Assembly: GCA_030645915.1 (NCBI GenBank)
Contig: JAUSNO010000038.1
Location: 1-64,000 of the forward strand
Origin: Undibacterium sp.
Lineage (GTDB): Bacteria > Pseudomonadota > Gammaproteobacteria > Burkholderiales > Burkholderiaceae_D
Length of the DNA stretch: 64,000 bases
Direction of reading: 5' to 3'
Notes under the pieces: generated by a model
The model's input: only the letters and a program-made list of their open reading frames with translations
Databases searched by the model: none
What the model was told of the DNA's origin: nothing
Made by a program: the position numbers and the translations under genes
Shown here: positions 1 to 64,000 of the stretch, piece by piece
Numbering within the stretch: position 1 is the stretch's first letter
Layout of the letters: each line of letters opens with the position of its first letter

Positions 1-1540
1 ACAGACGTTCACTTTCAAATGCACCTCGCAGAGCGTGCATCATGCGTACCCGCTCACGAATTTCGACGCCCATATCGCGGGTGAAATACGTGTAACCAGA
101 ACGTTGATCTGATTTCGCTCTTTTTAACGCAATATTGGTATCTTTTAAAGCTTCGGACCCATCTCCATTGTAGTCACCTAGTTTGACTAAACCTATCGTC
201 GCAGACAATTGAACGTTTTGGTGATCAATCAGAAAGGGGGTGGAAAAAAGAGTGAGTATCATTTTAGGAAACACGACTTCTTCATGCCCTAACAAGGCAA
301 AAGTATCGCTACCTACTCGTGCCAACTGACATGCATCGCCGAAAAAACTGAGCAGTCGATCGGCGACCGCGCGAAGCAGCATGTCGCCAAACTGATGTCC
401 GAGCGCATCATTGGTTTCTGCAAAGTGATCAATGTCTATCAGTGAAAGCGCGCTGTCCTGTCTGCGTGATGAATGTAAAGTTTCATTTAATATTTGGATC
501 AGCCGTAATCGATTTGCAAGCCCGGTCAGGGGGTCGTAGAATGCATAATTGTGCAGGCGTGATGTCAGCATGACGTTATCCAGTCCAACGGCAACAATTC
601 CGCAAAAAACTTTCAACAAGCGCTGATCTAACTCATTGCTCTGTAATCCGACATTGAGATATACCGTAACGTCACGTTGTGCGACATTGCTGAAATATAA
701 AACTGTGGAATCAACTTCGTATAGGTGTTGATGTGCATGCAGTGTTTTTTGCATCAGCATTTGAATCTGCTTATCAGCCACAATACTTAGGGGCTGATCA
801 AACCAGCGGTGCAAGCCAGGGGTAGTCGCAATGACATGCAGGTTGACTTCGGCGTCAAATGCTAATTCTTTGGTTTGATGGGCGACTTTTTGGCAACAGA
901 CAAAACCCTCCACGCGATTACTTAATAGATGGGTTATTTGTGTTAACACCTCAGTCGCATAATTTTGCAACCCGTGCATTGACATTAAATCTGCGCTGCC
1001 ACTGATGATCGCTTCCAGGCCACGACGACCGGCAGAAATCGTACAAATTTGATCGTAAGAACGAATGGCCGACGTGACTGTCGTGTAAAGTTTTGTTCTC
1101 GTTAGTTCCGATTTCGTTTTGTAATCGTTGATGTCGTAATCGCGAATGGCATCTATTTCGGGCGCATAGCCTGGTTGGCCAGTTCGCAAAATAATACGCA
1201 CATCCTCTAATCCTAGCGTTTGACGAATATGCCGAACTAGACGTAGCCCTGCATCGTCTTGCTCCATCACGACGTCAAGCAAGATGATTGCAATATCGCG
1301 CTCGCTAGCCAAAATTTCGCGAGCCTGATCTGCAGAGTAAGCATGCAAAAAACTCAAATGACGATGTTGAATTTCTAGACTTCCAAGCGCGAACGTTGTT
1401 GTCGCGTGCACATCTGGATCATCATCTATGATCAAAATCTGCCAAGTAGAATATGTACCTGCTCTAGCGACAGGGGGAACGGCAGCCTCATGATCATCTA
1501 TAAAAATTACTTTGTCATCATCAAATTCCGCAGAATTCAT
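1..1540 (-). CDS. Response regulator with DUF3369 and degenerate GGDEF domain (3' end off the window)
   Basis: The 513 visible residues hold a receiver domain (about 34-155; acidic pocket Asp39-41, phosphoacceptor Asp90 in LLDVVMEQ), a DUF3369 region (about 170-320) and a GGDEF-fold domain (about 335-490). The cyclase signature reads GSDTF at 410-414 instead of GGDEF, so diguanylate cyclase activity is probably lost. Architectures of this kind usually end in an EAL or HD-GYP domain; the linker after the GGDEF fold is in frame and continues past base 1, so an EAL domain is likely but unseen. The ATG start at 1540 is clear. It is probably a cytoplasmic c-di-GMP effector controlled by an unlinked kinase. 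The family call is firm; the output activity is inferred. Confidence 0.85.
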   Translation of the reverse strand, partial: MNSAEFDDDKVIFIDDHEAAVPPVARAGTYSTWQILIIDDDPDVHATTTFALGSLEIQHRHLSFLHAYSADQAREILASERDIAIILLDVVMEQDDAGLRLVRHIRQTLGLEDVRIILRTGQPGYAPEIDAIRDYDINDYKTKSELTRTKLYTTVTSAIRSYDQICTISAGRRGLEAIISGSADLMSMHGLQNYATEVLTQITHLLSNRVEGFVCCQKVAHQTKELAFDAEVNLHVIATTPGLHRWFDQPLSIVADKQIQMLMQKTLHAHQHLYEVDSTVLYFSNVAQRDVTVYLNVGLQSNELDQRLLKVFCGIVAVGLDNVMLTSRLHNYAFYDPLTGLANRLRLIQILNETLHSSRRQDSALSLIDIDHFAETNDALGHQFGDMLLRAVADRLLSFFGDACQLARVGSDTFALLGHEEVVFPKMILTLFSTPFLIDHQNVQLSATIGLVKLGDYNGDGSEALKDTNIALKRAKSDQRSGYTYFTRDMGVEIRERVRMMHALRGAFESERL

Positions 1541-1646
1541 AAGTATATTTCTCTAGACGGTTAAGTATTCTTTATGCATGCTGGTGAGCCATGTCGAAAC
1601 AAGACGAAAACGAAAAACCGCGAACGAATTAAATGATTATGAGTCA

Positions 1647-1662
1647 TTGATCGGGGAATCAA
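1647..1662. promoter_or_regulatory. Dyad TTGAT-N6-ATCAA upstream of the DUF3369 regulator
   Basis: A 5+5 bp inverted repeat (TTGATCGGGGAATCAA) lies 107 bp upstream of the regulator start. The half-sites match FNR/CRP-type half-sites, but the spacer is six rather than four bases, so it does not fit an FNR box. The rest of the 294-bp gap holds only the PhoH terminator. Confidence 0.25.
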
Positions 1663-1792
1663 GCGATTCGATTAAGTATATACCAGCTAAAAATTTTGTA
1701 AATCAGCATGATGACATGTGATGAATTTTGATCATTGGCTGTAACGCCAACAGGTGGTGGAGCGTATTTACAGAGTGGATTCAAGCATAAAA

Positions 1793-1814
1793 AAACGGTG
1801 CCGCAGCACCGTTT
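1793..1814 (-). terminator. Intrinsic terminator of the PhoH gene
   Basis: A perfect 9-bp stem (AAACGGTGC / GCACCGTTT) with a four-base loop. On the minus strand a run of seven T follows, 20-40 bp beyond the PhoH stop codon. The A/T-flanked stem could also work on the plus strand. Confidence 0.85.
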
Positions 1815-1834
1815 GTCAAAAAAACGTAATGAGT

Positions 1835-3562
1835 TTACAAAATTTCACTTGCGTGATCCGCCAAACGTGAACGCTCACCACGAGCCAATGTAACGTGGCC
1901 ACTGTGCGCCCAACCTTTAAAACGATCAACAACATAAGTCAAGCCACTTGATCCTTCTGTTAAATACGGCGTATCAATCTGCGCAATATTTCCCAGGCAA
2001 AGAATTTTTGTGCCTGGTCCTGCACGCGTCACCAGAGTCTTGACTTGTTTCGGGGTGAGATTTTGTGCCTCGTCGATAATCAAAAATTTATTGACGAAGG
2101 TGCGACCACGCATGAAATTCAACGATTTAATTTTAATACGTGAACGGATTAAATCCTGTGTAGCTGCACGACCCCAATCACCAGCATCATTGTCTGACTT
2201 GTTAAGCACTTCAAGATTATCATCAAACGCCCCCATCCAAGGTGACATCTTTTCTTCTTCCGTGCCAGGCAGGAAGCCAATGTCTTCACCGACAGGAACC
2301 GTCACGCGGGTGACGATGATCTCGTTGTAAGTTTTAGTTTCTAGAACCTGTGCTAAACCTGCCGCTAACGCCAATAATGTTTTTCCCGTTCCTGCCTGAC
2401 CCAACAAAGTGACGAAATCGCATTCTGGATCCATCAGCAAATTGAGTGCAAAATTCTGTTCACGGTTACGTGAAGTCACTCCCCAGACGCTGTGCTTTGG
2501 ATGTCCATAATCACGCAAGGTTTGCAATACTGCTGTCTTGCCATTGATTTGCCGGACTTGTCCATAGAACGATGTTTCGCCATTTTTTGGTTCGAGATAG
2601 ACAAATTGATTGACCAATAAACTAGGAATGATAGGACCCGTAATGCGATAAAAAGTGGTGCTGATGCCGTTTTTATTTTCCTGCCATGACTCCATGCCCT
2701 TGCCATGCTTATTCCAGAAATCTTCGGGCAATTGCACGATGCCCGTGTAAAGCAGATCGGAATCTTCCAGTACGTGATCGTTGAAGTAATCTTCAGCCGG
2801 CAAGCCTAGTGCACGCGCTTTGATGCGCATGTTGATGTCCTTCGACACCAGAACGATAGGTCGTCCTGGAAACTCTGTTTCCAGCGCACGCACAACGCCG
2901 AGAATTTGATTGTCGGCTTTACCCTGAGGCAAACCCTGAGGTAGGGTGCCACCTTGCAATTTGGTCTGAAAAAATAAACGCCCCCTAGCATCCTTATTGC
3001 CGAGTTTGGAAAGCAGGATGCCTTTCTCAATATCGTTATTGTCGATGTCGCCCACTAAGGCATCGAGTGAACGTGATATTTGACGCGCATTACGCGCGAC
3101 TTCTGACATGCCTTTCTTGTGATCATCCAACTCTTCCAGTGTGATCATTGGCAGGTAAACATCATGCTCTTCAAATCTGAAGAGAGAAGAGGGATCATGC
3201 ATCAAGACGTTTGTATCGAGTACAAATAATTTGGTAATGCCGGATTTGTCAGCCGCTAAGCTAGCGCGTGATTTCACTGAATTATCATGGCCTCTGGATG
3301 GCACAGCAGCCGAAGCGGTGTTCGCTGTATTTTTTAAGGGACCACTTTTTTTACTACGCGTAACAGGTGCAGCATTGGCAATTGCTGGCTTTAATGTCAC
3401 GGGCGGTGCGGTTCGTGGCTTACTTGTGGTTGCAACAACGCTGGAAGTGGTTGTTATTGTTTCCACTTGTTTGGTTTTCGGGCGTTTGTTTTTATCAATT
3501 TTTGGATAGTCCTTGGGAGACAATAGCGCCGCTGGTTTAGTCGGCATTTTAGGCAGGGGCAT
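1835..3562 (-). CDS. PIN domain-PhoH ATPase fusion protein (PhoH2 type)
   Basis: 575 residues. A Lys/Ala/Thr-rich, probably disordered head (1-110) precedes a PIN nuclease domain (LFVLDTNVLMHDP, first catalytic Asp116) and a PhoH-type P-loop ATPase (Walker A GQAGTGKT near 390, Walker B IIDEAQN near 496). PIN-PhoH fusions are described as RNA helicase/RNases; a role in RNA turnover under stress is inferred. The start is ATG, preceded by AGAGG six bases upstream; a TTG codon directly before it is less likely. It is the last gene of the minus-strand run and has its own terminator. The upstream bcp stop is about 110 bp away, so cotranscription is uncertain. Confidence 0.93.
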   Translation of the reverse strand: MPLPKMPTKPAALLSPKDYPKIDKNKRPKTKQVETITTTSSVVATTSKPRTAPPVTLKPAIANAAPVTRSKKSGPLKNTANTASAAVPSRGHDNSVKSRASLAADKSGITKLFVLDTNVLMHDPSSLFRFEEHDVYLPMITLEELDDHKKGMSEVARNARQISRSLDALVGDIDNNDIEKGILLSKLGNKDARGRLFFQTKLQGGTLPQGLPQGKADNQILGVVRALETEFPGRPIVLVSKDINMRIKARALGLPAEDYFNDHVLEDSDLLYTGIVQLPEDFWNKHGKGMESWQENKNGISTTFYRITGPIIPSLLVNQFVYLEPKNGETSFYGQVRQINGKTAVLQTLRDYGHPKHSVWGVTSRNREQNFALNLLMDPECDFVTLLGQAGTGKTLLALAAGLAQVLETKTYNEIIVTRVTVPVGEDIGFLPGTEEEKMSPWMGAFDDNLEVLNKSDNDAGDWGRAATQDLIRSRIKIKSLNFMRGRTFVNKFLIIDEAQNLTPKQVKTLVTRAGPGTKILCLGNIAQIDTPYLTEGSSGLTYVVDRFKGWAHSGHVTLARGERSRLADHASEIL

Positions 3563-3671
3563 CAATAACCTCTTATCAAAGTGTGAGAGCTTAAAAATAA
3601 AAAAAGTCGCTATTGAAGACCAGCAAGTGATCTCAATTAACGACTTGAATATGAATAAATAGGGATTTCAA

Positions 3672-4148
3672 TTATGCTTGTGCGCTCACAAATTCCAACA
3701 CTTCATCAACGTGTCCAACAACCTTTACTCCACGCCATTCTTTCACTAATTTGCCATTGCCGTCAATGATAAATGTGCTGCGTTCTATACCTCGCACCTG
3801 CTTTCCATACATGTTTTTTAATTTCATAACATTAAACAGTGCACAAATTGCCTCATCGGTGTCGGAAATAAGTTCGAATGGCAAATCCAGTTTGGCTTTA
3901 AACCCTTCATGCGAACGAATACTGTCACGACTGAGTCCAAAAATGATGGCATTCTTTGTTTGAAATTTCGTATTGAGGTCACGAAAAGCAATACTTTCCG
4001 TAGTGCATCCTGGAGTATTGTCTTTTGGGTAAAAATAGATTATCAGAGTTTTTCCGGCATAGTCACTTAGTTGGAATGGTGTAGTGCCAGTCATTGCGGC
4101 AGAAAAGTCTGGTACCTGGCAATTTACTGCAGATGGGCTATCGGCCAA
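3672..4148 (-). CDS. bcp: Thioredoxin-dependent peroxiredoxin, Bcp/PrxQ type
   Basis: 158 residues with the AhpC/TSA fold. The peroxidatic cysteine is Cys48 in DNTPGCT. The resolving cysteine found five residues later in E. coli Bcp is absent (the segment reads GCTTESIAF), so this is a 1-Cys type unless Cys10 or the cysteine near residue 102 takes over. It reduces H2O2 and organic peroxides in the cytoplasm. The start is TTG, decided by GGAG six bases upstream and by the need to keep the conserved N-terminal strand; the next ATG would remove it. It lies between arnD and the PhoH gene, a frequent neighbour pair in Burkholderiales as I recall. Confidence 0.93.
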   Translation of the reverse strand: MADSPSAVNCQVPDFSAAMTGTTPFQLSDYAGKTLIIYFYPKDNTPGCTTESIAFRDLNTKFQTKNAIIFGLSRDSIRSHEGFKAKLDLPFELISDTDEAICALFNVMKLKNMYGKQVRGIERSTFIIDGNGKLVKEWRGVKVVGHVDEVLEFVSAQA

Positions 4149-4215
4149 AGTGATCTCCTGGTCTTTTAAAAATGAAATTTTAAAGATGATATGTCGGTGC
4201 TAAATTCATTACGGC

Positions 4216-5157
4216 TCAGCTTGTCAGCGCAACCAATTCTCCTGATCGTCCTGGCAGTTCTGCCCATGTTAAAGGGAAGGCGGGCAGTTTTTGCTCTTGG
4301 ATGCTGATGTAGTAATCAGCCATAGAGATAAATTTATACCCTTGTTCTTGCCACCCGGTAAGCAGTTGATTGAAGATGGGGGCAAGTTTCTGTCCTTCAA
4401 GTTCTGCGTGCAGCGTAAATACATGATCTCTTGGCACTGCCGTTAATTTTAGGATGTTATCAGCTATATTTGACTCATTGATGACCACCCCCTCAATCTC
4501 TCGACCAAGCAACTCATCTAGCGTTGGCAATGTAGTTGGCATCTGTATACACGGAAGTGTGTCACCATTTATTTGCAGACGATACGGTCCCGCTGCTTGA
4601 TTGCTCAGCGTGCCATTTTCATTGAGCATGGCACGACCGTCAGACGCGTATTTCATCCCAAAACTATCAAGTTGTGCAAATGCGTATTGATTCATTTGCC
4701 AGCCCGCGGCACCATGAGTTTTTGGAGTGCTGCCAAAAATATGCTGGAAGCGCTCAAAAGCTTGTTGCATTTGATTTTGCGTCCAGCTGGCATCTCTTTT
4801 CTTGACATTGTCCTGCCAGACGACATGGTCCCATGTGTGAATGCCGCATTCAAAACCCGCACGGCGAACTGCGCGCATTTCTTCGATGCAATCTTTACCT
4901 ATATCTGGCGCTGGCAAGAAGACTCCGTACATCAGCGTCTTCACACCATAATGTTCGACAACCGAAGTACGCGATACTTTTTGAAAAAAACCAGGTCTGA
5001 ATGCACGGCGTAGCGCCCATCCGGTGTGATCTTTTCCCAATGAAAATAAAAAAGTAGCACCGGCCTGATGCTGCTTCAGAAGGCGCACCAAATTCGGTAC
5101 ACCTTCACGAGTGCCACGATAGGTATCAACATCAATTTTCAATACAATAGAAGGCAT
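4216..5157 (-). CDS. arnD: 4-deoxy-4-formamido-L-arabinose-phosphoundecaprenol deformylase
   Basis: 313 residues of the polysaccharide deacetylase (NodB) family, close to the usual ArnD length. Visible features are the metal-site start IDVDTYRGT (residues 8-16), the HYGVKTLMYGVFLPAP segment and HTWDHVVWQD. It removes the formyl group from undecaprenyl-phosphate L-Ara4FN on the membrane before the sugar moves to the periplasm. It starts 11 bp after the arnA decarboxylase stop, so the two are cotranscribed. It is the last arn gene of the operon. Confidence 0.95.
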   Translation of the reverse strand: MPSIVLKIDVDTYRGTREGVPNLVRLLKQHQAGATFLFSLGKDHTGWALRRAFRPGFFQKVSRTSVVEHYGVKTLMYGVFLPAPDIGKDCIEEMRAVRRAGFECGIHTWDHVVWQDNVKKRDASWTQNQMQQAFERFQHIFGSTPKTHGAAGWQMNQYAFAQLDSFGMKYASDGRAMLNENGTLSNQAAGPYRLQINGDTLPCIQMPTTLPTLDELLGREIEGVVINESNIADNILKLTAVPRDHVFTLHAELEGQKLAPIFNQLLTGWQEQGYKFISMADYYISIQEQKLPAFPLTWAELPGRSGELVALTS

Positions 5158-5168
5158 GCAATCCTGAC

Positions 5169-6209
5169 TTAGTCCATTAAGGCGCGGGCTTCAGCTACCT
5201 GACTGCGGTAAGCATCGAAAATATTACGCATGCTGTCTTCCATGGTCGTGGTAGGTGCCCAGCCTAATTCTTCACAAGTATTCGTAATTTGGGGGACACG
5301 ATTTTGCACGTCTTGGTAACCGGTACCGTAATAGGCGCCTGAAGTGGTTTCGATCAGTTGGACGTTCTTGGCGGACTCTGCGTATTCAGGATAATCTGCC
5401 GCCAAGGTAAGCATCATGTGGGCCAATTCACGAATCGAAAAATTATTAACAGGATTGCCGATATTGTAGATTTTGCCGCTTGCGATGCCATCTTTGTTGG
5501 CGATGATACGAATTAATGCATCAATGCCATCGTCGATATAGGTAAAGGCACGTTTTTGCGCGCCACCGTCAACCAGAGAAATATTTTCACCACGGACGAT
5601 ATGGCCAAAAAATTGCGTGACCACGCGTGAGCTGCCTTCTTTTGGTGTGTGGATAGAATCCAGGCCTGCACCAATCCAGTTGAACGGACGGAATAAGGTG
5701 AAATTAAGGCCTTCCATGCCATAACCCCAGATGACACGATCCATCAGTTGTTTGGCACAGGAATAAATCCAGCGTGGTTTGTTGATCGGGCCGCAGATAA
5801 GTTCAGAGTTTTCCGGATCGAATTCTTCATCATGGCACATGCCATAGACCTCAGAAGTTGATGGGAAGACGAGATGTTTACCATATTTTGCCGCAGAACG
5901 GACGATCGGTAGATTAGCTTCAAAATCAAGTTCAAACACGCGCAATGGCTGTTTAACATAGGTTGATGGGGTGGCAATCGCAACCAAAGGTAAAATGACG
6001 TCGCATTTTTTAACGTGATACTCAACCCATTCTTTATTGATGGTGATATCACCCTCGAAAAAATGCATGCGTGGATGATCAAGCAAATCACCCAAACGTT
6101 CGGTTTGCATATCCATTCCATAGACTTCCCAATCTGTCGTTTCGAGAATGCGCTTGGATAAATGATGGCCAATAAAACCGTTAACGCCTAGGATGAGGAC
6201 TTTTTTCAT
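5169..6209 (-). CDS. arnA: UDP-glucuronate decarboxylase, equivalent to the C-terminal half of ArnA
   Basis: 346 residues of an extended short-chain dehydrogenase. It has the NAD-binding GVNGFIGHHL near the N-terminus, an active-site Ser-Thr region FPSTSEVYG, YSCAKQLMDRV supplying the Tyr-x3-Lys, and the RPFNWIGAGLDSI signature typical of ArnA. It oxidatively decarboxylates UDP-glucuronate to the UDP-4-keto-pentose used by ArnB. In E. coli this domain is fused to the formyltransferase; here it is a separate gene 29 bp downstream of that partner. Confidence 0.94.
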   Translation of the reverse strand: MKKVLILGVNGFIGHHLSKRILETTDWEVYGMDMQTERLGDLLDHPRMHFFEGDITINKEWVEYHVKKCDVILPLVAIATPSTYVKQPLRVFELDFEANLPIVRSAAKYGKHLVFPSTSEVYGMCHDEEFDPENSELICGPINKPRWIYSCAKQLMDRVIWGYGMEGLNFTLFRPFNWIGAGLDSIHTPKEGSSRVVTQFFGHIVRGENISLVDGGAQKRAFTYIDDGIDALIRIIANKDGIASGKIYNIGNPVNNFSIRELAHMMLTLAADYPEYAESAKNVQLIETTSGAYYGTGYQDVQNRVPQITNTCEELGWAPTTTMEDSMRNIFDAYRSQVAEARALMD

Positions 6210-6238
6210 GATGATTTCTTTATTTTAAATGTTGCTGC

Positions 6239-7183
6239 TTATTGTCTGGCAGCCAGTTGCGTTTGGAGTGCTTGCGTGGTGACGGCTTTGCCATTCATTA
6301 ACAGTTCAATAATATGAAGTGCACGACCATCGCCGCATACCCCAAAGATGACATTATCCACTACTGACAAGCCTTGCTGCAACTTTGAAGCATCAAAGGA
6401 CGTAAGACGGGCTTTAGCAATCACATAAATTTCACCTGCCACTTCAGTAAACGCCCCAGGATATGGTGGCGCTACAGCACGATGCAAGTTATATACTTGC
6501 TGCGCGGGGAGGGCCCAGTTAATTCGGCCATCTTCAGGCTTGCGCCCACCAAAATAGCTGCCTTTACTTAAATCATTCTCTTGTAGTTTAGCCGTACCGT
6601 TAAGTAGGGCAGGTAAGCTAAACCATAATGTTTGCTCTGCAGCGACTGTTAACTTTCCAAATACTTCGTAAGCGGTGTCATCGGGCAAAATAGGAACTGC
6701 GGTTTGGGCGATGATGCCACCTGCGTCTGGCTTAACTGCCATTTCATGCAGAGTAGCACCAGTTTCTGTTTCACCATGCAAGACAGCCCAGTTGACCGGA
6801 ACTCGACCACGATATTTGGGGAGTAAAGATCCATGCAAATTGTAAGCGCCGCGTTTGGCCAACGCTAACAATGCTGCTGGCAGCATGTGCCGATAATAAA
6901 AACTGAAGATGAAATCAGGTGCGATTGCAGCGACTTGCGCGAATAACTCCGGTGAGTTTGGAGTGGCGGGCTTGATGGTTGGAATGCCGTGTTCCTTGCA
7001 GAGTTCCACCACTGAATCAAACCAGATGGTCTCTGCAGGATTATCCTCATGCGTGACAACCAAGGCAATATGAATTCCGCGTGCTAACAATGTCTTTATG
7101 CAGCGTACACCTACGCTGTGGTAGGCAAAAACTACGGCAGTGCTTTGCTGACCGATAGAAGGCAATAGCATCTTAATTTCCAT
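6239..7183 (-). CDS. arnA: UDP-4-amino-4-deoxy-L-arabinose formyltransferase, equivalent to the N-terminal half of ArnA
   Basis: 314 residues with the methionyl-tRNA formyltransferase fold. The catalytic Asn/His are in YNLHGSLLPKYRG and the Asp in KPDAGG. It transfers a formyl group from N10-formyl-tetrahydrofolate to UDP-L-Ara4N, making the form accepted by ArnC. The ATG at 7183 overlaps the arnC end by 11 bp. A second ATG at 7171 (MLLPSIGQ) would instead leave a 1-bp gap and cannot be excluded. Split formyltransferase and decarboxylase genes are known outside the enterics. Confidence 0.92.
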   Translation of the reverse strand: MEIKMLLPSIGQQSTAVVFAYHSVGVRCIKTLLARGIHIALVVTHEDNPAETIWFDSVVELCKEHGIPTIKPATPNSPELFAQVAAIAPDFIFSFYYRHMLPAALLALAKRGAYNLHGSLLPKYRGRVPVNWAVLHGETETGATLHEMAVKPDAGGIIAQTAVPILPDDTAYEVFGKLTVAAEQTLWFSLPALLNGTAKLQENDLSKGSYFGGRKPEDGRINWALPAQQVYNLHRAVAPPYPGAFTEVAGEIYVIAKARLTSFDASKLQQGLSVVDNVIFGVCGDGRALHIIELLMNGKAVTTQALQTQLAARQ

Positions 7184-8138
7184 CCCTTACATCAGGATTG
7201 GATTGCTCCAGTATAGTCAACACGACGTAACGAGGGCGTCCACGCACCTGTTGGTAAATGCGTCCAATGTATTCCCCAAGTAAACCGATGCCAAATAGAA
7301 TGACACCCATCATGAAGAAGGCAATGGCGAACAGGGTAAATAAACCTTCCGCTTCGGCGCCAAGGATAAAGCGCCTGATCAGCAACAATACGACAAGAAC
7401 TGCCGAGGCACCCGACAGCACCATGCCCAACATCGAAAAAAGTTGCAAGGGCATGATAGAAAAGCCCGTCATCAAGTCAAAATTGAGTCGAATCAGGCTA
7501 TACAGCGAATACTTTGATTCACCCGCAGCACGCTCTTCGTGCTCTACCGTAATTTCGGTTGGTTTGCGGGCGAACGTGTACGCCAGTGCCGGGACAAAGG
7601 TATTTACCTCGGTGCATTGATTCATCAGATCGATCACATTGTGGCCATATGCCCGTAGCATATTGCCCTGATCGGTAATTTTGATTCGGGTGATTTTTTC
7701 GCGAAGGCGATTCATTAGTTTTGACGCATAGGTACGCCATGCCGCATCCTGACGTTTGCGGCGGATTGAACCGACGTAATCATATCCTTCACGCATCTTA
7801 TCGACCAGAGCACCGATTTCTTCTGGCGGGTTTTGTAAATCGGCATCTAGGGTGACCACGATATCGCCGCGCGTTGCCTGAAAACCGGCAAGAATCGCCA
7901 TGTGCTGTCCGTAGTTGCCGTTGAACAGAACAACACGTGTCACGTCCGGGCGCAAGCGATATTGGTCAGCCAGCAGGGCTGCGGTATTGTCGCGACTGCC
8001 ATCATTGACGAATACAATTTCATAAGACACGCCCCGGCTTGCCAATGCATCGAGTGCAGGATAGAGGCGTGCATACAAGTGCGCAAGACCCGCTTCCTCG
8101 TTATAAACCGGGATGACGACGGAGAGTTCTGGCTTCAT
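7173..8138 (-). CDS. arnC: Undecaprenyl-phosphate 4-deoxy-4-formamido-L-arabinose transferase
   Basis: 321 residues. A family 2 glycosyltransferase domain (VVIPVYNEE at 7-15, FVNDGSRDNT, LDADLQNPPEE) is followed by two C-terminal membrane helices (about 225-300) and a cytoplasmic tail. It moves L-Ara4FN from UDP to undecaprenyl phosphate at the inner membrane. The stop overlaps the next gene's start. The upstream neighbour arnB ends 42 bp away. Confidence 0.95.
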   Translation of the reverse strand: MKPELSVVIPVYNEEAGLAHLYARLYPALDALASRGVSYEIVFVNDGSRDNTAALLADQYRLRPDVTRVVLFNGNYGQHMAILAGFQATRGDIVVTLDADLQNPPEEIGALVDKMREGYDYVGSIRRKRQDAAWRTYASKLMNRLREKITRIKITDQGNMLRAYGHNVIDLMNQCTEVNTFVPALAYTFARKPTEITVEHEERAAGESKYSLYSLIRLNFDLMTGFSIMPLQLFSMLGMVLSGASAVLVVLLLIRRFILGAEAEGLFTLFAIAFFMMGVILFGIGLLGEYIGRIYQQVRGRPRYVVLTILEQSNPDVRDGN

Positions 8139-8180
8139 ATTGTTGACTTCATAGTCTTATTTTAATCACATTGCTCAAAA

Positions 8181-9305
8181 TTAAGAAAGGCAGGATTTTA
8201 CCGCAGAGACGACACGTTCGACATCTGAATTGTTCATTGCAGGGAATAATGGCAGGGTCACTATTTGTTTGCCTACACGCTCAGCAATGGGAAACATGCC
8301 ATCTATGAAACCACGCGCACGATAATAGCTAAAGAGGTGAATTGCGCGGTAGTGGTAACCCAGTCCGATCCCAAGATCTAGCATCTGTTGCATGAAGCTG
8401 GCGCGATTGATTCTCTCGGGTAAAACAAGATGGAACATATGCCAGTTGCAGTTTGCAAAATCGGTGACAGGTAATTCTGCCCCTGTTTTCGATTCAAAAT
8501 CCGTTCCAAACTGGGAGAAGTAGTATTTGGCGAGTGCCATGCGCTTGGCATTGAATTCGCTCAGATGCTTCATTTGGCCCAATCCTATGGCGGCAGCGAT
8601 GTCAGTCATATTGTATTTCCCGCCCAGCACATCGACATCAATGCCATCGAGGCCGCTGCGACTAACGCCTTGCAGTCGATATTTTTCTGCGAGACGTGCT
8701 TCTTCTGCATTATTGAGTACAAGACAGCCGCCTTCACCCGTCATGATGTTCTTGTTTACCTGAAAACTGAATGAAGAAAAATCACCAAACGCACCGATAC
8801 GCTTGCCTTTCCAGGTGGAGCCGATCGCCTGTGCCGCATCTTCAACTACGCGTAACTTATATTTTTCGGCGAGCGCATACAATTTATCCATATCGCACGG
8901 CAGGCCGCACATATGCACCGGGATAATCGCCTTGGTACGCGTTGTGATGGCAGCTTCTAACTTATCGAGATCGATATTGTGGCTACGTGCATCAATATCT
9001 ACAAACACAGGTGTCGCGCCGACTTCAATAATGACATTGGCTGTTGCCACCCAAGAATTAGGTGTCGTAATGACTTCATCGCCCACACCTATGCCTGCAA
9101 TGCGCAGGGCGATTTCCATAGTGCAGGTGCCAGAGTTAAAAGTGCGTACTGGACGCCCGCCGAAATATTCCGACAATTGCGCTTCCAGCGCTTGCACATT
9201 GGGCCCGCTGGTCAACCAGCCTGAGCGCAATACTGCGCCTACTGCCGCTATAGTTTCTTCGTCTATCGTTGGTTTGGTAAAAGGTAAAAAGGGAAGGGCA
9301 GTCAT
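8181..9305 (-). CDS. arnB: UDP-4-amino-4-deoxy-L-arabinose--oxoglutarate aminotransferase
   Basis: 374 residues of the DegT/DnrJ/EryC1/StrS family of PLP-dependent sugar aminotransferases. Visible are FNSGTCTMEIALRIAGIG (PLP phosphate region), VVEDAAQAIGS (Asp contacting the pyridine ring) and FSFQVNKNIMTGEGG, whose Lys is the Schiff-base residue. It uses glutamate to aminate the UDP-4-keto-pentose made by the ArnA decarboxylase. ATG start. Its spacing of 94 bp from the small transporter gene is the widest gap inside the arn run. Confidence 0.95.
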   Translation of the reverse strand: MTALPFLPFTKPTIDEETIAAVGAVLRSGWLTSGPNVQALEAQLSEYFGGRPVRTFNSGTCTMEIALRIAGIGVGDEVITTPNSWVATANVIIEVGATPVFVDIDARSHNIDLDKLEAAITTRTKAIIPVHMCGLPCDMDKLYALAEKYKLRVVEDAAQAIGSTWKGKRIGAFGDFSSFSFQVNKNIMTGEGGCLVLNNAEEARLAEKYRLQGVSRSGLDGIDVDVLGGKYNMTDIAAAIGLGQMKHLSEFNAKRMALAKYYFSQFGTDFESKTGAELPVTDFANCNWHMFHLVLPERINRASFMQQMLDLGIGLGYHYRAIHLFSYYRARGFIDGMFPIAERVGKQIVTLPLFPAMNNSDVERVVSAVKSCLS

Positions 9306-9399
9306 TACTTGATCCTATATACTAGGGTGGGGTATTTTTAATTACGCACTATTGGCGTGTGATTCTGGGTATATTTTGGCTATACTGCCATTAAAATAG

Positions 9400-9771
9400 C
9401 TAACTCTTGACCAATAACGCAACGCCGATGATGATCACGCCGATCGCCAGCATCCTTTGCAACGACATCATTTCCCCTAAAAAATACCAGGCCCCGATGG
9501 CGTTGACAATGTAGCCTATCGATAGTAGAGGATAGGCGATGGTGACATCCACGCGGGACAAGCCAATGATCCAAACCACCACCGATATGACATAACAAGT
9601 TAAGCCTCCGATGATAGGTAACTGGGTTGCCAGTTGCACGCCGATTGAAAACCAATTCTCCGCTGTAAGATGAATCGCACCAACCGCGTTAGTGCCTTTC
9701 TTAAGTAGTAATTGCGCTATGGCATTTAAAAAAATGCCGACAAGAATAAAACCAAAAGTGCCAATGTTCAT
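9400..9771 (-). CDS. Small four-helix transporter (EamA/SMR type), candidate L-Ara4N flippase subunit
   Basis: 123 residues and four predicted membrane helices. It has the small-multidrug-resistance look of ArnE/ArnF (AIAQLLLKKGT in helix 1, YVISVVVWIIGLSRVDVTIAYPLL across helices 2-3). In E. coli ArnE and ArnF together are proposed to flip undecaprenyl-phosphate L-Ara4N. Only one such gene is visible here, so it may act as a homodimer or with an unlinked partner. ATG at 9771 is preferred over a TTG three codons upstream; no clear ribosome site helps decide. Position between arnB and the sulfatase-fold gene supports the arn role. Confidence 0.8.
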   Translation of the reverse strand: MNIGTFGFILVGIFLNAIAQLLLKKGTNAVGAIHLTAENWFSIGVQLATQLPIIGGLTCYVISVVVWIIGLSRVDVTIAYPLLSIGYIVNAIGAWYFLGEMMSLQRMLAIGVIIIGVALLVKS

Positions 9772-9811
9772 TGTTTTCAATTAATTGAGTGGTCAAACCA
9801 AAACGCTAGAG

Positions 9812-11743
9812 TTACTGCGCTTTAAGTCCTCCATTGTTATACAGCCAGCTTGCGGTTTGGTAGTAAGTTTTTGTCCGCATTAAGGTTTCTGGATCTGGCT
9901 CTTTCTTATGTGTGGAACCGTCACTCCAGTCTACTGTGTAAGCTGCAGTCTTCTTCTGTGTTGACAAGGTTGTCAGAGCATCTGCCGTAAGGTATCCAAT
10001 TTCTTGGTAATTGCCTATAAAGGCACGTTCGCGCCCCGGTTCCAGAACGTTGATGTCGTAACCGAAAAATTTACTACGATAGCTAAAATTAAGCAGGCCA
10101 AGTAGCGTCGGTGCCAGATCGATTTGGCTCATTAATCGCGTATTGACTGCAGGGGCGATATGCGCCGGGCTGTAGATCAGCAGAGGGATATGGTATTGGT
10201 TGACAGGCAAACCGGTTTTACCGGCGCTGGATGCGCAGTGGTCTGCAGTGATGATAAATATCGTGTCCTTAAACCATGCGTGCTGACTGGCGCGCTTGAT
10301 GAAGTCTCCTATCGCCCAGTCAGTATATTTGACCCCGCCTTCACGGTTGGTATGGGAAGGAATATCAATACGGCCATCCGGATAGGTGAACGGTCTGTGA
10401 TTTGACGTGGTCATGATATGCGCGAAAAAAGGTTTGCTTGCCGCACTACTTTTATCAAATTCGCTCAGACTTAGCGTAAATAGGTCTTCGTCAGCCACTC
10501 CCCAGATATTTTCAAAATGGATGTCTTTTTTGTCGATGCTTGAACGATCGACTACCTTATATTCATTGGTACCAAAGAAGCCAGTCATATTATCGAAATA
10601 CCCATACCCCCCATATAGATACAAGGTCTCGTAATTCTTTTGGCGAAATACATGGCCTAAACTAAACAGGCCTTGATTATCCAGCCTTTTTACAATTGAC
10701 TGTCCGGGCGTGGGAGGGACAGAAAGGGCAAGTGCTTCTAAGCCACGCACAGTGCGGGTTCCGTTGGCATATAAGCGATCGAATACCAATGATTTGCTGC
10801 GCAAGGCATCGAAATTAGGGGTGATGCCTTTGGTATTGCCGTAGGCAGTCAGAAAGTCAGCAGACATGCTTTCTATACTGATTAAGACGACATTCAAGCG
10901 TTTTTCCGGTCCGGTGTGCGATATCTGGCGCTCAATAGAGTGCAAATCATTCGATACAAAACTTGCCTCTGGAGTTTGCAAAAGTGTACGTAATTTTTGT
11001 AATGCTTCTTCGTTCGGAATAGAGGCGTAATGACGCTCATAATTGAGCTGGTTGTGACGAAAAGCATGCCAAAACTGGTAAGTGCCATTACCCGCCAATT
11101 CTTGTGTGTAGCGGTTGCCGCTAATTTGGTTACGCCAATCACTATTTGCCAGCAAACTTAGTGCAAAAACTGAAAACCACATTGCCTTGAATCGTATTCT
11201 ATGGCCAAAATTTAATGTGTTCGGATTTGATGGGCGCATCAGACGACCGAAAAATATGGTCATGATCAAAGCTGGTATCGCTAGCGCGCCTAACAATAAT
11301 GGTACTGGATAGGATTCTTTAATATTGCCGATAACTTCGTGGGTGTAGACCAAATAATCTACAGCAATAAAGTCAAAGCGATTACCAAATTCTGACCAGA
11401 ATAGCCATTCAGATAGCGCAACAAACATCAGCCCATAGGTGTGTAATGCCAACCAGATCCATTGGATGATTTTACCAATCTTGCTGTGCAGCCATCTCTC
11501 CGGAATGAATAATAGTAGTAACAGAGTCGGTGTTAGCACATAAATAGCCGTAATTAAATCAAATGCGGTGCCGACAATGATGGCCTTTAGCAGGTCGAAC
11601 AATCCTGTTTCGTTTAATACAGTGACACCCAGGACTAATCTCGTTAACAAGCAGATGCTGAGAAAAGTCAGACCAAGAGCGAACAATAGCCGGTAGCGAG
11701 AAGATTTGAGAATAAGATTAAAAGATTTCAATGGAGTACTCAA
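9812..11743 (-). CDS. Membrane sulfatase-fold enzyme, LTA synthase/phosphoglycerol transferase family
   Basis: 643 residues. About five membrane helices (1-210) precede a periplasmic alkaline-phosphatase-fold domain with ISIESMS (metal ligand Glu), NGTRTVRG (catalytic Thr nucleophile) and FIITADHCA (metal-binding Asp-His). Relatives such as LtaS, MdoB and EptA move phosphoglycerol or phosphoethanolamine from phospholipid to an envelope glycan or lipid A. The substrate is not readable from the sequence. The TTG start directly follows the arnT stop; no ATG occurs before the helices. Its place between arnT and the transporter suggests envelope charge modification together with L-Ara4N. Confidence 0.85.
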   Translation of the reverse strand: MSTPLKSFNLILKSSRYRLLFALGLTFLSICLLTRLVLGVTVLNETGLFDLLKAIIVGTAFDLITAIYVLTPTLLLLLFIPERWLHSKIGKIIQWIWLALHTYGLMFVALSEWLFWSEFGNRFDFIAVDYLVYTHEVIGNIKESYPVPLLLGALAIPALIMTIFFGRLMRPSNPNTLNFGHRIRFKAMWFSVFALSLLANSDWRNQISGNRYTQELAGNGTYQFWHAFRHNQLNYERHYASIPNEEALQKLRTLLQTPEASFVSNDLHSIERQISHTGPEKRLNVVLISIESMSADFLTAYGNTKGITPNFDALRSKSLVFDRLYANGTRTVRGLEALALSVPPTPGQSIVKRLDNQGLFSLGHVFRQKNYETLYLYGGYGYFDNMTGFFGTNEYKVVDRSSIDKKDIHFENIWGVADEDLFTLSLSEFDKSSAASKPFFAHIMTTSNHRPFTYPDGRIDIPSHTNREGGVKYTDWAIGDFIKRASQHAWFKDTIFIITADHCASSAGKTGLPVNQYHIPLLIYSPAHIAPAVNTRLMSQIDLAPTLLGLLNFSYRSKFFGYDINVLEPGRERAFIGNYQEIGYLTADALTTLSTQKKTAAYTVDWSDGSTHKKEPDPETLMRTKTYYQTASWLYNNGGLKAQ

Positions 11744-11744
11744 T

Positions 11745-13433
11745 TTATTTTGATGTCTTGGTTATTTGATTTGAAACGATGGTGCGTTTGCTATCCTGCG
11801 CGATGACTCGCATTGGTACACCTTGCTCAAGCATATTTTGAAATGCATCTGTACGTAAAATCGCGATCGCAGGATGGCCATTGACGCTACCATCATTCCA
11901 TTTTCGAATGAAGTCGCTGAGTTTAGGTATCCAAAGTTCAGGCTGCTGTTCCAACCCAAACGCAAGCTCATCCGGGAATTCAACTAAGGTAAAGGTGCGT
12001 CCAAGGTAAAACGGCAGGCATTGTTCGTATTGGCCAACGGAGTAAATGGGGGTGTCGGGCGTTAACTCTGACTGAATTGCCTTCACATGGGATAAGCCCG
12101 CCCGATATTGTCCCCACGGCTCATAGCCCAGCATTAAAAGTTGTCCTGCCAGGAAACCGCTAATGGCCAGGCTGATTAAGGCTTTATCTTTATTTCGTGT
12201 ACTGAACAACATCGCTAGTACTCCACCTGCAATGCTAATCATGCAGGCAGATGTCAACCACGGTAAAAACGCCAAATTTAATCCCAGTTCAATTTCTGAA
12301 GACGCGATTTCTGCAAATTTGGCTGGTGCGATCAGCGTAACGATTAATCCCGCAGCACCTGCTATCGTAAATAAGAGTGCAGAAAATTGATGCGTTCTGC
12401 TAGAGCTAACTTCCCATTGATAGGCAATTAATAGTGCCAGGGAAGGAAAAATTGGCAAAATATAGCCGATGAGTTTGGAGTTCGAAATGCTGAAGAAGAC
12501 AAAAATAAAGATAGTCCATACCAGTAACATTTTTTTTGCTTGAAACCCCGGATTTTCCTTTTTAATGCCTGATAACAAGCTTTGCAGCAGCAGCCCTAGC
12601 CAAGGTAATATGCCCAGTGCCAAAACAGGGACAAAGAAGGAGGGTGGTTGATAGCGTTTATGTACATTACTGGTAAAGCGCTGCAGATGTTCGTGAATAA
12701 AAAAGAACTGCGGATGTTCAGGATTCTTCAATGCCACCAAGATGAACCAAGGGCTGACAATGGCAAAGAAAATGAATAGGCCTTTGCCCATGTGCAGTCG
12801 TTTCCAGATAGACCAATCCCGTGACACAATAGTATAAATAATCAAAACACTACCGGGGAGCACTATACCTATCAAGCCTTTTGTCATGACCGCTAGTGCC
12901 ATGCCTACCCAGCACATCAGCATGCCGTTTTTTTGTTCAGTGACAGTTGCCCCTAACCGTTGGCTGAGCAACAGACCACATAAAGTAATAGCCATCATCG
13001 CTGCAACGGCTAAATCGAGCGAATTGTAGTGCGACGCTGCGGCCCACAATAAGCTAGAACCGAGAATAATGGCTGCCGTGATTCCGATCCGACGGTTAAA
13101 CACCTTGCGCCCGGTGTATCCGACCAAGGCAATTCCCAGTAATCCACACAAACCAGTCCATAAGCGCGCTTGCCAATTACCCAAACCAAACAGTTCAAAA
13201 GTCAAGGCATTCATCCACGCCTGCATTGGGGGCTTCTCAAAATATTTGATACCATTCAGCCGGAGAGTAATCCAGTCACCAGTCACAAACATTTCACGTG
13301 CCATTTCGGCATAGCGTCCCTCATCAGTAGGAACGAGCGTACGAGCACCCAGCATATAAAACCACACCAGCAAAAAGCCAATCGCAATAATCCATAGTGT
13401 GCGTGGCGAATCGAACGGTGAACTTGTCTTCAT
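11745..13433 (-). CDS. arnT: Lipid A L-Ara4N transferase, GT83 family
   Basis: 562 residues with about 12 membrane helices. The first periplasmic loop holds PTDEGRYAEMAREM, the acidic motif of PMT/ArnT-type glycosyltransferases, and is followed by FEKPPMQAWMNALTFELFG. The C-terminal 120 residues form a soluble domain. It transfers L-Ara4N from undecaprenyl phosphate to lipid A phosphates on the periplasmic side, which lowers negative charge and confers resistance to polymyxin-like peptides. The start overlaps the upstream gene by 4 bp (ATGA), so translation is coupled. Confidence 0.93.
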   Translation of the reverse strand: MKTSSPFDSPRTLWIIAIGFLLVWFYMLGARTLVPTDEGRYAEMAREMFVTGDWITLRLNGIKYFEKPPMQAWMNALTFELFGLGNWQARLWTGLCGLLGIALVGYTGRKVFNRRIGITAAIILGSSLLWAAASHYNSLDLAVAAMMAITLCGLLLSQRLGATVTEQKNGMLMCWVGMALAVMTKGLIGIVLPGSVLIIYTIVSRDWSIWKRLHMGKGLFIFFAIVSPWFILVALKNPEHPQFFFIHEHLQRFTSNVHKRYQPPSFFVPVLALGILPWLGLLLQSLLSGIKKENPGFQAKKMLLVWTIFIFVFFSISNSKLIGYILPIFPSLALLIAYQWEVSSSRTHQFSALLFTIAGAAGLIVTLIAPAKFAEIASSEIELGLNLAFLPWLTSACMISIAGGVLAMLFSTRNKDKALISLAISGFLAGQLLMLGYEPWGQYRAGLSHVKAIQSELTPDTPIYSVGQYEQCLPFYLGRTFTLVEFPDELAFGLEQQPELWIPKLSDFIRKWNDGSVNGHPAIAILRTDAFQNMLEQGVPMRVIAQDSKRTIVSNQITKTSK

Positions 13434-13807
13434 CGGGCTTCCATGATCAAGGCCAATGCCACTTTGCGTCCTTCGGCCATCAAGATGTTATATGTCCTAC
13501 ACGCAGCCTGGTTATCCATGCATTCGACACCCTTATGCTGAGATGTGAGTGCCTTGATTAATTTGGGATGCACAAACCGTTGTTTTTTTCCGGTACCAAG
13601 GATGACGACATCCGGTAACGTTGCAGCAATCTGTTCAAAGTGCTCAGAATTTAATTGCTCAAACTGTTCGACTGGCCAAGGTATAGGGGCGACTTCCGGT
13701 AGAACGATCAAACTATATTCAAATCGTTGTGCATTTAGCTCGACGCTATTGTCACCGTAAGCGGTGACAGTTTGGTATTGTTGTGTATTGGTAGCATGCA
13801 ACTTCAT
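13430..13807 (-). CDS. Mth938-like domain protein (DUF498/NDUFAF3 family)
   Basis: 125 residues with the ending typical of the family (VVILGTGKKQRF, then GVECMDNQAACRTYNILMAEGRKVALALI). The family is related to a mitochondrial complex I assembly factor; the bacterial role is unknown. ATG at 13807 is chosen; an upstream extension from 13855 is possible but does not look like the family. It is the promoter-proximal gene of the arn run and overlaps arnT by 4 bp, so it should report on arn transcription whatever its function. Confidence 0.88.
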   Translation of the reverse strand: MKLHATNTQQYQTVTAYGDNSVELNAQRFEYSLIVLPEVAPIPWPVEQFEQLNSEHFEQIAATLPDVVILGTGKKQRFVHPKLIKALTSQHKGVECMDNQAACRTYNILMAEGRKVALALIMEAR

Positions 13808-13885
13808 AGTGCGCTTTTTCAGGTTATCAATAGGCGAGGGGCTGATGGTCGGCAAAGCTTGGAAATGGATTGCGGCATTGTATCG

Positions 13886-13957
13886 TCATTCGAATGAAAG
13901 CTTCAACATTGCTGCGATCGTCTGATCTGAACTTACCCAAATCAATAATTCATTGAT
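13886..13957. promoter_or_regulatory. Divergent promoter region between the arn run and alaA, with two dyads
   Basis: The 337-bp gap between the two divergent starts carries a perfect 12-bp palindrome TCATTCGAATGA (13886-13897), about 80 bp before the arn-side start, and an ATCAAT-N5-ATTGAT dyad (13941-13957). Either could be an operator. I found no convincing PmrA box. Binding proteins are unknown. Confidence 0.35.
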
Positions 13958-14144
13958 ATTGGATATTTGCCTAATAAAAGTGGCGAATTGACAGAAATTA
14001 CATGGATAAAGCAAATATTATTAGACAATTTAGCAAAACGGATTGATAAAAAGTAGCGCATTGGGCAGAATGAGAAATTCGGCAGTGCAGCATTTTGCAA
14101 AGCATTAACAGCAAATTAATATATCCAAGTTGAAAGAGTGCCCC

Positions 14145-15374
14145 GTGCGACCCATACAGAAATCCCAAAAACTCGCGAACGTTTGTTACGACATCCGAGG
14201 TCCAGTCATGGAAAAAGCGAAGCAGATGGAAGATGAGGGACACAAAATCATCAAACTTAATATTGGTAATTTGGCAGTGTTCAACTTTGGTCCTCCTGAT
14301 GAAATTGTTCAGGACATGATCCTGAACATGCACAACGCTGCGGGATATACAGACTCCAAGGGTATGTTTGCGCCACGCAAGTCGATTATGCATTACACGC
14401 AAGAAAAATATATTCATGGCGTGACGATAGAGGATATTTATATCGGCAATGGCGCATCCGAATTGATCGTAATGGGGATGAACGCATTGCTCAATAGTGG
14501 CGATGAAGTATTGGTGCCAGCGCCAGACTATCCGCTTTGGACCGCCGCGGTTAGTTTATCGGGCGGTACTCCGGTGCATTATATCTGCGACGAAAGTGCA
14601 GATTGGATGCCGGATATTGACGATATTAAGAGAAAAATCACGCCCAATACCAAGGCAATTGTCGTCATCAATCCAAATAATCCGACAGGTGCGCTTTATC
14701 CGGTAGAACTTTTGCAACAAATCGTTGAAGTGGCTCGTCAGCATCAACTAATCGTGTTTGCGGATGAAATTTACGATAAGACTTTATATGATGAAGCAAC
14801 GCATACGTCGATCGCATCGCTGGCAGATGACGTCTTGTTTTTGACGTTAAATGGATTGTCGAAAAACTATCGTTCCTGTGGCTATCGTGCGGGTTGGATG
14901 GTCGTTTCAGGTGAGAAAAAACATGCCAAAGACTATATTGAAGGGCTAAATATGTTGGCGTCGATGCGTTTGTGCTCAAACGCTCCTGGTCAGTTTGCCA
15001 TTCAGACGGCACTTGGTGGCTATCAAAGCATTAACGATCTGGTTGGGCCTGGCGGTCGACTGCTAAGACAACGCGATCTGGCACACAAGCTATTAACGGA
15101 TATTCCAGGTGTCACCTGCGTCAAGCCGAAGGCCGCCTTGTACATGTTTCCCAAGCTCGATCCAAAAATGTACCCAATCAAGGACGATCAGGCATTTATC
15201 CATGAACTCTTGACAGAGCAAAGAGTATTGCTTGTTCAAGGCACTGGATTCAATTGGATCAACCCAGATCACTTCCGTGTAGTATTCTTGCCCAACTCCG
15301 ATGATCTGACCGAGGCGTTTGGGCGAATTGCTAATTTTCTCGAAGGATATCGCAAGCGCCACGGCACCAATTAG
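14145..15374 (+). CDS. alaA: Alanine/glutamate-pyruvate aminotransferase
   Basis: 409 residues of PLP fold type I, clearly similar from memory to E. coli AlaA: NVCYDIRGPV near the start, YIGNGASELI, VINPNNPTGALYP, ADEIYDK, and NGLSKNYRSCGYRAGW with the PLP Lys. It makes alanine from pyruvate and glutamate. The start is GTG (MRPIQKSQK), with AAAGAG six to eight bases upstream; a TTG five codons earlier is less likely. The usual NPAPFGF is NLAVFNF here, which I recall as a betaproteobacterial form. It is followed by hom after 47 bp. Confidence 0.9.
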   Translation: MRPIQKSQKLANVCYDIRGPVMEKAKQMEDEGHKIIKLNIGNLAVFNFGPPDEIVQDMILNMHNAAGYTDSKGMFAPRKSIMHYTQEKYIHGVTIEDIYIGNGASELIVMGMNALLNSGDEVLVPAPDYPLWTAAVSLSGGTPVHYICDESADWMPDIDDIKRKITPNTKAIVVINPNNPTGALYPVELLQQIVEVARQHQLIVFADEIYDKTLYDEATHTSIASLADDVLFLTLNGLSKNYRSCGYRAGWMVVSGEKKHAKDYIEGLNMLASMRLCSNAPGQFAIQTALGGYQSINDLVGPGGRLLRQRDLAHKLLTDIPGVTCVKPKAALYMFPKLDPKMYPIKDDQAFIHELLTEQRVLLVQGTGFNWINPDHFRVVFLPNSDDLTEAFGRIANFLEGYRKRHGTN

Positions 15375-15421
15375 TTTAATTTTTCTTGTTTTAATTTTAA
15401 TCAGCACTTAGCGAAAATATT

Positions 15422-16732
15422 ATGAAACCCATCAAAGTAGGTCTGTTAGGTATAGGTACTGTCGGCTCCGGCACATTTAACGTCTTAAAGCGTAATCAGG
15501 AAGAGATTATGCGTCGCGCGGGTCGTGGGATTGAAATTACGATGGTGGCGGATTTAAATGTCGAACGCGCCCGTGAGCTGACGAATGGCGAGTGCGAAAT
15601 TGTCAACGATGCCAACTTGGTCGTGACCAATCCCGACATCGATATCGTGATTGAATTAATCGGTGGGTATGGTATTGCCAAAGATTTGGTGTTGAAGGCT
15701 ATTGCCAATGGTAAGCATGTAGTTACCGCGAATAAGGCGTTACTGGCAACACACGGCAATGAAATTTTCTCGGCCGCACAAGAAAAAGGTGTCATGGTCG
15801 CTTTTGAGGCAGCGGTCGCTGGCGGCATTCCCATCATCAAGGCATTACGGGAAGGCTTGACTGCAAACCGCATTCAGTGGATCGCCGGCATCATCAACGG
15901 CACCACCAATTTTATTCTGTCTGAGATGCGCGATAAAGGTCTTGATTTTGCTACAGCATTGAAAGAAGCCCAAGCGCTTGGGTATGCTGAAGCAGATCCG
16001 ACCTTCGATATAGAAGGCGTAGATGCCGCCCACAAGGCAACCATCATGGCTTCAATCGCTTACGGTATTCCAATGCAGTTTGACAAAGCGCATGTTGAAG
16101 GGATTACCAAGCTAGAGGCAAAAGATATTGATTATGCCGAACAGCTGGGTTATCGCATCAAATTATTGGGTATAACCAAGCGTACTGAAAAAGGTATCGA
16201 GCTGCGCGTACACCCGACCCTGATTCCAGAAAAACGCCTGATTGCGAACGTAGAAGGTGCAATGAACGCAGTATTAGTTCAAGGCGATGCTGTTGGTGCG
16301 ACTTTGTATTATGGTAAAGGTGCAGGTGCAGAACCAACAGCATCTGCTGTGATTGCAGATTTGGTGGATATTACCCGACTGGCGACAGCTGATCCGGAAC
16401 ATCGCGTGCCGCACTTGGCTTTTCAACCAAATGCCATCAGTGATTTGCCAATTTTGCCAATGTCGGAAATTGTCACGAGTTATTACTTACGCATGCATGT
16501 AGCGGACAAGCCAGGAGTATTGGCGGATGTGACTAAAATTTTAGCGGAGTTGTCGATTTCGATTGACGCTATGTTGCAAAAGGAACCGGCCGAAGGGGAG
16601 TCTCGTACCGACATCATTATGTTGACACACCAGACTCAAGAGAAAAATATTATTTTAGCGATCGAAAAAATTGAGGCGCTGCCCTCGATTTTTGGAACGG
16701 TAACCAAACTGCGCCTTGAAGAATTAAGCTAA
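15422..16732 (+). CDS. hom: Homoserine dehydrogenase
   Basis: 436 residues: NAD(P)-binding domain (GLLGIGTVGSGT at 8-19), catalytic domain (AAVAGGIPIIKALREGL, IINGTTNFILSEM, LGYAEADPTFDIEG) and a C-terminal ACT domain (about 350-430, LRMHVADKPGVLADVT) for threonine feedback. It reduces aspartate semialdehyde to homoserine on the path to threonine and methionine. In many relatives thrC follows directly; here a terminator comes next, so thrC must be elsewhere. Confidence 0.96.
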   Translation: MKPIKVGLLGIGTVGSGTFNVLKRNQEEIMRRAGRGIEITMVADLNVERARELTNGECEIVNDANLVVTNPDIDIVIELIGGYGIAKDLVLKAIANGKHVVTANKALLATHGNEIFSAAQEKGVMVAFEAAVAGGIPIIKALREGLTANRIQWIAGIINGTTNFILSEMRDKGLDFATALKEAQALGYAEADPTFDIEGVDAAHKATIMASIAYGIPMQFDKAHVEGITKLEAKDIDYAEQLGYRIKLLGITKRTEKGIELRVHPTLIPEKRLIANVEGAMNAVLVQGDAVGATLYYGKGAGAEPTASAVIADLVDITRLATADPEHRVPHLAFQPNAISDLPILPMSEIVTSYYLRMHVADKPGVLADVTKILAELSISIDAMLQKEPAEGESRTDIIMLTHQTQEKNIILAIEKIEALPSIFGTVTKLRLEELS

Positions 16733-16741
16733 GTTTGACCT

Positions 16742-16807
16742 ATTACTGAATATGGTTTCAGTAATCTAAAACAGCGCAGTACTTTTACAAGTACTGTGCT
16801 GTTTTTT
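16742..16807 (+). terminator. Two hairpins ending hom; bidirectional terminator
   Basis: The first hairpin is ATTACTGAA/TTCAGTAAT (16742-16765). The second is a 14-bp stem (16771-16784 with 16789-16802, one G-U pair, loop TTAC), followed by T6 on the plus strand. Read on the minus strand the same stem ends in TTTTAG, so it can also terminate the convergent NRDE gene. Confidence 0.92.
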
Positions 16808-16838
16808 TACGATTTTTGTCAATTAGCTCGTTATCAAA

Positions 16839-17585
16839 TTAACGTAAAAATTTTTCACGAAATTCAATAGCGTGATCGGTATGAATTTTTACCAGGCTAG
16901 AAACACGTGTTCCATACGTGGGAGATTCAATGCATGGCGCGGATAATAATCGCTCCAGCTCAAAACTTATGCCAGTATCAGGTAAACGACAATCAGGGGC
17001 CTGTGTCGTATTTGATAGCATTTCAAAGTAAGCCTCTTCTGGCGCACGCTGACAAATTAAACTGGAGAATTCCGCCTTGGTTTTGACTACTTTTGGCCAC
17101 GGCGTGTCTAATGCCGCGTTAGATATTCCGTAAATGCCTGGTAGAAGTGGTTTTCCGTTACGTTCATCATCATGCTGACGGTTGGAAAACCAGATAAGTT
17201 CATTTTGATCGCCAATCAAAAGATTAAATCCATTGTAATGATCCGCATCATTTCGTATAGATAAAATATATTCTTGCGGTGACAATTGGCTAGTCAGGTA
17301 GTTGGCGACCAAGGCTCCTCTCGACGGCGCATTGGCGCATGTATTGAGCGGCGCTCGGATGTTGGTAATGGCAGAAAATTTATACTTATGCGGGTTGTTA
17401 AATTCAGGAGTACTTGTGCCCATCCAGGTACCTCCTGATTGTAGATCCCGTCCACCAAATACTTGTGGTGCACTCTCCCACCACGCGGCTGGGGCGGCGG
17501 GACGATCATAAAATTCATCGCGATTGCTTGCGACGACTAAAGGAGTATTTGGAATTAACTTCCATGCAAAAACAATTAAGCACAT
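16839..17585 (-). CDS. NRDE family protein (TANGO2/T10 type)
   Basis: 248 residues starting MCLIVFAWK and carrying the name-giving NRDE in VVASNRDEFYDRPAAP, then GGRDLQSGGTWMG and ALSVN-like regions. Cys2 may be processed to an N-terminal nucleophile, as proposed for the Ntn-like family. Eukaryotic TANGO2 has been linked to lipid and heme handling; the bacterial function is open. Its ATG overlaps the DUF4936 gene end by 10 bp, so the two form an operon. Confidence 0.9.
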   Translation of the reverse strand: MCLIVFAWKLIPNTPLVVASNRDEFYDRPAAPAAWWESAPQVFGGRDLQSGGTWMGTSTPEFNNPHKYKFSAITNIRAPLNTCANAPSRGALVANYLTSQLSPQEYILSIRNDADHYNGFNLLIGDQNELIWFSNRQHDDERNGKPLLPGIYGISNAALDTPWPKVVKTKAEFSSLICQRAPEEAYFEMLSNTTQAPDCRLPDTGISFELERLLSAPCIESPTYGTRVSSLVKIHTDHAIEFREKFLR

Positions 17586-17863
17586 GAAATTGTGTCCATA
17601 AAATATTCGGAATGACGTTCACCTTGAATCAATGCCATGATCTCAGTTTTATTTACAATAGCGGCCAAACTTACATTAAAGGCGTTCGGTATTTGACGGT
17701 AGATTTCCATCCAGGTGATTATGCCTTCGTTCGCTTCCGTACGTTTTTGCAAAATGAGTACAACGTTCATTTCCATTGCCAACATTTCTCTTATGCGTTT
17801 GACCTGCTCCAATAACAATGTTTCATGTTCTTCCGCAGTCTTATAGTAAACATAGCAATCCAT
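17576..17863 (-). CDS. DUF4936 family protein
   Basis: 95 residues starting MDCYVYYKTAEEHE, with RTEANEGIITWMEIY in the middle and an acidic C-terminus. This resembles the small antibiotic-biosynthesis-monooxygenase-like DUF4936 family seen next to NRDE or ygfZ genes in betaproteobacteria. No catalytic residues can be named. It is cotranscribed with the NRDE gene. Confidence 0.75.
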   Translation of the reverse strand: MDCYVYYKTAEEHETLLLEQVKRIREMLAMEMNVVLILQKRTEANEGIITWMEIYRQIPNAFNVSLAAIVNKTEIMALIQGERHSEYFMDTISCA

Positions 17864-17930
17864 CCATCACTCCTGCTCTTATGAATGTACCTACTTCAGG
17901 TAGCAAATTAAGTTAAAAACTTGTCGTTGG

Positions 17931-18950
17931 CTATTGAGTGACATCAAGCATCGGGTATGGCAATGGAAGAAACCGCAGTGTAGCGCCAGCCGCATTGCCA
18001 AGATGGACGCTACCGGTTTCCTGATCAGCGACTTTTAGTTCAACCAGACAAACACTTTCGCCCACCCCGTGTGCCGTCGCATTTACTATCATGCCGCAAG
18101 GTTGAGTGATGTCATTTTCAGAGAATACATCCATGCCTGCTTGTACGTCTGAAGAACGAATAACAGCAATCGACATTCTTCTTTTTAGTTTTCCAAGATA
18201 CTGACTGCGCGCAACGATCTCTTGTCCCGGATAGCATCCTTTCTTGAAATTGACGCCGCCAATTAATTCAAAATTCACCATTTGAGGGACAAACTTTTCC
18301 TGCGTCACGTCAATAATGTGTGGAATGCCAGCCATGATTTCAGCAAATCGCCATACATTATCGTTAACCGGTGTCAATTGCTGTTGCAGAATTGGCCAAT
18401 TGTCGTCGAGTATTTTGGTTTTTGTTATCCATTGATACCGTGCCTGACCAAACGCATCAGCCATACGAATGAGAGTGCCAAATGCATTGTCAACTTTGCC
18501 ATAAGTATCAATCGGTAGCTGAGGGAACCATTGCCGAAGCACTGTTCCGGCAGTTTCTCCGCCCAATCCAACTACGCAATAATCCGAGCTAACATTGACC
18601 AATTGGACTTTGGCCCGCATTACAAACATCTGCAAGCGTTTTTGAATCGCAGATTGGAGAGTAGAAGACATTTGTAAAAAAATATCTTCGTTCGTTTTCC
18701 AAAAAAACATACTCGCCAGAATTCTCCCTTTAGGTGAACAATAAGCGGCTAATCTGGCTTCGTTTACACCTAAATGTTCAACGTCATTTGTCAGTTGATT
18801 ATGCAAAAAATTGACGGCATCATCCCCTGTAACCTGAGTCAAGCCAAGATCTCTCAACGGTGCAATGAAACCTTTTTTTATAACGGTGATGTCATCTGAG
18901 ATCGGTGTTGCGGTTTCTTGCATTAAAAATTGCTGTAAATTCATCATCAT
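17931..18950 (-). CDS. ygfZ: Folate-binding protein YgfZ (GcvT-like)
   Basis: 339 residues with the GcvT fold and the YgfZ hallmark KGCYPGQEIVAR (about 238-249), which contains the functional cysteine. YgfZ helps maintain certain Fe-S enzymes, such as the tRNA methylthiotransferase MiaB, in a folate-dependent way. ATG start with AAGAG nearby. It is divergent from mltG across 136 bp, which must hold both promoters. Confidence 0.92.
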   Translation of the reverse strand: MMMNLQQFLMQETATPISDDITVIKKGFIAPLRDLGLTQVTGDDAVNFLHNQLTNDVEHLGVNEARLAAYCSPKGRILASMFFWKTNEDIFLQMSSTLQSAIQKRLQMFVMRAKVQLVNVSSDYCVVGLGGETAGTVLRQWFPQLPIDTYGKVDNAFGTLIRMADAFGQARYQWITKTKILDDNWPILQQQLTPVNDNVWRFAEIMAGIPHIIDVTQEKFVPQMVNFELIGGVNFKKGCYPGQEIVARSQYLGKLKRRMSIAVIRSSDVQAGMDVFSENDITQPCGMIVNATAHGVGESVCLVELKVADQETGSVHLGNAAGATLRFLPLPYPMLDVTQ

Positions 18951-19086
18951 TTCGCTCTTATATTCTTGGTACGTTGTAATCCGGTGTGTCGTCTAAATAT
19001 AGTAGGTCGTATCATTTCCGTTTTACAATGCTACTTCTTTTGTAGATTATAGTAGCGTCCAAGAAAATAAGTTTGCCATCACCCAA

Positions 19087-20073
19087 ATGACCATTATTAA
19101 AAGTTTTTTTTCATTGCTACTTCTCGCTGCGTTAATTGTTGGCTCAGGATTTACCTACTGGGCTGTTCAACCTATCTCGCAAACAATAACACCTCAAGAT
19201 TTCAGTATTAAACCTGGCAGTGGAGTACGTAGTTCAGCTCGTCAAATACGTGATGCAGGCATTCCTGTTGATCCAATTTTATTTGAGATACTTGCCAGAG
19301 TTCGCGGCAAGGCAAATAAATTAAAAGCCGGCACATTTGAACTCGATGCTAATGAGTCACCATTTGATTTGCTCAATAAAATTGTCAATGGCGAGTTTTC
19401 TTATGCCAGCCTTGTGATCATTGAAGGTTGGACATTTCGACAAATGCGTACTGCAATCGATGCACATCCATCGATTAGGCATGATACTTCTGATATTTCA
19501 GAGAGAGAGCTAATCAATAAAATCAATCCCAGTTATCAGTATGGCGAAGGTCTTTTTTTTCCGGATACCTATTTATTTGCAAAAGGCAGCAGCGACTTAC
19601 AGATTTATCAGCAATCACATCAGTCAATGCTTAAGCACCTCGATGAAGCCTGGAAGGGAAGAAATACTACGTTGCCTTATCGCAGCATATATGAGGCGTT
19701 GACCATGGCATCCATCATTGAGAAAGAAACTGGACAATCCAATGAACGCAGTATGATTGCAGCGGTATTCGTCAACCGTCTTAAAATAGGGATGTTGTTG
19801 CAGACAGATCCGACAGTCATTTATGGGATGGGCGAACAATATAAGGGCAATATCAGAAAGCGTGATTTGTCGACAGATACCCCTTACAACACATACACTC
19901 GAGTCGGTTTACCTCCTACGCCAATTGCGTTACCTGGTTTAGCATCTATTTCAGCTGCGATGAATCCAGCGAACAGTGGAGTGCTGTATTTTGTCGCAAA
20001 AGGTGACGGCAGTAGCCAATTTTCTGACAACCTGACTGAGCATAATCGAGCTGTGAATAAATACCAGAGATAA
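19087..20073 (+). CDS. mltG: Endolytic murein transglycosylase
   Basis: 328 residues: one N-terminal membrane helix (about 5-25), a LysM-like subdomain, then the YceG catalytic domain with the active Glu in ASIIEKETGQ (about residue 218) and LQTDPTVIYGM. It cuts nascent peptidoglycan strands and may set glycan length. The order mltG-tmk-holB-pilZ matches the conserved proteobacterial cluster. Confidence 0.95.
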   Translation: MTIIKSFFSLLLLAALIVGSGFTYWAVQPISQTITPQDFSIKPGSGVRSSARQIRDAGIPVDPILFEILARVRGKANKLKAGTFELDANESPFDLLNKIVNGEFSYASLVIIEGWTFRQMRTAIDAHPSIRHDTSDISERELINKINPSYQYGEGLFFPDTYLFAKGSSDLQIYQQSHQSMLKHLDEAWKGRNTTLPYRSIYEALTMASIIEKETGQSNERSMIAAVFVNRLKIGMLLQTDPTVIYGMGEQYKGNIRKRDLSTDTPYNTYTRVGLPPTPIALPGLASISAAMNPANSGVLYFVAKGDGSSQFSDNLTEHNRAVNKYQR

Positions 20074-20115
20074 TGCGCGGGTCACCTAACACCTAATTAA
20101 ATTTTGGCGATATAT

Positions 20116-20748
20116 ATGCAACAAGCAGGAAAATTTATTACCTTCGAAGGTATAGACGGCGCTGGCAAATCTACACATATTGCTTATGTGGCAGAGAATC
20201 TAAAAAAAAGAGGGATTCATGTCGTAACGACTAGAGAGCCTGGTGGCACTCCCTTGGGCGAATCAATACGTCAACTTTTATTGCAAGAAAAAATGCATAT
20301 TGAGACTGAAGCGCTATTGATGTTTGCCGTCCGCAGAGAGCATATAGCGCAAGTGATCGAACCAGCATTAAAAAGAGGTGATTGGGTTATTTCTGATCGT
20401 TTTACCGATGCAAGTTTTGCGTATCAAGGGGGAGGGCGAAAATTGTCTCTCGCCAAGCTCAATGTGCTTGAACAATGGGTTCATCCCCACTTGCAACCCG
20501 ATATCACGCTGTTGTTTGACGTGCCGCTAGAAGTCGCCAGAACACGACTTGATGCCACACGCGATCTTGATAAATTCGAAAAGGAACAGGAAGATTTTTT
20601 TGCCAATACCAGAGCTGAGTACTTACGTCGTGCCGCAGAGTTTCCAAATCGATTTCGTGTAATTGATTCCACCCAGTCGATTCCAGAAATTCAACGCGAA
20701 ATTAATGGTTTGATCTCAGCGCTATGTGATGGCAATACAAATGCATAG
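20116..20748 (+). CDS. tmk: Thymidylate kinase
   Basis: 210 residues: P-loop [12 protein letters not shown] at 8-19, DRF motif in [15 protein letters not shown], and LID region [10 protein letters not shown]. It phosphorylates dTMP to dTDP. ATG at 20116 is chosen over a TTG four codons upstream. The holB start lies inside its last codons. Confidence 0.96.
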
Positions 20749-21778
20749 TCCACTTTTTTCCTGGCAAAGCGATGCATGGCAACAGTTGCATGCACTTCGT
20801 TCACGGATGCCACACGCGATTTTATTGCATGGTTCGGAGGGAATCGGTAAAACTATTTTTGCGGAACACTTGGCGAAATCTTTACTATGTGAATCTCCTG
20901 CACAAGATGGGCATGCATGTGGGACCTGTGTTTCGTGTGGCTGGTTTGATCAGTACAGTCACCCTGATTACCGTCGTGTCAGGCCAGAATTATTAGAGGA
21001 AGACGATTCAGTTACCGGTGTGTCAGATGAGGCTGAAAGTGAGAAAAAAGCGACAAAAACAAGTAGGGCACCTTCAAAGGAAATAGTGATCAATCAAGTT
21101 CGCGCCTTGGCTGATTTTATGAATATTTCTACGCATCGACAAGGTATGCGGGTTATCGTTCTTTATCCAGCAGAAGCGCTGAACATCCCAGCAGCGAATG
21201 CGCTCTTAAAATCACTTGAAGAACCAAATGCGAATTCGGTCTTTATATTAGTGTCGAATAGCCTGGATAAACTGTTGCCAACCATTTTATCGCGCTGTCA
21301 TAAATTTGCATTGGGAATGCCAACAAGAGAACAGGCATTGTCATGGCTAAACACTCAGCAGATTACTGACGCAGAAGTTTGGTTAGCGCAACAAGGTGGC
21401 GCACCTTTGTCCGCGTTAAAAATAGCGCAATCAGAAAATCGTAACGATCTTGACGAATTTTTGCGCCAACTTAGCAAACCAAGTGTTGAGTCGAGCCTGA
21501 AAATGGCAGAAAAAATGCAAAAAATCGATCTCACCATCACTGTGTCGTGGTTGCAGCGGTGGTTATACGATATTTTTTCTTATAAACAAAGTGGGAGAAT
21601 CCGGTATTATCCATATTATAAAAAAGAATTGGCGTTATTAGCAGATCGAGCAGAAACAAGCGCGTTACTGCAAGTAATTAAAAATACCGGTGAACGACAG
21701 CTGATCGCAAATCACCCTTTATCTGCCAAACTCTTTATTGAAGATATGTTGTTGGATTATTCTGTACTTTTTTGTTGA
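20741..21778 (+). CDS. holB: DNA polymerase III subunit delta prime
   Basis: 345 residues of the AAA+ clamp-loader type: Walker [10 protein letters not shown], zinc-site cysteines in [10 protein letters not shown] (about 56-65), the SRC motif in TILSRCHKF. An acidic/Lys-rich insert follows the zinc module (about 85-110). ATG at 20741 (MHSPLFSWQ) overlaps tmk by 8 bp; ATG 20729 is a possible longer start. Confidence 0.93.
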
Positions 21779-21787
21779 GAGCGTTTT

Positions 21788-22177
21788 ATGGCTGATTTAC
21801 CTGTAAATACTGGAGTGCCCTCAAGCATACCGACGCCTTCTCGCCCGTCGGTTTTATCTTTGGCGATCAGGGAAAAAGCAGCTCTTTACTCTGCCTATAT
21901 GCCATTTTTAAAAAATGGCGGAATTTTTGTGCCGACCAATAAGTCTTATCGACTAGGTGAGGAAATTTACCTAATTCTTACGCTGCTCGACGATCCGAAT
22001 AAATATCCGATCGCGGGCAAGGTTGCGTGGATTACCCCAGCAGGTGCGGGCAATAACAAATCACAAGGCATAGGCGTTCACTTTCCTCTTGATGAAAGTG
22101 GCATACGAATCAAATCCCGCGTTGAGGAGTTGCTTGGTGCCGCGGTTAAATCATCACGTGCCACTCATACTTTGTAA
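21788..22177 (+). CDS. pilZ: Type IV pilus assembly protein, PilZ domain
   Basis: 129 residues. The PilZ domain begins after a Ser/Pro-rich head and contains FVPTNKSYRLGEEIYL and GKVAWITP. The canonical c-di-GMP RxxxR motif is not visible, as in true pilus PilZ proteins, which bind PilB/FimX instead. Context directly after holB is classical. The tatD gene that often follows is replaced by an acetyltransferase gene. Confidence 0.9.
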   Translation: MADLPVNTGVPSSIPTPSRPSVLSLAIREKAALYSAYMPFLKNGGIFVPTNKSYRLGEEIYLILTLLDDPNKYPIAGKVAWITPAGAGNNKSQGIGVHFPLDESGIRIKSRVEELLGAAVKSSRATHTL

Positions 22178-22184
22178 TTTTTCC

Positions 22185-22694
22185 ATGTTACCTATTGTTC
22201 CATCGCACCGCCTTGCCACAATTGATGATTTACCTGAAATCATTGCAATTTACAATTCCACCATCGCCTCCAGGCAAGTAACCGCCGACACAGAACCAAT
22301 TACTGTTGAGTCGAGAAAAACATGGTTTTACGAACACGCGCCTGACAAACGACCATTATGGGTTGTTGAGGGTGTGAATCAAAAAATTATAGGTTGGCTC
22401 TCATTCTCTAATTTTTATGGTCGCCCTGCATACTCCGGTACTGCAGAGCTATCCATTTACTTGCATGAAAATGCGAGAGGTAAAGGACTTGGACGTTACT
22501 TTTTGAGCGAAGCGATTGCCCATGCACCCCAGATTCAGGTTCATACATTATTAGGGTTTATTTTTGGGCACAATACGCCAAGCATGAATTTGTTTGCCGC
22601 TTTTAATTTTCAAATTTGGGCGAATATGCCGGGTGTCGCGACTCTTGACGGTGTGGAACGGGACCTGATCATCTTCGGCAAGCGCGTCAATTGA
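22185..22694 (+). CDS. GNAT family N-acetyltransferase, phosphinothricin acetyltransferase-like
   Basis: 169 residues with the GNAT fold. ELSIYLHENARGKGLGRYF holds the acetyl-CoA pyrophosphate loop (R-G-K-G-L-G), and FGHNTPSMNLFAAFNF the C-terminal motif. It matches the PAT/Bar-like subgroup, which acetylates amino acids or analogues; the substrate is unknown. ATG at 22185 lies 7 bp after the pilZ stop, so it is probably cotranscribed. Confidence 0.88.
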   Translation: MLPIVPSHRLATIDDLPEIIAIYNSTIASRQVTADTEPITVESRKTWFYEHAPDKRPLWVVEGVNQKIIGWLSFSNFYGRPAYSGTAELSIYLHENARGKGLGRYFLSEAIAHAPQIQVHTLLGFIFGHNTPSMNLFAAFNFQIWANMPGVATLDGVERDLIIFGKRVN

Positions 22695-22783
22695 ACGTAA
22701 AGAGAGTAAAATCCTGCTTCTCTTCACAAGGCACAACTCCTAAAATTAGAATTGTGCAGTCATTTTCATAGGAAATCCCCAAC

Positions 22784-23701
22784 ATGCTGAGCTATCGCCA
22801 TGGCTTCCACGCCGGCAATCATGCCGACGTTCTTAAACATTTTGTCACCATACAATTGCTCAATTATCTAGGCCAGAAAGAGATTGCCTACACATACATT
22901 GATACCCATGCTGGAGCAGGCTTGTATTCTCTGGATGGCGGCTATGCCAGCAAAAATGCTGAATATGAGACAGGGATTGCACCGCTTTGGGATCGTAATG
23001 ACCTGCCACCCGCTCTTGCGGAATACGTTGCGCTTGTGAAAGAACTGAATCCGAGTGGAAAAATGCGTTATTACCCAGGCTCACCCTATTGCGCGGATAA
23101 GGTAATGCGCGAGCAAGACAGGTTGCGTTTGTTTGAGTTACATCCAAGTGAAATCAAGATACTGAGTGAAAATTTTAGAAAACTTGATGCGCACGCTGCA
23201 GCGCAAGGGCACCGTCCTAGTGCAAGAGGGAAACGTGTCATTATTGCGGCAGGTGATGGATTTGAGGGCTTGAAAGCATTGCTGCCACCACCGTCAAGAC
23301 GTGGAATGGTGCTAATTGATCCACCCTATGAAGTTAAAGATGATTATCGCCGCGTTAAAGTGACACTTGAAGATGCATTGAAGCGTTTTCCTACCGGTGT
23401 TTATGCGGTCTGGTATCCAGTTTTGCAACGACCTGAATCAAAGCAGTTGCCAGAGCGACTCAAACGTATTCCAGCTAATGGATGGTTGAATGTCACTTTG
23501 TCTATCAGTGGCCCTACACCAGATGGGTTTGGCCTGCATAGCAGTGGTATGTTCATCATTAACCCACCATGGACGCTAGAGGCGACACTCAGGGAGGTCA
23601 TGCCTTATCTTGTCAAGGTACTAGGTAAGGATGCTGCAGCGAGCTTTGTCATCGAAACAGGCGAGACTCAAACAATAGGAAGAGGGCACGTAAAAAAATA
23701 A
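22784..23701 (+). CDS. rlmJ: 23S rRNA (adenine(2030)-N(6))-methyltransferase
   Basis: 305 residues beginning MLSYRHGFHAGNHADVLKH, the RlmJ signature. IDTHAGAGLY forms the SAM site and VLIDPPYEVKDDY the catalytic D-P-P-Y of N6-adenine methyltransferases. It modifies A2030 of 23S rRNA. It is about 25 residues longer than the E. coli protein, mainly through an insert near residue 145 (AAAQGHRPSARGKR). AGGAAA precedes the ATG. Confidence 0.95.
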   Translation: MLSYRHGFHAGNHADVLKHFVTIQLLNYLGQKEIAYTYIDTHAGAGLYSLDGGYASKNAEYETGIAPLWDRNDLPPALAEYVALVKELNPSGKMRYYPGSPYCADKVMREQDRLRLFELHPSEIKILSENFRKLDAHAAAQGHRPSARGKRVIIAAGDGFEGLKALLPPPSRRGMVLIDPPYEVKDDYRRVKVTLEDALKRFPTGVYAVWYPVLQRPESKQLPERLKRIPANGWLNVTLSISGPTPDGFGLHSSGMFIINPPWTLEATLREVMPYLVKVLGKDAAASFVIETGETQTIGRGHVKK

Positions 23702-23759
23702 CGATATTTTGATGAGGCGCGCGATGCCGATAACCGGTTGAGTGGGAAATCGTCCTCAT

Positions 23760-24410
23760 TTATACGTTGGTCAGTCCTGTTCGAATCGCGTACTTAGTGA
23801 GTTCAGCGACTGAATGAAGATCCAACTTTTCCATGATGTTGCGTCGATGTACATCAACCGTGCTAGGCGCAATGTGCAGGCCAACCCCAATTTGTGGCGA
23901 GCTCATTCCTTGTGACAATAACCTTAAAACCTCTAATTCACGGCGACCAAGGCGTTTGTTGTTCTGTCCATCTGTGTTCATCGAACTACCTCGGTGGTTT
24001 GCTGCCACCAGTGTCGCAGCAGTCTCAGGGCAAAGGTATGTTTCGCCTCGTGCGACGCTATTGATGGCGCGTACCAGTTGTTCCCCTGCGCAAGATTTGA
24101 TGACATAGGCAAGGGCACCGGCATCCATCATTTCCATCACGAATTGTTTGTAGCCAAATGCTGATAGGGCAACTATCCGTGTACGCGGATTTTTTCTGAT
24201 TAAACTGCGAGTCGCTTCGATCCCATTGATAGTCGGCATGCTGACATCCATTACAATCACATCCGGCATCAGTCTTGCATGTGCTTCTGCCACGCCGCTG
24301 CCATCACCAAGTTCGCCCACTACTTCGATACCCGGTTCTTTGTCGAGCATGATGCGCAACGCCTCCCGTAACATAGTGTGATCGTCTACCAGCAATACCC
24401 GGATGCTCAT
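23760..24410 (-). CDS. NarL/FixJ-type response regulator
   Basis: 216 residues: receiver domain (1-120; acidic pair in VDDH, phosphoacceptor Asp in VIVMDVSMP, switch Lys in YVIKSC) and a LuxR-type HTH (about 150-212; RRELEVLRLLSQGMSSPQIG). It starts 12 bp after the CheB-CheR-kinase stop and is the obvious partner of that HisKA_3-type kinase. Target genes are unknown; the small dyad at 27879 is one candidate site. Confidence 0.93.
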   Translation of the reverse strand: MSIRVLLVDDHTMLREALRIMLDKEPGIEVVGELGDGSGVAEAHARLMPDVIVMDVSMPTINGIEATRSLIRKNPRTRIVALSAFGYKQFVMEMMDAGALAYVIKSCAGEQLVRAINSVARGETYLCPETAATLVAANHRGSSMNTDGQNNKRLGRRELEVLRLLSQGMSSPQIGVGLHIAPSTVDVHRRNIMEKLDLHSVAELTKYAIRTGLTNV

Positions 24411-24422
24411 GTTGAGTTTTCC

Positions 24423-27400
24423 TTATTTTGGCGATTTACTTACTACTGTTTGCGGCAATAATGGTACTTTAAGAGTAACCGTAGTGCCATCTCCCGGATT
24501 GCTTTGGATCGTTACCTCACCACCAAGCAAACCAATTCGTTCCCGCATGCTGAGCAAACCTATTGCTTCAATGGAATTGCCGGGAGTTGAAAAATCTTGA
24601 TTGAAACCTGCACCAGCATCGCTGACGGTAACGATCAATGTGTCGTTTGGACCTCTAGACGTCGTGATAGTGGCTTTCTCTACCCGGGCGTGTTTGGATA
24701 CATTGGTTAACAATTCGCGTACAGCGCGAAACATCGTTGCACTAACAGCTGGCGTCATAGGCTTAGGAGCACCATCATCTTCAATAGTGACATCGAGTTT
24801 GTAGACACGGTGTACTTCGTCCGCCATCCATTCAAGCGCAGTGACCAAGCCGAGTTGATCTAACATGGGGGGATTTAACTGCAATGCCATCTCGCGTAAT
24901 TTATTGTTCGCCTGTTCGACCACGGCGATGCAATCATTCATGGCGTCACGAAGCGGTACGGACATTTTTTGTTTTTTTATGGTGACTGCTTTCAGTGCAA
25001 TGACGGCCATGATTTGACCCAGATCGTCGTGCAAGTATTTGGCCAACGCCCGTCTTTCACGCTCCTCTGCCAGACCCAGCGCATTAGAAAGTGCTTTTAG
25101 CTTGTCAGTCCGCGCTATCGTTTCACTCAGATCCTTGCGACTCTCATTTCTTGCCTCTATGGCCAGGTGGATATCAGTAATATCGGTATACGTGATAATC
25201 ACCCCTTCAATCTGGGCATCGTCGGTTTTATAGGGAAGTAATCTACGAATATACCAACGACCGTTTTCCACTTGAAACTCATAATCAACGACGTTCTGTT
25301 TTGCGAGAACCTCATGCGCCGCAACGATCAATTTGGTATCTTCGATTGCCGATAACAGATCACTAATCGGCCGGCCAATGTCGCTGTTAATAAAGTGAAA
25401 TTGTTTCTGTGCCGCAGGTGCAAACCATTTGATCCGCAATGATTGGTCAAGGCAGATCGTAGCAATATCACTACTTACTAAAAGATTTTGCAGATCGCTA
25501 TTGGACACCTCAAGTTCGTGCAATTTTGTTTCGAGTTGCTGGTTGACCGTGCTTAATTCTTCATTGAGTGATTGCAATTCTTCCTTGGAACTTTCTAGTT
25601 CCTCATTAAGTGAACGTAACTCCTCATTGGTGGTAACCACCTCTTCATTTGAATTCTTGAGATTGTCAGTCGCTGATTCAAAACGCTCTATGGTAGTGAA
25701 CAGATCATCGCGGGTTGCTTGTAACTCATCTTCAAGATGACGCACCAATGCGCCTTCTGTACTTCGATCGACGGGAATCAATGCAGACTGAGGGTCATGC
25801 CTGAATACGACTAGAAAGAGTTGTCCTAACTCACCTCCAGCGCTTGGCTCAATCGTGATTTTCACCGGCTCAAAGGAGTTACCGCGCTTCATGCGCACGC
25901 CCGTTACCTCGACCGTCAGAAGACTGGTTGCCGCTTCCTTTAATGCTGTGCGTAATCTGGAGCGCAACCCCTCCCTGACTGTCGCTAATAAATCCTGGGT
26001 CGGAGCGCCACGTGGTCTAACCAAAAAGTCATCAGTGTCGCCGCAAAAATACAGTACTTCGCCATGACTATTAATCAGCACCGATGCGGGTGCAAAACGA
26101 TCTAATACCAGCTTCTGGGCAATATTCGCTACCTGGCTTAATGGTGGCAGGCTGCGAGCTGTTGTCAGGCCGCTTCCGATTCGCGTGTCACCCGTCGTTG
26201 CAGAGAGTGTAAGCAAGTTGGTGCGTGTAATCCCTTCACGCTGAAAGATACGCCATCTTTTTGAGATCGGTTTAAACAAATCATCACGATTGCCATTTGA
26301 TTCTGCGCTACCAAGAAAAAGGTAGCCCTCACGGCGTAGCGCAAAATGGAAAATATTCAATACACGTTTTTGTAATTCAGAATCAAGATAGATCAGTACA
26401 TTGCGACAGCTGATTAGATCCACCCGGCCAAATGGTGGATCGGCAAAAAGATTTTGCGTGCCAAAGACGACTGCTGATCGCAATTCATCCGTTGCCACAA
26501 AATCTTCGCTTTCCGGTCTTGATGCAAAATAACGTCGTAGACGCGCTGGCGAGATGTGGTTGACAATGCCAGCTGGGTAGCGACCTAGACGGCCGATTTC
26601 AAGTGCCTCATTGTTGGTATCCGTGGCAAAAATTTGTACCGGACAAGTTTTATGTGCCAAGCGCAAGCGATCATAAACTACCATCGCCATGGTATAGGCC
26701 TCTTCTCCGGTAGAGCAGCCAGGAATCCAGATGCGAATTGGTTCATCATTCGCTTTGGCCTCGATGATCGGTGCTATCACCTCGGTGTTTAAGGTTTTCC
26801 ACGCCTCCGGGTCGCGAAAAAACTCGGTTACGCCGATCAGAAGATCATGAAACAGTGCATCCACTTCATTCGAGTCTTTTTTTAATAGTTCAACATACTG
26901 CGATTTTTGTAAAATGCTATGCAAGCCCATGCGGCGTTGAATGCGCCGCATAAACGTACCTTGTTTATAACCAGCGAAATCATAACCACGTCGCTCTTTA
27001 AGTATATTAATCAGGCTCTGCGTCGCACTCGGATCATCTTCTACTTCTGTCACTTTAACGGGACTTGTCGCATACGGGTGGCGCGCATAATCAGCAATGA
27101 TTTTTGGCATTTGCTCAACCGGGAGCACGTAGCTGGCGATGCCGGTAGCTATCGCACTGCGCGGCATGCTATCAAACTCGGCAGTAACCGGATCTTGAAC
27201 CAAAACAATGCCTTCATTTGCAACGATGGTTTTTACACCAAACGATCCGTCAGTGCCACTGCCAGATAGAATAATGCCGATTGCACGGGTACCACGGTCT
27301 TCACCTAAGGAGTTAAGGAAAAGGTCAATTGGCAAGTGTAAATGTTGGCGATCTTTACTACGTGGAGTGAGATAAAGTCGACCATCTTTTACTGCAATGT

Positions 27401-27731
27401 CTTTATCCGACGGTGACGTGTAGACGTGATCAGGTTCAGCTACGATGCCATCACTTGCTTCTACCACCGGCATTTTTGTGCACTTTCCGAAGAGTTCTGC
27501 AGATAAGCTGGGATGGCTTGGATCCAAATGCTGGACGATGACAAAAGCAACACCGCTATTGGCAGGTAAGGCCTGGAGAAAATTGCTAATCGCACGGAAG
27601 CCGCCAGCAGAGGCGCCAATGCCCGCAATGCATGGCGCGGTCGCCATATTATCGACAACAGTACTGATGTCGCTCTTGGCACGACGTTTGGAAGCGGTCT
27701 TGACGGACAAAATTAAATTCTCCTTAAACAT
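24423..27731 (-). CDS. CheB-CheR-PAS-histidine kinase fusion
   Basis: 1102 residues. A CheB methylesterase domain (about 31-220; triad Ser41, His68, Asp161) is followed by a CheR methyltransferase domain (about 240-510; IWIPGCSTGEEAYTMAM SAM site, ISCRNVLIYL), a Glu/Leu-rich coiled coil (about 660-740; EELQSLNEELSTVNQQLE), a PAS domain (about 745-855) and a HisKA_3/HATPase kinase (His near 900 in KYLHDDLGQIM; SMRERIGLLGG). No membrane segment, so cytoplasmic. Such fusions are known, but their substrates are not; no chemoreceptor gene is near. It sends phosphate to the NarL-type regulator encoded next to it. Confidence 0.93.
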   Translation of the reverse strand: MFKENLILSVKTASKRRAKSDISTVVDNMATAPCIAGIGASAGGFRAISNFLQALPANSGVAFVIVQHLDPSHPSLSAELFGKCTKMPVVEASDGIVAEPDHVYTSPSDKDIAVKDGRLYLTPRSKDRQHLHLPIDLFLNSLGEDRGTRAIGIILSGSGTDGSFGVKTIVANEGIVLVQDPVTAEFDSMPRSAIATGIASYVLPVEQMPKIIADYARHPYATSPVKVTEVEDDPSATQSLINILKERRGYDFAGYKQGTFMRRIQRRMGLHSILQKSQYVELLKKDSNEVDALFHDLLIGVTEFFRDPEAWKTLNTEVIAPIIEAKANDEPIRIWIPGCSTGEEAYTMAMVVYDRLRLAHKTCPVQIFATDTNNEALEIGRLGRYPAGIVNHISPARLRRYFASRPESEDFVATDELRSAVVFGTQNLFADPPFGRVDLISCRNVLIYLDSELQKRVLNIFHFALRREGYLFLGSAESNGNRDDLFKPISKRWRIFQREGITRTNLLTLSATTGDTRIGSGLTTARSLPPLSQVANIAQKLVLDRFAPASVLINSHGEVLYFCGDTDDFLVRPRGAPTQDLLATVREGLRSRLRTALKEAATSLLTVEVTGVRMKRGNSFEPVKITIEPSAGGELGQLFLVVFRHDPQSALIPVDRSTEGALVRHLEDELQATRDDLFTTIERFESATDNLKNSNEEVVTTNEELRSLNEELESSKEELQSLNEELSTVNQQLETKLHELEVSNSDLQNLLVSSDIATICLDQSLRIKWFAPAAQKQFHFINSDIGRPISDLLSAIEDTKLIVAAHEVLAKQNVVDYEFQVENGRWYIRRLLPYKTDDAQIEGVIITYTDITDIHLAIEARNESRKDLSETIARTDKLKALSNALGLAEERERRALAKYLHDDLGQIMAVIALKAVTIKKQKMSVPLRDAMNDCIAVVEQANNKLREMALQLNPPMLDQLGLVTALEWMADEVHRVYKLDVTIEDDGAPKPMTPAVSATMFRAVRELLTNVSKHARVEKATITTSRGPNDTLIVTVSDAGAGFNQDFSTPGNSIEAIGLLSMRERIGLLGGEVTIQSNPGDGTTVTLKVPLLPQTVVSKSPK

Positions 27732-27878
27732 GTTTCGATATTAACCTAGGCATGCTGAAATTTTTAAAAGTGTAGCCGTTTCATCAAATGTATGGGGTAG
27801 TTTTCACTGTAAACAAGTTCTTTTTAAGGCCGGCGTTGCGCCCAGCATGCTTGTCTAATCAAAACTAAGTAGTGTTTT

Positions 27879-27894
27879 TACCTAAATATAGGTA
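27879..27894. promoter_or_regulatory. Dyad TACCTA-AATA-TAGGTA upstream of the CheB-CheR-kinase gene
   Basis: A perfect 6+6 bp inverted repeat about 150 bp upstream of the kinase start, in a 390-bp gap with no other strong signal. Its size fits a NarL/LuxR-type dimer site. Autoregulation by the adjacent regulator is a guess. Confidence 0.3.
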
Positions 27895-28121
27895 GTGAAT
27901 GCGCTGAAGGGCTTAGTGAATGACATACATTTACTGAAAAACAGGTATCTGATTTTGGCCTTTCTTGGTATTTCGGATGAGTGAAATTGCAGATATTCTA
28001 TAAAACATCAGCGGCTCAGCAATTACTTAAAAATTTATCTGGTGGTGTGGTTGAGGTATTTTCGTTGGTAAAAAATCGTTATTTGTAGTGAACAATGCAT
28101 CATTCATTTTAGGAGTTTTTC

Positions 28122-28277
28122 ATGCCCCAGCCGATTAAAGATCAGACCAAAAAAACAAAATACGCCAAGCCTTTGGCTGACGATACGATCAATAAAAATA
28201 AACAAAAAACGGAACAAAACGAAGTGGTGGGCCGACATAAGAATGACGGCCAAAAAGATCATAAGGGAGCGAGATAA
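28122..28277 (+). CDS. Small, highly charged 51-residue protein
   Basis: Starts MPQPIKDQTKKTKYAKP and is very rich in Lys, Asp, Asn and Gln, with no hydrophobic core, so probably disordered. AGGAG lies six to seven bases before the ATG, which is the best evidence that it is translated. It sits alone between two minus-strand signalling modules. No family recognised; it resembles small stress or nucleic-acid-binding peptides only in composition. Confidence 0.55.
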   Translation: MPQPIKDQTKKTKYAKPLADDTINKNKQKTEQNEVVGRHKNDGQKDHKGAR

Positions 28278-28345
28278 TTTTTTAGGAGGAGGGGATTTAC
28301 ATTTGATATCTTGCTTACTCCTAGAAATCCGTCGACGATTGAGGA

Positions 28346-28774
28346 CTATCGATATTGTGCCAGTTCGTTACCATCCCTAATTCCTAATGCCGGACTGAGA
28401 AACAGTCGATTTTGACGTGCCTGCTGGATTGCAAGGGGTAGATCATTTCCCGCGCTTGCTTTGTCCACATAGGCAATTGCACCCGCATCGATCATTCTGG
28501 CGGCGAGATAAGGGTCGATATGTGAAGACAGGCCAATGATTTTTATTTCGGGATGCGCTGTATGAAGTTGTCGCGTCGCCTCAACTCCATCAAGATTTGG
28601 CATGTTAATGTCCATGCACACCACATCAGGTTGACTTTGTTTAATCGTGTCGAGTACGTCCTGGCCATTGCTCACCTCACCGACGATTTCAAAATCAGGC
28701 ACAGTCAGTAGAGTCATGCGTATTGCGTGTCTAAATAGGACATGGTCGTCAGCCAACAGTATGCGCAATTTCAT
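28346..28774 (-). CDS. Stand-alone receiver domain, truncated NarL-type regulator
   Basis: 142 residues: a complete receiver domain (LLADDH, phosphoacceptor Asp in VVCMDINMP, switch Lys in YVDKAS), then the start of a NarL-type linker (FLSPALGIRDGNEL), stopping where the LuxR HTH would begin. No HTH is found downstream in any frame. It overlaps the hybrid kinase stop by 4 bp (ATGA), so it is translationally coupled. It may be a working single-domain phosphate sink or a regulator that lost its DNA-binding half. Confidence 0.85.
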   Translation of the reverse strand: MKLRILLADDHVLFRHAIRMTLLTVPDFEIVGEVSNGQDVLDTIKQSQPDVVCMDINMPNLDGVEATRQLHTAHPEIKIIGLSSHIDPYLAARMIDAGAIAYVDKASAGNDLPLAIQQARQNRLFLSPALGIRDGNELAQYR

Positions 28775-31700
28775 CGGTTTCCTTGTTGGATAGCATCATT
28801 GACTACGGCTTGTAACGTGTCGAATTGCACCGGTTTGTAAAGTATTGTTATGCCATGGCCACCCATGCTGCGTATCATTGACGGATCGGTATCGCCCGTC
28901 ATGATAATGGCGGGTAAATCTGCGCCAAATTTGGCTCTTGCTGCAGCAATCACTTCAAAACCATTCTCACCCGCAGCGAGTCGATAATCAGACAGGATCA
29001 GATTCGGCGCGTCAGTCCTTAATCTTTCCATGAGCTGCTTGCAATTTGTCGCGGCAATCACCTGATAACCACTATTTTCCAACGCAAATGCTAACGCCTG
29101 AAGTACTTGCGGATTATCATCAATAATGCCAATCTTCAATGTGTTTATTCCGGACGGTTTGTCATGCCGCTGTATCGATGCTGGTTCTGAAAATTGAGAT
29201 GTGGTGGGCGGAGCATGCTGAAATTGTTCATTCTCATTCGCCAAACTTGCTTGATCAGAAGCGGTGATTCTTGCATCTTCAACTGAATCATTCTGGTGGT
29301 TGATTGCTGGCGGTAGCTCTAAAGAAAATATTGAACCAGTCCCCAAGCGGGAACGCACGCGAATCTGCAAGTTCAATAGGGATGCCATCTTGCTGACGAT
29401 AGACAGCCCCAAACCGCTCCCCCGGTTGCGAGCCTCATCGCCGAGTTGTCTGAATTCTTCAAAAATAATTTTTGTCTTTCCTTCTGGAATCCCCATTCCG
29501 GTATCCCAGACTTCAAGCCACAGTTTGCCTTCGTATCGACGGCAGGCAATCAGCACGCCACCTTTTTCAGTGTAGCGAATCGCATTGGAAATCAAATTGC
29601 CGATGACGCGATGCAAGAGCCGCTGATCAGAGTGTACGGCGATGCCTGAGGGGCGCACTCGCAATTGCAGATTTTTAGTTGCGCTTTCGACTGCGTACAC
29701 AGAAGCCAGGCTTGTTAGCAGATCGTCGAGGAAAAAATCAGATGGTTTTGGGGTAACCACCCCAGCATCGAGCTTGCTGATATCAAGCAAATCCGTCAGT
29801 AGTTCCGACAGGCTGACAACGCAATGCTGAATACTGCTCACTATATCGCCGCTGTCAGGCGAAACATGATGCTCCAGTAAATTGACATACAACGAAAGGG
29901 CCGAAAGTGGCTGACGTAAGTCGTGGCTTGCAGCGGCCAAAAAACGCGATTTGGCATTATTGGCTTTTTCTGCTTCAGCCTTGGCCGCTTCGAGTGCCGA
30001 TTCACTTTGTTTTCTCGCGGTAATATCTCGTACAAACGCGCAGCTAAATTCTTCTCCGCTATGCCTCACATAATTTGCCATCACCTCAACGGGAATCAGT
30101 CTGCCGTCTTTGGCCCGAAGCAATGATTCAAATTTCATCGAACCCTGCTGTCGGAGCCGGTTAAAGTATTCAGTCCAGTCCTCCCGGTTCAACGGTTGCA
30201 CCTGGCTGATATCTGATATCTGCATCTGAAGCAATTCCTGAGCGCTATACCCCAACAATTGGCTTGCCGCGGTATTAACATCCGCGATACGAGCGTCTGC
30301 CGTTACCCAAATAATGGCTTCTGACGCCCCTTGCATACTGGCGCGGAACAACCGCAGCGACTCTTCAACCTGCCTGCGTCCGGTGATGTCGGTATGTGAG
30401 ACTACGACTCCTCGTTGATCATGATCAAGAGGCGTAACGACCAGATTGAACCATAGCTGCCGGCTTGGTGATTCGTAGCGATACTCCATTGTAAAATCGG
30501 GCAAATAACCGTTGAGTACCGCTTGTATGCCATTTAACGCACGCAGGGCATCATCCTTCATCGACAGGTTCGCATTGGTACGGCAAACATCCAGATAATT
30601 AACACCTATTCCAGCCTTCGACGTACATATTCCCGCCACTAATGTGTTCTCTTCATTGAAACGTATCCACGACTGATTGAGCATGGTGATGACGCCCTCA
30701 TGGTCCAGCACAGCGATTTTTGCGGGGACCGAATTAATAATGGCGCGGATGAATATTTCGCTTTTTTGCAATGCGACTTCTCTTTGATTCAATCCATCCA
30801 GTAAATGATTAAAGGCACCGACCAGCCTGCCGATTTCATCCTCTCTGACAATGGGCAAAGTTTGGCGCTCTTGCCTGTTGTTGGCGATGTCATCGAGTAT
30901 TTTGGCAGTTTCAATGAGCGGCGCAAGTTGTCGCCTTAATACCCACCAGCTTAATAGACCGGACAAAAGGGTCAGTAAGATCGTACCTATCATCATGTGT
31001 CGCTGTATGCGAACTATCGGAGCAAAAGCCTCTTCGGTTGGCAATATTGCAGCTAACACCCAACCGGTTTTTTGAATGCCGATATCAGACGCTAATATCT
31101 CCACACCAAGTGGGTTACGCATTATTTGCGATCCTTCGTAGCCAAGAAGAAATCGGTCCAATGCGGGATTGACACCGGCAGGGGGCAGTATTTCCATATG
31201 GCGTTTTTTTTCGGTTGCGCTGATGATCAAACGTTGTTTTGGTTCCGCAATCAGGTAGCTACCAGTCATTCCATAGGGTTTTTCTGTGAATTTATCTAAG
31301 AAACTTGGCGTACTAAGCCTGATCATGCCAGCCAGTGCACCGATTATCTTACGGTTGGCGTCATAAATTGGCGTTGCCATGGCAAAGGCAGCGTCGCGTT
31401 TATCTTGATTAACCACGAGCTGGCCGATTGTGGATTTACCTTCTTTCAACGCGGCAGTGACCGCCGCAACATTGACGTGTTCGCGGCATAGGTTTTCTGA
31501 CGATAAAGTGTTGGCGATAGTCGTTCCATCGGGGGCGCAGACGAATAGTCCGTTGTTGAACAGTTCCTTCAAGAGCGGATGATGATCGAGCTCTGTTTGC
31601 ATGGAGGATGCTCCTTTGAGCATGGCTTCAGAGGACAATTCGGCATATTTCTGGAGAGATCTAAATCTGGTATTCAACTCGTCATTCAGGCGGGTCGCCA

Positions 31701-31884
31701 CCATAGAGACCGTGGCGAATTGCTGCTCACTCAACAGTCGTTGTAAATCTTTTCTTAAAATTTGGCTGGTGATATATGACAGTGACCAGAGACTCACTAA
31801 AAAAAGGCCTAAGGTGGTCAACGTGATTCTGGCGTGGATTGAGCGCCATGGAAGAAAATTTTTAGTCACGCTAATGTCCCCCAT
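28771..31884 (-). CDS. Hybrid sensor histidine kinase with periplasmic Cache domain
   Basis: 1037 residues: membrane helix 1 (about 18-40), periplasmic double-Cache-like domain, membrane helix 2 (about 293-313), HAMP (about 315-370), two PAS domains (about 375-500 and 510-630), HisKA with His near 653 (AAASHDLRQPLSAL), HATPase (DTGMGIPEG, GSGLGLSIV) and a C-terminal receiver (about 905-1030; IIDDN, LILSDYRL). It senses an unknown periplasmic ligand. The C-terminal receiver plus the coupled lone receiver suggest branching phosphotransfer. Confidence 0.93.
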   Translation of the reverse strand: MGDISVTKNFLPWRSIHARITLTTLGLFLVSLWSLSYITSQILRKDLQRLLSEQQFATVSMVATRLNDELNTRFRSLQKYAELSSEAMLKGASSMQTELDHHPLLKELFNNGLFVCAPDGTTIANTLSSENLCREHVNVAAVTAALKEGKSTIGQLVVNQDKRDAAFAMATPIYDANRKIIGALAGMIRLSTPSFLDKFTEKPYGMTGSYLIAEPKQRLIISATEKKRHMEILPPAGVNPALDRFLLGYEGSQIMRNPLGVEILASDIGIQKTGWVLAAILPTEEAFAPIVRIQRHMMIGTILLTLLSGLLSWWVLRRQLAPLIETAKILDDIANNRQERQTLPIVREDEIGRLVGAFNHLLDGLNQREVALQKSEIFIRAIINSVPAKIAVLDHEGVITMLNQSWIRFNEENTLVAGICTSKAGIGVNYLDVCRTNANLSMKDDALRALNGIQAVLNGYLPDFTMEYRYESPSRQLWFNLVVTPLDHDQRGVVVSHTDITGRRQVEESLRLFRASMQGASEAIIWVTADARIADVNTAASQLLGYSAQELLQMQISDISQVQPLNREDWTEYFNRLRQQGSMKFESLLRAKDGRLIPVEVMANYVRHSGEEFSCAFVRDITARKQSESALEAAKAEAEKANNAKSRFLAAASHDLRQPLSALSLYVNLLEHHVSPDSGDIVSSIQHCVVSLSELLTDLLDISKLDAGVVTPKPSDFFLDDLLTSLASVYAVESATKNLQLRVRPSGIAVHSDQRLLHRVIGNLISNAIRYTEKGGVLIACRRYEGKLWLEVWDTGMGIPEGKTKIIFEEFRQLGDEARNRGSGLGLSIVSKMASLLNLQIRVRSRLGTGSIFSLELPPAINHQNDSVEDARITASDQASLANENEQFQHAPPTTSQFSEPASIQRHDKPSGINTLKIGIIDDNPQVLQALAFALENSGYQVIAATNCKQLMERLRTDAPNLILSDYRLAAGENGFEVIAAARAKFGADLPAIIMTGDTDPSMIRSMGGHGITILYKPVQFDTLQAVVNDAIQQGNR

Positions 31885-32439
31885 GGTAAGTGTGACAAGG
31901 TTAATTTCTTCGTCATATTACAAGGACTGAATAGGATTGAATAGATTTTAATGAGAGTGTTGCAACAAGGCTGTTCTGCTTGTTAACATAGAAAACGCTA
32001 AATAGCATAGCCCTGACACGCACTATCCATGCGGGTTTCCAGCCTATATGGCCTGAAACCCGCATGGATAGTGCGTGGTGGGCATGCCATTTTTAAGATT
32101 TCTATTGATATAGAGGTCGCCTGTGCCCTAGCGGATAGAGGCACGCGGTAGATTTGCATGAATTTTCCTTGTATTTCTCCTTTCTGGGTCGTGTTGTTTT
32201 TTTTAACCCAGATTTTCCATTAGGACAGCGGCAAGTGTGCATTTGGCGGGCTGGCTAGCTAGGCGAGACGACGAAGCAGACTGCATTCTGCTAGGAGGAG
32301 CAACAAAGCTAGACAGCTCGCCGGATGTGCAAATGCCGCTGTAGCGCTCGCACTCAAACCGCGATGGTGTTATTCCCTTGGACGCCATACTCCACCAGCT
32401 TTTCTGCGAAGTGATAGAGGTCTAATGGGAAATCTGGGT
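31885..32439. other. 555-bp gene-free stretch with two inverted-repeat structures
   Basis: No open frame here looks coding. It holds a long perfect hairpin (32017-32077) and most of a MITE-like element (from 32205), both listed separately. The first 130 bp after the kinase start should contain that gene's promoter, but no strong hexamers were identified. Confidence 0.7.
32017..32077. repeat. Perfect 23-bp inverted repeat with 15-base loop
   Basis: Bases 32017-32039 are exactly complementary to 32055-32077 (arm begins CACGCACTATCC). There is no T tract on either side, so it is not a standard terminator. The perfect arms suggest a REP-like or transposon-derived palindrome or a recent insertion. 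Genome copy number is needed to decide. Confidence 0.8.
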
Positions 32440-32440
32440 T
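32205..32440. mobile_element. Candidate MITE (236 bp) with 19-bp terminal inverted repeats
   Basis: The left end AACCCAGATTTTCCATTAG and the complement of the right end agree at 18 of 19 bases. Inside lies a second imperfect dyad spanning 32227-32340, with the AGCAGA/TCTGCT stem exactly at its centre (32283.5). No transposase is encoded; a 61-codon frame inside is not convincing. I see no clear target-site duplication. The right end reaches the stop codon of the CHAD gene, so insertion probably set that gene's present end. Confidence 0.55.
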
Positions 32441-33408
32441 TAAATGAACCGTCTCTTTTGAACACTATTTTTTAATAACTTACGGGTTTCTTTGGTTTCG
32501 ATGCCGGGCATTGAGGCCATGCATGCCCGGGTAAAATGAACATTGCCCGCCATCTCTCCGTCACCCGCCTGCAATTGGGTGAGCAATTGATTGGCAATTT
32601 CCCTATCATTTTTCCGGCCGAGTTCTTCCTGAATCGTCGATAACTCAAGCAAATATGGTTTAATTTTTTTTGATGTGGTGAGTGAACTGAAAAATGTTGC
32701 TGCGTAACGCAATTTTTTTACAACGATACGGAGGCGATGAAGTGTCTGCTGATCACTCTCTTGCCATTGTCTGAGTCTCTTGCGCAGGCGGCGTTGCTTG
32801 CGCCTTATTAATTCTCTGGCGAATTTTTTGATGCGACGTGTAAGGCGACTCTTTTCTTTCTTTGGCATGCCATTGCGCCATTCGCATCCATCCACCCAGG
32901 TATTGCCGTATGCAATCAAGCGCGCGTAGCGTTTTGAGCGGATTGTCACCAGCACGGTCTGGTGTTTCTCGTAGGCCACATCTAATGCGGCAAGCATGAC
33001 TTGTTGCAATTTTTTCTTATCGCCCGGCGTCCCCGTGTACGCACCGATTAGCGTCGGCAATGTCGATGTCGTCAATACATCCCAGTCGCGCGCGGCGCCA
33101 AGTTGCGTACCAAGCCAATTGAGTTCCTCTTGAAGAAAGTCTGGCAGTGTCAATATTGTGTCGAATAAATTCGTGGCGCTGCGCAGGCGGCGCAATCCAA
33201 CCCGCATCTGATGCAGACTCTCTACATCATATTTTTCTATCATGTTCGCGGCGTTGGCTTCAATTTGCCCCAGGCAATTGAAGACGATGATCTGGAACGA
33301 CTGTTCGACGCTCATCCGTTTCGATAATATCAAGGGCGCTGGCGCGACTGCATTCGCTCCACGCTTAATTCGCCGCTCTTGTTTGTTTGGCTTGGCAATG
33401 TTCATCAT
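32440..33408 (-). CDS. CHAD domain protein
   Basis: 322 residues, strongly basic, helical, with the conserved histidines of CHAD domains in LHQMRVGLRRLRSA (about 65-78) and LHRLRIVVKKLRYA (about 220-233). CHAD domains bind inorganic polyphosphate and can target proteins to polyphosphate granules. The N-terminal triphosphatase (CYTH) domain often fused to CHAD is absent. The TAA stop overlaps the end of the MITE-like element. Two ATG codons (33408, 33405) can serve as start. Confidence 0.88.
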   Translation of the reverse strand: MMNIAKPNKQERRIKRGANAVAPAPLILSKRMSVEQSFQIIVFNCLGQIEANAANMIEKYDVESLHQMRVGLRRLRSATNLFDTILTLPDFLQEELNWLGTQLGAARDWDVLTTSTLPTLIGAYTGTPGDKKKLQQVMLAALDVAYEKHQTVLVTIRSKRYARLIAYGNTWVDGCEWRNGMPKKEKSRLTRRIKKFARELIRRKQRRLRKRLRQWQESDQQTLHRLRIVVKKLRYAATFFSSLTTSKKIKPYLLELSTIQEELGRKNDREIANQLLTQLQAGDGEMAGNVHFTRACMASMPGIETKETRKLLKNSVQKRRFI

Positions 33409-33502
33409 GATGTACTTCGGCCCAGTGTTATCTACGTCTGTCGAGTACAGTCAAAAAAAACTCAGACAGTGCTTTTTGCAGGCGCGGGGTTCTTGCTATT
33501 AT

Positions 33503-34009
33503 TTAGTAAAGAATCATGACATTGTCCGGCAATTCATTTTTATTAAATGCGTTTGCGGGAAAATGTTGCGTCAGCAAATGGGTGATCGCATCTATGCCGC
33601 CAAAAGCTCCTTGCTCATAATGTTTGTCATGAAAGGCGACTTCCATGTCGTGGCATATTTTTTTCCACACTGGATCGCCCACTTTGATATCGATGCCGCG
33701 ATCGGCGACGATTTCCACTGAGTGATCGGCCAGCAATAAGTAAATCAGTACACCGTTACGATAATCGGTATCCCATATGCGCAATTGCGAAAATATGTCT
33801 ATCGCCCGCTCTCGCGCACTTTGCTTGCGAAAAAGTAACGCACCTGATAGTGCGACTTCAATGACAAATCTGATTTCTCCGAGATGTCTTGCCTCGCTGT
33901 TTTTGATCCGCCATTCAATCGCATTTAAGGTTTCTTGCGGAAATGCTCGTTTAAAGTGCCAGTTGGTCGAAGTAAGATGGTGGGCGCAGCGTTTTAGGTC
34001 AATCATCAT
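33503..34009 (-). CDS. TPM domain protein, soluble
   Basis: 168 residues of a TPM-type domain (WRIKNSEARHLGEIRFVIE, then YRNGVLIYLLLADHSVEIVADRGI) without signal peptide or membrane helix. The ATG at 34009 overlaps the preceding stop codon by one base (TAATG), so translation is coupled; GTG 34015 is a weaker alternative. TPM domains are linked to photosystem II repair in plants and are unexplained in most bacteria. It is the third gene of a lemA-TPM-TPM operon. Confidence 0.88.
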   Translation of the reverse strand: MMIDLKRCAHHLTSTNWHFKRAFPQETLNAIEWRIKNSEARHLGEIRFVIEVALSGALLFRKQSARERAIDIFSQLRIWDTDYRNGVLIYLLLADHSVEIVADRGIDIKVGDPVWKKICHDMEVAFHDKHYEQGAFGGIDAITHLLTQHFPANAFNKNELPDNVMILY

Positions 34010-34842
34010 TACCACCTTCCAGAAGCACCGCCGCCGCCAAAACTACCGCCACCGCCGCCGAACCCTCCACCACCACTGAAACCGCCGTGTTGACCACCAA
34101 TAAATCTTCCCACGCCACCGCCTAGCAAGGCAAACACGAAGGCAAGGAGACCTGAGAGAAGTGCAATCGATATTGCTCCGGCAAATAGCCAGGCGAGAAA
34201 TCCCATGACCCCACCTGTCACGATGGCACCTGGCAACCGACCAAATATGGCGCGTAGAGCACCCCCAACGACCAAGGCCAGAATAAAAATGAGAGGAATA
34301 TAAGGTTTTATTTCTATCTCATTATTGGCTTGTTCGCGCACGGGTGGCAAGGGTTCACCTTCCGCTACGCGGATCATGCGATTAACGCCATCGGTAATGC
34401 CGCCATAAAAATCCGCTTGCTTGAGCTTTGGCGTAATTACTTCACTGATAATGCGTTGACATATGGCGTCGTTGAGCACGCCTTCAAATCCATAGCCAAC
34501 CTCAATGCGTAAAGTTCTGTCGTCTTTGGCGATAATTAACAGCGCACCGTCATCAACTTTCTTGCGTCCCAGTTTCCATCGCTCAACAACCCGCAGAGAA
34601 TATTGTTCTATCGCTTCCGGTGAAGTAGTCGATACGATCAAGACGCCAATCTGACTACCTTTCCTTGTTTCAAAATCCTTTAAGGTTTGCTCCAGATTTG
34701 CCTTTTGTTCCGCAGTGAGGGTGCCTGTACTGTCGGTGACACGGGATACCAGCTCTGGGACAGCAACCTGCGCAGCAACAAACATGGCAAAACAAAGCGC
34801 CAGAAAGAAAACCGGCGCTTTTACCAGCCTCGCTATCTTCAC
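34009..34842 (-). CDS. TPM domain membrane protein, YgcG family
   Basis: 277 residues: signal peptide (about 1-24), exported TPM domain (about 28-150; GYGFEGVLNDA is typical), two to three membrane helices (about 175-245) and a Gly-rich tail (FSGGGGFGGGGGSFGGGG). The start is GTG and overlaps the lemA stop by 4 bp (GTGA). LemA and TPM genes are adjacent in many bacteria; together they are thought to act at the envelope, but no activity is established. Confidence 0.92.
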   Translation of the reverse strand: MKIARLVKAPVFFLALCFAMFVAAQVAVPELVSRVTDSTGTLTAEQKANLEQTLKDFETRKGSQIGVLIVSTTSPEAIEQYSLRVVERWKLGRKKVDDGALLIIAKDDRTLRIEVGYGFEGVLNDAICQRIISEVITPKLKQADFYGGITDGVNRMIRVAEGEPLPPVREQANNEIEIKPYIPLIFILALVVGGALRAIFGRLPGAIVTGGVMGFLAWLFAGAISIALLSGLLAFVFALLGGGVGRFIGGQHGGFSGGGGFGGGGGSFGGGGASGRW

Positions 34843-35471
34843 TTGCTCACTCCGGGTGACGGTACTTCTGGTGTGCTTGCTGCTTTATCAAAATCCACTT
34901 TAGGTGGAGCAGCAATGGCGCGCTCGTTCTCCACAGTAAAATTGGGTTTAACCTTGTAACTCATGACCATCGCCGTCAGATTGGATGGAAATGAACGCAC
35001 TGTAACGTTGTATTCTTCTACCGATTTGATATAGCGATTGCGTGCGACTGTAATACGATTTTCAGTGCCTTCCAGTTGCGCTTGCAGATCGCGGAAACTG
35101 GCATCGGCCTTTAGCTGCGGATAATTTTCTGAAACCGCCAGCAGCCGGGATAAGGCACCAGAAAGCTCACCCTGCGCGCGCTGAAATTTTTCAAAGGCGA
35201 GCGGATCATTCAGCAAGGCCGGGGTTGCCTGGATAGAACCAACCCGCGCACGCGCATCGGCTACCTGAGTCAGCACTTCTTTTTCGTGAGCTGCATACCC
35301 CCTCACGGTGTTGACTAAATTCGGGATCAAGTCCGCGCGCCGTTGATACTGATTCACAACTTCAGACCAGCTGGCTTTTATTTGTTCATCCTGCGCTTGC
35401 ATTGTGTTATATCCACACCCGGATAAAGTGACGAGCAGTAGCGTCAGTAGAATAAATTTCAAATAATTCAT
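34839..35471 (-). CDS. lemA: LemA family lipoprotein
   Basis: 210 residues with a lipoprotein signal peptide (lipobox LSGC, Cys19) and a long helical LemA domain (NQYQRRADLIPNLVNTVRGY, VTVRSFPSNLTAMV). Predicted to be membrane-anchored, facing the periplasm. GGGAG lies seven bases before the ATG. The -10-like CATAGT (minus strand, 35583-35588) is centred 32 bp from a perfect FNR-type box, the spacing of a class II activated promoter. Confidence 0.9.
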   Translation of the reverse strand: MNYLKFILLTLLLVTLSGCGYNTMQAQDEQIKASWSEVVNQYQRRADLIPNLVNTVRGYAAHEKEVLTQVADARARVGSIQATPALLNDPLAFEKFQRAQGELSGALSRLLAVSENYPQLKADASFRDLQAQLEGTENRITVARNRYIKSVEEYNVTVRSFPSNLTAMVMSYKVKPNFTVENERAIAAPPKVDFDKAASTPEVPSPGVSK

Positions 35472-35610
35472 AAGGAATCTCCCATCTGATTGATGAACAC
35501 AATATCGGCGGTAAAGACATCTTGCGCATTGATCCGATAGACAGTGACAACCTGTCAGCGCTCATGATCTATCTGGATACATTACTATGATTTCTCTCGA
35601 TATGGGGGCG

Positions 35611-35624
35611 TTGATATTCATCAA
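35611..35624. promoter_or_regulatory. FNR/ANR-type box, perfect consensus
   Basis: TTGATATTCATCAA matches the FNR consensus TTGAT-N4-ATCAA exactly. It lies in the 289-bp divergent gap, 140 bp from lemA and 137 bp from the phosphoribosyltransferase gene, and could serve both. The lemA side has a -10-like hexamer at class II distance. Confidence 0.75.
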
Positions 35625-35760
35625 AAAATTGATCAACTGCGAATGTTGAGACGGCGACACGAGTTGCGCATTGACTACATTTGTTTATTGATTATTGTCA
35701 AACGCGGCCTTTCGCTCTCCCTCTATATTGAGAAAGTGAATAGCTAATGGGTGAGCAGGA

Positions 35761-36453
35761 ATGTTTGATCGAAATCGATTCGAGAATCGCGAGCAGGCGG
35801 GCGAGATGCTCGCGCAGCACCTGAGTGCCTATGCCGGACGTACAGACGCAATAGTGCTGGCGTTGCCTCGTGGCGGCGTACCTGTTGGATATGTGGTCGC
35901 CAAACATTTGCAGTTGCCGCTAGATGTTTTTTTGGTGCGCAAGCTGGGAATGCCAGGACATGAAGAGTTCGCAATGGGCGCAATTTCCAGCGGAGGCACA
36001 CGATTTTTGCAAGAGGATGTCGTGCGTTCTTACGGCATTTCAGAACGTGTGATCGATACAGTGGCGCAAGGAGAACTGCTTGAGCTGGAGCGAAGAGAGA
36101 AACTTTATCGTGCTGGTCGCCCGCCATTGGAATTAGCCAAACGCGTGGTGATTTTGGTGGACGATGGCTTGGCAACAGGGTCAACAATGAAAGCGGCGGC
36201 GCTTGCCGTGCGCAAGGCTAATCCTGCCAAGATTATTGTGGCGGTACCGGTCGGTGCTGCAGAGTCATTTGAGAAGTTGAGATCTGACGTGGACGACATT
36301 ATTTGCTTGCGCACACCTGATCCGTTCTATGCGGTCGGCACGTGGTATGTAAATTTTACGCAAACTTCTGATGATGATGTCATTCGACTGTTAGATGATG
36401 CCGCACAGGGAACGAAAGAGCGAGAAGATAAGGTTTCGCATTACCAGGTCTAG
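35761..36453 (+). CDS. Orphan phosphoribosyltransferase
   Basis: 230 residues of type I PRTase fold with the PRPP-binding VDDGLATGST at 133-142 and ALPRGGVPVGYVVA near the N-terminus. The hood region does not identify a base. Family members are often annotated only as phosphoribosyltransferase and occur next to, or fused with, dienelactone-hydrolase-like and erythromycin-esterase-like domains, exactly the two genes that follow here. ATG start with AGCAGGA before it. Confidence 0.9.
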   Translation: MFDRNRFENREQAGEMLAQHLSAYAGRTDAIVLALPRGGVPVGYVVAKHLQLPLDVFLVRKLGMPGHEEFAMGAISSGGTRFLQEDVVRSYGISERVIDTVAQGELLELERREKLYRAGRPPLELAKRVVILVDDGLATGSTMKAAALAVRKANPAKIIVAVPVGAAESFEKLRSDVDDIICLRTPDPFYAVGTWYVNFTQTSDDDVIRLLDDAAQGTKEREDKVSHYQV

Positions 36454-36501
36454 AAATAGCTTGTTGTGTGCAGCATGCACACTTGTCATAGAAGAAGATT
36501 A

Positions 36502-37185
36502 ATGGAAACAGAAATGATCAAAAACAAGCTGGTGAGAATTAAATCGGATGCTGTTGAGATAGAGGGGATGCTGGAGTTGCCCGAGCATCCGATTGGCATA
36601 GTGTTGTTTGCCCATGGCAGTGGAAGCAGCCGTTTTAGTCAACGAAATAATTATGTTGCGGAAGCATTGAGAACGGTGCAAATCGGCACGTTGTTGCTGG
36701 ATCTGCTGACACCAAAAGAAGACGAAGAGTATCAAAACCGTTTCAATATCGCTTTACTGACACAGCGTCTGCATGCGGCAGGTAACTGGCTAAGATCCAG
36801 CGAGGTTGCATCTCTTCCAATTGCCTTGTTCGGTGCCAGCACCGGCGCGGCTGCGGCACTTCAAGTGGCAGCCGATCTCGGTGACGACATTGCGGCTGTG
36901 GTATCGCGCGGCGGCCGGCCTGACTTGGCGGGGCACGAGGTGCTTGAGAAAGTGACTGCGCCAACTTTGCTTATCGTCGGTGGCGATGACACGGTTGTCA
37001 TCGATTTGAATCGTGAGGCTTATGCGCATCTGCATTGCGAAAAAAAATTGGAAATTATTCCAGGTGCAACGCATTTATTCGAAGAGTCGGGCAAGCTGCA
37101 GACGGTAGCCTCGCTTGCTGTTCAATGGTGTCATTGGCATTTTGATTTGTGGAACAAGAACCAACGAAAACTGCATGTTGAGTGA
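36502..37185 (+). CDS. Alpha/beta hydrolase, dienelactone hydrolase-like
   Basis: 227 residues. Nucleophile elbow GASTG (Ser near 113), acid in VGGDDTVVIDLN, histidine in PGATHLFEE, oxyanion segment FAHGSGSSRFS: a complete triad. Substrate unknown. ATG at 36502 has GAAGAAG upstream; the next in-frame ATG (36514) is possible. It lies 48 bp after the phosphoribosyltransferase and 10 bp before the esterase-like gene, so the three form an operon. Confidence 0.88.
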   Translation: METEMIKNKLVRIKSDAVEIEGMLELPEHPIGIVLFAHGSGSSRFSQRNNYVAEALRTVQIGTLLLDLLTPKEDEEYQNRFNIALLTQRLHAAGNWLRSSEVASLPIALFGASTGAAAALQVAADLGDDIAAVVSRGGRPDLAGHEVLEKVTAPTLLIVGGDDTVVIDLNREAYAHLHCEKKLEIIPGATHLFEESGKLQTVASLAVQWCHWHFDLWNKNQRKLHVE

Positions 37186-37195
37186 CAAATGACGA

Positions 37196-38647
37196 ATGAA
37201 ATGTAAAGACACTTTCGACGTCAATTTAAATGAGGGCGATCAATCTATCATGTTAACTGTTAAACAATCATCCGATCGATCCCATGGCACATCCGCATTA
37301 AGTGCTCTCATCGCTCAATCCGCCCATGTTCTGACTGGCTCCGAAAGCGATTATGACCCCTTGATGGATTTGATTGGTGATGCCAGGTTTGTTTTACTGG
37401 GAGAGGCGAGTCATGGTACGCATGAGTTTTATCGCGAAAGAGCTCTTATTACCCAGAGGTTAATCGCCGAAAAAGGTTTCACCGCCGTTGCGGTTGAAGC
37501 AGACTGGCCAGATGCCTATCGCGTGAATCGCTATGTTCGCCATACATTGAATACGGGAGGATTCTATACGGACTCCGATGCCAGGCAATCACTGGCAGGA
37601 TTTAAACGATTTCCAGCCTGGATGTGGCGTAACAAGGACGTGGTGGATTTTGTGGAATGGTTACGCGGCTACAACGATAGTCTTCTGTCGCCAATGTCCA
37701 AAGTCGGTTTTTATGGACTCGATTTGTACAGTATGTTTACTTCTATTGAAGAAGTCTTGCACTACCTCGATAAAGTAGATCCGGCCGAAGCGCGACGCGC
37801 TCGTGGCCGTTACGCCTGCTTTGATCACTACAATAAGGAGAGCCAGCATTATGGTTATGCCGCCGGACTAGGTTTGTCCGCTTCATGCGAAAAAGAGGTC
37901 GTTAAGCAATTAAAGGATCTGAATGCGCATGCAGCCGATTATGTGAAAAATGACGGCGGTGATGCGGTGGATGCCTTGTTTTATGCGCAGCAGAATGCCC
38001 GTCTCGTCATGCATGCGGAAGAATATTATCGCTCGATGTATAAGGGGCATGTGTCGTCATGGAACCTGCGTGACCGTCACATGACCGAAACGCTGGATGC
38101 GCTGGCTAAGCATCTATCAGAGAAAAATAGTGAGGATCAACCAGCCAAAATTGTCGTGTGGGCTCATAACTCACACATTGGCGATGCGCGGGCGACTGAG
38201 GTCGGTCAATTAGGCGAATGGAATGTGGGGCAACTCACGCGTGAGCGGTATGGCAAAGAGGCTGTATTAATAGGATTTTCTACCTATGAGGGGACGGTCA
38301 CTGCCGCATCTGACTGGGATGCGCCAGCGGAGCGCAAGCGTGTCAGACCTGCGCTAATCGGCAGCTTTGAGGCAGCACTGCATGATTCGGGAGTAGGGAA
38401 TTTCATGCTTCCGTTAGATAAGGAAAATCCATTGACCAAGGCCTTGTCCGGCCGTCGCTTAGAGCGCGCCATTGGCGTCATCTATCGGCCTGAGACAGAA
38501 CGGCAAAGCCATTATTTTTTCTCTCATGTGCCGCAACAGTTCGATGCCGTTGTGCATTTTGATCGTACGCGCGCGGTGGAACCTCTGGAGATCGCGAGTA
38601 TGTGGCATACGGGAGAGGCGCCAGAGACCTTTCCGGTGGGTGTCTAA
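37196..38647 (+). CDS. Erythromycin esterase-like hydrolase
   Basis: 483 residues with the EreA/EreB fold: GEASHGTHEFYRER holds the catalytic Glu/His cluster, followed by AVEADWPDAYRVNRYV, MWRNKDVVDFVEWLR and WAHNSHIGDARAT. In this genomic setting a macrolide resistance role is unlikely; the conserved partners point to an unknown ester, lactone or phosphoribosyl-linked substrate. ATG 37196 is used, but ATG 37250 (MLTVKQSS) may be the true start. Confidence 0.9.
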   Translation: MKCKDTFDVNLNEGDQSIMLTVKQSSDRSHGTSALSALIAQSAHVLTGSESDYDPLMDLIGDARFVLLGEASHGTHEFYRERALITQRLIAEKGFTAVAVEADWPDAYRVNRYVRHTLNTGGFYTDSDARQSLAGFKRFPAWMWRNKDVVDFVEWLRGYNDSLLSPMSKVGFYGLDLYSMFTSIEEVLHYLDKVDPAEARRARGRYACFDHYNKESQHYGYAAGLGLSASCEKEVVKQLKDLNAHAADYVKNDGGDAVDALFYAQQNARLVMHAEEYYRSMYKGHVSSWNLRDRHMTETLDALAKHLSEKNSEDQPAKIVVWAHNSHIGDARATEVGQLGEWNVGQLTRERYGKEAVLIGFSTYEGTVTAASDWDAPAERKRVRPALIGSFEAALHDSGVGNFMLPLDKENPLTKALSGRRLERAIGVIYRPETERQSHYFFSHVPQQFDAVVHFDRTRAVEPLEIASMWHTGEAPETFPVGV

Positions 38648-38698
38648 CGTGAAAGTCGCTTTTCATTAGCAATGAAATCGAGCAAAGGGGAGAAAGAA

Positions 38699-39526
38699 AT
38701 GAGCTACAAAAGCATGACGGTTTTTCTCGACAATAGTGCCGCATCATCCAGTCGCCTGGATTTTTCACTTGCTCTAGCGGCGCAACATGACGCGCATCTG
38801 ACAGGCCTGCATTTGAGCTATTCGCCCCAATTTTATTACGATCCTTATGCGCAATGGGCGCCAGTGATGGTGGAATGGGAAGCAGGGGTGCAGAAAAAAC
38901 GCGATCTGGCAAAAGAGAATTTTCGTACCGTGGCAAGAAAATCAGGTGTCAATTTTGATTGGGTTGATTATCAAAGCACCGAATTTAAACAAGTGGTAGC
39001 GCAGGCCAGAGCATCTGATCTGAGTATTCTGAGTCAGAGTAATCCATCGGATCTAGAAACTGATCTTGGTGAGGATTTTCCAGAACGGTTTGTATTTAAG
39101 CTCGGTAGACCGGTACTTTTTCTGCCTCATTCAGGTGTTTTTCCAAAAACATTTGGTCGTATTGTTCTTGCCTGGGATGGCGGGCGTGAAGCGGCGCGCG
39201 CCATGGCAGATGCGATGCCATTGTTAAAGCAAGCGCAGCTGGTCACCGTGCTGACAGTGTTGGAGAAAGTCGATAAAAAAAATGACCTGCCTGAGATTGA
39301 TATTGCCGCTTACCTGGCAAAACATGACGTTTTAGTTGATCTAGATAGAAACGAGGACATTGACGTCACTCCCGCAGATTGGCTGCTGTACCGGGCAGCC
39401 GATCTCAAAGCTGATTTAATTGTTATGGGTGCGTATGGCCATAGTCGTTTCACCGAGTTGGTTTTGGGTGGCACGACGCGTGCAATGTTGAAAAAAATGA
39501 CATTGCCAGTACTGATGTCGCACTAG
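38699..39526 (+). CDS. Universal stress protein with two USP domains
   Basis: 275 residues: two tandem USP domains (about 1-145 and 150-275). The second ends in GAYGHSRFTELVLGGTTR, the G-2x-G-9x-G(S/T) ATP-binding motif; the first lacks it. Start ATG 38699 has GGGGAG about eight bases upstream. Two-domain USPs are typical of ANR/FNR-controlled low-oxygen regulons in Pseudomonas and Burkholderia. Confidence 0.92.
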   Translation: MSYKSMTVFLDNSAASSSRLDFSLALAAQHDAHLTGLHLSYSPQFYYDPYAQWAPVMVEWEAGVQKKRDLAKENFRTVARKSGVNFDWVDYQSTEFKQVVAQARASDLSILSQSNPSDLETDLGEDFPERFVFKLGRPVLFLPHSGVFPKTFGRIVLAWDGGREAARAMADAMPLLKQAQLVTVLTVLEKVDKKNDLPEIDIAAYLAKHDVLVDLDRNEDIDVTPADWLLYRAADLKADLIVMGAYGHSRFTELVLGGTTRAMLKKMTLPVLMSH

Positions 39527-39556
39527 TGCGGCGATCGCCGAGATTTGTTTTGAATT

Positions 39557-41276
<1,720 letters not shown>

Positions 41277-41302
41277 CCGAGTTATCACTGAGGAGCTACG
41301 CT

Positions 41303-41752
41303 ATGTATGCTGGGACTGTAGGAACCCGTAAGGTTGAAACGTGCACCGCAAACGCCACCATTTTGCAAGTCGCTGAATTAATGCGTAGTGAACATGTCGG
41401 AGATCTGGTCGTTGTCGAATACCGTAGTGGCGAACCTGTGCCAGTTGGAATCGTCACGGATCGAGATCTGGTCGTGCAGGTACTCGCGAAGAAAGAAGAT
41501 CCGAATACGTTGACTGCGAGCGATGTGATGTCACGCAAGCTGGTCATTGCTTATGAAGGCGAACAGCTTGAGATCGCGATGGAGCGTATGCGCGGGTCAG
41601 GAATTCGTCGCGTACCTTTGGTTGACTCTGCTGGCGTGCTGGTCGGAATAGTCACTTTGGATGACATTATCGAGAGACTCACATCAACACTGGCGGATAT
41701 TTCACGCGTCAGTCATATGCAAAACATTGACGAACGCTTGAAGCGTAACTGA
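41303..41752 (+). CDS. CBS domain-pair protein
   Basis: 149 residues: two CBS motifs (about 8-65 and 75-135; GIVTDRDLVVQVL, GIRRVPLVDSAGVLVGIVTL). CBS pairs bind adenosine nucleotides and act as energy sensors. GAGGAG precedes the ATG, 26 bp after groEL, so it is cotranscribed. Confidence 0.92.
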   Translation: MYAGTVGTRKVETCTANATILQVAELMRSEHVGDLVVVEYRSGEPVPVGIVTDRDLVVQVLAKKEDPNTLTASDVMSRKLVIAYEGEQLEIAMERMRGSGIRRVPLVDSAGVLVGIVTLDDIIERLTSTLADISRVSHMQNIDERLKRN

Positions 41753-41773
41753 AACGTAACTAATGAAAGATGA

Positions 41774-41791
41774 CTCAATTTGTCAATTGAG
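41774..41791 (+). terminator. Weak hairpin after the CBS gene
   Basis: CTCAATT-TGTC-AATTGAG, a 7-bp stem 22 bp after the stop codon, without an immediate T tract. It may end the groEL-CBS transcript. The rest of the 328-bp gap up to the lipoprotein holds a short ATTCGC/GCGAAT dyad and an FNR-type box. Confidence 0.35.
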
Positions 41792-42006
41792 GCGATTTCA
41801 AAACAAAGGTTATTTTTAATTCGCATTGTTTATTGCGATGGCATCTGCATTGAATGCAAAATAGAATTGCGCTTCTTTTTATTCGCATATTCTGAGCGAA
41901 TTATCTCTGTACATTACATTTTATTGAAATTTTCAAATGCTCTGAAGATGAGTCGGGCGCATGGGTTCTTATTTCACTATTTCCCCTATTGTCTTCGTTT
42001 CCTCCC

Positions 42007-42020
42007 TTGACAGTTATCAA
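42007..42020. promoter_or_regulatory. FNR/ANR-type box before the glycine-zipper lipoprotein
   Basis: TTGACAGTTATCAA fits TTGAY-N4-RTCAA. It ends 60 bp before the ATG. CATTAT at 42043-42048 is about 32 bp from the box centre, consistent with a class II FNR-dependent promoter. Confidence 0.6.
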
Positions 42021-42080
42021 AGGAATGAGCGCTGCGAGACCCCATTATTGTGTATGGAATATTTAATGGAGGAAAGCGCT

Positions 42081-42539
42081 ATGAGCACAAAATTTCTTTA
42101 TCTATCGGTTGGATTGGTGTCATTTTTTTTGTCAGGATGTGCTTCGCCACCAAGCCAGCAGCAATCTGGGATGGTGGTAGGAGGCATAGTGGGTGGGCTG
42201 ATTGGATCGCAAGTCGGCGGCGGTCATGGAAGCACGGCGGCGGCAGTTGTGGGTACCCTGATTGGGGCCGCGGTCGGCGGCAATATTGGTCATGCCATGG
42301 ATGAGCAGGATCGTATGAAACTCACACGTTCATTGGAAACTGTTCAGACAGGAACGCCCACAAATTGGCGAAATCCGGACACAGGGAATCAATACACCTT
42401 TACACCAACAAAAACCTATGAAGCGGACAGTGGACCATGTCGCGAATTTACCGTTGATGGTGTCGTTGGTGGAAAACGAGAAAAAATTTATGGCACTGCT
42501 TGCCGTCAGCGCGATGGAAGTTGGCGAACTATTCAATAG
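42081..42539 (+). CDS. Glycine-zipper lipoprotein (17 kDa surface antigen type)
   Basis: 152 residues: lipoprotein signal (lipobox LSGC, Cys20), a glycine-zipper two-helix region (about 33-75; GGIVGGLIGSQVGGG, GTLIGAAVGGNIG) and a C-terminal domain with PCREFTVDGVVGGKREK typical of the Rickettsia 17 kDa/SmpA-like outer membrane antigens. GGAGGA sits eight bases before ATG 42081. Likely outer-membrane anchored and stress-related. Confidence 0.9.
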   Translation: MSTKFLYLSVGLVSFFLSGCASPPSQQQSGMVVGGIVGGLIGSQVGGGHGSTAAAVVGTLIGAAVGGNIGHAMDEQDRMKLTRSLETVQTGTPTNWRNPDTGNQYTFTPTKTYEADSGPCREFTVDGVVGGKREKIYGTACRQRDGSWRTIQ

Positions 42540-42636
42540 GCATCATCGATGTCACATGAGTTTATACAGGTGAGATTTTTGAAATGGGTAATGTTGATAC
42601 GACGATGTTTGGTTGCTTACATTTCGGAGGTGTGTC

Positions 42637-43860
42637 ATGTTTTGGGAAAAGAAACTTGAACATTGGGCGAATGGCCTGCGTAGCCGATCAGCATTGCCGC
42701 TAAGAGTGGATCTATGGAATGGACAACAACTGCATTTTGGTCACGAGACACCGCAAGTCATTATTAAAGTTCCGCATGTATCTGCGATCGCGTGTCTGCT
42801 GACGCCATCGCTTTCCAATCTCGGTGCCGCTTATGTCGATGGCAGAATAGAAGTGGAAGGCAATCCAGGAGCGATCATCTCTGTTGGTAATTCGCTCGCT
42901 TTTCATACCCTGAGATTAGAAGGGAAATTCGCACGTATTACACGAAAATTGCGTCGAAGCAAAGAGAAGGATTTAAAAGCAGTTCAATATCATTACGATA
43001 TTTCTAACGATTTTTATAAATTGTGGCTTGATGAAAATTTGGTCTATTCCTGCGGCTATTTCGAAAATGGTGATGAGGATTTATTTTCGGCGCAGATTAA
43101 AAAAATTGACCATATCTTGACTAAAATTCAGGTTCGTCCTGGTGATAGGCTACTTGATATCGGCTGCGGCTGGGGTGCTTTGGCAATACGGGCAGCAGAA
43201 AAATTTGGTGCAAAATGTGTCGGAATTACGCTTTCAGAAAATCAGGCCTCGCATGCGATGGAGAGAGTAGAACAACTTGGTTTAAGTGATCGTGTCGAAA
43301 TTCGCTTGCAAGACTATCGTGATGTTAAAGGCAGTTTCGACAAAATTACCAGTGTAGGCATGTTTGAACACGTTGGCTTACAAAATCTCAGTGGGTATTT
43401 TTCAAAGATCCATTCATTGTTGGCAGACAACGGCATCGCGATGAATCACGGCATTACTTCGACGGACGCCGACAACGGCGAGACACCGTATGGGAACGGT
43501 GAATTTATCGAGAAGTACGTGTTCCCTTATGGCGAATTGCCGCATATAGGACTGGCGTTAAAGTCGATACAAGAGGGCGGCTTGGAAGTGGTTGATGTGG
43601 AAAATTTACGCCGGCATTATTCGAGGACTTGCTCTATTTGGGCAGAAAATTTTGAAATGCGTTCTGATGAAATTCGAACTTTAGTCGGCGATAGACGATA
43701 TCGCATTTGGCGAATTTATCTAGCCGGTTGCGCTTATGCTTTTAATCGGGACTGGATTTCTTTATATCAGATTGTGTGCGTCAAGGCTGGCCAACACCCA
43801 TCCAACTTGGCATGGTCGCGCCGTCACATGTATGACCCTTACGGCAAGACTTTTAATTGA
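42637..43860 (+). CDS. cfa: Cyclopropane-fatty-acyl-phospholipid synthase
   Basis: 407 residues. SAM-binding LLDIGCGWGALAIRAAEKFG (about 178-197), YDISNDFYKLWL, SVGMFEHVG and the C-terminal RRHYSRTC are all present. It methylenates unsaturated acyl chains of membrane phospholipids, a common stationary-phase, acid and stress adaptation. GGAGG lies six bases before ATG 42637. It follows the lipoprotein after 97 bp, possibly in one transcript. Confidence 0.93.
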   Translation: MFWEKKLEHWANGLRSRSALPLRVDLWNGQQLHFGHETPQVIIKVPHVSAIACLLTPSLSNLGAAYVDGRIEVEGNPGAIISVGNSLAFHTLRLEGKFARITRKLRRSKEKDLKAVQYHYDISNDFYKLWLDENLVYSCGYFENGDEDLFSAQIKKIDHILTKIQVRPGDRLLDIGCGWGALAIRAAEKFGAKCVGITLSENQASHAMERVEQLGLSDRVEIRLQDYRDVKGSFDKITSVGMFEHVGLQNLSGYFSKIHSLLADNGIAMNHGITSTDADNGETPYGNGEFIEKYVFPYGELPHIGLALKSIQEGGLEVVDVENLRRHYSRTCSIWAENFEMRSDEIRTLVGDRRYRIWRIYLAGCAYAFNRDWISLYQIVCVKAGQHPSNLAWSRRHMYDPYGKTFN

Positions 43861-43870
43861 TGTGAAAAAC

Positions 43871-43918
43871 GGTTGATGAACACACGTCAACCTAGATTTG
43901 ATGATGAAGGTAGGTTGA
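43871..43918. repeat. Competing hairpins between cfa and the RHH gene
   Basis: TCAACC (43887-43892) can pair with GGTTGA upstream (43871-43876) or, as TCAACCTA, with TAGGTTGA downstream (43911-43918). The two folds exclude each other. It lies in the 68-bp convergent gap; there is no T tract, so terminator function is uncertain. Confidence 0.35.
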
Positions 43919-43928
43919 GCACCATTCA

Positions 43929-44315
43929 CTACCATCTTCCAAGAGCATGTTCATCGACAGGATATAAGAGATCGGTATCATCTTGGTCAATCTCACGCTC
44001 CATGGCCAGATGATGTTTGTGAATCAAACCGTGAAATTCAGCAAATGGCCCGTTCAAAAGATAGATTGCTTGCTTTGTGTCCGGATGGAATAGGGGAGGC
44101 TCTGCACTAGGATGCGATGCTGCGTGTTCAACTTGTGCGAGTCCCAGATCAATCAAGTCAACAATCAGATCGGTACGTTTCTTCTGTGGATGCATCTTGG
44201 ACAATGCCTCTATTTTTGAAGCCAGAGGAAGTGATAGCTTGAGAGAATATTTCTTGGAAGTGTCTTTAAATCCGGATGTCTTATAAGAAATTTTTTCATG
44301 TCGCTGGCTTAACAT
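43929..44315 (-). CDS. Small protein with ribbon-helix-helix-like segment
   Basis: 128 residues. The segment KYSLKLSLPLASKIEALSKM followed by RTDLIVDLIDLGLAQVE (about 25-62) looks like a ribbon-helix-helix DNA-binding fold; the C-terminal half (HPDTKQAIYLLNGPFAEFHGLI) is not recognised. GGAG precedes ATG 44315. It follows the flavodoxin gene by 29 bp. It may be a transcription factor, possibly of this small operon. Confidence 0.65.
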   Translation of the reverse strand: MLSQRHEKISYKTSGFKDTSKKYSLKLSLPLASKIEALSKMHPQKKRTDLIVDLIDLGLAQVEHAASHPSAEPPLFHPDTKQAIYLLNGPFAEFHGLIHKHHLAMEREIDQDDTDLLYPVDEHALGRW

Positions 44316-44344
44316 GCTTACTCCTTCACGTAATTGTTTGAATT

Positions 44345-44833
44345 TTATAGAATGCAATTGTTGAGTTTTTCGGTAAATTCTTTCACTTCCTCATGTTGAC
44401 GCTCATTCTTTATATCGCTATCTTTGACTGCCAATCTGGCGATAGGTGCTTGTCCAGCCAGCTTCTCCAAATCTTGAAAAATTTTCACTTGCCCTGATCC
44501 TCCATAAGTGCAAAAAAATGCAATGCGTTTAAACTGATGTCGATGGCTTTTTATATATGTCCGTATGGGGTTGGAGACATTCCAGCACCAAATTGGTGTC
44601 CCGATTACCACGACATCGTAGTTGTCGGGCGCATATCTGACACGCCGGATGAGCGTATCAGAATGCATTGCAGCTTCAAATACCAACCGTAGGTAACTTT
44701 TTCCATCGAATCGCCTTCGTATATCCCTAATTGATTCAAGATCAGCTCCGCAAGAATTGGCGATTTCATTGGCGACAGTGCTCGTAAATCCAGTCCGTGA
44801 ATAGTAGATGATTAAAATTTTTCTCACTTTCAT
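44345..44833 (-). CDS. Flavodoxin-like protein
   Basis: 162 residues with the FMN phosphate loop YYSRTGFTSTVA (about 9-20) and GTPIWCWNVSNPIRTYI at the isoalloxazine site. Likely a small FMN electron carrier or NAD(P)H:quinone reductase-like protein. ATG 44833 (MKVRKILII) is chosen over a TTG four codons upstream. It starts 2 bp after the preceding stop, so the operon is hypothetical-flavodoxin-RHH. Confidence 0.85.
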   Translation of the reverse strand: MKVRKILIIYYSRTGFTSTVANEIANSCGADLESIRDIRRRFDGKSYLRLVFEAAMHSDTLIRRVRYAPDNYDVVVIGTPIWCWNVSNPIRTYIKSHRHQFKRIAFFCTYGGSGQVKIFQDLEKLAGQAPIARLAVKDSDIKNERQHEEVKEFTEKLNNCIL

Positions 44834-44835
44834 CT

Positions 44836-45129
44836 TTAAATACAAAGATTAATTATTTTCGTTTGCAGATCTATTTCCTCATTATTTTCCGTCTGGCGTT
44901 CAAGTGGCGGCAAAGTGTCGACTGTGTCACCACGCTCAATATCTCCTTTTGATAGATGTTCATTATCAAATCCCTCTAGCTCGGGGGACTGTGCGGGCGT
45001 TGATGTAGCGCTCTCAGCTTCCGCCTTTGTTTTTCGTTGATTTACTTTTCTTCCTTTTTTTTCAATCGACATAGGCCGAACTCGACCATGCGTTGGTTTC
45101 CTTGAATGCTTGATGTCTTCGGCTTTCAT
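44836..45129 (-). CDS. Hypothetical, probably disordered protein
   Basis: 97 residues with a basic N-terminal half (HSRKPTHGRVRP, KKGRKVNQRKTK) and an acidic C-terminal half. No family recognised. ATG 45129 is chosen; the upstream sequence has only a weak ribosome site. Tight spacing to the flavodoxin gene is the main support. An FNR-type box lies about 72 bp upstream. Confidence 0.5.
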   Translation of the reverse strand: MKAEDIKHSRKPTHGRVRPMSIEKKGRKVNQRKTKAEAESATSTPAQSPELEGFDNEHLSKGDIERGDTVDTLPPLERQTENNEEIDLQTKIINLCI

Positions 45130-45200
45130 ATTCACTGATAATCCAATAGACCAATGTGTTGTCCAGAGATTTAAGATTAAGCGATGCAATCGATACCCGA

Positions 45201-45214
45201 TTGATAATTCTCAA
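45201..45214. promoter_or_regulatory. FNR-type box in the gap before the flavodoxin operon
   Basis: TTGATAATTCTCAA keeps the TTGA-N6-TCAA core. It is 13/14 identical to the box at 47808. It lies in a 333-bp gap between a minus operon and the plus-strand DegP remnant; nothing else in the gap was recognised. Confidence 0.5.
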
Positions 45215-45462
45215 AAGAGGTCGGCGCTCTATTGATAGGATTTCAATTGCTAACTTGAAGAACGGATATCTCCAGGCGACATACTTGACACGTTCAATAG
45301 CTAAAAGAACATGGATGTCTTCCTGGATCGGTTTGGATTACTTAATCTAATTGCTGCCTGAAACCAAGTTTGCGGAAGTCAGTATTTTTCCTAATGAATA
45401 GTCAAACGAATTGATGTCTCATTGGGAATCGCAGCATTTCGTTATTTTGAAGAGGCAGAACC

Positions 45463-45849
45463 ATGAAACGTAAAGCATTAATATTGACGCTGGTTGCCCT
45501 TGGCATGGCTTTGGCTGCCACTTCTACAGGTATTGACCTTAATCCTAAAAACTGGTTTTCTGACAGCAGCCCTAGAGCGAATAAAGTGCCTTTGGCACCC
45601 ATCGTTCCATTTCCTGCGGGAACTACCCCCAATTATCGAGTCATCGTGCAGCAAGCGGGACCCGCCGTCGTTGGCCTTACTGTCACCGGTTCGCATGAGC
45701 TTGAGGTCAAGAATTTCTCTCAATTCAGTGACGATCCATTCTTCCAATTTTTTAAGGGAATTCCAGGTTTTCAGTGGCGCATGCCTAGCCAAGGATCTGG
45801 TCGAATTCCCCTTCAAGAAAAATATAATAAATTAATATGGCTGAATTGA
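45463..45849 (+). pseudogene. N-terminal remnant of a DegP/HtrA serine protease
   Basis: 128 codons remain: signal peptide (about 1-20), then NYRVIVQQAGPAVVGLTV and DDPFFQFFKGIPGFQ, the pre-protease region of DegQ/MucD-type proteins. The frame then turns into unrelated residues and stops before the trypsin-like domain; no His, Asp or Ser of the triad is encoded here or just downstream. A deletion with a junction near 45800 is likely. AGAGGCAG still precedes the ATG, so a short exported peptide may be made. Confidence 0.75.
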
Positions 45850-46488
45850 AATTTTATCCTGTACCTTAGTAACTCCAGGTGCTAACCAGGCTGCCCGCTC
45901 GGCTTCCTTACGTTCAAACCAGGTGTGTACAGAGCCTTTTAATATCACTTCGCCGCCATTGGCCTCAACTATAATGTGGTTTGCGTCAATCTCTGCGCTA
46001 CGCATGAAAGCTTCTTCTATTTTTCGTTTGATCTCAATCGGAGAAACCTTGGGTTGTACGTTGATACTGTTAATAACGCCACTGACACCTTTCAAGTGAC
46101 GAACGGCGTCTGCCGCTCTCTCTTTTTGATATTGCCATTCCAAAGCACCTTCCAAAGTAATCCAACCATCCCGCACCAACACTTTTACGTGTCCATACGA
46201 CACTGGCAACTGAAATTGCAATGCAGTGACTGCGTCACGTGCGATTTCCGGATCTGGCCTCTTGTCAACACTGGGCAAACGAACTTCGATATCGTTGGCA
46301 ATGCCACTGACACCAGTCACACGTTTTACATCAAGTTCTGCCTGAAATTTTTGAGGAAAAGTCGAAACATATCCACTCAGTGCAACAACTCCTTTCTTTA
46401 CTGACACTGCAATATCAGTCGATTTAATATCGGGATCCCAGTTTAGTTCTGCTTCAATATTTTTCTTTATTTCGCTATCGGTTATCAT
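45832..46488 (-). CDS. Triple BON domain protein (copy 1)
   Basis: 218 residues made of three BON domains (about 3-70, 78-145, 150-218), each with the conserved late glycine (GVVALSGYV, GWITLEGALEW, GEVILKGSVHTWFE). No signal peptide, so cytoplasmic. BON domains bind phospholipid or other ligands, and such proteins are common in stress islands. Same length as, and roughly 70% identical by eye to, copy 2. GGAGG precedes the ATG. Its 3' end overlaps the DegP remnant by 18 bp. Confidence 0.9.
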   Translation of the reverse strand: MITDSEIKKNIEAELNWDPDIKSTDIAVSVKKGVVALSGYVSTFPQKFQAELDVKRVTGVSGIANDIEVRLPSVDKRPDPEIARDAVTALQFQLPVSYGHVKVLVRDGWITLEGALEWQYQKERAADAVRHLKGVSGVINSINVQPKVSPIEIKRKIEEAFMRSAEIDANHIIVEANGGEVILKGSVHTWFERKEAERAAWLAPGVTKVQDKISIQPY

Positions 46489-46636
46489 ATTAATACCTCC
46501 AAAATAATGAATGAAAAAATTAATTAAAATTCAATTCCTCCCAATGAGAATTGACTGGTCGATAGGAATGCGCCATCAATCCGAGAGGCATTCAACTATA
46601 AAAATACGCGTTATTGGCCACTTCAGCATTGTCCAT

Positions 46637-46972
46637 TTAATGTGCCGGCAACATCAGTGGGTCACGTAACTTAATAATCTGTTTAACATTGTCCGCATCG
46701 ATTATTTCAACGCTGGATAATGCGACGCCATTCTGTTCAATATATACATCGCATGGTTTGCGTATCATATGATCCAAGCCATCTAGTAGGATTTCAATCA
46801 AGTCATTTTTTTTATCGTAGGTGATACCTAAAAACGGCACCCATTCTGCTTGGATCTGACTTCCAAGCGTCAGTGAGTCCACCTCAATCTCTGCAAGTTT
46901 TCCGTCAACGGTCTTTGATACATGATCGAAATATGATTGCCATGCTGACTTTTCGAGTTTTGATGTACTCAT
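46637..46972 (-). CDS. DUF5335 family protein
   Basis: 111 residues (LEKSAWQSYFDHVSKTV, QAEWVPFLGITYDKKND, LIEILLDGLDHMI). This matches the small DUF5335 family found beside BON and USP genes; function unknown. It starts 28 bp after BON copy 2, so the order BON-DUF5335-BON is probably one transcript. Confidence 0.8.
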   Translation of the reverse strand: MSTSKLEKSAWQSYFDHVSKTVDGKLAEIEVDSLTLGSQIQAEWVPFLGITYDKKNDLIEILLDGLDHMIRKPCDVYIEQNGVALSSVEIIDADNVKQIIKLRDPLMLPAH

Positions 46973-46999
46973 TATTTATCTCCGAAATGTGTGATTGAA

Positions 47000-47656
47000 T
47001 CAATATGGCAGGATAAAAATTTTGTCATCCACTTTTTTGACGCCGGGTGCCGACCATGCTGCACGTTCTGCTTCCTTGCGTTCAAACCAGGTATGTACCG
47101 ACCCCTTTAGAATGACTTCACCATCATGGCTTTCGACAATGATACGATTAGCGTCTATTTCGGCACTGCGTTTGAGCGCTTCTTCTATTTTTCGTTTGAT
47201 TTCTAAAGGGGAAACTTTGGGTTTGACTACGATATTATTGGTCACTCCATTAATGCCTTTTAGGTGACGTACAGCGTCTTCAGCGCGCTCTTTTAAATAT
47301 TGCCATTCCGTACTGCCTTCGATTGTAAGCCAAGCGTCACGAACAATAACTTTAACGTTTTCATGAAGAGTAGGTAGTTGAATTTTGAGTGCCGTTACTG
47401 CATCTCGTGCAATTTCTGGATCAGATTTTTTATCCACATGTGGTACGCGTACTTCAAGATCATTCGCTATGCCGACAACGCCAGCAATGCGCTTTACATC
47501 AGATTCCGCCTGTGATTTTTGTGCGTAACTCGGTACATATCCGGCCAGATCGACGACACCGTTTTTCACTGCTATCGCAATATCTGTCGTATTAATATCT
47601 GGATCCCATTGCAATTCAGCTTCGACATTTTTTTTAATTTCTCTATCGGATATCAT
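47000..47656 (-). CDS. Triple BON domain protein (copy 2)
   Basis: 218 residues, three BON domains aligned without gaps to copy 1 (identical GSVHTWFERKEAERAAW near the C-terminus). Copy 1 and copy 2 arose by duplication, with the DUF5335 gene now between them. GGAGG precedes the ATG. An FNR-type box lies 152 bp upstream and may drive the three-gene operon. Confidence 0.9.
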   Translation of the reverse strand: MISDREIKKNVEAELQWDPDINTTDIAIAVKNGVVDLAGYVPSYAQKSQAESDVKRIAGVVGIANDLEVRVPHVDKKSDPEIARDAVTALKIQLPTLHENVKVIVRDAWLTIEGSTEWQYLKERAEDAVRHLKGINGVTNNIVVKPKVSPLEIKRKIEEALKRSAEIDANRIIVESHDGEVILKGSVHTWFERKEAERAAWSAPGVKKVDDKIFILPY

Positions 47657-47807
47657 GAAAATACCTCCAAAATTAGAATGAAAAACAATATAAAAACAAA
47701 TTTTCCCGAACGTGAAGAGTGATTAAATAATGGACGTACTGTAAATATTAGACACGTCGTCATATTCACTATGAAGGTCATTTTGAATCGATGATATGAC
47801 ATCGCCG

Positions 47808-47821
47808 TTGACAATTCTCAA
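47808..47821. promoter_or_regulatory. FNR-type box before the BON operon
   Basis: TTGACAATTCTCAA keeps the TTGA-N6-TCAA core (one half-site ends in C where R is expected). It lies in the 497-bp divergent gap between BON copy 2 and the kinase gene. Confidence 0.5.
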
Positions 47822-47953
47822 TTTACTTCTATGTCTGGTGCTCATCAATACGCACTTTAATTGTTGCCGCGGCGAGAAATACGGATGAAGAAATGTTTGT
47901 AGTTTTATTTGATAATTCGCAATTCAATTTGTGCAATGATCAATATAGTGAAG

Positions 47954-48138
47954 TTGTACTTTGTCTAAACCGCTGCGGCAGATTAACGAAGTACAAAGCT
48001 GGAAAGTTTAAGAAATTAAACTGAGTCTTAGTGTTCGACATTAAGACGGATGAGAACGATTCCAGACGTATCAGTTTGACAAACTGAAATGGGATTCTCG
48101 CCACCACCGCCAGCCTCAACAGCTGGCGGGTCTCTTTT
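47954..48138 (+). ncRNA. Candidate structured RNA with terminal hairpin, unknown family
   Basis: Five consecutive stems: 47954-47964/47986-47996 (11 bp, one wobble); 48005-48011/48016-48022 (7 bp, GAAA tetraloop); 48025-48034/48038-48047 (10 bp, loop TCG); 48071-48077/48081-48087 (7 bp), enclosed by 48052-48056/48095-48099; and 48107-48114/48122-48129 (8 GC-rich bp), followed by TCTCTTTT like a terminator. TATAGT at 47944-47949 is placed for a start near the first stem; the -35 is weak. It could be a trans-acting RNA or the leader of the kinase gene, whose ATG is 15 bp further on. I recognise no known family. Confidence 0.45.
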
Positions 48139-48153
48139 GAGGCCGCCTTGTCT

Positions 48154-49206
48154 ATGCCCGACATCTCTGATATTGATGCAAAGCTGGAATTTTTACAGGG
48201 CGCCGAGGCCTACGGAGATAAGCAACAATCTCCAGAATGTATAGAAACCCATATGTCATGGGTGTTCCTAGTTGGTGACCAAGTATTTAAACTTAAAAAA
48301 TCCGTACGTTTTTCTTATCTTGATTTCACTACTCTCAAGGCGCGTGAATTCTATTGTCGAGAAGAGTTAAGGCTGAATGCACGACTTGCGCCAGGTGTTT
48401 ATCTCGGCTTGATTGCTCTGGTGAAGTGCAGTGGACGCTTTGCCTTGTTGCCGGAGTCAGACTTGACGATCGATGTAGAGATTATTGATTGGCTCGTGCT
48501 AATGCGACGTTTGCCAGCTTCTCGTATGCTTCATCGCCTTATTTCAGATAGTTGCATTTCACATCAGGATATCGATGCGCTAGTCAATGTTTTATGCAGA
48601 TTTTATCAACAAGCAAATCAAGTTCATCTTAGTTCTAATGAATTTTCGATGCGATATCATCGGTCGATACTAGTAATAAGCGATGTATTGCTGTTGCCGC
48701 AGTTTCAGTTGCAGCTGCCTGACGCCGCCATTGCCATCGACAAGCTTGGCACAATTTTTACACAAGCTGTCGCTTTGCTTCAATATCGTGCATCCCATCA
48801 ACACGTGCTGGAGGGGCATGGCGATCTGCGTCCCGAGCATGTATGTTTAATGCCATCGCCGTTAGTCATTGATTGCATTGAGTTTGATCCTCAATTGCGT
48901 GAGGTTGATCCTTTCGATGAAATTTCTTTTTTGAGTCTTGAATGCGAGATGGCAGGCGCAAGCTGGATCGGTCCGTATTTCATGAGTGCATGCATGAATA
49001 CGCTCAATGACCGCCCCTCTCAAGCGTTGTTGCACTTTTATACTGCACACAAGGCGATGTTGCGTGCACGTTTTTCCATAGCGCATTTATTGGATACGCA
49101 TCCACGCGCACCTGAAAAATGGCCTATGTTGGCGCAGCGATATATCGCGCGTGCGCTGGTGGCAATAGACGACTTCAGCGCAGCCACGTTGCGTGACTTA
49201 ACTTGA
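48154..49206 (+). CDS. Aminoglycoside phosphotransferase-like kinase (COG2187 type)
   Basis: 350 residues with a protein-kinase-like fold: VFKLKKSVRFSYLDF (nucleotide-binding Lys region), HGDLRPEHVCLM (catalytic loop with Asp) and IDCIEFDPQLREVDPFDE (metal-binding Asp). This subgroup lacks a known substrate; an antibiotic is unlikely. ATG 48154 is preferred over a TTG two codons earlier, with GAGG 11 bp upstream. Its 3' end overlaps the convergent PRPP synthetase paralogue by 32 bp. Confidence 0.85.
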   Translation: MPDISDIDAKLEFLQGAEAYGDKQQSPECIETHMSWVFLVGDQVFKLKKSVRFSYLDFTTLKAREFYCREELRLNARLAPGVYLGLIALVKCSGRFALLPESDLTIDVEIIDWLVLMRRLPASRMLHRLISDSCISHQDIDALVNVLCRFYQQANQVHLSSNEFSMRYHRSILVISDVLLLPQFQLQLPDAAIAIDKLGTIFTQAVALLQYRASHQHVLEGHGDLRPEHVCLMPSPLVIDCIEFDPQLREVDPFDEISFLSLECEMAGASWIGPYFMSACMNTLNDRPSQALLHFYTAHKAMLRARFSIAHLLDTHPRAPEKWPMLAQRYIARALVAIDDFSAATLRDLT

Positions 49207-50134
49207 TTGCGTGTGCAAATAAGGGCGCAGCTGATGCAATGCATAACTTGTCGCGCAGCACTGCATCAGCGGCCAGACGAAATGGTGGAACGCTGTCGGT
49301 GACGATAATTTTGGCGATATTGTCACTAGTTAGAATCTCGCTAGCAGGATCAATGAACAAGCCGTGGGCAGCGCATGCAATTACCTGACGCGCACCTGCT
49401 GCAAGTAGTGCCTTTGCTGCGCGGTTCATCGTTTCACCACTGGCGATCAGATCATCGAACAACAACACGCTCATACCGTTGACATCTCCCGCTACTAGAT
49501 TTTCACTGCTAACTATACCTGCACTGCGGCGCTTATCCACCATGGCGAAACCGACAGGCCGTTTCAGCGTGGTTTCAAGCGATTCACGCCATTGTTGCGC
49601 CCGTTTGACTCCGCCAGGATCAGGCGATGCAATTGCCAGTGCATCGGTGCCCGCGAGCTCAAGCACCAGAGCGTCGAAGATAGGGTGCACATCAAGATGC
49701 ATCATCTGGCATCGAAATGCATTCTGCAACGCAGCAACGTTATGCGCCTCAAGTACGATCATTTGTGCGGTGCCCAAAGACTCAAACATCTGCGCCACAT
49801 AACGTAAGTTGACAGGATCAAACATTTTCGTTTGTCTATCTTTGCGTGCGTAGGCAAGGTATGGCACTACTGCAGTTACGCGCGCTGCACCATGTTCTCG
49901 CAAGGTAGAGATAAACATCAGCAGGCGACATAGTTTATCGTGTGGACTGTGGAGCGAATCGCCATGCAAGCTGTAAATGACGTAGACGTCAGCGCCACGC
50001 GGATCAAGCAAAGGCCGTAGCTTACATTCACCATCCTCAAAATGGCGGTCCTCATGTGAGGCTATGGGCAGCCCCAAACTGGCTGCAAGTGCCTTTGCCA
50101 AAATCGAATCCGAGTCCAGGGAATAGAGTTGCAT
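49175..50134 (-). CDS. Ribose-phosphate pyrophosphokinase paralogue
   Basis: 319 residues of Prs type: DRHFEDGECKLRP near the start, VPYLAYARKDRQTK (ATP loop), SPDPGGVKRAQQW and the PRPP loop LLFDDLIASGETM. Several canonical positions differ: the TGGT of the PRPP loop is SGET, and the metal-site DLHA is LEAH. So it is a divergent copy rather than the housekeeping enzyme. It would supply PRPP from ribose 5-phosphate and ATP, perhaps for the orphan phosphoribosyltransferase of the island. Confidence 0.9.
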   Translation of the reverse strand: MQLYSLDSDSILAKALAASLGLPIASHEDRHFEDGECKLRPLLDPRGADVYVIYSLHGDSLHSPHDKLCRLLMFISTLREHGAARVTAVVPYLAYARKDRQTKMFDPVNLRYVAQMFESLGTAQMIVLEAHNVAALQNAFRCQMMHLDVHPIFDALVLELAGTDALAIASPDPGGVKRAQQWRESLETTLKRPVGFAMVDKRRSAGIVSSENLVAGDVNGMSVLLFDDLIASGETMNRAAKALLAAGARQVIACAAHGLFIDPASEILTSDNIAKIIVTDSVPPFRLAADAVLRDKLCIASAAPLFAHAIKLSHATWLR

Positions 50135-50506
50135 TATTCAATATTCGACTATGTCTGCATATATCTATCAGGCATTGCCATATGGTTGGTACATTCAGAC
50201 AGCTATTTTCAAGCGACCTGCTAAATACTGAGTTGCGAAAGCTCAAGGAACGTCGCTGAAAATTAGATTCACTAATGTTGTCCTGATTATTTTATTGAAA
50301 ACGATCTTTTCATTTTTAATGATTTCGTGAAGCGTTTTCTCGGAAAAATATGGCTGTTGCTATTTTTGCGATTTATCAAATGTAGAAATAGTTGCCGCAT
50401 CTATTCTTAATTCACTATCTGGCCTGTACTTAAAAAGTGTCAGGCATGGGATTGAGTAGGCAACTCTGCTATTTCATAATGCGCAGGTTAAAGAAGGAAA
50501 TAATTG
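50135..50506. promoter_or_regulatory. 372-bp divergent gap upstream of hsp20-lon
   Basis: Contains TTGCGATTTATCAA (50366-50379), an FNR-like site with a damaged left half, and a CCATATGG palindrome. No sigma-32 promoter was recognised. Nothing coding. Confidence 0.3.
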
Positions 50507-50911
50507 ATGTTATATCTCAACCCCAGAGTAAGGATGCTGGCTGAAGCGATTGACCTGTTCGAAAGTGCAGATCGTCTTCAACGTCAATTCTTTCGACTCG
50601 GAAAAACGGAAGATGTACCGAGTTGGGAGCCACCTATCGATATGTACGGAAATGATGAAGAGTTGTTTTTATTAGTAGCGTTTCCTGGCGTCGCGCCGGA
50701 TAGTTTACATGTTTCGCTTGAGGAGGCTTGCGTCAGTGTTCGAGGCGAAAGGGTAATTGGTCGACATGTTGGTTCGGGAAATATTTTATGTTTGGAAATT
50801 CCCTATGGCCGCTTTGAACGCCGCATCGCGTTACCAATCGGTAATTATCGTATGGTTGCCATGCAATTGGAAAATGGCTGCCTGCGTCTTCATCTTGGAC
50901 GAATTAAATGA
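50507..50911 (+). CDS. Small heat-shock protein, Hsp20/alpha-crystallin family
   Basis: 134 residues: N-terminal arm (1-40) and alpha-crystallin domain (about 42-134; PPIDMYGNDEELFLLVAFPG, VSVRGER, IPYGRFERRIALP). The protein ends LRLHLGRIK, right at the last domain strand, without the C-terminal extension carrying the I-x-I assembly motif. ATG 50507 has AAGAAGGA eight bases upstream. Its stop overlaps the lon start by 4 bp (ATGA), so holdase and protease are translationally coupled. Confidence 0.92.
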   Translation: MLYLNPRVRMLAEAIDLFESADRLQRQFFRLGKTEDVPSWEPPIDMYGNDEELFLLVAFPGVAPDSLHVSLEEACVSVRGERVIGRHVGSGNILCLEIPYGRFERRIALPIGNYRMVAMQLENGCLRLHLGRIK

Positions 50912-53337
50912 ATCAGATCTCTTTGCTGGAAGATGAAAATGCGGATCCTGAAAAAGCTAAGGCTGACGCAGAAGCGGATAGTATGAGTTCTGCTTCGCTG
51001 AAAAAAATTCCTGAAAATACGATGGTGATAGTGCCGGTACGAAATATGGTGTTATTTCCGGGTTTATTAGTGCCGATCGCGATCGGTCGTAAAAGTTCAA
51101 TTGCAGCAGCTCAATACGCGGTGAAGGCAGAGCTTCCAATTGGTATTGTGATGCAAAAAAATCCGTTGGCAGATGCCCCTGGTCCCGACGATTTGTCGAC
51201 GATGGGTACTGTCGCTTCAATACTGCGCTACGTTACAACACCGGAAGGCACTCATCACATCATATGTCAAGGTCAGCAAAGATTTCGCGTGGTCGGTTAC
51301 GTTGACGGTTTTCCTTTTATCGTGGCAAAAATAGAGATTGTTGTAGAGCCATCAAACACGCATGATAAGGAAGTGGAGGCATTGTTCATTCATCTCAAGG
51401 AACGGGCAATGGAGGTGTTGCAGTTAATGCCGCAAGCTCCCCAGGAAATGGTTAATGCTGTAGAGAGTATAGATTCCGCCGGTATACTTGCCGACTTGGT
51501 TGCCGGCTATATGGATATTGATGCCTCTGAAAAACAGGAATTGCTTGAGGATGTGGATTTGCGCAGTCGTCTAGAGCGGTTGTTGAAACTAGTGATACAT
51601 AAAATTGATGTAATGAAAATTTCGCGCCAGATTGATAGCCGTACCAAAGCGAGCATGTCTAAGCGAGAACGAGAGTATGTACTGCGTGAGCAGATGAAAT
51701 CGATTCAAAAGGAACTTGGTGAAGGGGGAGAGGGAAATAGTGCTGAAATGGCTGAATTGCGCAAGCAAATCGCCGAGGCACAAATGCCTGAGGAAGTTGC
51801 CAAACAGGCTGAAAAAGAACTGGCACGACTAGAGCGTATGTCAGACAGTTCTGCGGAATATTCGATGGTGCGTACGTATCTTGATTGGTTGGTTGAGTTG
51901 CCATGGAAGACGCCTGAGCCTGATGTGATTGATGTTGCGGAAGCTCGAGGTATTTTGAATGCAGATCATTTTGGACTCGAACTGGTCAAGAAACGTATTC
52001 TTGAGTTTCTTGCCGTACGTAAGCTAAACCCCGGTGGCCATGGTCCGATTCTTTGCCTGGTAGGACCACCAGGGGTGGGGAAAACCTCACTCGGGCAGTC
52101 GATAGCCAAAGCGTTGGGCCGTAAGTTTGTGCGTGTTTCACTAGGCGGCGTGCATGATGAGGCGGAGATGCGCGGACACAGGCGCACCTATATTGGCGCC
52201 TTACCCGGAAAAATTATTCAAGCACTAAAAAAAGCTGGCACTCGCGGTTGTGTGATGATGCTTGACGAAATCGATAAACTTGGTAGTGGCAGCCATGGCG
52301 ATCCATCCGCAGCTTTGCTAGAGGTGCTTGATCCGGAACAGAATTGTAATTTTCAGGATAACTATCTGTCCGTTCCTTACGATTTGTCGCAAGTTCTCTT
52401 TATTGCGACGGCCAATGTGCTTGACCCGATTCCCGGCCCATTACGTGACCGTATGGAGGTGCTGCAATTAGCTGGTTATACGCAAGAGGAAAAACGTGAG
52501 ATCGCACGTAAATATCTGGTGGCCCGGCAAATTAGCGAAAGTGGCTTGAAGCAGACTCAGATTGAAATTGATGATGATGCGCTCGCCGCTATTATTCGTG
52601 ACTACACGCGTGAAGCCGGCGTACGTAATCTGGAACGACAAATAGGCACTATTTGTCGTCGTGTCGCGGTTCGCATTGCAGAAGGAGACGTGGCGAGGGT
52701 ACTCGTTGCTGAGACTGATTTAGCAAAGATTCTTGGTCCTGCGAAATTCGAGAATGAGGTTGCGTTACGGTCAGGCTTGCCAGGTGTCGCGACAGGTTTG
52801 GCATGGACTCCTGTTGGCGGAGATATTCTCTTTATTGAAGCTAGTCGTACGATAGGCAACGGTCGACTTATCCTTACAGGACAACTCGGCGATGTAATGA
52901 AAGAATCAGCGCAGGCGGCCTTGACGCTGGTGAAATCCAAGGCTGCCGAGTTTGAATTAGATACCGGTATTTTTGAAAAATCAGATGTGCATATACATGT
53001 TCCAGCTGGCGCCATTCCAAAAGATGGGCCGAGCGCTGGCGTTGCGATGTTCATTGCGTTGGCTTCGCTTTTTGTTGATAAACCTGTGCGAAATGATATC
53101 GCGATGACAGGAGAAATCAGTTTGCGGGGATTAGTCCTTCCAGTCGGAGGAATCAAGGAGAAAGTGCTCGCCGCAGTGGCAGCAGGAATAAAAATGGTGA
53201 TGTTGCCAGAACGCAATAAAAATGATTTGGAGGATATTCCTTCATCTGCGAAACAGCATATAGAGTTCACTTTCATCGAAAATGTTGAGCAAGCTGCACG
53301 TGTAGCAATTGTGCAAAATAAAATTACAAAGAATTAA
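50908..53337 (+). CDS. lon: ATP-dependent protease Lon
   Basis: 809 residues: LonN substrate domain (about 20-215; VVPVRNMVLFPG), helical linker, AAA+ module (Walker A GPPGVGKTS near 393, Walker B MMLDEIDKL) and protease domain with the Ser-Lys dyad in PKDGPSAGVAM (about 708-718) and GGIKEKVLAA. All catalytic residues are intact. It lies in the stress island next to hsp20, away from the usual clpX-lon order, so this may be a second lon copy. Confidence 0.95.
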   Translation: MNQISLLEDENADPEKAKADAEADSMSSASLKKIPENTMVIVPVRNMVLFPGLLVPIAIGRKSSIAAAQYAVKAELPIGIVMQKNPLADAPGPDDLSTMGTVASILRYVTTPEGTHHIICQGQQRFRVVGYVDGFPFIVAKIEIVVEPSNTHDKEVEALFIHLKERAMEVLQLMPQAPQEMVNAVESIDSAGILADLVAGYMDIDASEKQELLEDVDLRSRLERLLKLVIHKIDVMKISRQIDSRTKASMSKREREYVLREQMKSIQKELGEGGEGNSAEMAELRKQIAEAQMPEEVAKQAEKELARLERMSDSSAEYSMVRTYLDWLVELPWKTPEPDVIDVAEARGILNADHFGLELVKKRILEFLAVRKLNPGGHGPILCLVGPPGVGKTSLGQSIAKALGRKFVRVSLGGVHDEAEMRGHRRTYIGALPGKIIQALKKAGTRGCVMMLDEIDKLGSGSHGDPSAALLEVLDPEQNCNFQDNYLSVPYDLSQVLFIATANVLDPIPGPLRDRMEVLQLAGYTQEEKREIARKYLVARQISESGLKQTQIEIDDDALAAIIRDYTREAGVRNLERQIGTICRRVAVRIAEGDVARVLVAETDLAKILGPAKFENEVALRSGLPGVATGLAWTPVGGDILFIEASRTIGNGRLILTGQLGDVMKESAQAALTLVKSKAAEFELDTGIFEKSDVHIHVPAGAIPKDGPSAGVAMFIALASLFVDKPVRNDIAMTGEISLRGLVLPVGGIKEKVLAAVAAGIKMVMLPERNKNDLEDIPSSAKQHIEFTFIENVEQAARVAIVQNKITKN

Positions 53338-53534
53338 TCGTATGATTTTTTGGTACAAAAAACATCAGGCCAGAGATATATCAAAGACCTGTAATTTCTT
53401 AAGATTAAATGTATAAACCGAGTAGTAAAATAAAAATGGGTATGAGTTAGAAATAGTATTGTTCTCGTTATTTAACGAAAGTGTGAAAATACCAAAGTAT
53501 GAATTAAGTATGGTTCATCCTTGATTAACTTGAA

Positions 53535-53546
53535 ATCACATGTGAT
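53535..53546. promoter_or_regulatory. Perfect palindrome ATCACATGTGAT
   Basis: A 12-bp perfect palindrome 15 bp before the start of the 70-residue protein, in the 224-bp gap after lon. It could be an operator overlapping the start of that transcript. The rest of the gap is A/T-rich and without clear signals. Confidence 0.3.
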
Positions 53547-53561
53547 ATCAGAGAGTCAGAT

Positions 53562-53774
53562 ATGGAAAAGTCAGAATCGGAAGAGCAATTGACTCAGTTC
53601 GTTGAAGAGCTAAGTGCCACCTTGTTTGAGTTACGTGATGCGCTTTATGGACTGTCATTAGCGATAAAGGATTGGCAGTTTGAAAATGATATTGAGAAGC
53701 GAAAAACAGCTGAGATTATAGTAAATCAATTGCTTCAACGCATTACATTCGATCAGAACCGTAGCACATCCTGA
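53562..53774 (+). CDS. Small acidic helical protein
   Basis: 70 residues, predicted mostly helical (FVEELSATLFELRDALYGLSLAIKD split by a short break), with heptad-like leucines that suggest a coiled coil. No family recognised. GAGAG lies about ten bases before the ATG. It is isolated between lon and a convergent BON gene. Confidence 0.55.
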   Translation: MEKSESEEQLTQFVEELSATLFELRDALYGLSLAIKDWQFENDIEKRKTAEIIVNQLLQRITFDQNRSTS

Positions 53775-53793
53775 TAATGAATATTTCTATAAA

Positions 53794-53811
53794 GCGAGCC
53801 TGACGGCTCGC
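53794..53811 (-). terminator. Hairpin between the small acidic gene and the single-BON gene
   Basis: GCGAGCC-TGAC-GGCTCGC is a perfect 7-bp GC-rich stem. On the minus strand it is followed by TTTATAG, so it mainly suits the BON gene; on the plus strand only a short A-rich stretch follows. Confidence 0.65.
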
Positions 53812-53848
53812 AGTCCATTAAAAAACTAATGACATTAAAATATTCTGA

Positions 53849-54094
53849 CTACCACTCCAGGTGATGTTTCTTTGAAGTATGGTGACGTGGAGTAATATTT
53901 ATTTCCAGACCTCGCATGCCATGTACGCGCCTGGCAGTTCGTTCCACCTGAAATCTGAGTTGATTCGTATCGACTTCTCCGTTCAATTTCACCATTCCAT
54001 CGTCAACCCGGACATCAATTTCAGATGCATTGATGGATGGAATGGCGTCAAGTCTTTCAATCAAATCAGCCTTTAATTCGTCATCTGTTTTCAT
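53849..54094 (-). CDS. Single BON domain protein
   Basis: 81 residues forming one BON domain (DELKADLIERLDAIPSINAS, VDDGMVKLNGEVDTNQLRF, GMRGLEINITPRH). No signal peptide. It begins 144 bp downstream of the large glucan synthase stop on the same strand and may share its transcript. Confidence 0.85.
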   Translation of the reverse strand: MKTDDELKADLIERLDAIPSINASEIDVRVDDGMVKLNGEVDTNQLRFQVERTARRVHGMRGLEINITPRHHTSKKHHLEW

Positions 54095-54238
54095 GATTAT
54101 GTTTCCTTTTATAAATGGCTGGCACCATTAATCTGCATGTCATTCGGATACCGAAAACCACTTTAAAAGGAACAGATATTTTTCTATTGAGATTTCGCAA
54201 ACCAAAATCAGGTCATCACTCATTAACTTAATAGGAGA

Positions 54239-57200
54239 TCAATCGATCACAAATACGATTGCTTCATGGTCGTTCTTATCATCAATGAGGGGGATGATTC
54301 CGTCAGAAAGTTCTACGCCATCCAACATCACTTTGCCGGTTACCGTAGGTGATTGGTTTTTTGTAATCGTGATTTGATAGACGGTATCTCTGTATCGATA
54401 ATTCACTCGATAGCTAGTCCACTCCTTTGGAAGACAAGGAGTAATAATGAGTTTATCGTTTTCCAGTTTTATCCCAAGCAAGGATTCAATGATCAAACGG
54501 TACATCCAGCCTGACGAGCCTGTGTACCAGGTCCAGCCACCTCGTCCCACATGAGGCGAAACAGCGTAAACGTCGGCAGCGATGACATAGGGTTCAACCT
54601 CATATCTGGCTATATCAATGTCCGTCTTTCCATGATTAACCGGATTGATCATGCGCATCAATTCCCAGGCGCGCTGTTTGTTGGCGTCTCCACCCAACTT
54701 GATAAATGCCATCGCGAGCCAGATCGCCGCGTGGGTATATTGACCTCCGTTTTCACGTACTCCCGGAACATATCCACGAATATAGCCGGGATGTTGATCT
54801 GATTTATCAAATGGCGGGTCGAGTAGTTGGATGAATGCCTCCTTATTCCTGACAAGCCTGCGGTCAGCCGCTTGCATCGCCAGGCTTGTTCGATCCGGAG
54901 CACCTGCACCAGACAATACCGACCAGCTTTGTGAAATCGAATCGATCTGACATTCGACATTTTGTGCAGATCCAAGCGGTGTTCCATCATCAAAATAGGC
55001 GCGACGATACCATTCACCATCCCAAGCCTGGGCTTCTATATTTTGGCGTAACTTGTTTGCTTCATTTTGGCATTTTTGGGAAAATAGCAGGCCGTTGCGA
55101 AGTGTCACCACCTCAGAAAAACGCATCAAGACTTCGTATAGGAAAAAACTCAACCAGACACTTTCGCCTTTACCTCGTTCACCGACTTTGTCCATGCCAT
55201 CGTTCCAATCACATGAACCAATGAGTGAGAGTCCGTGTTCGCCAAATTTCAGACCTCTTTCAATCGCTCGTACGCAGTGCTCATAAAGGCTAGCGACCTG
55301 TGCAGAACGGCTTGGCAGATCATAATATGAATCTTCATCGGGATTGACAGGACGACCTTCGATAAATTGCACCATTTCATCCAACACAGCCGTGTCCCCG
55401 GTACTGGTAACATATCGATGGACCGCTAGAGGCAGCCAAAGATAATCGTCGGAGCAATGGGTACGAACGCCTCGACCTGTGGGTGGGTGCCACCAATGCT
55501 GTACATCGCCTTCAGTGAACTGATGAGCTGCGCACAATAACAAATGCTCGCGCAATAATTTTGGCTCGGTGTGCACCAAGGCCATTGTGTCCTGCAACTG
55601 ATCACGGAATCCATACGCCCCCCCTGATTGATAATATCCACTGCGTGCCCATAGGCGGCAAGCAATGGTTTGATACATTAACCAGCCGTTTGCAATGACA
55701 TCCAAAGATGGGTCAGGCGTATGAATCTGGACCGCGCCCAAGGTTCGTTTCCAGTAAGTCCGAACCGCGTTGAGCGCTTCATGTGCAGCCTTTGCGCCGC
55801 GATGTTGTTGTACAAGCTGACTGACATCGCTCTGACGACTTTCTGCCATTCCCAACATGAACACCATCTCGCGTTGTTCTCCTTGAGTCAGTTCAAACTG
55901 CATCTGTATCGCTGCACATGGATCAAGCCCAGCACCTATCTTTCCGGACAAACAAATATGCTCCATCGCAACGGGATTCTGTAATGATCTGTTGCGACCA
56001 ATAAATTCATTCCGGTCACCGCTGAGAGTGCGTGAACTAGTATCAAGATCAAAAAAAGCGGTGCGTTGAGGAATCTCAGTGTTATACGGATTGCGTGCGC
56101 ATAGAGTATTAGTTGTCGGTTCAATCTCGGTAATAATATGCATCATTGATTTTGGACGTAGATCACCTAGAACCCATTCAACATAGCCAGTGGCAGACAA
56201 TTTACGTTTTTTTGTGGATTCGTTTTTAATGCGTAATACTGAATATTTAATTGGTGCATCAAGCGCAACATAAACGGTCAACTCGGAAATAATACCGTCC
56301 TCATTATGCTTAAACACACTGTAGCCGAATCCATGACGCGTGACATACTCACCTTCACCACGGCAAGGCAATGGGGTAGGTGACCAATACCGTCCAGTTT
56401 CTTCATCACGTAAATAGAATACCTCTCCACCAATATCGCTGACAGGGTCATTAGCCCAAGGTGTGAGACGGAACTCGTGTGCATTTTCTCCCCAGGTGTA
56501 AGCCTGTCCGCTTTCTGAAATGACGGTACCGAATTTTTTATTTGCCATCACATTTGCCCAAGGTGCGGGCGTGACGTGTTCAGCTGATGTGGAAATGACA
56601 TATTCCTGACCATCAAGCGTAAAACCTCCTATGCCGTTTGAAAGAATCAGATCTGGGGTTGATAAAGTTTTTCCCTTTACTTGATTTGACAAGGATGGAT
56701 TGTGAACGGAAACAAAGCTGGGCGATAAACTGGGGACCAAACGTGGCATACGAATGTCCGGCGGCTCACGACGATTTATCTGTTCGGTCAAAGTGCCACG
56801 GCGATCGCTCAAAATAACCCGTGCCACTGACTGAAATAGGATGCGATCCTCGTTGGATATCTGATCTAATATGCGAACAAAAATGCCTCCTGGTCTATCC
56901 ATAGTATGCATGCCAGTGACAGATGAAATTAACCTCAATATATGCTCTTGCAATGATTGCCGATAGCCGTTATGTTCTTCGTTCCAGATTATCAGATCAA
57001 CTACCAGTCCCTTCGATCGCCAATAAGAGTGCGCCTGCACTAGTTGACGTACCAATTCAATATTCGTTTGGTTTTTTATTTGTACCAAGACTATGGGAAG
57101 ATCCCCGGAAATGGCTGAACTCCATAGACCGGATTGGCCTCGGTGATTACGAATAAGAATGCTGGCATCAGCACGCAATTGAGAATTGACATAAATCACC

Positions 57201-60200
57201 GAACCAGCCAGACGGCCATATAGCTGTGCATCAGCATCACTAGCGTTAAGCTGACGTAACATCACTTGATTTTGGGTCCAGGATAATTCAACAACACGAT
57301 CAGCCAGATGATGATCTTGATATTTTTCGATCAGTTCAAGGCAGTTGTTACGTGACTCCGCGATGCCTGTCACGATATCAAAGCTCACGGATTGCTCTGG
57401 CCCCAGTGTGATCTGGGCACGTATTGCCACAATAGGATCGAGTACCGAGCCCTGACTGTCTGTTAATCGCCCGGGTGCTTCCATAGCGTGCGGGGCGACT
57501 ACAGTCTTGCCTCTGCCAATAAATTGTAGTCGGTCTGTTTCGTAAGATGTCGAATCAACTTCAATGCCATGCACCGACACAAGATGAAACATCCAGGGAT
57601 TTTTTTCGTTCTTTGAGCGTGGACGACGATTGCATAATATCGCATGTTGCGAATGCACAATCTCAGTCTGGACGAACAAATTGCCAAATGCCGGATGCAT
57701 TGCATCAGCCGCGGCAGATTCCAGTACTACTTCTGCATAACTGGTAATGTCAATCGTTCTGCGAATTTGGGAGTGATTAACAATGCGTGTGCGCCGCAAC
57801 TCGATATCATCTTCTGGTGAAACGACGATTTCGGTATGCATATTAAAATTATTGTCATTGCGACGAAATTCAGCACGTCCCTCGGAAAAAATAACTTCAT
57901 AGTTACTTGGTCGCTTCAACGTTGGTTGAAATGTAGTTGACCAGAATTGGCCATTTTCGATTTCTCGAACATAACAAAATGAGCCCCAGTGATCGCGCGT
58001 GGTGTCTTCGCGCCACCGGGTAACCGCGATATCATTCCAGCGGCTGTAACTACCGCCAGCGCTAGTGATCATCACATGATAATGGCCATTCGATAATAAC
58101 TGAACTTCCGGAGTACGAGGATCAGCGCGTTGCAACACACGCATTTGCGCTTTCTGATTACTTGATGTAGTGCGTATGTCGGCAAGTTCCGTGGTGTTGG
58201 AATAATGTGCCGTTGCTTTTGGCGTTCGCTCATGAAGCAATGGCATAGTTGCACGAAATAATGGATCTGATTTGAAGCGTGATTGCATTGGGCGGTCAAG
58301 CAAAACATAGGCTAGTGATAAAAAACCCATGCCTTGATGATGCGTCATGAATGAACGTATAACAGTATTGTTATGGCCACGCGGCAACCGTGATGGCGTG
58401 TAATCGATAGCTTCATAAAATCCAAATTTCCCTTCAAATCCTTGCCTGGATAATTCTTGGAGATTCTTGCACGCTTCTTCCGGATTGATCATCAATGCCA
58501 TCATTGAGGCATATGGTGCAATCACGAGATCATCGCCAAGACCACGCTTAAAACCAAGACCTGGCACACCAAATGCGCGATATTGATAATTTAGGCTGGC
58601 ATCGAATGCGTTATAGCCAGATTCTGAAATACCCCAGGGAACACCACGTTGTTTCCCATATTCAATATGTCGCTGTACCGCTGATCGATAGGTCTGATCG
58701 AGCAGGGTATTGTTAAACGTCGGCATCACCAAGAGAGGCATCAGGTATTCAAACATTGAACCGCTCCACGACAACAAGATCGGCTCTCCACCTGCGACGG
58801 TTAATTGGCGTCCGAGCGCGAACCAACTTTCCTGTGGTAGTTGACCTTGCGCTATGGCGACAAATGTCGCCAGTCTAGCTTCGGACGCTAATAAATCATA
58901 GCTGCTGACATCAAGGCGACGTTCTGTGACGTTATAACCAATCGCCAGCAAATGAGTGGCTGGTTCATATAAAAAATCAAAGTCCATTTGTGCGAACACT
59001 GCCACTTGCAAGACTAGCTTATCAATGACTAGCAGACGTTCCGCAGCACGACAACTGCCTTGTTTTAATGCATGCAAGAAGAGAGAAATACTATCTTTGT
59101 CTTTTGGCAGGATATTTTCGGTAAGTTTTTTTTCTAGCAAACTTGCTACACTCGTATGAAGAAGTGATAGGTCATGCAATGTCGGAATTTGAGTCAAAGC
59201 AGGAAACTCATTGATCCAAGCTGCTGTCGTTAGCATTTGTGCCCACGGCGTCAGTTCGCGCATTTCGTCTAAGGCCATGCGACACTGACTTGCAAGGGCT
59301 TTAGCCCAGACATGGAGTGGGGAATCTGAAGAGAACTCGAGATGCGAAAGAAAGTTTTCTGCACAGTGATTGAGTCGTTCAAGGCAGTTGAATGTGACGA
59401 TAAGAGAATCAGTCAGGTCGTGGCAAACGAATTCTAGATCTCGCTCAAATGGGAGTAGTCTTTCACGTTGCGCATCATTGGAAATATCTATCAAAATTTT
59501 AAACGTGACACCAAGGCCTGAAAATGTTCTTGGACCAATAATTGGCATACCTGCCAAATCAATTAACGCAGGGCGCATTGTAAGTAAATGTCCGGCAAGA
59601 TTGCCACTATCTACCGAAGAGACATACATAGGGTGTAATGGCCGGAGGGATTGTGTATCGTACCAATTATAAAAATGTCCTTGATATCGCTCCAGATTGG
59701 ACATTGTTTGCAAGGTGTTTTTTGACCGGTCTATCAATTGCCCTGCGGTGATATAACCGAAGTCATATGCAGTCACATTTGATAGCAGTGAGATACCTAT
59801 ATTAGTTGGTGATGTGCGGTGCGCTACTACGGCAAGGGGATATTCTTGGACGTTATCCGGCGGCAAATAATGATCTTCTTTATTTACGTAATTTTCAAAA
59901 AACAACCATGTCTTACGCGACAATGACTTTAAAAACTGCGTTTGTTTATATGTCAGTTTCAATGGATGCGGTTTTATCGGTTGACTTATCCAGTACGCGA
60001 TTAAGGGGGAAACCAGCCATAGCAATAGCACAGGGGTAGCCGATGCCAACTTAAATGGTTCGTTCATCAGCAGATATGCAAATATCAAAAGCGTAAATAA
60101 TGAGGCAAACCACATCATTTTCAAATAGGACAGCAGGTCGTTTTTTACCTGTTGATTCGATTCACTTGATGGATTCCATTCCAATAGTTTTTTCCGGGAA

Positions 60201-63028
60201 AAAAAAATCCGCCAATGCGTTCGAATAATGGCATCAAGACTAATCGCAGCCTCGTACGGAAGGAAGCTCAAGGTAAGCGCTGCGTGAAAATAGTGTTGCC
60301 CCGTAGATTCCAGTGCACTAAAGAAATGTTGACGATAAAACATATCGCTTGGCTTATGCAAAAGATCAAAAATGAATGTAAATGTCGCAGGAAGGAAGAG
60401 AACGGCAATCGCAGCACCGGTCAGGAACACGCTGGGCTGTAACCATATCCAGGCACAAAACAAAAAAATTGTCAGCGCAATCGGAACTACGCTTCGGCGG
60501 AGATTATCGATTAATTTCCAGCGTGATAACGGAGAGAGGGGATTGCGGTACCTGACGATCTTACCCGTTAGGGCATCGCGTACTCCCGGTACGCTCGGCA
60601 GCAACCAGGCTGCAATTTGCCAGTCGCCACGTATCCAGCGATGGCGGCGGCGAATATCGGCGTTATAGCTGGACGGGTGACGCTCATAAAGTTGCACATC
60701 GCTTAAAAGCCCAGCACGCGCATAACATCCCTCTAATAGATCATGGCTAAGGATGCGGTTTTCTGGCATACGCCCCTTTAGTGCGGTCTCGAACGCATCA
60801 ATTTCGTAGATTCCTTTTCCGATAAAAGAACCTTCTCCGAATATGTCTTGATAGACATCGGAAACCGACCGCGTATATGGGTCTATCCCAATGTCTCCGC
60901 CACAAAGCAGCTCGAAACGTGACGCATTTGTCCCTGGCAAGCTCACTGCCACACGCGGTTGCAGAATTCCATAGCCACCGAAAACTCGTTGGTGATTTTC
61001 GTCATATAGGGCACGATTTAGCGGGTGTGCCATCGTTGCCACGAATTTTTTTGCAGCGTCGCGAGGCAGCTCAGTATCAACATCAAGCGTGATCACATAT
61101 CGGATACCCATCAGATTATCCGTATTGCCAACGATCGTAGGGAATGTTTTTTGTATCTCTGTCGTGGAACGTAAAAAACTGTTGAGATCGCCTAATTTGC
61201 CACGTTTCCGTTCGTATCCCATCCATATTTTTTCCTGTTCATTCCAACACCTTGAACGATGCAGAAGTAAAAAATTATCGCTGCCACCACTAAAATCGTG
61301 AGAGGCTTTATATTTATCATTTAATTGTTCAATGTTTTTTTTAATATGACGCAATAAATCATCATCTTCTGGCATTGTTTCTGAAAGTGCATCCGCGAAA
61401 TCCGTCAATAAACAAAACCGCAGATGTTTGTCCTGATTGGCAAGAAATCGCAATTCGAGCGCTTCGGTCAGACTGTCGATATTTGATTTGGTAAATAACA
61501 TAGATGGAATGACGATCAAACTACTTGATTCCAGGGGAATGCCATCGGAAAAATCCATACGCGGCAGCGGATGCGGTTGAACGATGATAGTGGAAATCCA
61601 GTTAATCAAAGCAATCGCAAGTTGGCTTGATGCGATAAAAAATATTGGAATTAACATTGCGACCAGCCACTCTTCAGTCCTATCAACAATTACTCTATTC
61701 GTAATGACTCCGGTAAAAATCATAGTAAGAAGCAAGATACTTGACAGATAAATAGTTAAAGGCGACTCGCTGCCAACCCGACGTAGTGCGTCGTTCAGAG
61801 ATGCACGAAATTCCGCGGCTCGCTCCAGATCTCTCTGACCTCGGTCAATCAAAAAATAGCCCACATGTGTCGCACGAACGTCAGCAACATTGCGAACCTT
61901 ATTCGCATTTGCAAAATCGATTGCGATCGTAGCCACATCAACTTCCGAGAATCTACTGTGTCTGGCAATTCTTTCGACTTCGTGACGATAATGATCGCGT
62001 GTCGCAAAATCCATTTTTGAATAAATATCAGCGGGATCTCTGCGTAGAACGTGTTCTATCACACTCATATTTTCAACAAATTCACGCCAGTCCATTGCAT
62101 TGAGAGCACGCAAACTAGCGATACTGTTGCTAATAGATACCTGATCAGCAGCCTGATGTTGTGATTCAAATTGCACTAAGTTTTCGATGGTTTGGCCTGT
62201 CTCAGCAAGTCGTTGTGACAACCATGAAAGAGGTAGAGTGAGCGCAGGACCTTGTCCATGCAATAACCTCACAAGCTCGGCAACAAATGAACTGTCTGTT
62301 GGAGGACTTGATCTCGCCATATCGGCAACCACCAGAATTAGATTGTTTGGATCTTTTTCTGCCGTTTCGGCCATTCTGTCAGCCCAGACACATGCTAGTT
62401 TACGTTTATTAAGTGTAGTAGCAAGACGTGTTGAGATCCGACGTAGATTTTCTATCAATGCCAGGCGTAACATGATCGGAATCGCCCATAACTCACCTAA
62501 TTTTAGTGTCGTCACCTGCTGATAAGCAATAACGAAAATTCTCAAACCTTCAGGATCTAGACGACCATCACCATGTGAAATAGTTTCTAGAGCGATGTCA
62601 TAAACACGTGGTCTGCCTGCTGATATGCCAGTAAGTAGGTTCGGCAATTCTTTGCTGTAATTTTTAGGAAGGTGTCTCTTGGCAATTCGAATATGTTCCT
62701 CAATCAGATAGAAATTATCAAGTAACCATTCTGCTGCGGGGGTCACTTGCCGACCAGACGTTATTGCTTCTGTTAATTGGTTGCATGTGTCGAGAATGAC
62801 TTCTTCATTTTCTGCGAGGCGAATGAGTAATTGATCACGTCCGCTAGTCGTACTCAATTTATGGGCGTTGGCGAGGATGCTTCCGTGTTGCTCCATCTGT
62901 GATGCGCTGAAAAGTTCAGCTCGAAATGGCAGCTCGTCACCGGCATGATCAACGCTACGATCGTTGCTGAACAATGCATTTTTAAATATTTGCAATTGAT
63001 CACGTAATGGATTGTGATGTGGTATCAC
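54239..63028 (-). CDS. ndvB: Cyclic beta-1,2-glucan synthase (NdvB/Cgs type)
   Basis: 2929 residues. N-terminal cytoplasmic region (1-405), membrane helices (about 410-470), GT84 domain (about 490-860; TLDVDTELPRD near 650, HRRHRWIRGDWQIAAWLLPS), further helices (about 870-1040), a glycoamylase-like domain (about 1090-1580; GISESGYNAFD, THHQGMG), and carbohydrate-binding plus GH94 phosphorylase domains to the end (GSCDWNDGMDKVG near 2608). In Rhizobiales this enzyme makes periplasmic cyclic glucans for osmoadaptation. Start is GTG with AGAAG eight bases upstream; the next Met is residue 45. Length fits the Cgs family. Confidence 0.93.
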   Translation of the reverse strand: MIPHHNPLRDQLQIFKNALFSNDRSVDHAGDELPFRAELFSASQMEQHGSILANAHKLSTTSGRDQLLIRLAENEEVILDTCNQLTEAITSGRQVTPAAEWLLDNFYLIEEHIRIAKRHLPKNYSKELPNLLTGISAGRPRVYDIALETISHGDGRLDPEGLRIFVIAYQQVTTLKLGELWAIPIMLRLALIENLRRISTRLATTLNKRKLACVWADRMAETAEKDPNNLILVVADMARSSPPTDSSFVAELVRLLHGQGPALTLPLSWLSQRLAETGQTIENLVQFESQHQAADQVSISNSIASLRALNAMDWREFVENMSVIEHVLRRDPADIYSKMDFATRDHYRHEVERIARHSRFSEVDVATIAIDFANANKVRNVADVRATHVGYFLIDRGQRDLERAAEFRASLNDALRRVGSESPLTIYLSSILLLTMIFTGVITNRVIVDRTEEWLVAMLIPIFFIASSQLAIALINWISTIIVQPHPLPRMDFSDGIPLESSSLIVIPSMLFTKSNIDSLTEALELRFLANQDKHLRFCLLTDFADALSETMPEDDDLLRHIKKNIEQLNDKYKASHDFSGGSDNFLLLHRSRCWNEQEKIWMGYERKRGKLGDLNSFLRSTTEIQKTFPTIVGNTDNLMGIRYVITLDVDTELPRDAAKKFVATMAHPLNRALYDENHQRVFGGYGILQPRVAVSLPGTNASRFELLCGGDIGIDPYTRSVSDVYQDIFGEGSFIGKGIYEIDAFETALKGRMPENRILSHDLLEGCYARAGLLSDVQLYERHPSSYNADIRRRHRWIRGDWQIAAWLLPSVPGVRDALTGKIVRYRNPLSPLSRWKLIDNLRRSVVPIALTIFLFCAWIWLQPSVFLTGAAIAVLFLPATFTFIFDLLHKPSDMFYRQHFFSALESTGQHYFHAALTLSFLPYEAAISLDAIIRTHWRIFFSRKKLLEWNPSSESNQQVKNDLLSYLKMMWFASLFTLLIFAYLLMNEPFKLASATPVLLLWLVSPLIAYWISQPIKPHPLKLTYKQTQFLKSLSRKTWLFFENYVNKEDHYLPPDNVQEYPLAVVAHRTSPTNIGISLLSNVTAYDFGYITAGQLIDRSKNTLQTMSNLERYQGHFYNWYDTQSLRPLHPMYVSSVDSGNLAGHLLTMRPALIDLAGMPIIGPRTFSGLGVTFKILIDISNDAQRERLLPFERDLEFVCHDLTDSLIVTFNCLERLNHCAENFLSHLEFSSDSPLHVWAKALASQCRMALDEMRELTPWAQMLTTAAWINEFPALTQIPTLHDLSLLHTSVASLLEKKLTENILPKDKDSISLFLHALKQGSCRAAERLLVIDKLVLQVAVFAQMDFDFLYEPATHLLAIGYNVTERRLDVSSYDLLASEARLATFVAIAQGQLPQESWFALGRQLTVAGGEPILLSWSGSMFEYLMPLLVMPTFNNTLLDQTYRSAVQRHIEYGKQRGVPWGISESGYNAFDASLNYQYRAFGVPGLGFKRGLGDDLVIAPYASMMALMINPEEACKNLQELSRQGFEGKFGFYEAIDYTPSRLPRGHNNTVIRSFMTHHQGMGFLSLAYVLLDRPMQSRFKSDPLFRATMPLLHERTPKATAHYSNTTELADIRTTSSNQKAQMRVLQRADPRTPEVQLLSNGHYHVMITSAGGSYSRWNDIAVTRWREDTTRDHWGSFCYVREIENGQFWSTTFQPTLKRPSNYEVIFSEGRAEFRRNDNNFNMHTEIVVSPEDDIELRRTRIVNHSQIRRTIDITSYAEVVLESAAADAMHPAFGNLFVQTEIVHSQHAILCNRRPRSKNEKNPWMFHLVSVHGIEVDSTSYETDRLQFIGRGKTVVAPHAMEAPGRLTDSQGSVLDPIVAIRAQITLGPEQSVSFDIVTGIAESRNNCLELIEKYQDHHLADRVVELSWTQNQVMLRQLNASDADAQLYGRLAGSVIYVNSQLRADASILIRNHRGQSGLWSSAISGDLPIVLVQIKNQTNIELVRQLVQAHSYWRSKGLVVDLIIWNEEHNGYRQSLQEHILRLISSVTGMHTMDRPGGIFVRILDQISNEDRILFQSVARVILSDRRGTLTEQINRREPPDIRMPRLVPSLSPSFVSVHNPSLSNQVKGKTLSTPDLILSNGIGGFTLDGQEYVISTSAEHVTPAPWANVMANKKFGTVISESGQAYTWGENAHEFRLTPWANDPVSDIGGEVFYLRDEETGRYWSPTPLPCRGEGEYVTRHGFGYSVFKHNEDGIISELTVYVALDAPIKYSVLRIKNESTKKRKLSATGYVEWVLGDLRPKSMMHIITEIEPTTNTLCARNPYNTEIPQRTAFFDLDTSSRTLSGDRNEFIGRNRSLQNPVAMEHICLSGKIGAGLDPCAAIQMQFELTQGEQREMVFMLGMAESRQSDVSQLVQQHRGAKAAHEALNAVRTYWKRTLGAVQIHTPDPSLDVIANGWLMYQTIACRLWARSGYYQSGGAYGFRDQLQDTMALVHTEPKLLREHLLLCAAHQFTEGDVQHWWHPPTGRGVRTHCSDDYLWLPLAVHRYVTSTGDTAVLDEMVQFIEGRPVNPDEDSYYDLPSRSAQVASLYEHCVRAIERGLKFGEHGLSLIGSCDWNDGMDKVGERGKGESVWLSFFLYEVLMRFSEVVTLRNGLLFSQKCQNEANKLRQNIEAQAWDGEWYRRAYFDDGTPLGSAQNVECQIDSISQSWSVLSGAGAPDRTSLAMQAADRRLVRNKEAFIQLLDPPFDKSDQHPGYIRGYVPGVRENGGQYTHAAIWLAMAFIKLGGDANKQRAWELMRMINPVNHGKTDIDIARYEVEPYVIAADVYAVSPHVGRGGWTWYTGSSGWMYRLIIESLLGIKLENDKLIITPCLPKEWTSYRVNYRYRDTVYQITITKNQSPTVTGKVMLDGVELSDGIIPLIDDKNDHEAIVFVID

Positions 63029-63411
63029 CTCAGATGCTTCTTTCTATTCGAAGTCTTTGAATGAACTAATTAGGATTTCATTGCAATCATAAAAAAATCG
63101 CAACCTTGATGCACTCTTTAGCTTTTACTGATCTGGCCGTCACATAATATTTAAAAGCGTCTGCAGATCATTTAATTTGAATATTTTTAGTTGAAATATC
63201 CAATTTAAATATTTAGCAATACTCACATCCGCCTGATTTATTCACTTTTATTTGATCCTGGAATCCTCGCAAGCGTACAAAATAGATAGGATTTGGCAAA
63301 TACCATAATTGCTTAGAAATGACTACATGGATTCAGGTATTTATAAGACTATTATTAATTACAGCCTACAGAATTTAATACTATTGATACTCATTGGAAT
63401 GTGCGGTTAGG
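63029..63411. other. 383-bp A/T-rich gap
   Basis: Between the glucan synthase start and the end of the EAL gene. It must contain the synthase promoter, but no convincing hexamers, FNR-type box or terminator were recognised. Confidence 0.5.
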
Positions 63412-64000
63412 CTAGTGTTGCCATATCCAATTACCAGGATCTTTGTTTTCCATTAAGAAACTTTCTAACTCATCTCCCGGTAGTGGTCCGCTATAAAAAT
63501 ACCCTTGCATCTCATCACAACCTTGAGCAAGGAGCAATTTCATCTGTTCGTTTGTCTCGACCCCTTCTGCAATTACCTTTAGACGCAAACTGTGACCTAA
63601 TAAAATGATGATTTGTGCAATCGCAGCATTATCTTTATCCTTAACGATGTTGCTCACAAAGCTAATGTCAATTTTTAGCCTATCCACTGGCAGATGCTTG
63701 AGATAACTTAAGCTAGAATATCCAGTGCCAAAATCATCTATCGTGAGTTGTAGACCAAGCGCCTTTAGCTGAGTTAGTGTCAGCATAAATTTTTCCGAAT
63801 TTTCAAGCGCCAGACTTTCAGTCAGTTCCAGTTCGAGATATTTTGCCGCCAATCCTGTCTCAGCCAATACCGTTGTTACCATCTGTGTCAAATTATTGTT
63901 TCTGAACTGACGTGCAGATAAGTTAACTGCCATGGTCATTGCCGGAAAACCTGCGTCTTGCCATGTTTTTGCCTGAGTGCACGCTGTTCTTAACACCCAT
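63412..64000 (-). CDS. EAL domain c-di-GMP phosphodiesterase (5' part off the window)
   Basis: About 195 C-terminal residues, entered in frame from the right edge (WVLRTACTQAKTW). The visible EAL-domain residues are intact: NLSARQF, ELELTES (metal Glu), DDFGTGYSSL (two metal Asp), LKIDISFV (Lys/Asp) and IAEGVE. The name-giving EAL motif and any sensory or GGDEF domain lie outside. Predicted to hydrolyse c-di-GMP. Confidence 0.92.
   Translation of the reverse strand, partial: WVLRTACTQAKTWQDAGFPAMTMAVNLSARQFRNNNLTQMVTTVLAETGLAAKYLELELTESLALENSEKFMLTLTQLKALGLQLTIDDFGTGYSSLSYLKHLPVDRLKIDISFVSNIVKDKDNAAIAQIIILLGHSLRLKVIAEGVETNEQMKLLLAQGCDEMQGYFYSGPLPGDELESFLMENKDPGNWIWQH

Follow-up and report, generated by a model that had tools for sequence, protein, structure and literature searches.

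A stress island rich in FNR-type boxes and its candidate regulators without iron-sulphur ligands in Undibacterium

Stress-protection genes in the 64-kb window (the whole stretch of DNA analysed here) are preceded by matches to the palindrome TTGA-N6-TCAA, the type of site bound by FNR-family regulators and widely employed by bacteria to control genes at low oxygen. A sequence-only reading of the window took these boxes for the mark of a low-oxygen regulon. The evidence assembled below makes it reasonably probable that a stress/persistence island is switched on here by FNR-like regulators devoid of a cluster, with oxygen or redox status relayed by PAS or two-component partners. The window would then hold the left part of an island of ~45 kb (C39:35-79 kb). 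A literature search on Undibacterium and Fnr found nothing on this subject.

Box sites and genes of the island

The window contains nine TTGA-N6-TCAA sites, compared with 2.59 expected (sd 1.65), and at least nine were reached in 0 of 100 shuffles. Five of them (35611, 39557, 42007, 45201 and 47808) had been listed in the sequence-only reading; their positions are exact, all lie between genes, and a pattern scan recovered the perfect TTGAT-N4-ATCAA at 35611. The targets named there (lemA/phosphoribosyltransferase, groEL, the glycine-zipper lipoprotein, the flavodoxin operon and the BON operon) are indeed downstream of the boxes. A sixth intergenic box, at 35688, was absent from that list. The left half had been described as free of intergenic boxes, and this is correct, as the remaining three sites (17934, 30415 and 55883) are all in coding sequence.

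The perfect box TTGATATTCATCAA (35611..35624, no strand assigned) occupies the gap between lemA and the phosphoribosyltransferase (PRT) gene, with its centre 144 bp away from the start of PRT and 146 bp away from that of lemA. Its lemA side has CATAGT (score 2.2) at +21, and its PRT side has no good −10 hexamer (score −2.0). The LemA-family lipoprotein gene (34839..35471, minus strand; Pfam LemA, 2.4e-57) is followed downstream by two TPM-domain genes (33503-34842; Pfam TPM). Box TTGATTATTGTCAA (35688..35701, plus strand), with its centre 66 bp from the ATG of PRT and TATATT at +22, is upstream of the PRT, alpha/beta hydrolase and erythromycin-esterase-like genes (35761..38647, plus strand; Pfam), beyond which lies a universal stress protein (USP) gene (38672..39526, plus strand; Pfam Usp, 2.7e-17). 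Box TTGATTAAAGTCAA (39557..39570, plus strand; GAGAAT at +20) is centred 90 bp from the ATG of a divergent second groEL copy (39654..41276, plus strand; matching the C28 copy at 65%), and a CBS-domain gene (41303..41752, plus strand; Pfam CBS) follows. Box TTGACAGTTATCAA (42007..42020, plus strand) is centred 68 bp from the ATG at 42081 of the glycine-zipper lipoprotein (GlyZ) gene, which together with a cyclopropane-fatty-acid-synthase-like gene covers 42081..43860 (plus strand; Pfam).

Two boxes face the minus strand. The first (45201..45214), with TAATCT at +21, is upstream of the orf117-flavodoxin-orf142 operon (43929..45129, minus strand; Pfam Flavodoxin_4, 2.5e-14), in which a Pfam search returned no family for either small ORF. 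The second (47808..47821), with CAAAAT at +22, is centred 158 bp from the ATG of the BON, DUF5335 and BON genes (45832..47656, minus strand; Pfam). The Hsp20 and Lon-like protease genes (50504..53337, plus strand; Pfam HSP20, Lon named by eye), also a stress operon of the island, have no exact box upstream and only a one-mismatch box at 50366. Manual correction moved gene starts in the window, e.g. GlyZ to 42081, groEL to 39654 and orf117 to 45129; from its longest start, GlyZ would extend over box 42007.

Using groEL to search for relatives of the island, we retrieved mostly housekeeping groEL genes, with 80 of 593 matches kept, and no named relative of the island was obtained among these listed matches. 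The C28 copy is at 90% to a Duganella MAG copy among the same listed matches (80 of 593 loci).

Enrichment, promoter geometry and the wider regulon

The intergenic DNA of the island (35472-50503, 2,385 bp) holds six N6 sites. Dinucleotide shuffles of this DNA gave a mean of 0.15 and at least six sites in 0 of 3,000 cases, in agreement with the earlier estimate that chance would yield well under one. Other spacings in the same 2,385 bp are rarer (N4 0, N5 2, N7 2 and N8 0). Background intergenic DNA, composed of the remaining window and eight 20-kb pieces of this genome, amounts to 23,234 bp and holds three N6 sites (conditional binomial p = 4e-5); the matches are thus not equally common in other intergenic DNA. 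Genome-wide, there are 166 TTGA-N6-TCAA sites in 4.17 Mb, and under uniform scatter the probability of any 12.2-kb stretch with at least six sites is 0.02. A 44-kb span, chosen post hoc (C39:35.6-79.4k), holds 13 sites, compared with a highest maximum of 11 in 2,000 random scatters. Across the genome N6 is only slightly commoner than the neighbouring spacings (166 vs 292 for N5 and N7 together, 146 on average), which indicates that the excess of boxes is local; 13 of the 27 perfect genome sites fall in coding sequence. The spacing control was used instead of a reversed pattern (28 genome matches), which is a poor control.

The box-rich stretch extends beyond the window, with five further intergenic boxes at C39:64-84 kb near PHA polymerase, PolX, Hsp20 and BON genes. 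For the 11 intergenic boxes of the island, none of 10,000 random placements was as good at setting a −10-like hexamer at class II distance, whereas the figure for the opposite direction was 1,033 of 10,000, so that the spacing is specific to gene direction. This distance would put the boxes ~41.5 bp upstream of the predicted transcription starts, as in class II FNR-type activation, and an FNR-family protein bound ~41 bp upstream of the start would be placed to activate the island operons. Outside the island the test covered six hand-picked boxes (ccoN, hemerythrin, MBL, Hsp20, OmpW and the L157 synthetase), with the boxes in L006, L012, L158, L159, L162, L163, L165 and L167 left unscored; because of this selection, the test restricted to the island, which includes all 11 of its intergenic boxes, is the one to trust.

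Might the cluster nevertheless be partly fortuitous, a product of the AT-richness of intergenic DNA, so that some of the sites are used and others are not? The scan probability of 0.02 is not tiny, N6 exceeds the other spacings only slightly across the genome, and box 35611 has no good −10 towards PRT. Against this stand the shuffles of the very same intergenic DNA, the spacing control, the extension of the box-rich stretch and the directional −10 spacing, and we regard this explanation as very improbable. Even less probable is that the island is a heat-shock regulon in which the boxes are incidental. The genes groEL, Hsp20 and Lon, all present here, are commonly sigma-32 genes, but the consensus CTTGAA-N11-16-CCCCAT (at most one mismatch in the first half and at most two in all) is absent upstream of the six island genes or operons examined, which include groEL and Hsp20.

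Elsewhere in the genome, ccoN-like, hemerythrin and beta-CASP nuclease genes each have a perfect box 56-64 bp ahead of them, and the OmpW gene is preceded by two boxes. Since the island shares its box with ccoN-like, OmpW and hemerythrin genes, this genome very likely has an FNR/FixK-type regulon, and the island would be part of this wider, low-oxygen-type set. The low-oxygen reading of the boxes therefore stands in part: they are real, concentrated in the island, spaced from −10 hexamers and common to these genes, but the Fe-S FNR/ANR sensor that it presupposed was not found.

FNR-like regulators and the missing Fe-S sensor

A scan of the genome with the HTH_Crp_2 profile gave 11 matches, 10 of which were read, and Crp/Fnr-type regulators are present among them. 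Three FNR-like proteins (L016, L017 and L018) have the E--SR DNA-reading helix, with the residues by which E. coli FNR reads its box (PMC4505428). The N-terminal CxxC-N5-C ligands of the oxygen-sensing [4Fe-4S] FNR, which go together with a central Cys, occur in none of the three, and no CxxC motif is present in them. A cytoplasmic Crp/Fnr protein with N-terminal [4Fe-4S] cysteines, of the kind that the sequence-only reading proposed to look for, was found neither by the profile scan nor by a search with an Fe-S FNR fragment from the genus; the latter detected a close Fe-S FNR in only two of 43 genus genomes. Classical FNR/ANR oxygen sensing thus seems unavailable to this genome, the assembly of which is rated 99.79% complete, albeit in 39 contigs.

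The earlier view, in which the island is activated by a [4Fe-4S] FNR that detects oxygen itself, agrees with the canonical box and with the CxxC FNRs found in or near each of the related islands of genomes G061, G127 and G045. In G061, a member of another genus of the same family, 20 of 141 genome boxes fall within 55 kb; that island likewise has a PRT-hydrolase-esterase operon with two upstream boxes as well as CBS, USP, PolX, DUF5335 and DnaK genes, but contains a CxxC-type FNR. With no such protein emerging from either search of this nearly complete assembly, classical control appears improbable here. A conserved footprint at the PRT operon was considered as support and dropped: exact boxes within 400 bp upstream of PRT occur in one of 17 relatives with a readable upstream region and are mostly absent outside G061. 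None of the 10 other listed genomes of the genus contains the esterase, which makes a close footprint impossible.

The best candidates for box readers would be L016, L017 and L018, which combine the FixK-type traits of an FNR-like sequence, no Fe-S cysteines and an FNR-type helix; L016 matches FNR (6e-26) better than FixK2 (3e-19). The gene for L016 (C39:77.7-78.6 kb) lies inside the extended island and follows that of a small PAS-like protein. The PAS match of the latter is below Pfam cut-offs, and no relative of it was found near L016 relatives in the G198 and G008 stretches read, so that the pairing rests on adjacency in one genome. L017 adjoins a PAS histidine kinase, response regulators and a USP gene, and a response regulator and USP accompany the L017-type locus in 30 of 30 genus loci. 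The third regulator lies elsewhere in the genome. A haem-PAS (FixL-like) identity of the L017-side kinase is not claimed; in a comparison by eye with FixL, one His aligns but the FixL arginines do not. A tree of FNR-like proteins placed nearly all Fe-S sequences apart from the cluster-less ones; its two outgroup sequences attach at separate points by saturated branches and the position of L016 is unsure, so that it was not relied on.

Cluster-less FNR relatives might instead sense another signal directly (NO via haem, thiol redox or a nucleotide), low oxygen being at most a correlate. DNR senses NO through haem, and FixK2 responds to thiol redox. In favour of this, none of the three regulators has the cysteine cluster, and the genes with a box include one with a hemerythrin domain. 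Comparison with Herbaspirillum (PMC5934665), however, favours oxygen limitation, since ccoN-like, OmpW and PHA genes share this box; we consider direct sensing of another signal rather unlikely. Relay through partner proteins remains the preferred reading: oxygen or redox status would probably be conveyed to L016, L017 or L018 by PAS or two-component partners in the manner of FixLJ-FixK, rather than sensed by an Fe-S FNR. Since no Fe-S FNR was found, low-oxygen control of the island, if exerted, would be indirect, and such FixK-like control is likely. The sequence itself shows the boxes with their enrichment and promoter geometry, the genes of the island and the lack of the cysteines; that these proteins bind the boxes and activate the operons, and that the signal is low oxygen received through PAS proteins or a two-component system, as opposed to NO, redox or another cue, is inferred. 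Tentatively, and with appreciable doubt, the Fe-S FNR may have been lost in most of the genus and the box regulon (stress island and cbb3 oxidase) passed to cluster-less FNR-like proteins signalled by PAS partners, the PAS-like protein and L016 being the dedicated regulator of the island.

Comparison with known systems

The locus exemplifies, at the level of sequence, an FNR-box regulon that is retained while its Fe-S sensor seems to be missing across most of a genus, and it makes the functioning of such a regulon at low oxygen without FNR experimentally approachable. It also suggests that relatives may have lxa-like, box-rich stress islands with differing dedicated regulators.

In the available extracts of PMC5934665, the Fnr1/Fnr3 regulon of Herbaspirillum seropedicae includes box-controlled fixNOP, ompW1, phaC and usp genes, and here ccoN-like, OmpW and PHA polymerase genes likewise have the box upstream. 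The Fnr proteins of Herbaspirillum bind Fe-S, whereas no CxxC FNR was found here, and those extracts describe no chaperone island of the present kind.

The lxa locus of Burkholderia cenocepacia (BCAM0275-0323), as portrayed in the available portions of PMC6127331 and PMC9104464, is a large contiguous block with six USPs, an alpha-crystallin small heat-shock protein and a BON protein. The likeness is one of gene kinds, since the present island also combines genes for USP, small heat-shock and BON proteins, although the present window has one USP. The regulator gene anr2/BCAM0049 adjoins a USP gene, as does L017, but anr2 is termed an Anr-type regulator.

FixK-type proteins have none of these cysteines, recognise nearly the same box and operate downstream of FixLJ (PMC4999443). 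The rhizobial FixLJ-FixK system shares with the proposed one a cluster-less FNR-like regulator, a near-identical box and an oxygen signal that arrives via a sensor kinase, to which the PAS kinase and response regulators adjoining L017 offer a parallel. In rhizobia the sensor is the haem protein FixL, whereas the kinase here is identified as a PAS kinase, and the predicted target set comprises a stress island in addition to the oxidase.

Box density in the island

The pattern TTGA-N6-TCAA occurs nine times in the window, against 2.59 expected. All five FNR-type boxes located in the sequence-only reading (35611, 39557, 42007, 45201 and 47808) proved exact on rescanning, and a sixth intergenic box at 35688 adjoins the first. 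After hand correction of gene starts, the intergenic DNA of window positions 35472-50503 amounts to 2,385 bp and holds six sites at the N6 spacing, compared with two each at N5 and N7 and none at N4 or N8. Shuffling this DNA gave a mean of 0.15 N6 sites, with six in none of 3,000 shuffles, which agrees with the earlier estimate that chance would supply well under one box. The proposed comparison of box density with background also favours the island, since the intergenic background, 23,234 bp from the remainder of the window and from eight 20-kb stretches elsewhere in the genome, contains three N6 sites (p = 4e-5 versus the island). The whole genome contains 166 N6 sites, and because the genome-wide scan probability of six sites in a 12.2-kb stretch is 0.02, the cluster is only moderately striking when judged by this test alone. 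Genome-wide, the N6 spacing is little commoner than its neighbours (292 sites for N5 and N7 together). One-mismatch intergenic boxes are present at 47909, 50233 and 50366, the last upstream of Hsp20-Lon.

The island continues beyond the window, which forms the left end of contig C39 (299 kb). The 20 kb directly following (stretch L156) comprise 2,564 intergenic bp with five N6 sites (p = 4e-4), one of them already known before this stretch was examined, and none at the four other spacings; a sixth N6 site lies inside coding sequence. One intergenic box is located between the genes for a KaiC-like ATPase and a PEBP protein, and boxes precede the PHA polymerase, PolX, Hsp20 and BON-CBS group genes. 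A 44-kb span picked post hoc, bounded by the first box of the window and the final one in L156, contains 13 sites, the top maximum of 2,000 random scatters being 11.

Several other genes of the island deserve mention. The second GroEL (39654-41276) shows 65% identity to the other copy, on contig C28, and a GroES-like ORF, named by eye, adjoins the C28 copy only. Two similar three-BON-domain proteins are encoded at 45832-46488 and 47000-47656, on either side of a DUF5335 gene, as if by duplication. A 128-residue ORF (45463-45849, plus strand) looks by eye like the N-terminal part of an HtrA/DegP-type protease; a Pfam search returned no family and no protease domain for it, and it is probably a remnant.

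Promoter geometry and the regulon

With an activator at -41.5, the -10 hexamer is expected to begin about 22 nt past the box. Hexamers were scored with E. coli weights. In the first test (n = 17; all 11 intergenic island boxes and six chosen elsewhere in the genome), the mean score was highest in 6-bp bins beginning 18-22 nt past the box and at background on either side, and none of 5,000 random placements matched it. The 11 island boxes alone scored 2.64 versus an average of 0.52 (equalled by none of 10,000 placements), and in reverse orientation the signal was absent (0.84, equalled by 1,033 of 10,000). Box 35611 has no good -10 hexamer in the direction of the phosphoribosyltransferase (PRT) gene; it may serve lemA or work together with 35688.

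All 27 perfect sites of the genome (TTGAT-N4-ATCAA) were placed using our own ORF calls: 12 are upstream of a gene start, 13 are coding and one is between converging genes (L010), while the remaining site (L165) would count as upstream too, provided that a doubtful ORF of 154 residues is disregarded. A perfect box lies 58 bp before a COX1-family gene, which we read as ccoN, and an OmpW gene has a perfect box upstream together with a second box. Genes for hemerythrin, Hsp20, phasin, a YitT membrane protein and a beta-CASP nuclease also follow perfect boxes. According to a study on Herbaspirillum (PMC5934665), genes of the fixNOP, ompW1 and phaC kinds are direct targets of Fnr1, and Fnr1 and Fnr3 co-activate two usp genes. 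The first two targets correspond to the boxed ccoN-like and OmpW genes, and phaC to the boxed PHA polymerase gene of the island. Because of this parallel, which is the strongest reason, the boxes appear to mark an FNR/FixK-type, low-oxygen-type regulon.

FNR-like regulators

A profile search matched HTH_Crp_2 at 11 places in the genome, of which ten were read, the eleventh being a sub-threshold match (22 bits). Three of the proteins, L016, L017 and L018, have the FNR-type E--SR helix, and for L016 and L017, the two searched against solved structures, FNR was the best match. The suggested Crp/Fnr gene with N-terminal cysteines did not emerge: all three FNR-like proteins lack CxxC-N5-C, the cysteine ligands of O2-sensing [4Fe-4S] FNR. 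The motif is likewise found in none of 30 L017-type proteins (one from the source genome, the rest from 29 further genomes of the genus), nine of which miss the first cysteine too; an L017 match is present in 35 of 39 genomes. When the N-terminal part of a CxxC FNR from the genus was used as a query, the genomes with close relatives numbered two of 43 in the genus (G143 itself and G222), and the other matches, including L018 in the source genome, were at most 40% identical.

All 30 L017 loci have USP and response-regulator neighbours, and in the source genome a MASE3-PAS-histidine kinase is next. L016 is located between the Hsp20 and BON genes (C39:77.7-78.6 kb), 48 bp downstream of the gene for a 167-residue protein (L156:14676-15179 = C39:78676-79179, minus strand), whose weak PAS match (E ~1e-3) is below Pfam cut-offs and which is a possible sensor partner of L016. 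Close L016 relatives were detected in only two other genomes of 294 searched, G198 (62%) and G008 (49%). The G198 gene (C1, about 3503.6-3504.6 kb, L236/L237) may be a broken copy, its frame diverging from the rest of the family where the DNA-reading helix is encoded. In G008, the relative shares a stretch with a ccoN-like gene, preceded by a box at 62 bp, and is close to a hemN-looking gene (both named by reading).

Related islands and known systems

The esterase gene of the island is present in 57 of 195 family genomes, source genome counted, and in none of the ten other same-genus genomes listed. In regions fetched from 20 of the 56 other genomes, the esterase often has a PRT gene nearby. 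Among the 17 relatives whose PRT match permitted reading upstream, exact boxes at a distance of up to 400 bp occur solely in G061, from another genus, which has two of them, as does the source genome; two more (L148, L155) have a one-mismatch site. The G061 island (C12:74.9-129.4 kb; L138, L241) holds 20 of the 141 boxes of its genome in 55 kb and includes DnaK, CBS, USP, PPDK, CorA and PolX genes. It carries its own CxxC FNR gene, whereas the source island carries L016, devoid of CxxC-N5-C. A CxxC FNR gene also lies about 28 kb (G127) and 14 kb (G045) from the esterase gene.

The best reading of island control is a FixK-like arrangement, whereby cluster-less FNR relatives would activate both the island and low-oxygen respiratory genes, and a gas or redox signal would enter via PAS or two-component partners. 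A search limited to open-licence papers found no published account of such a variant. In kind, the system is already known from FNR/FixK regulons and lxa-like islands; its interest lies in the variant, in which a stress island rich in boxes occurs, together with a gene for a cbb3-type oxidase, in a genus whose members seem mostly to be without Fe-S FNR.
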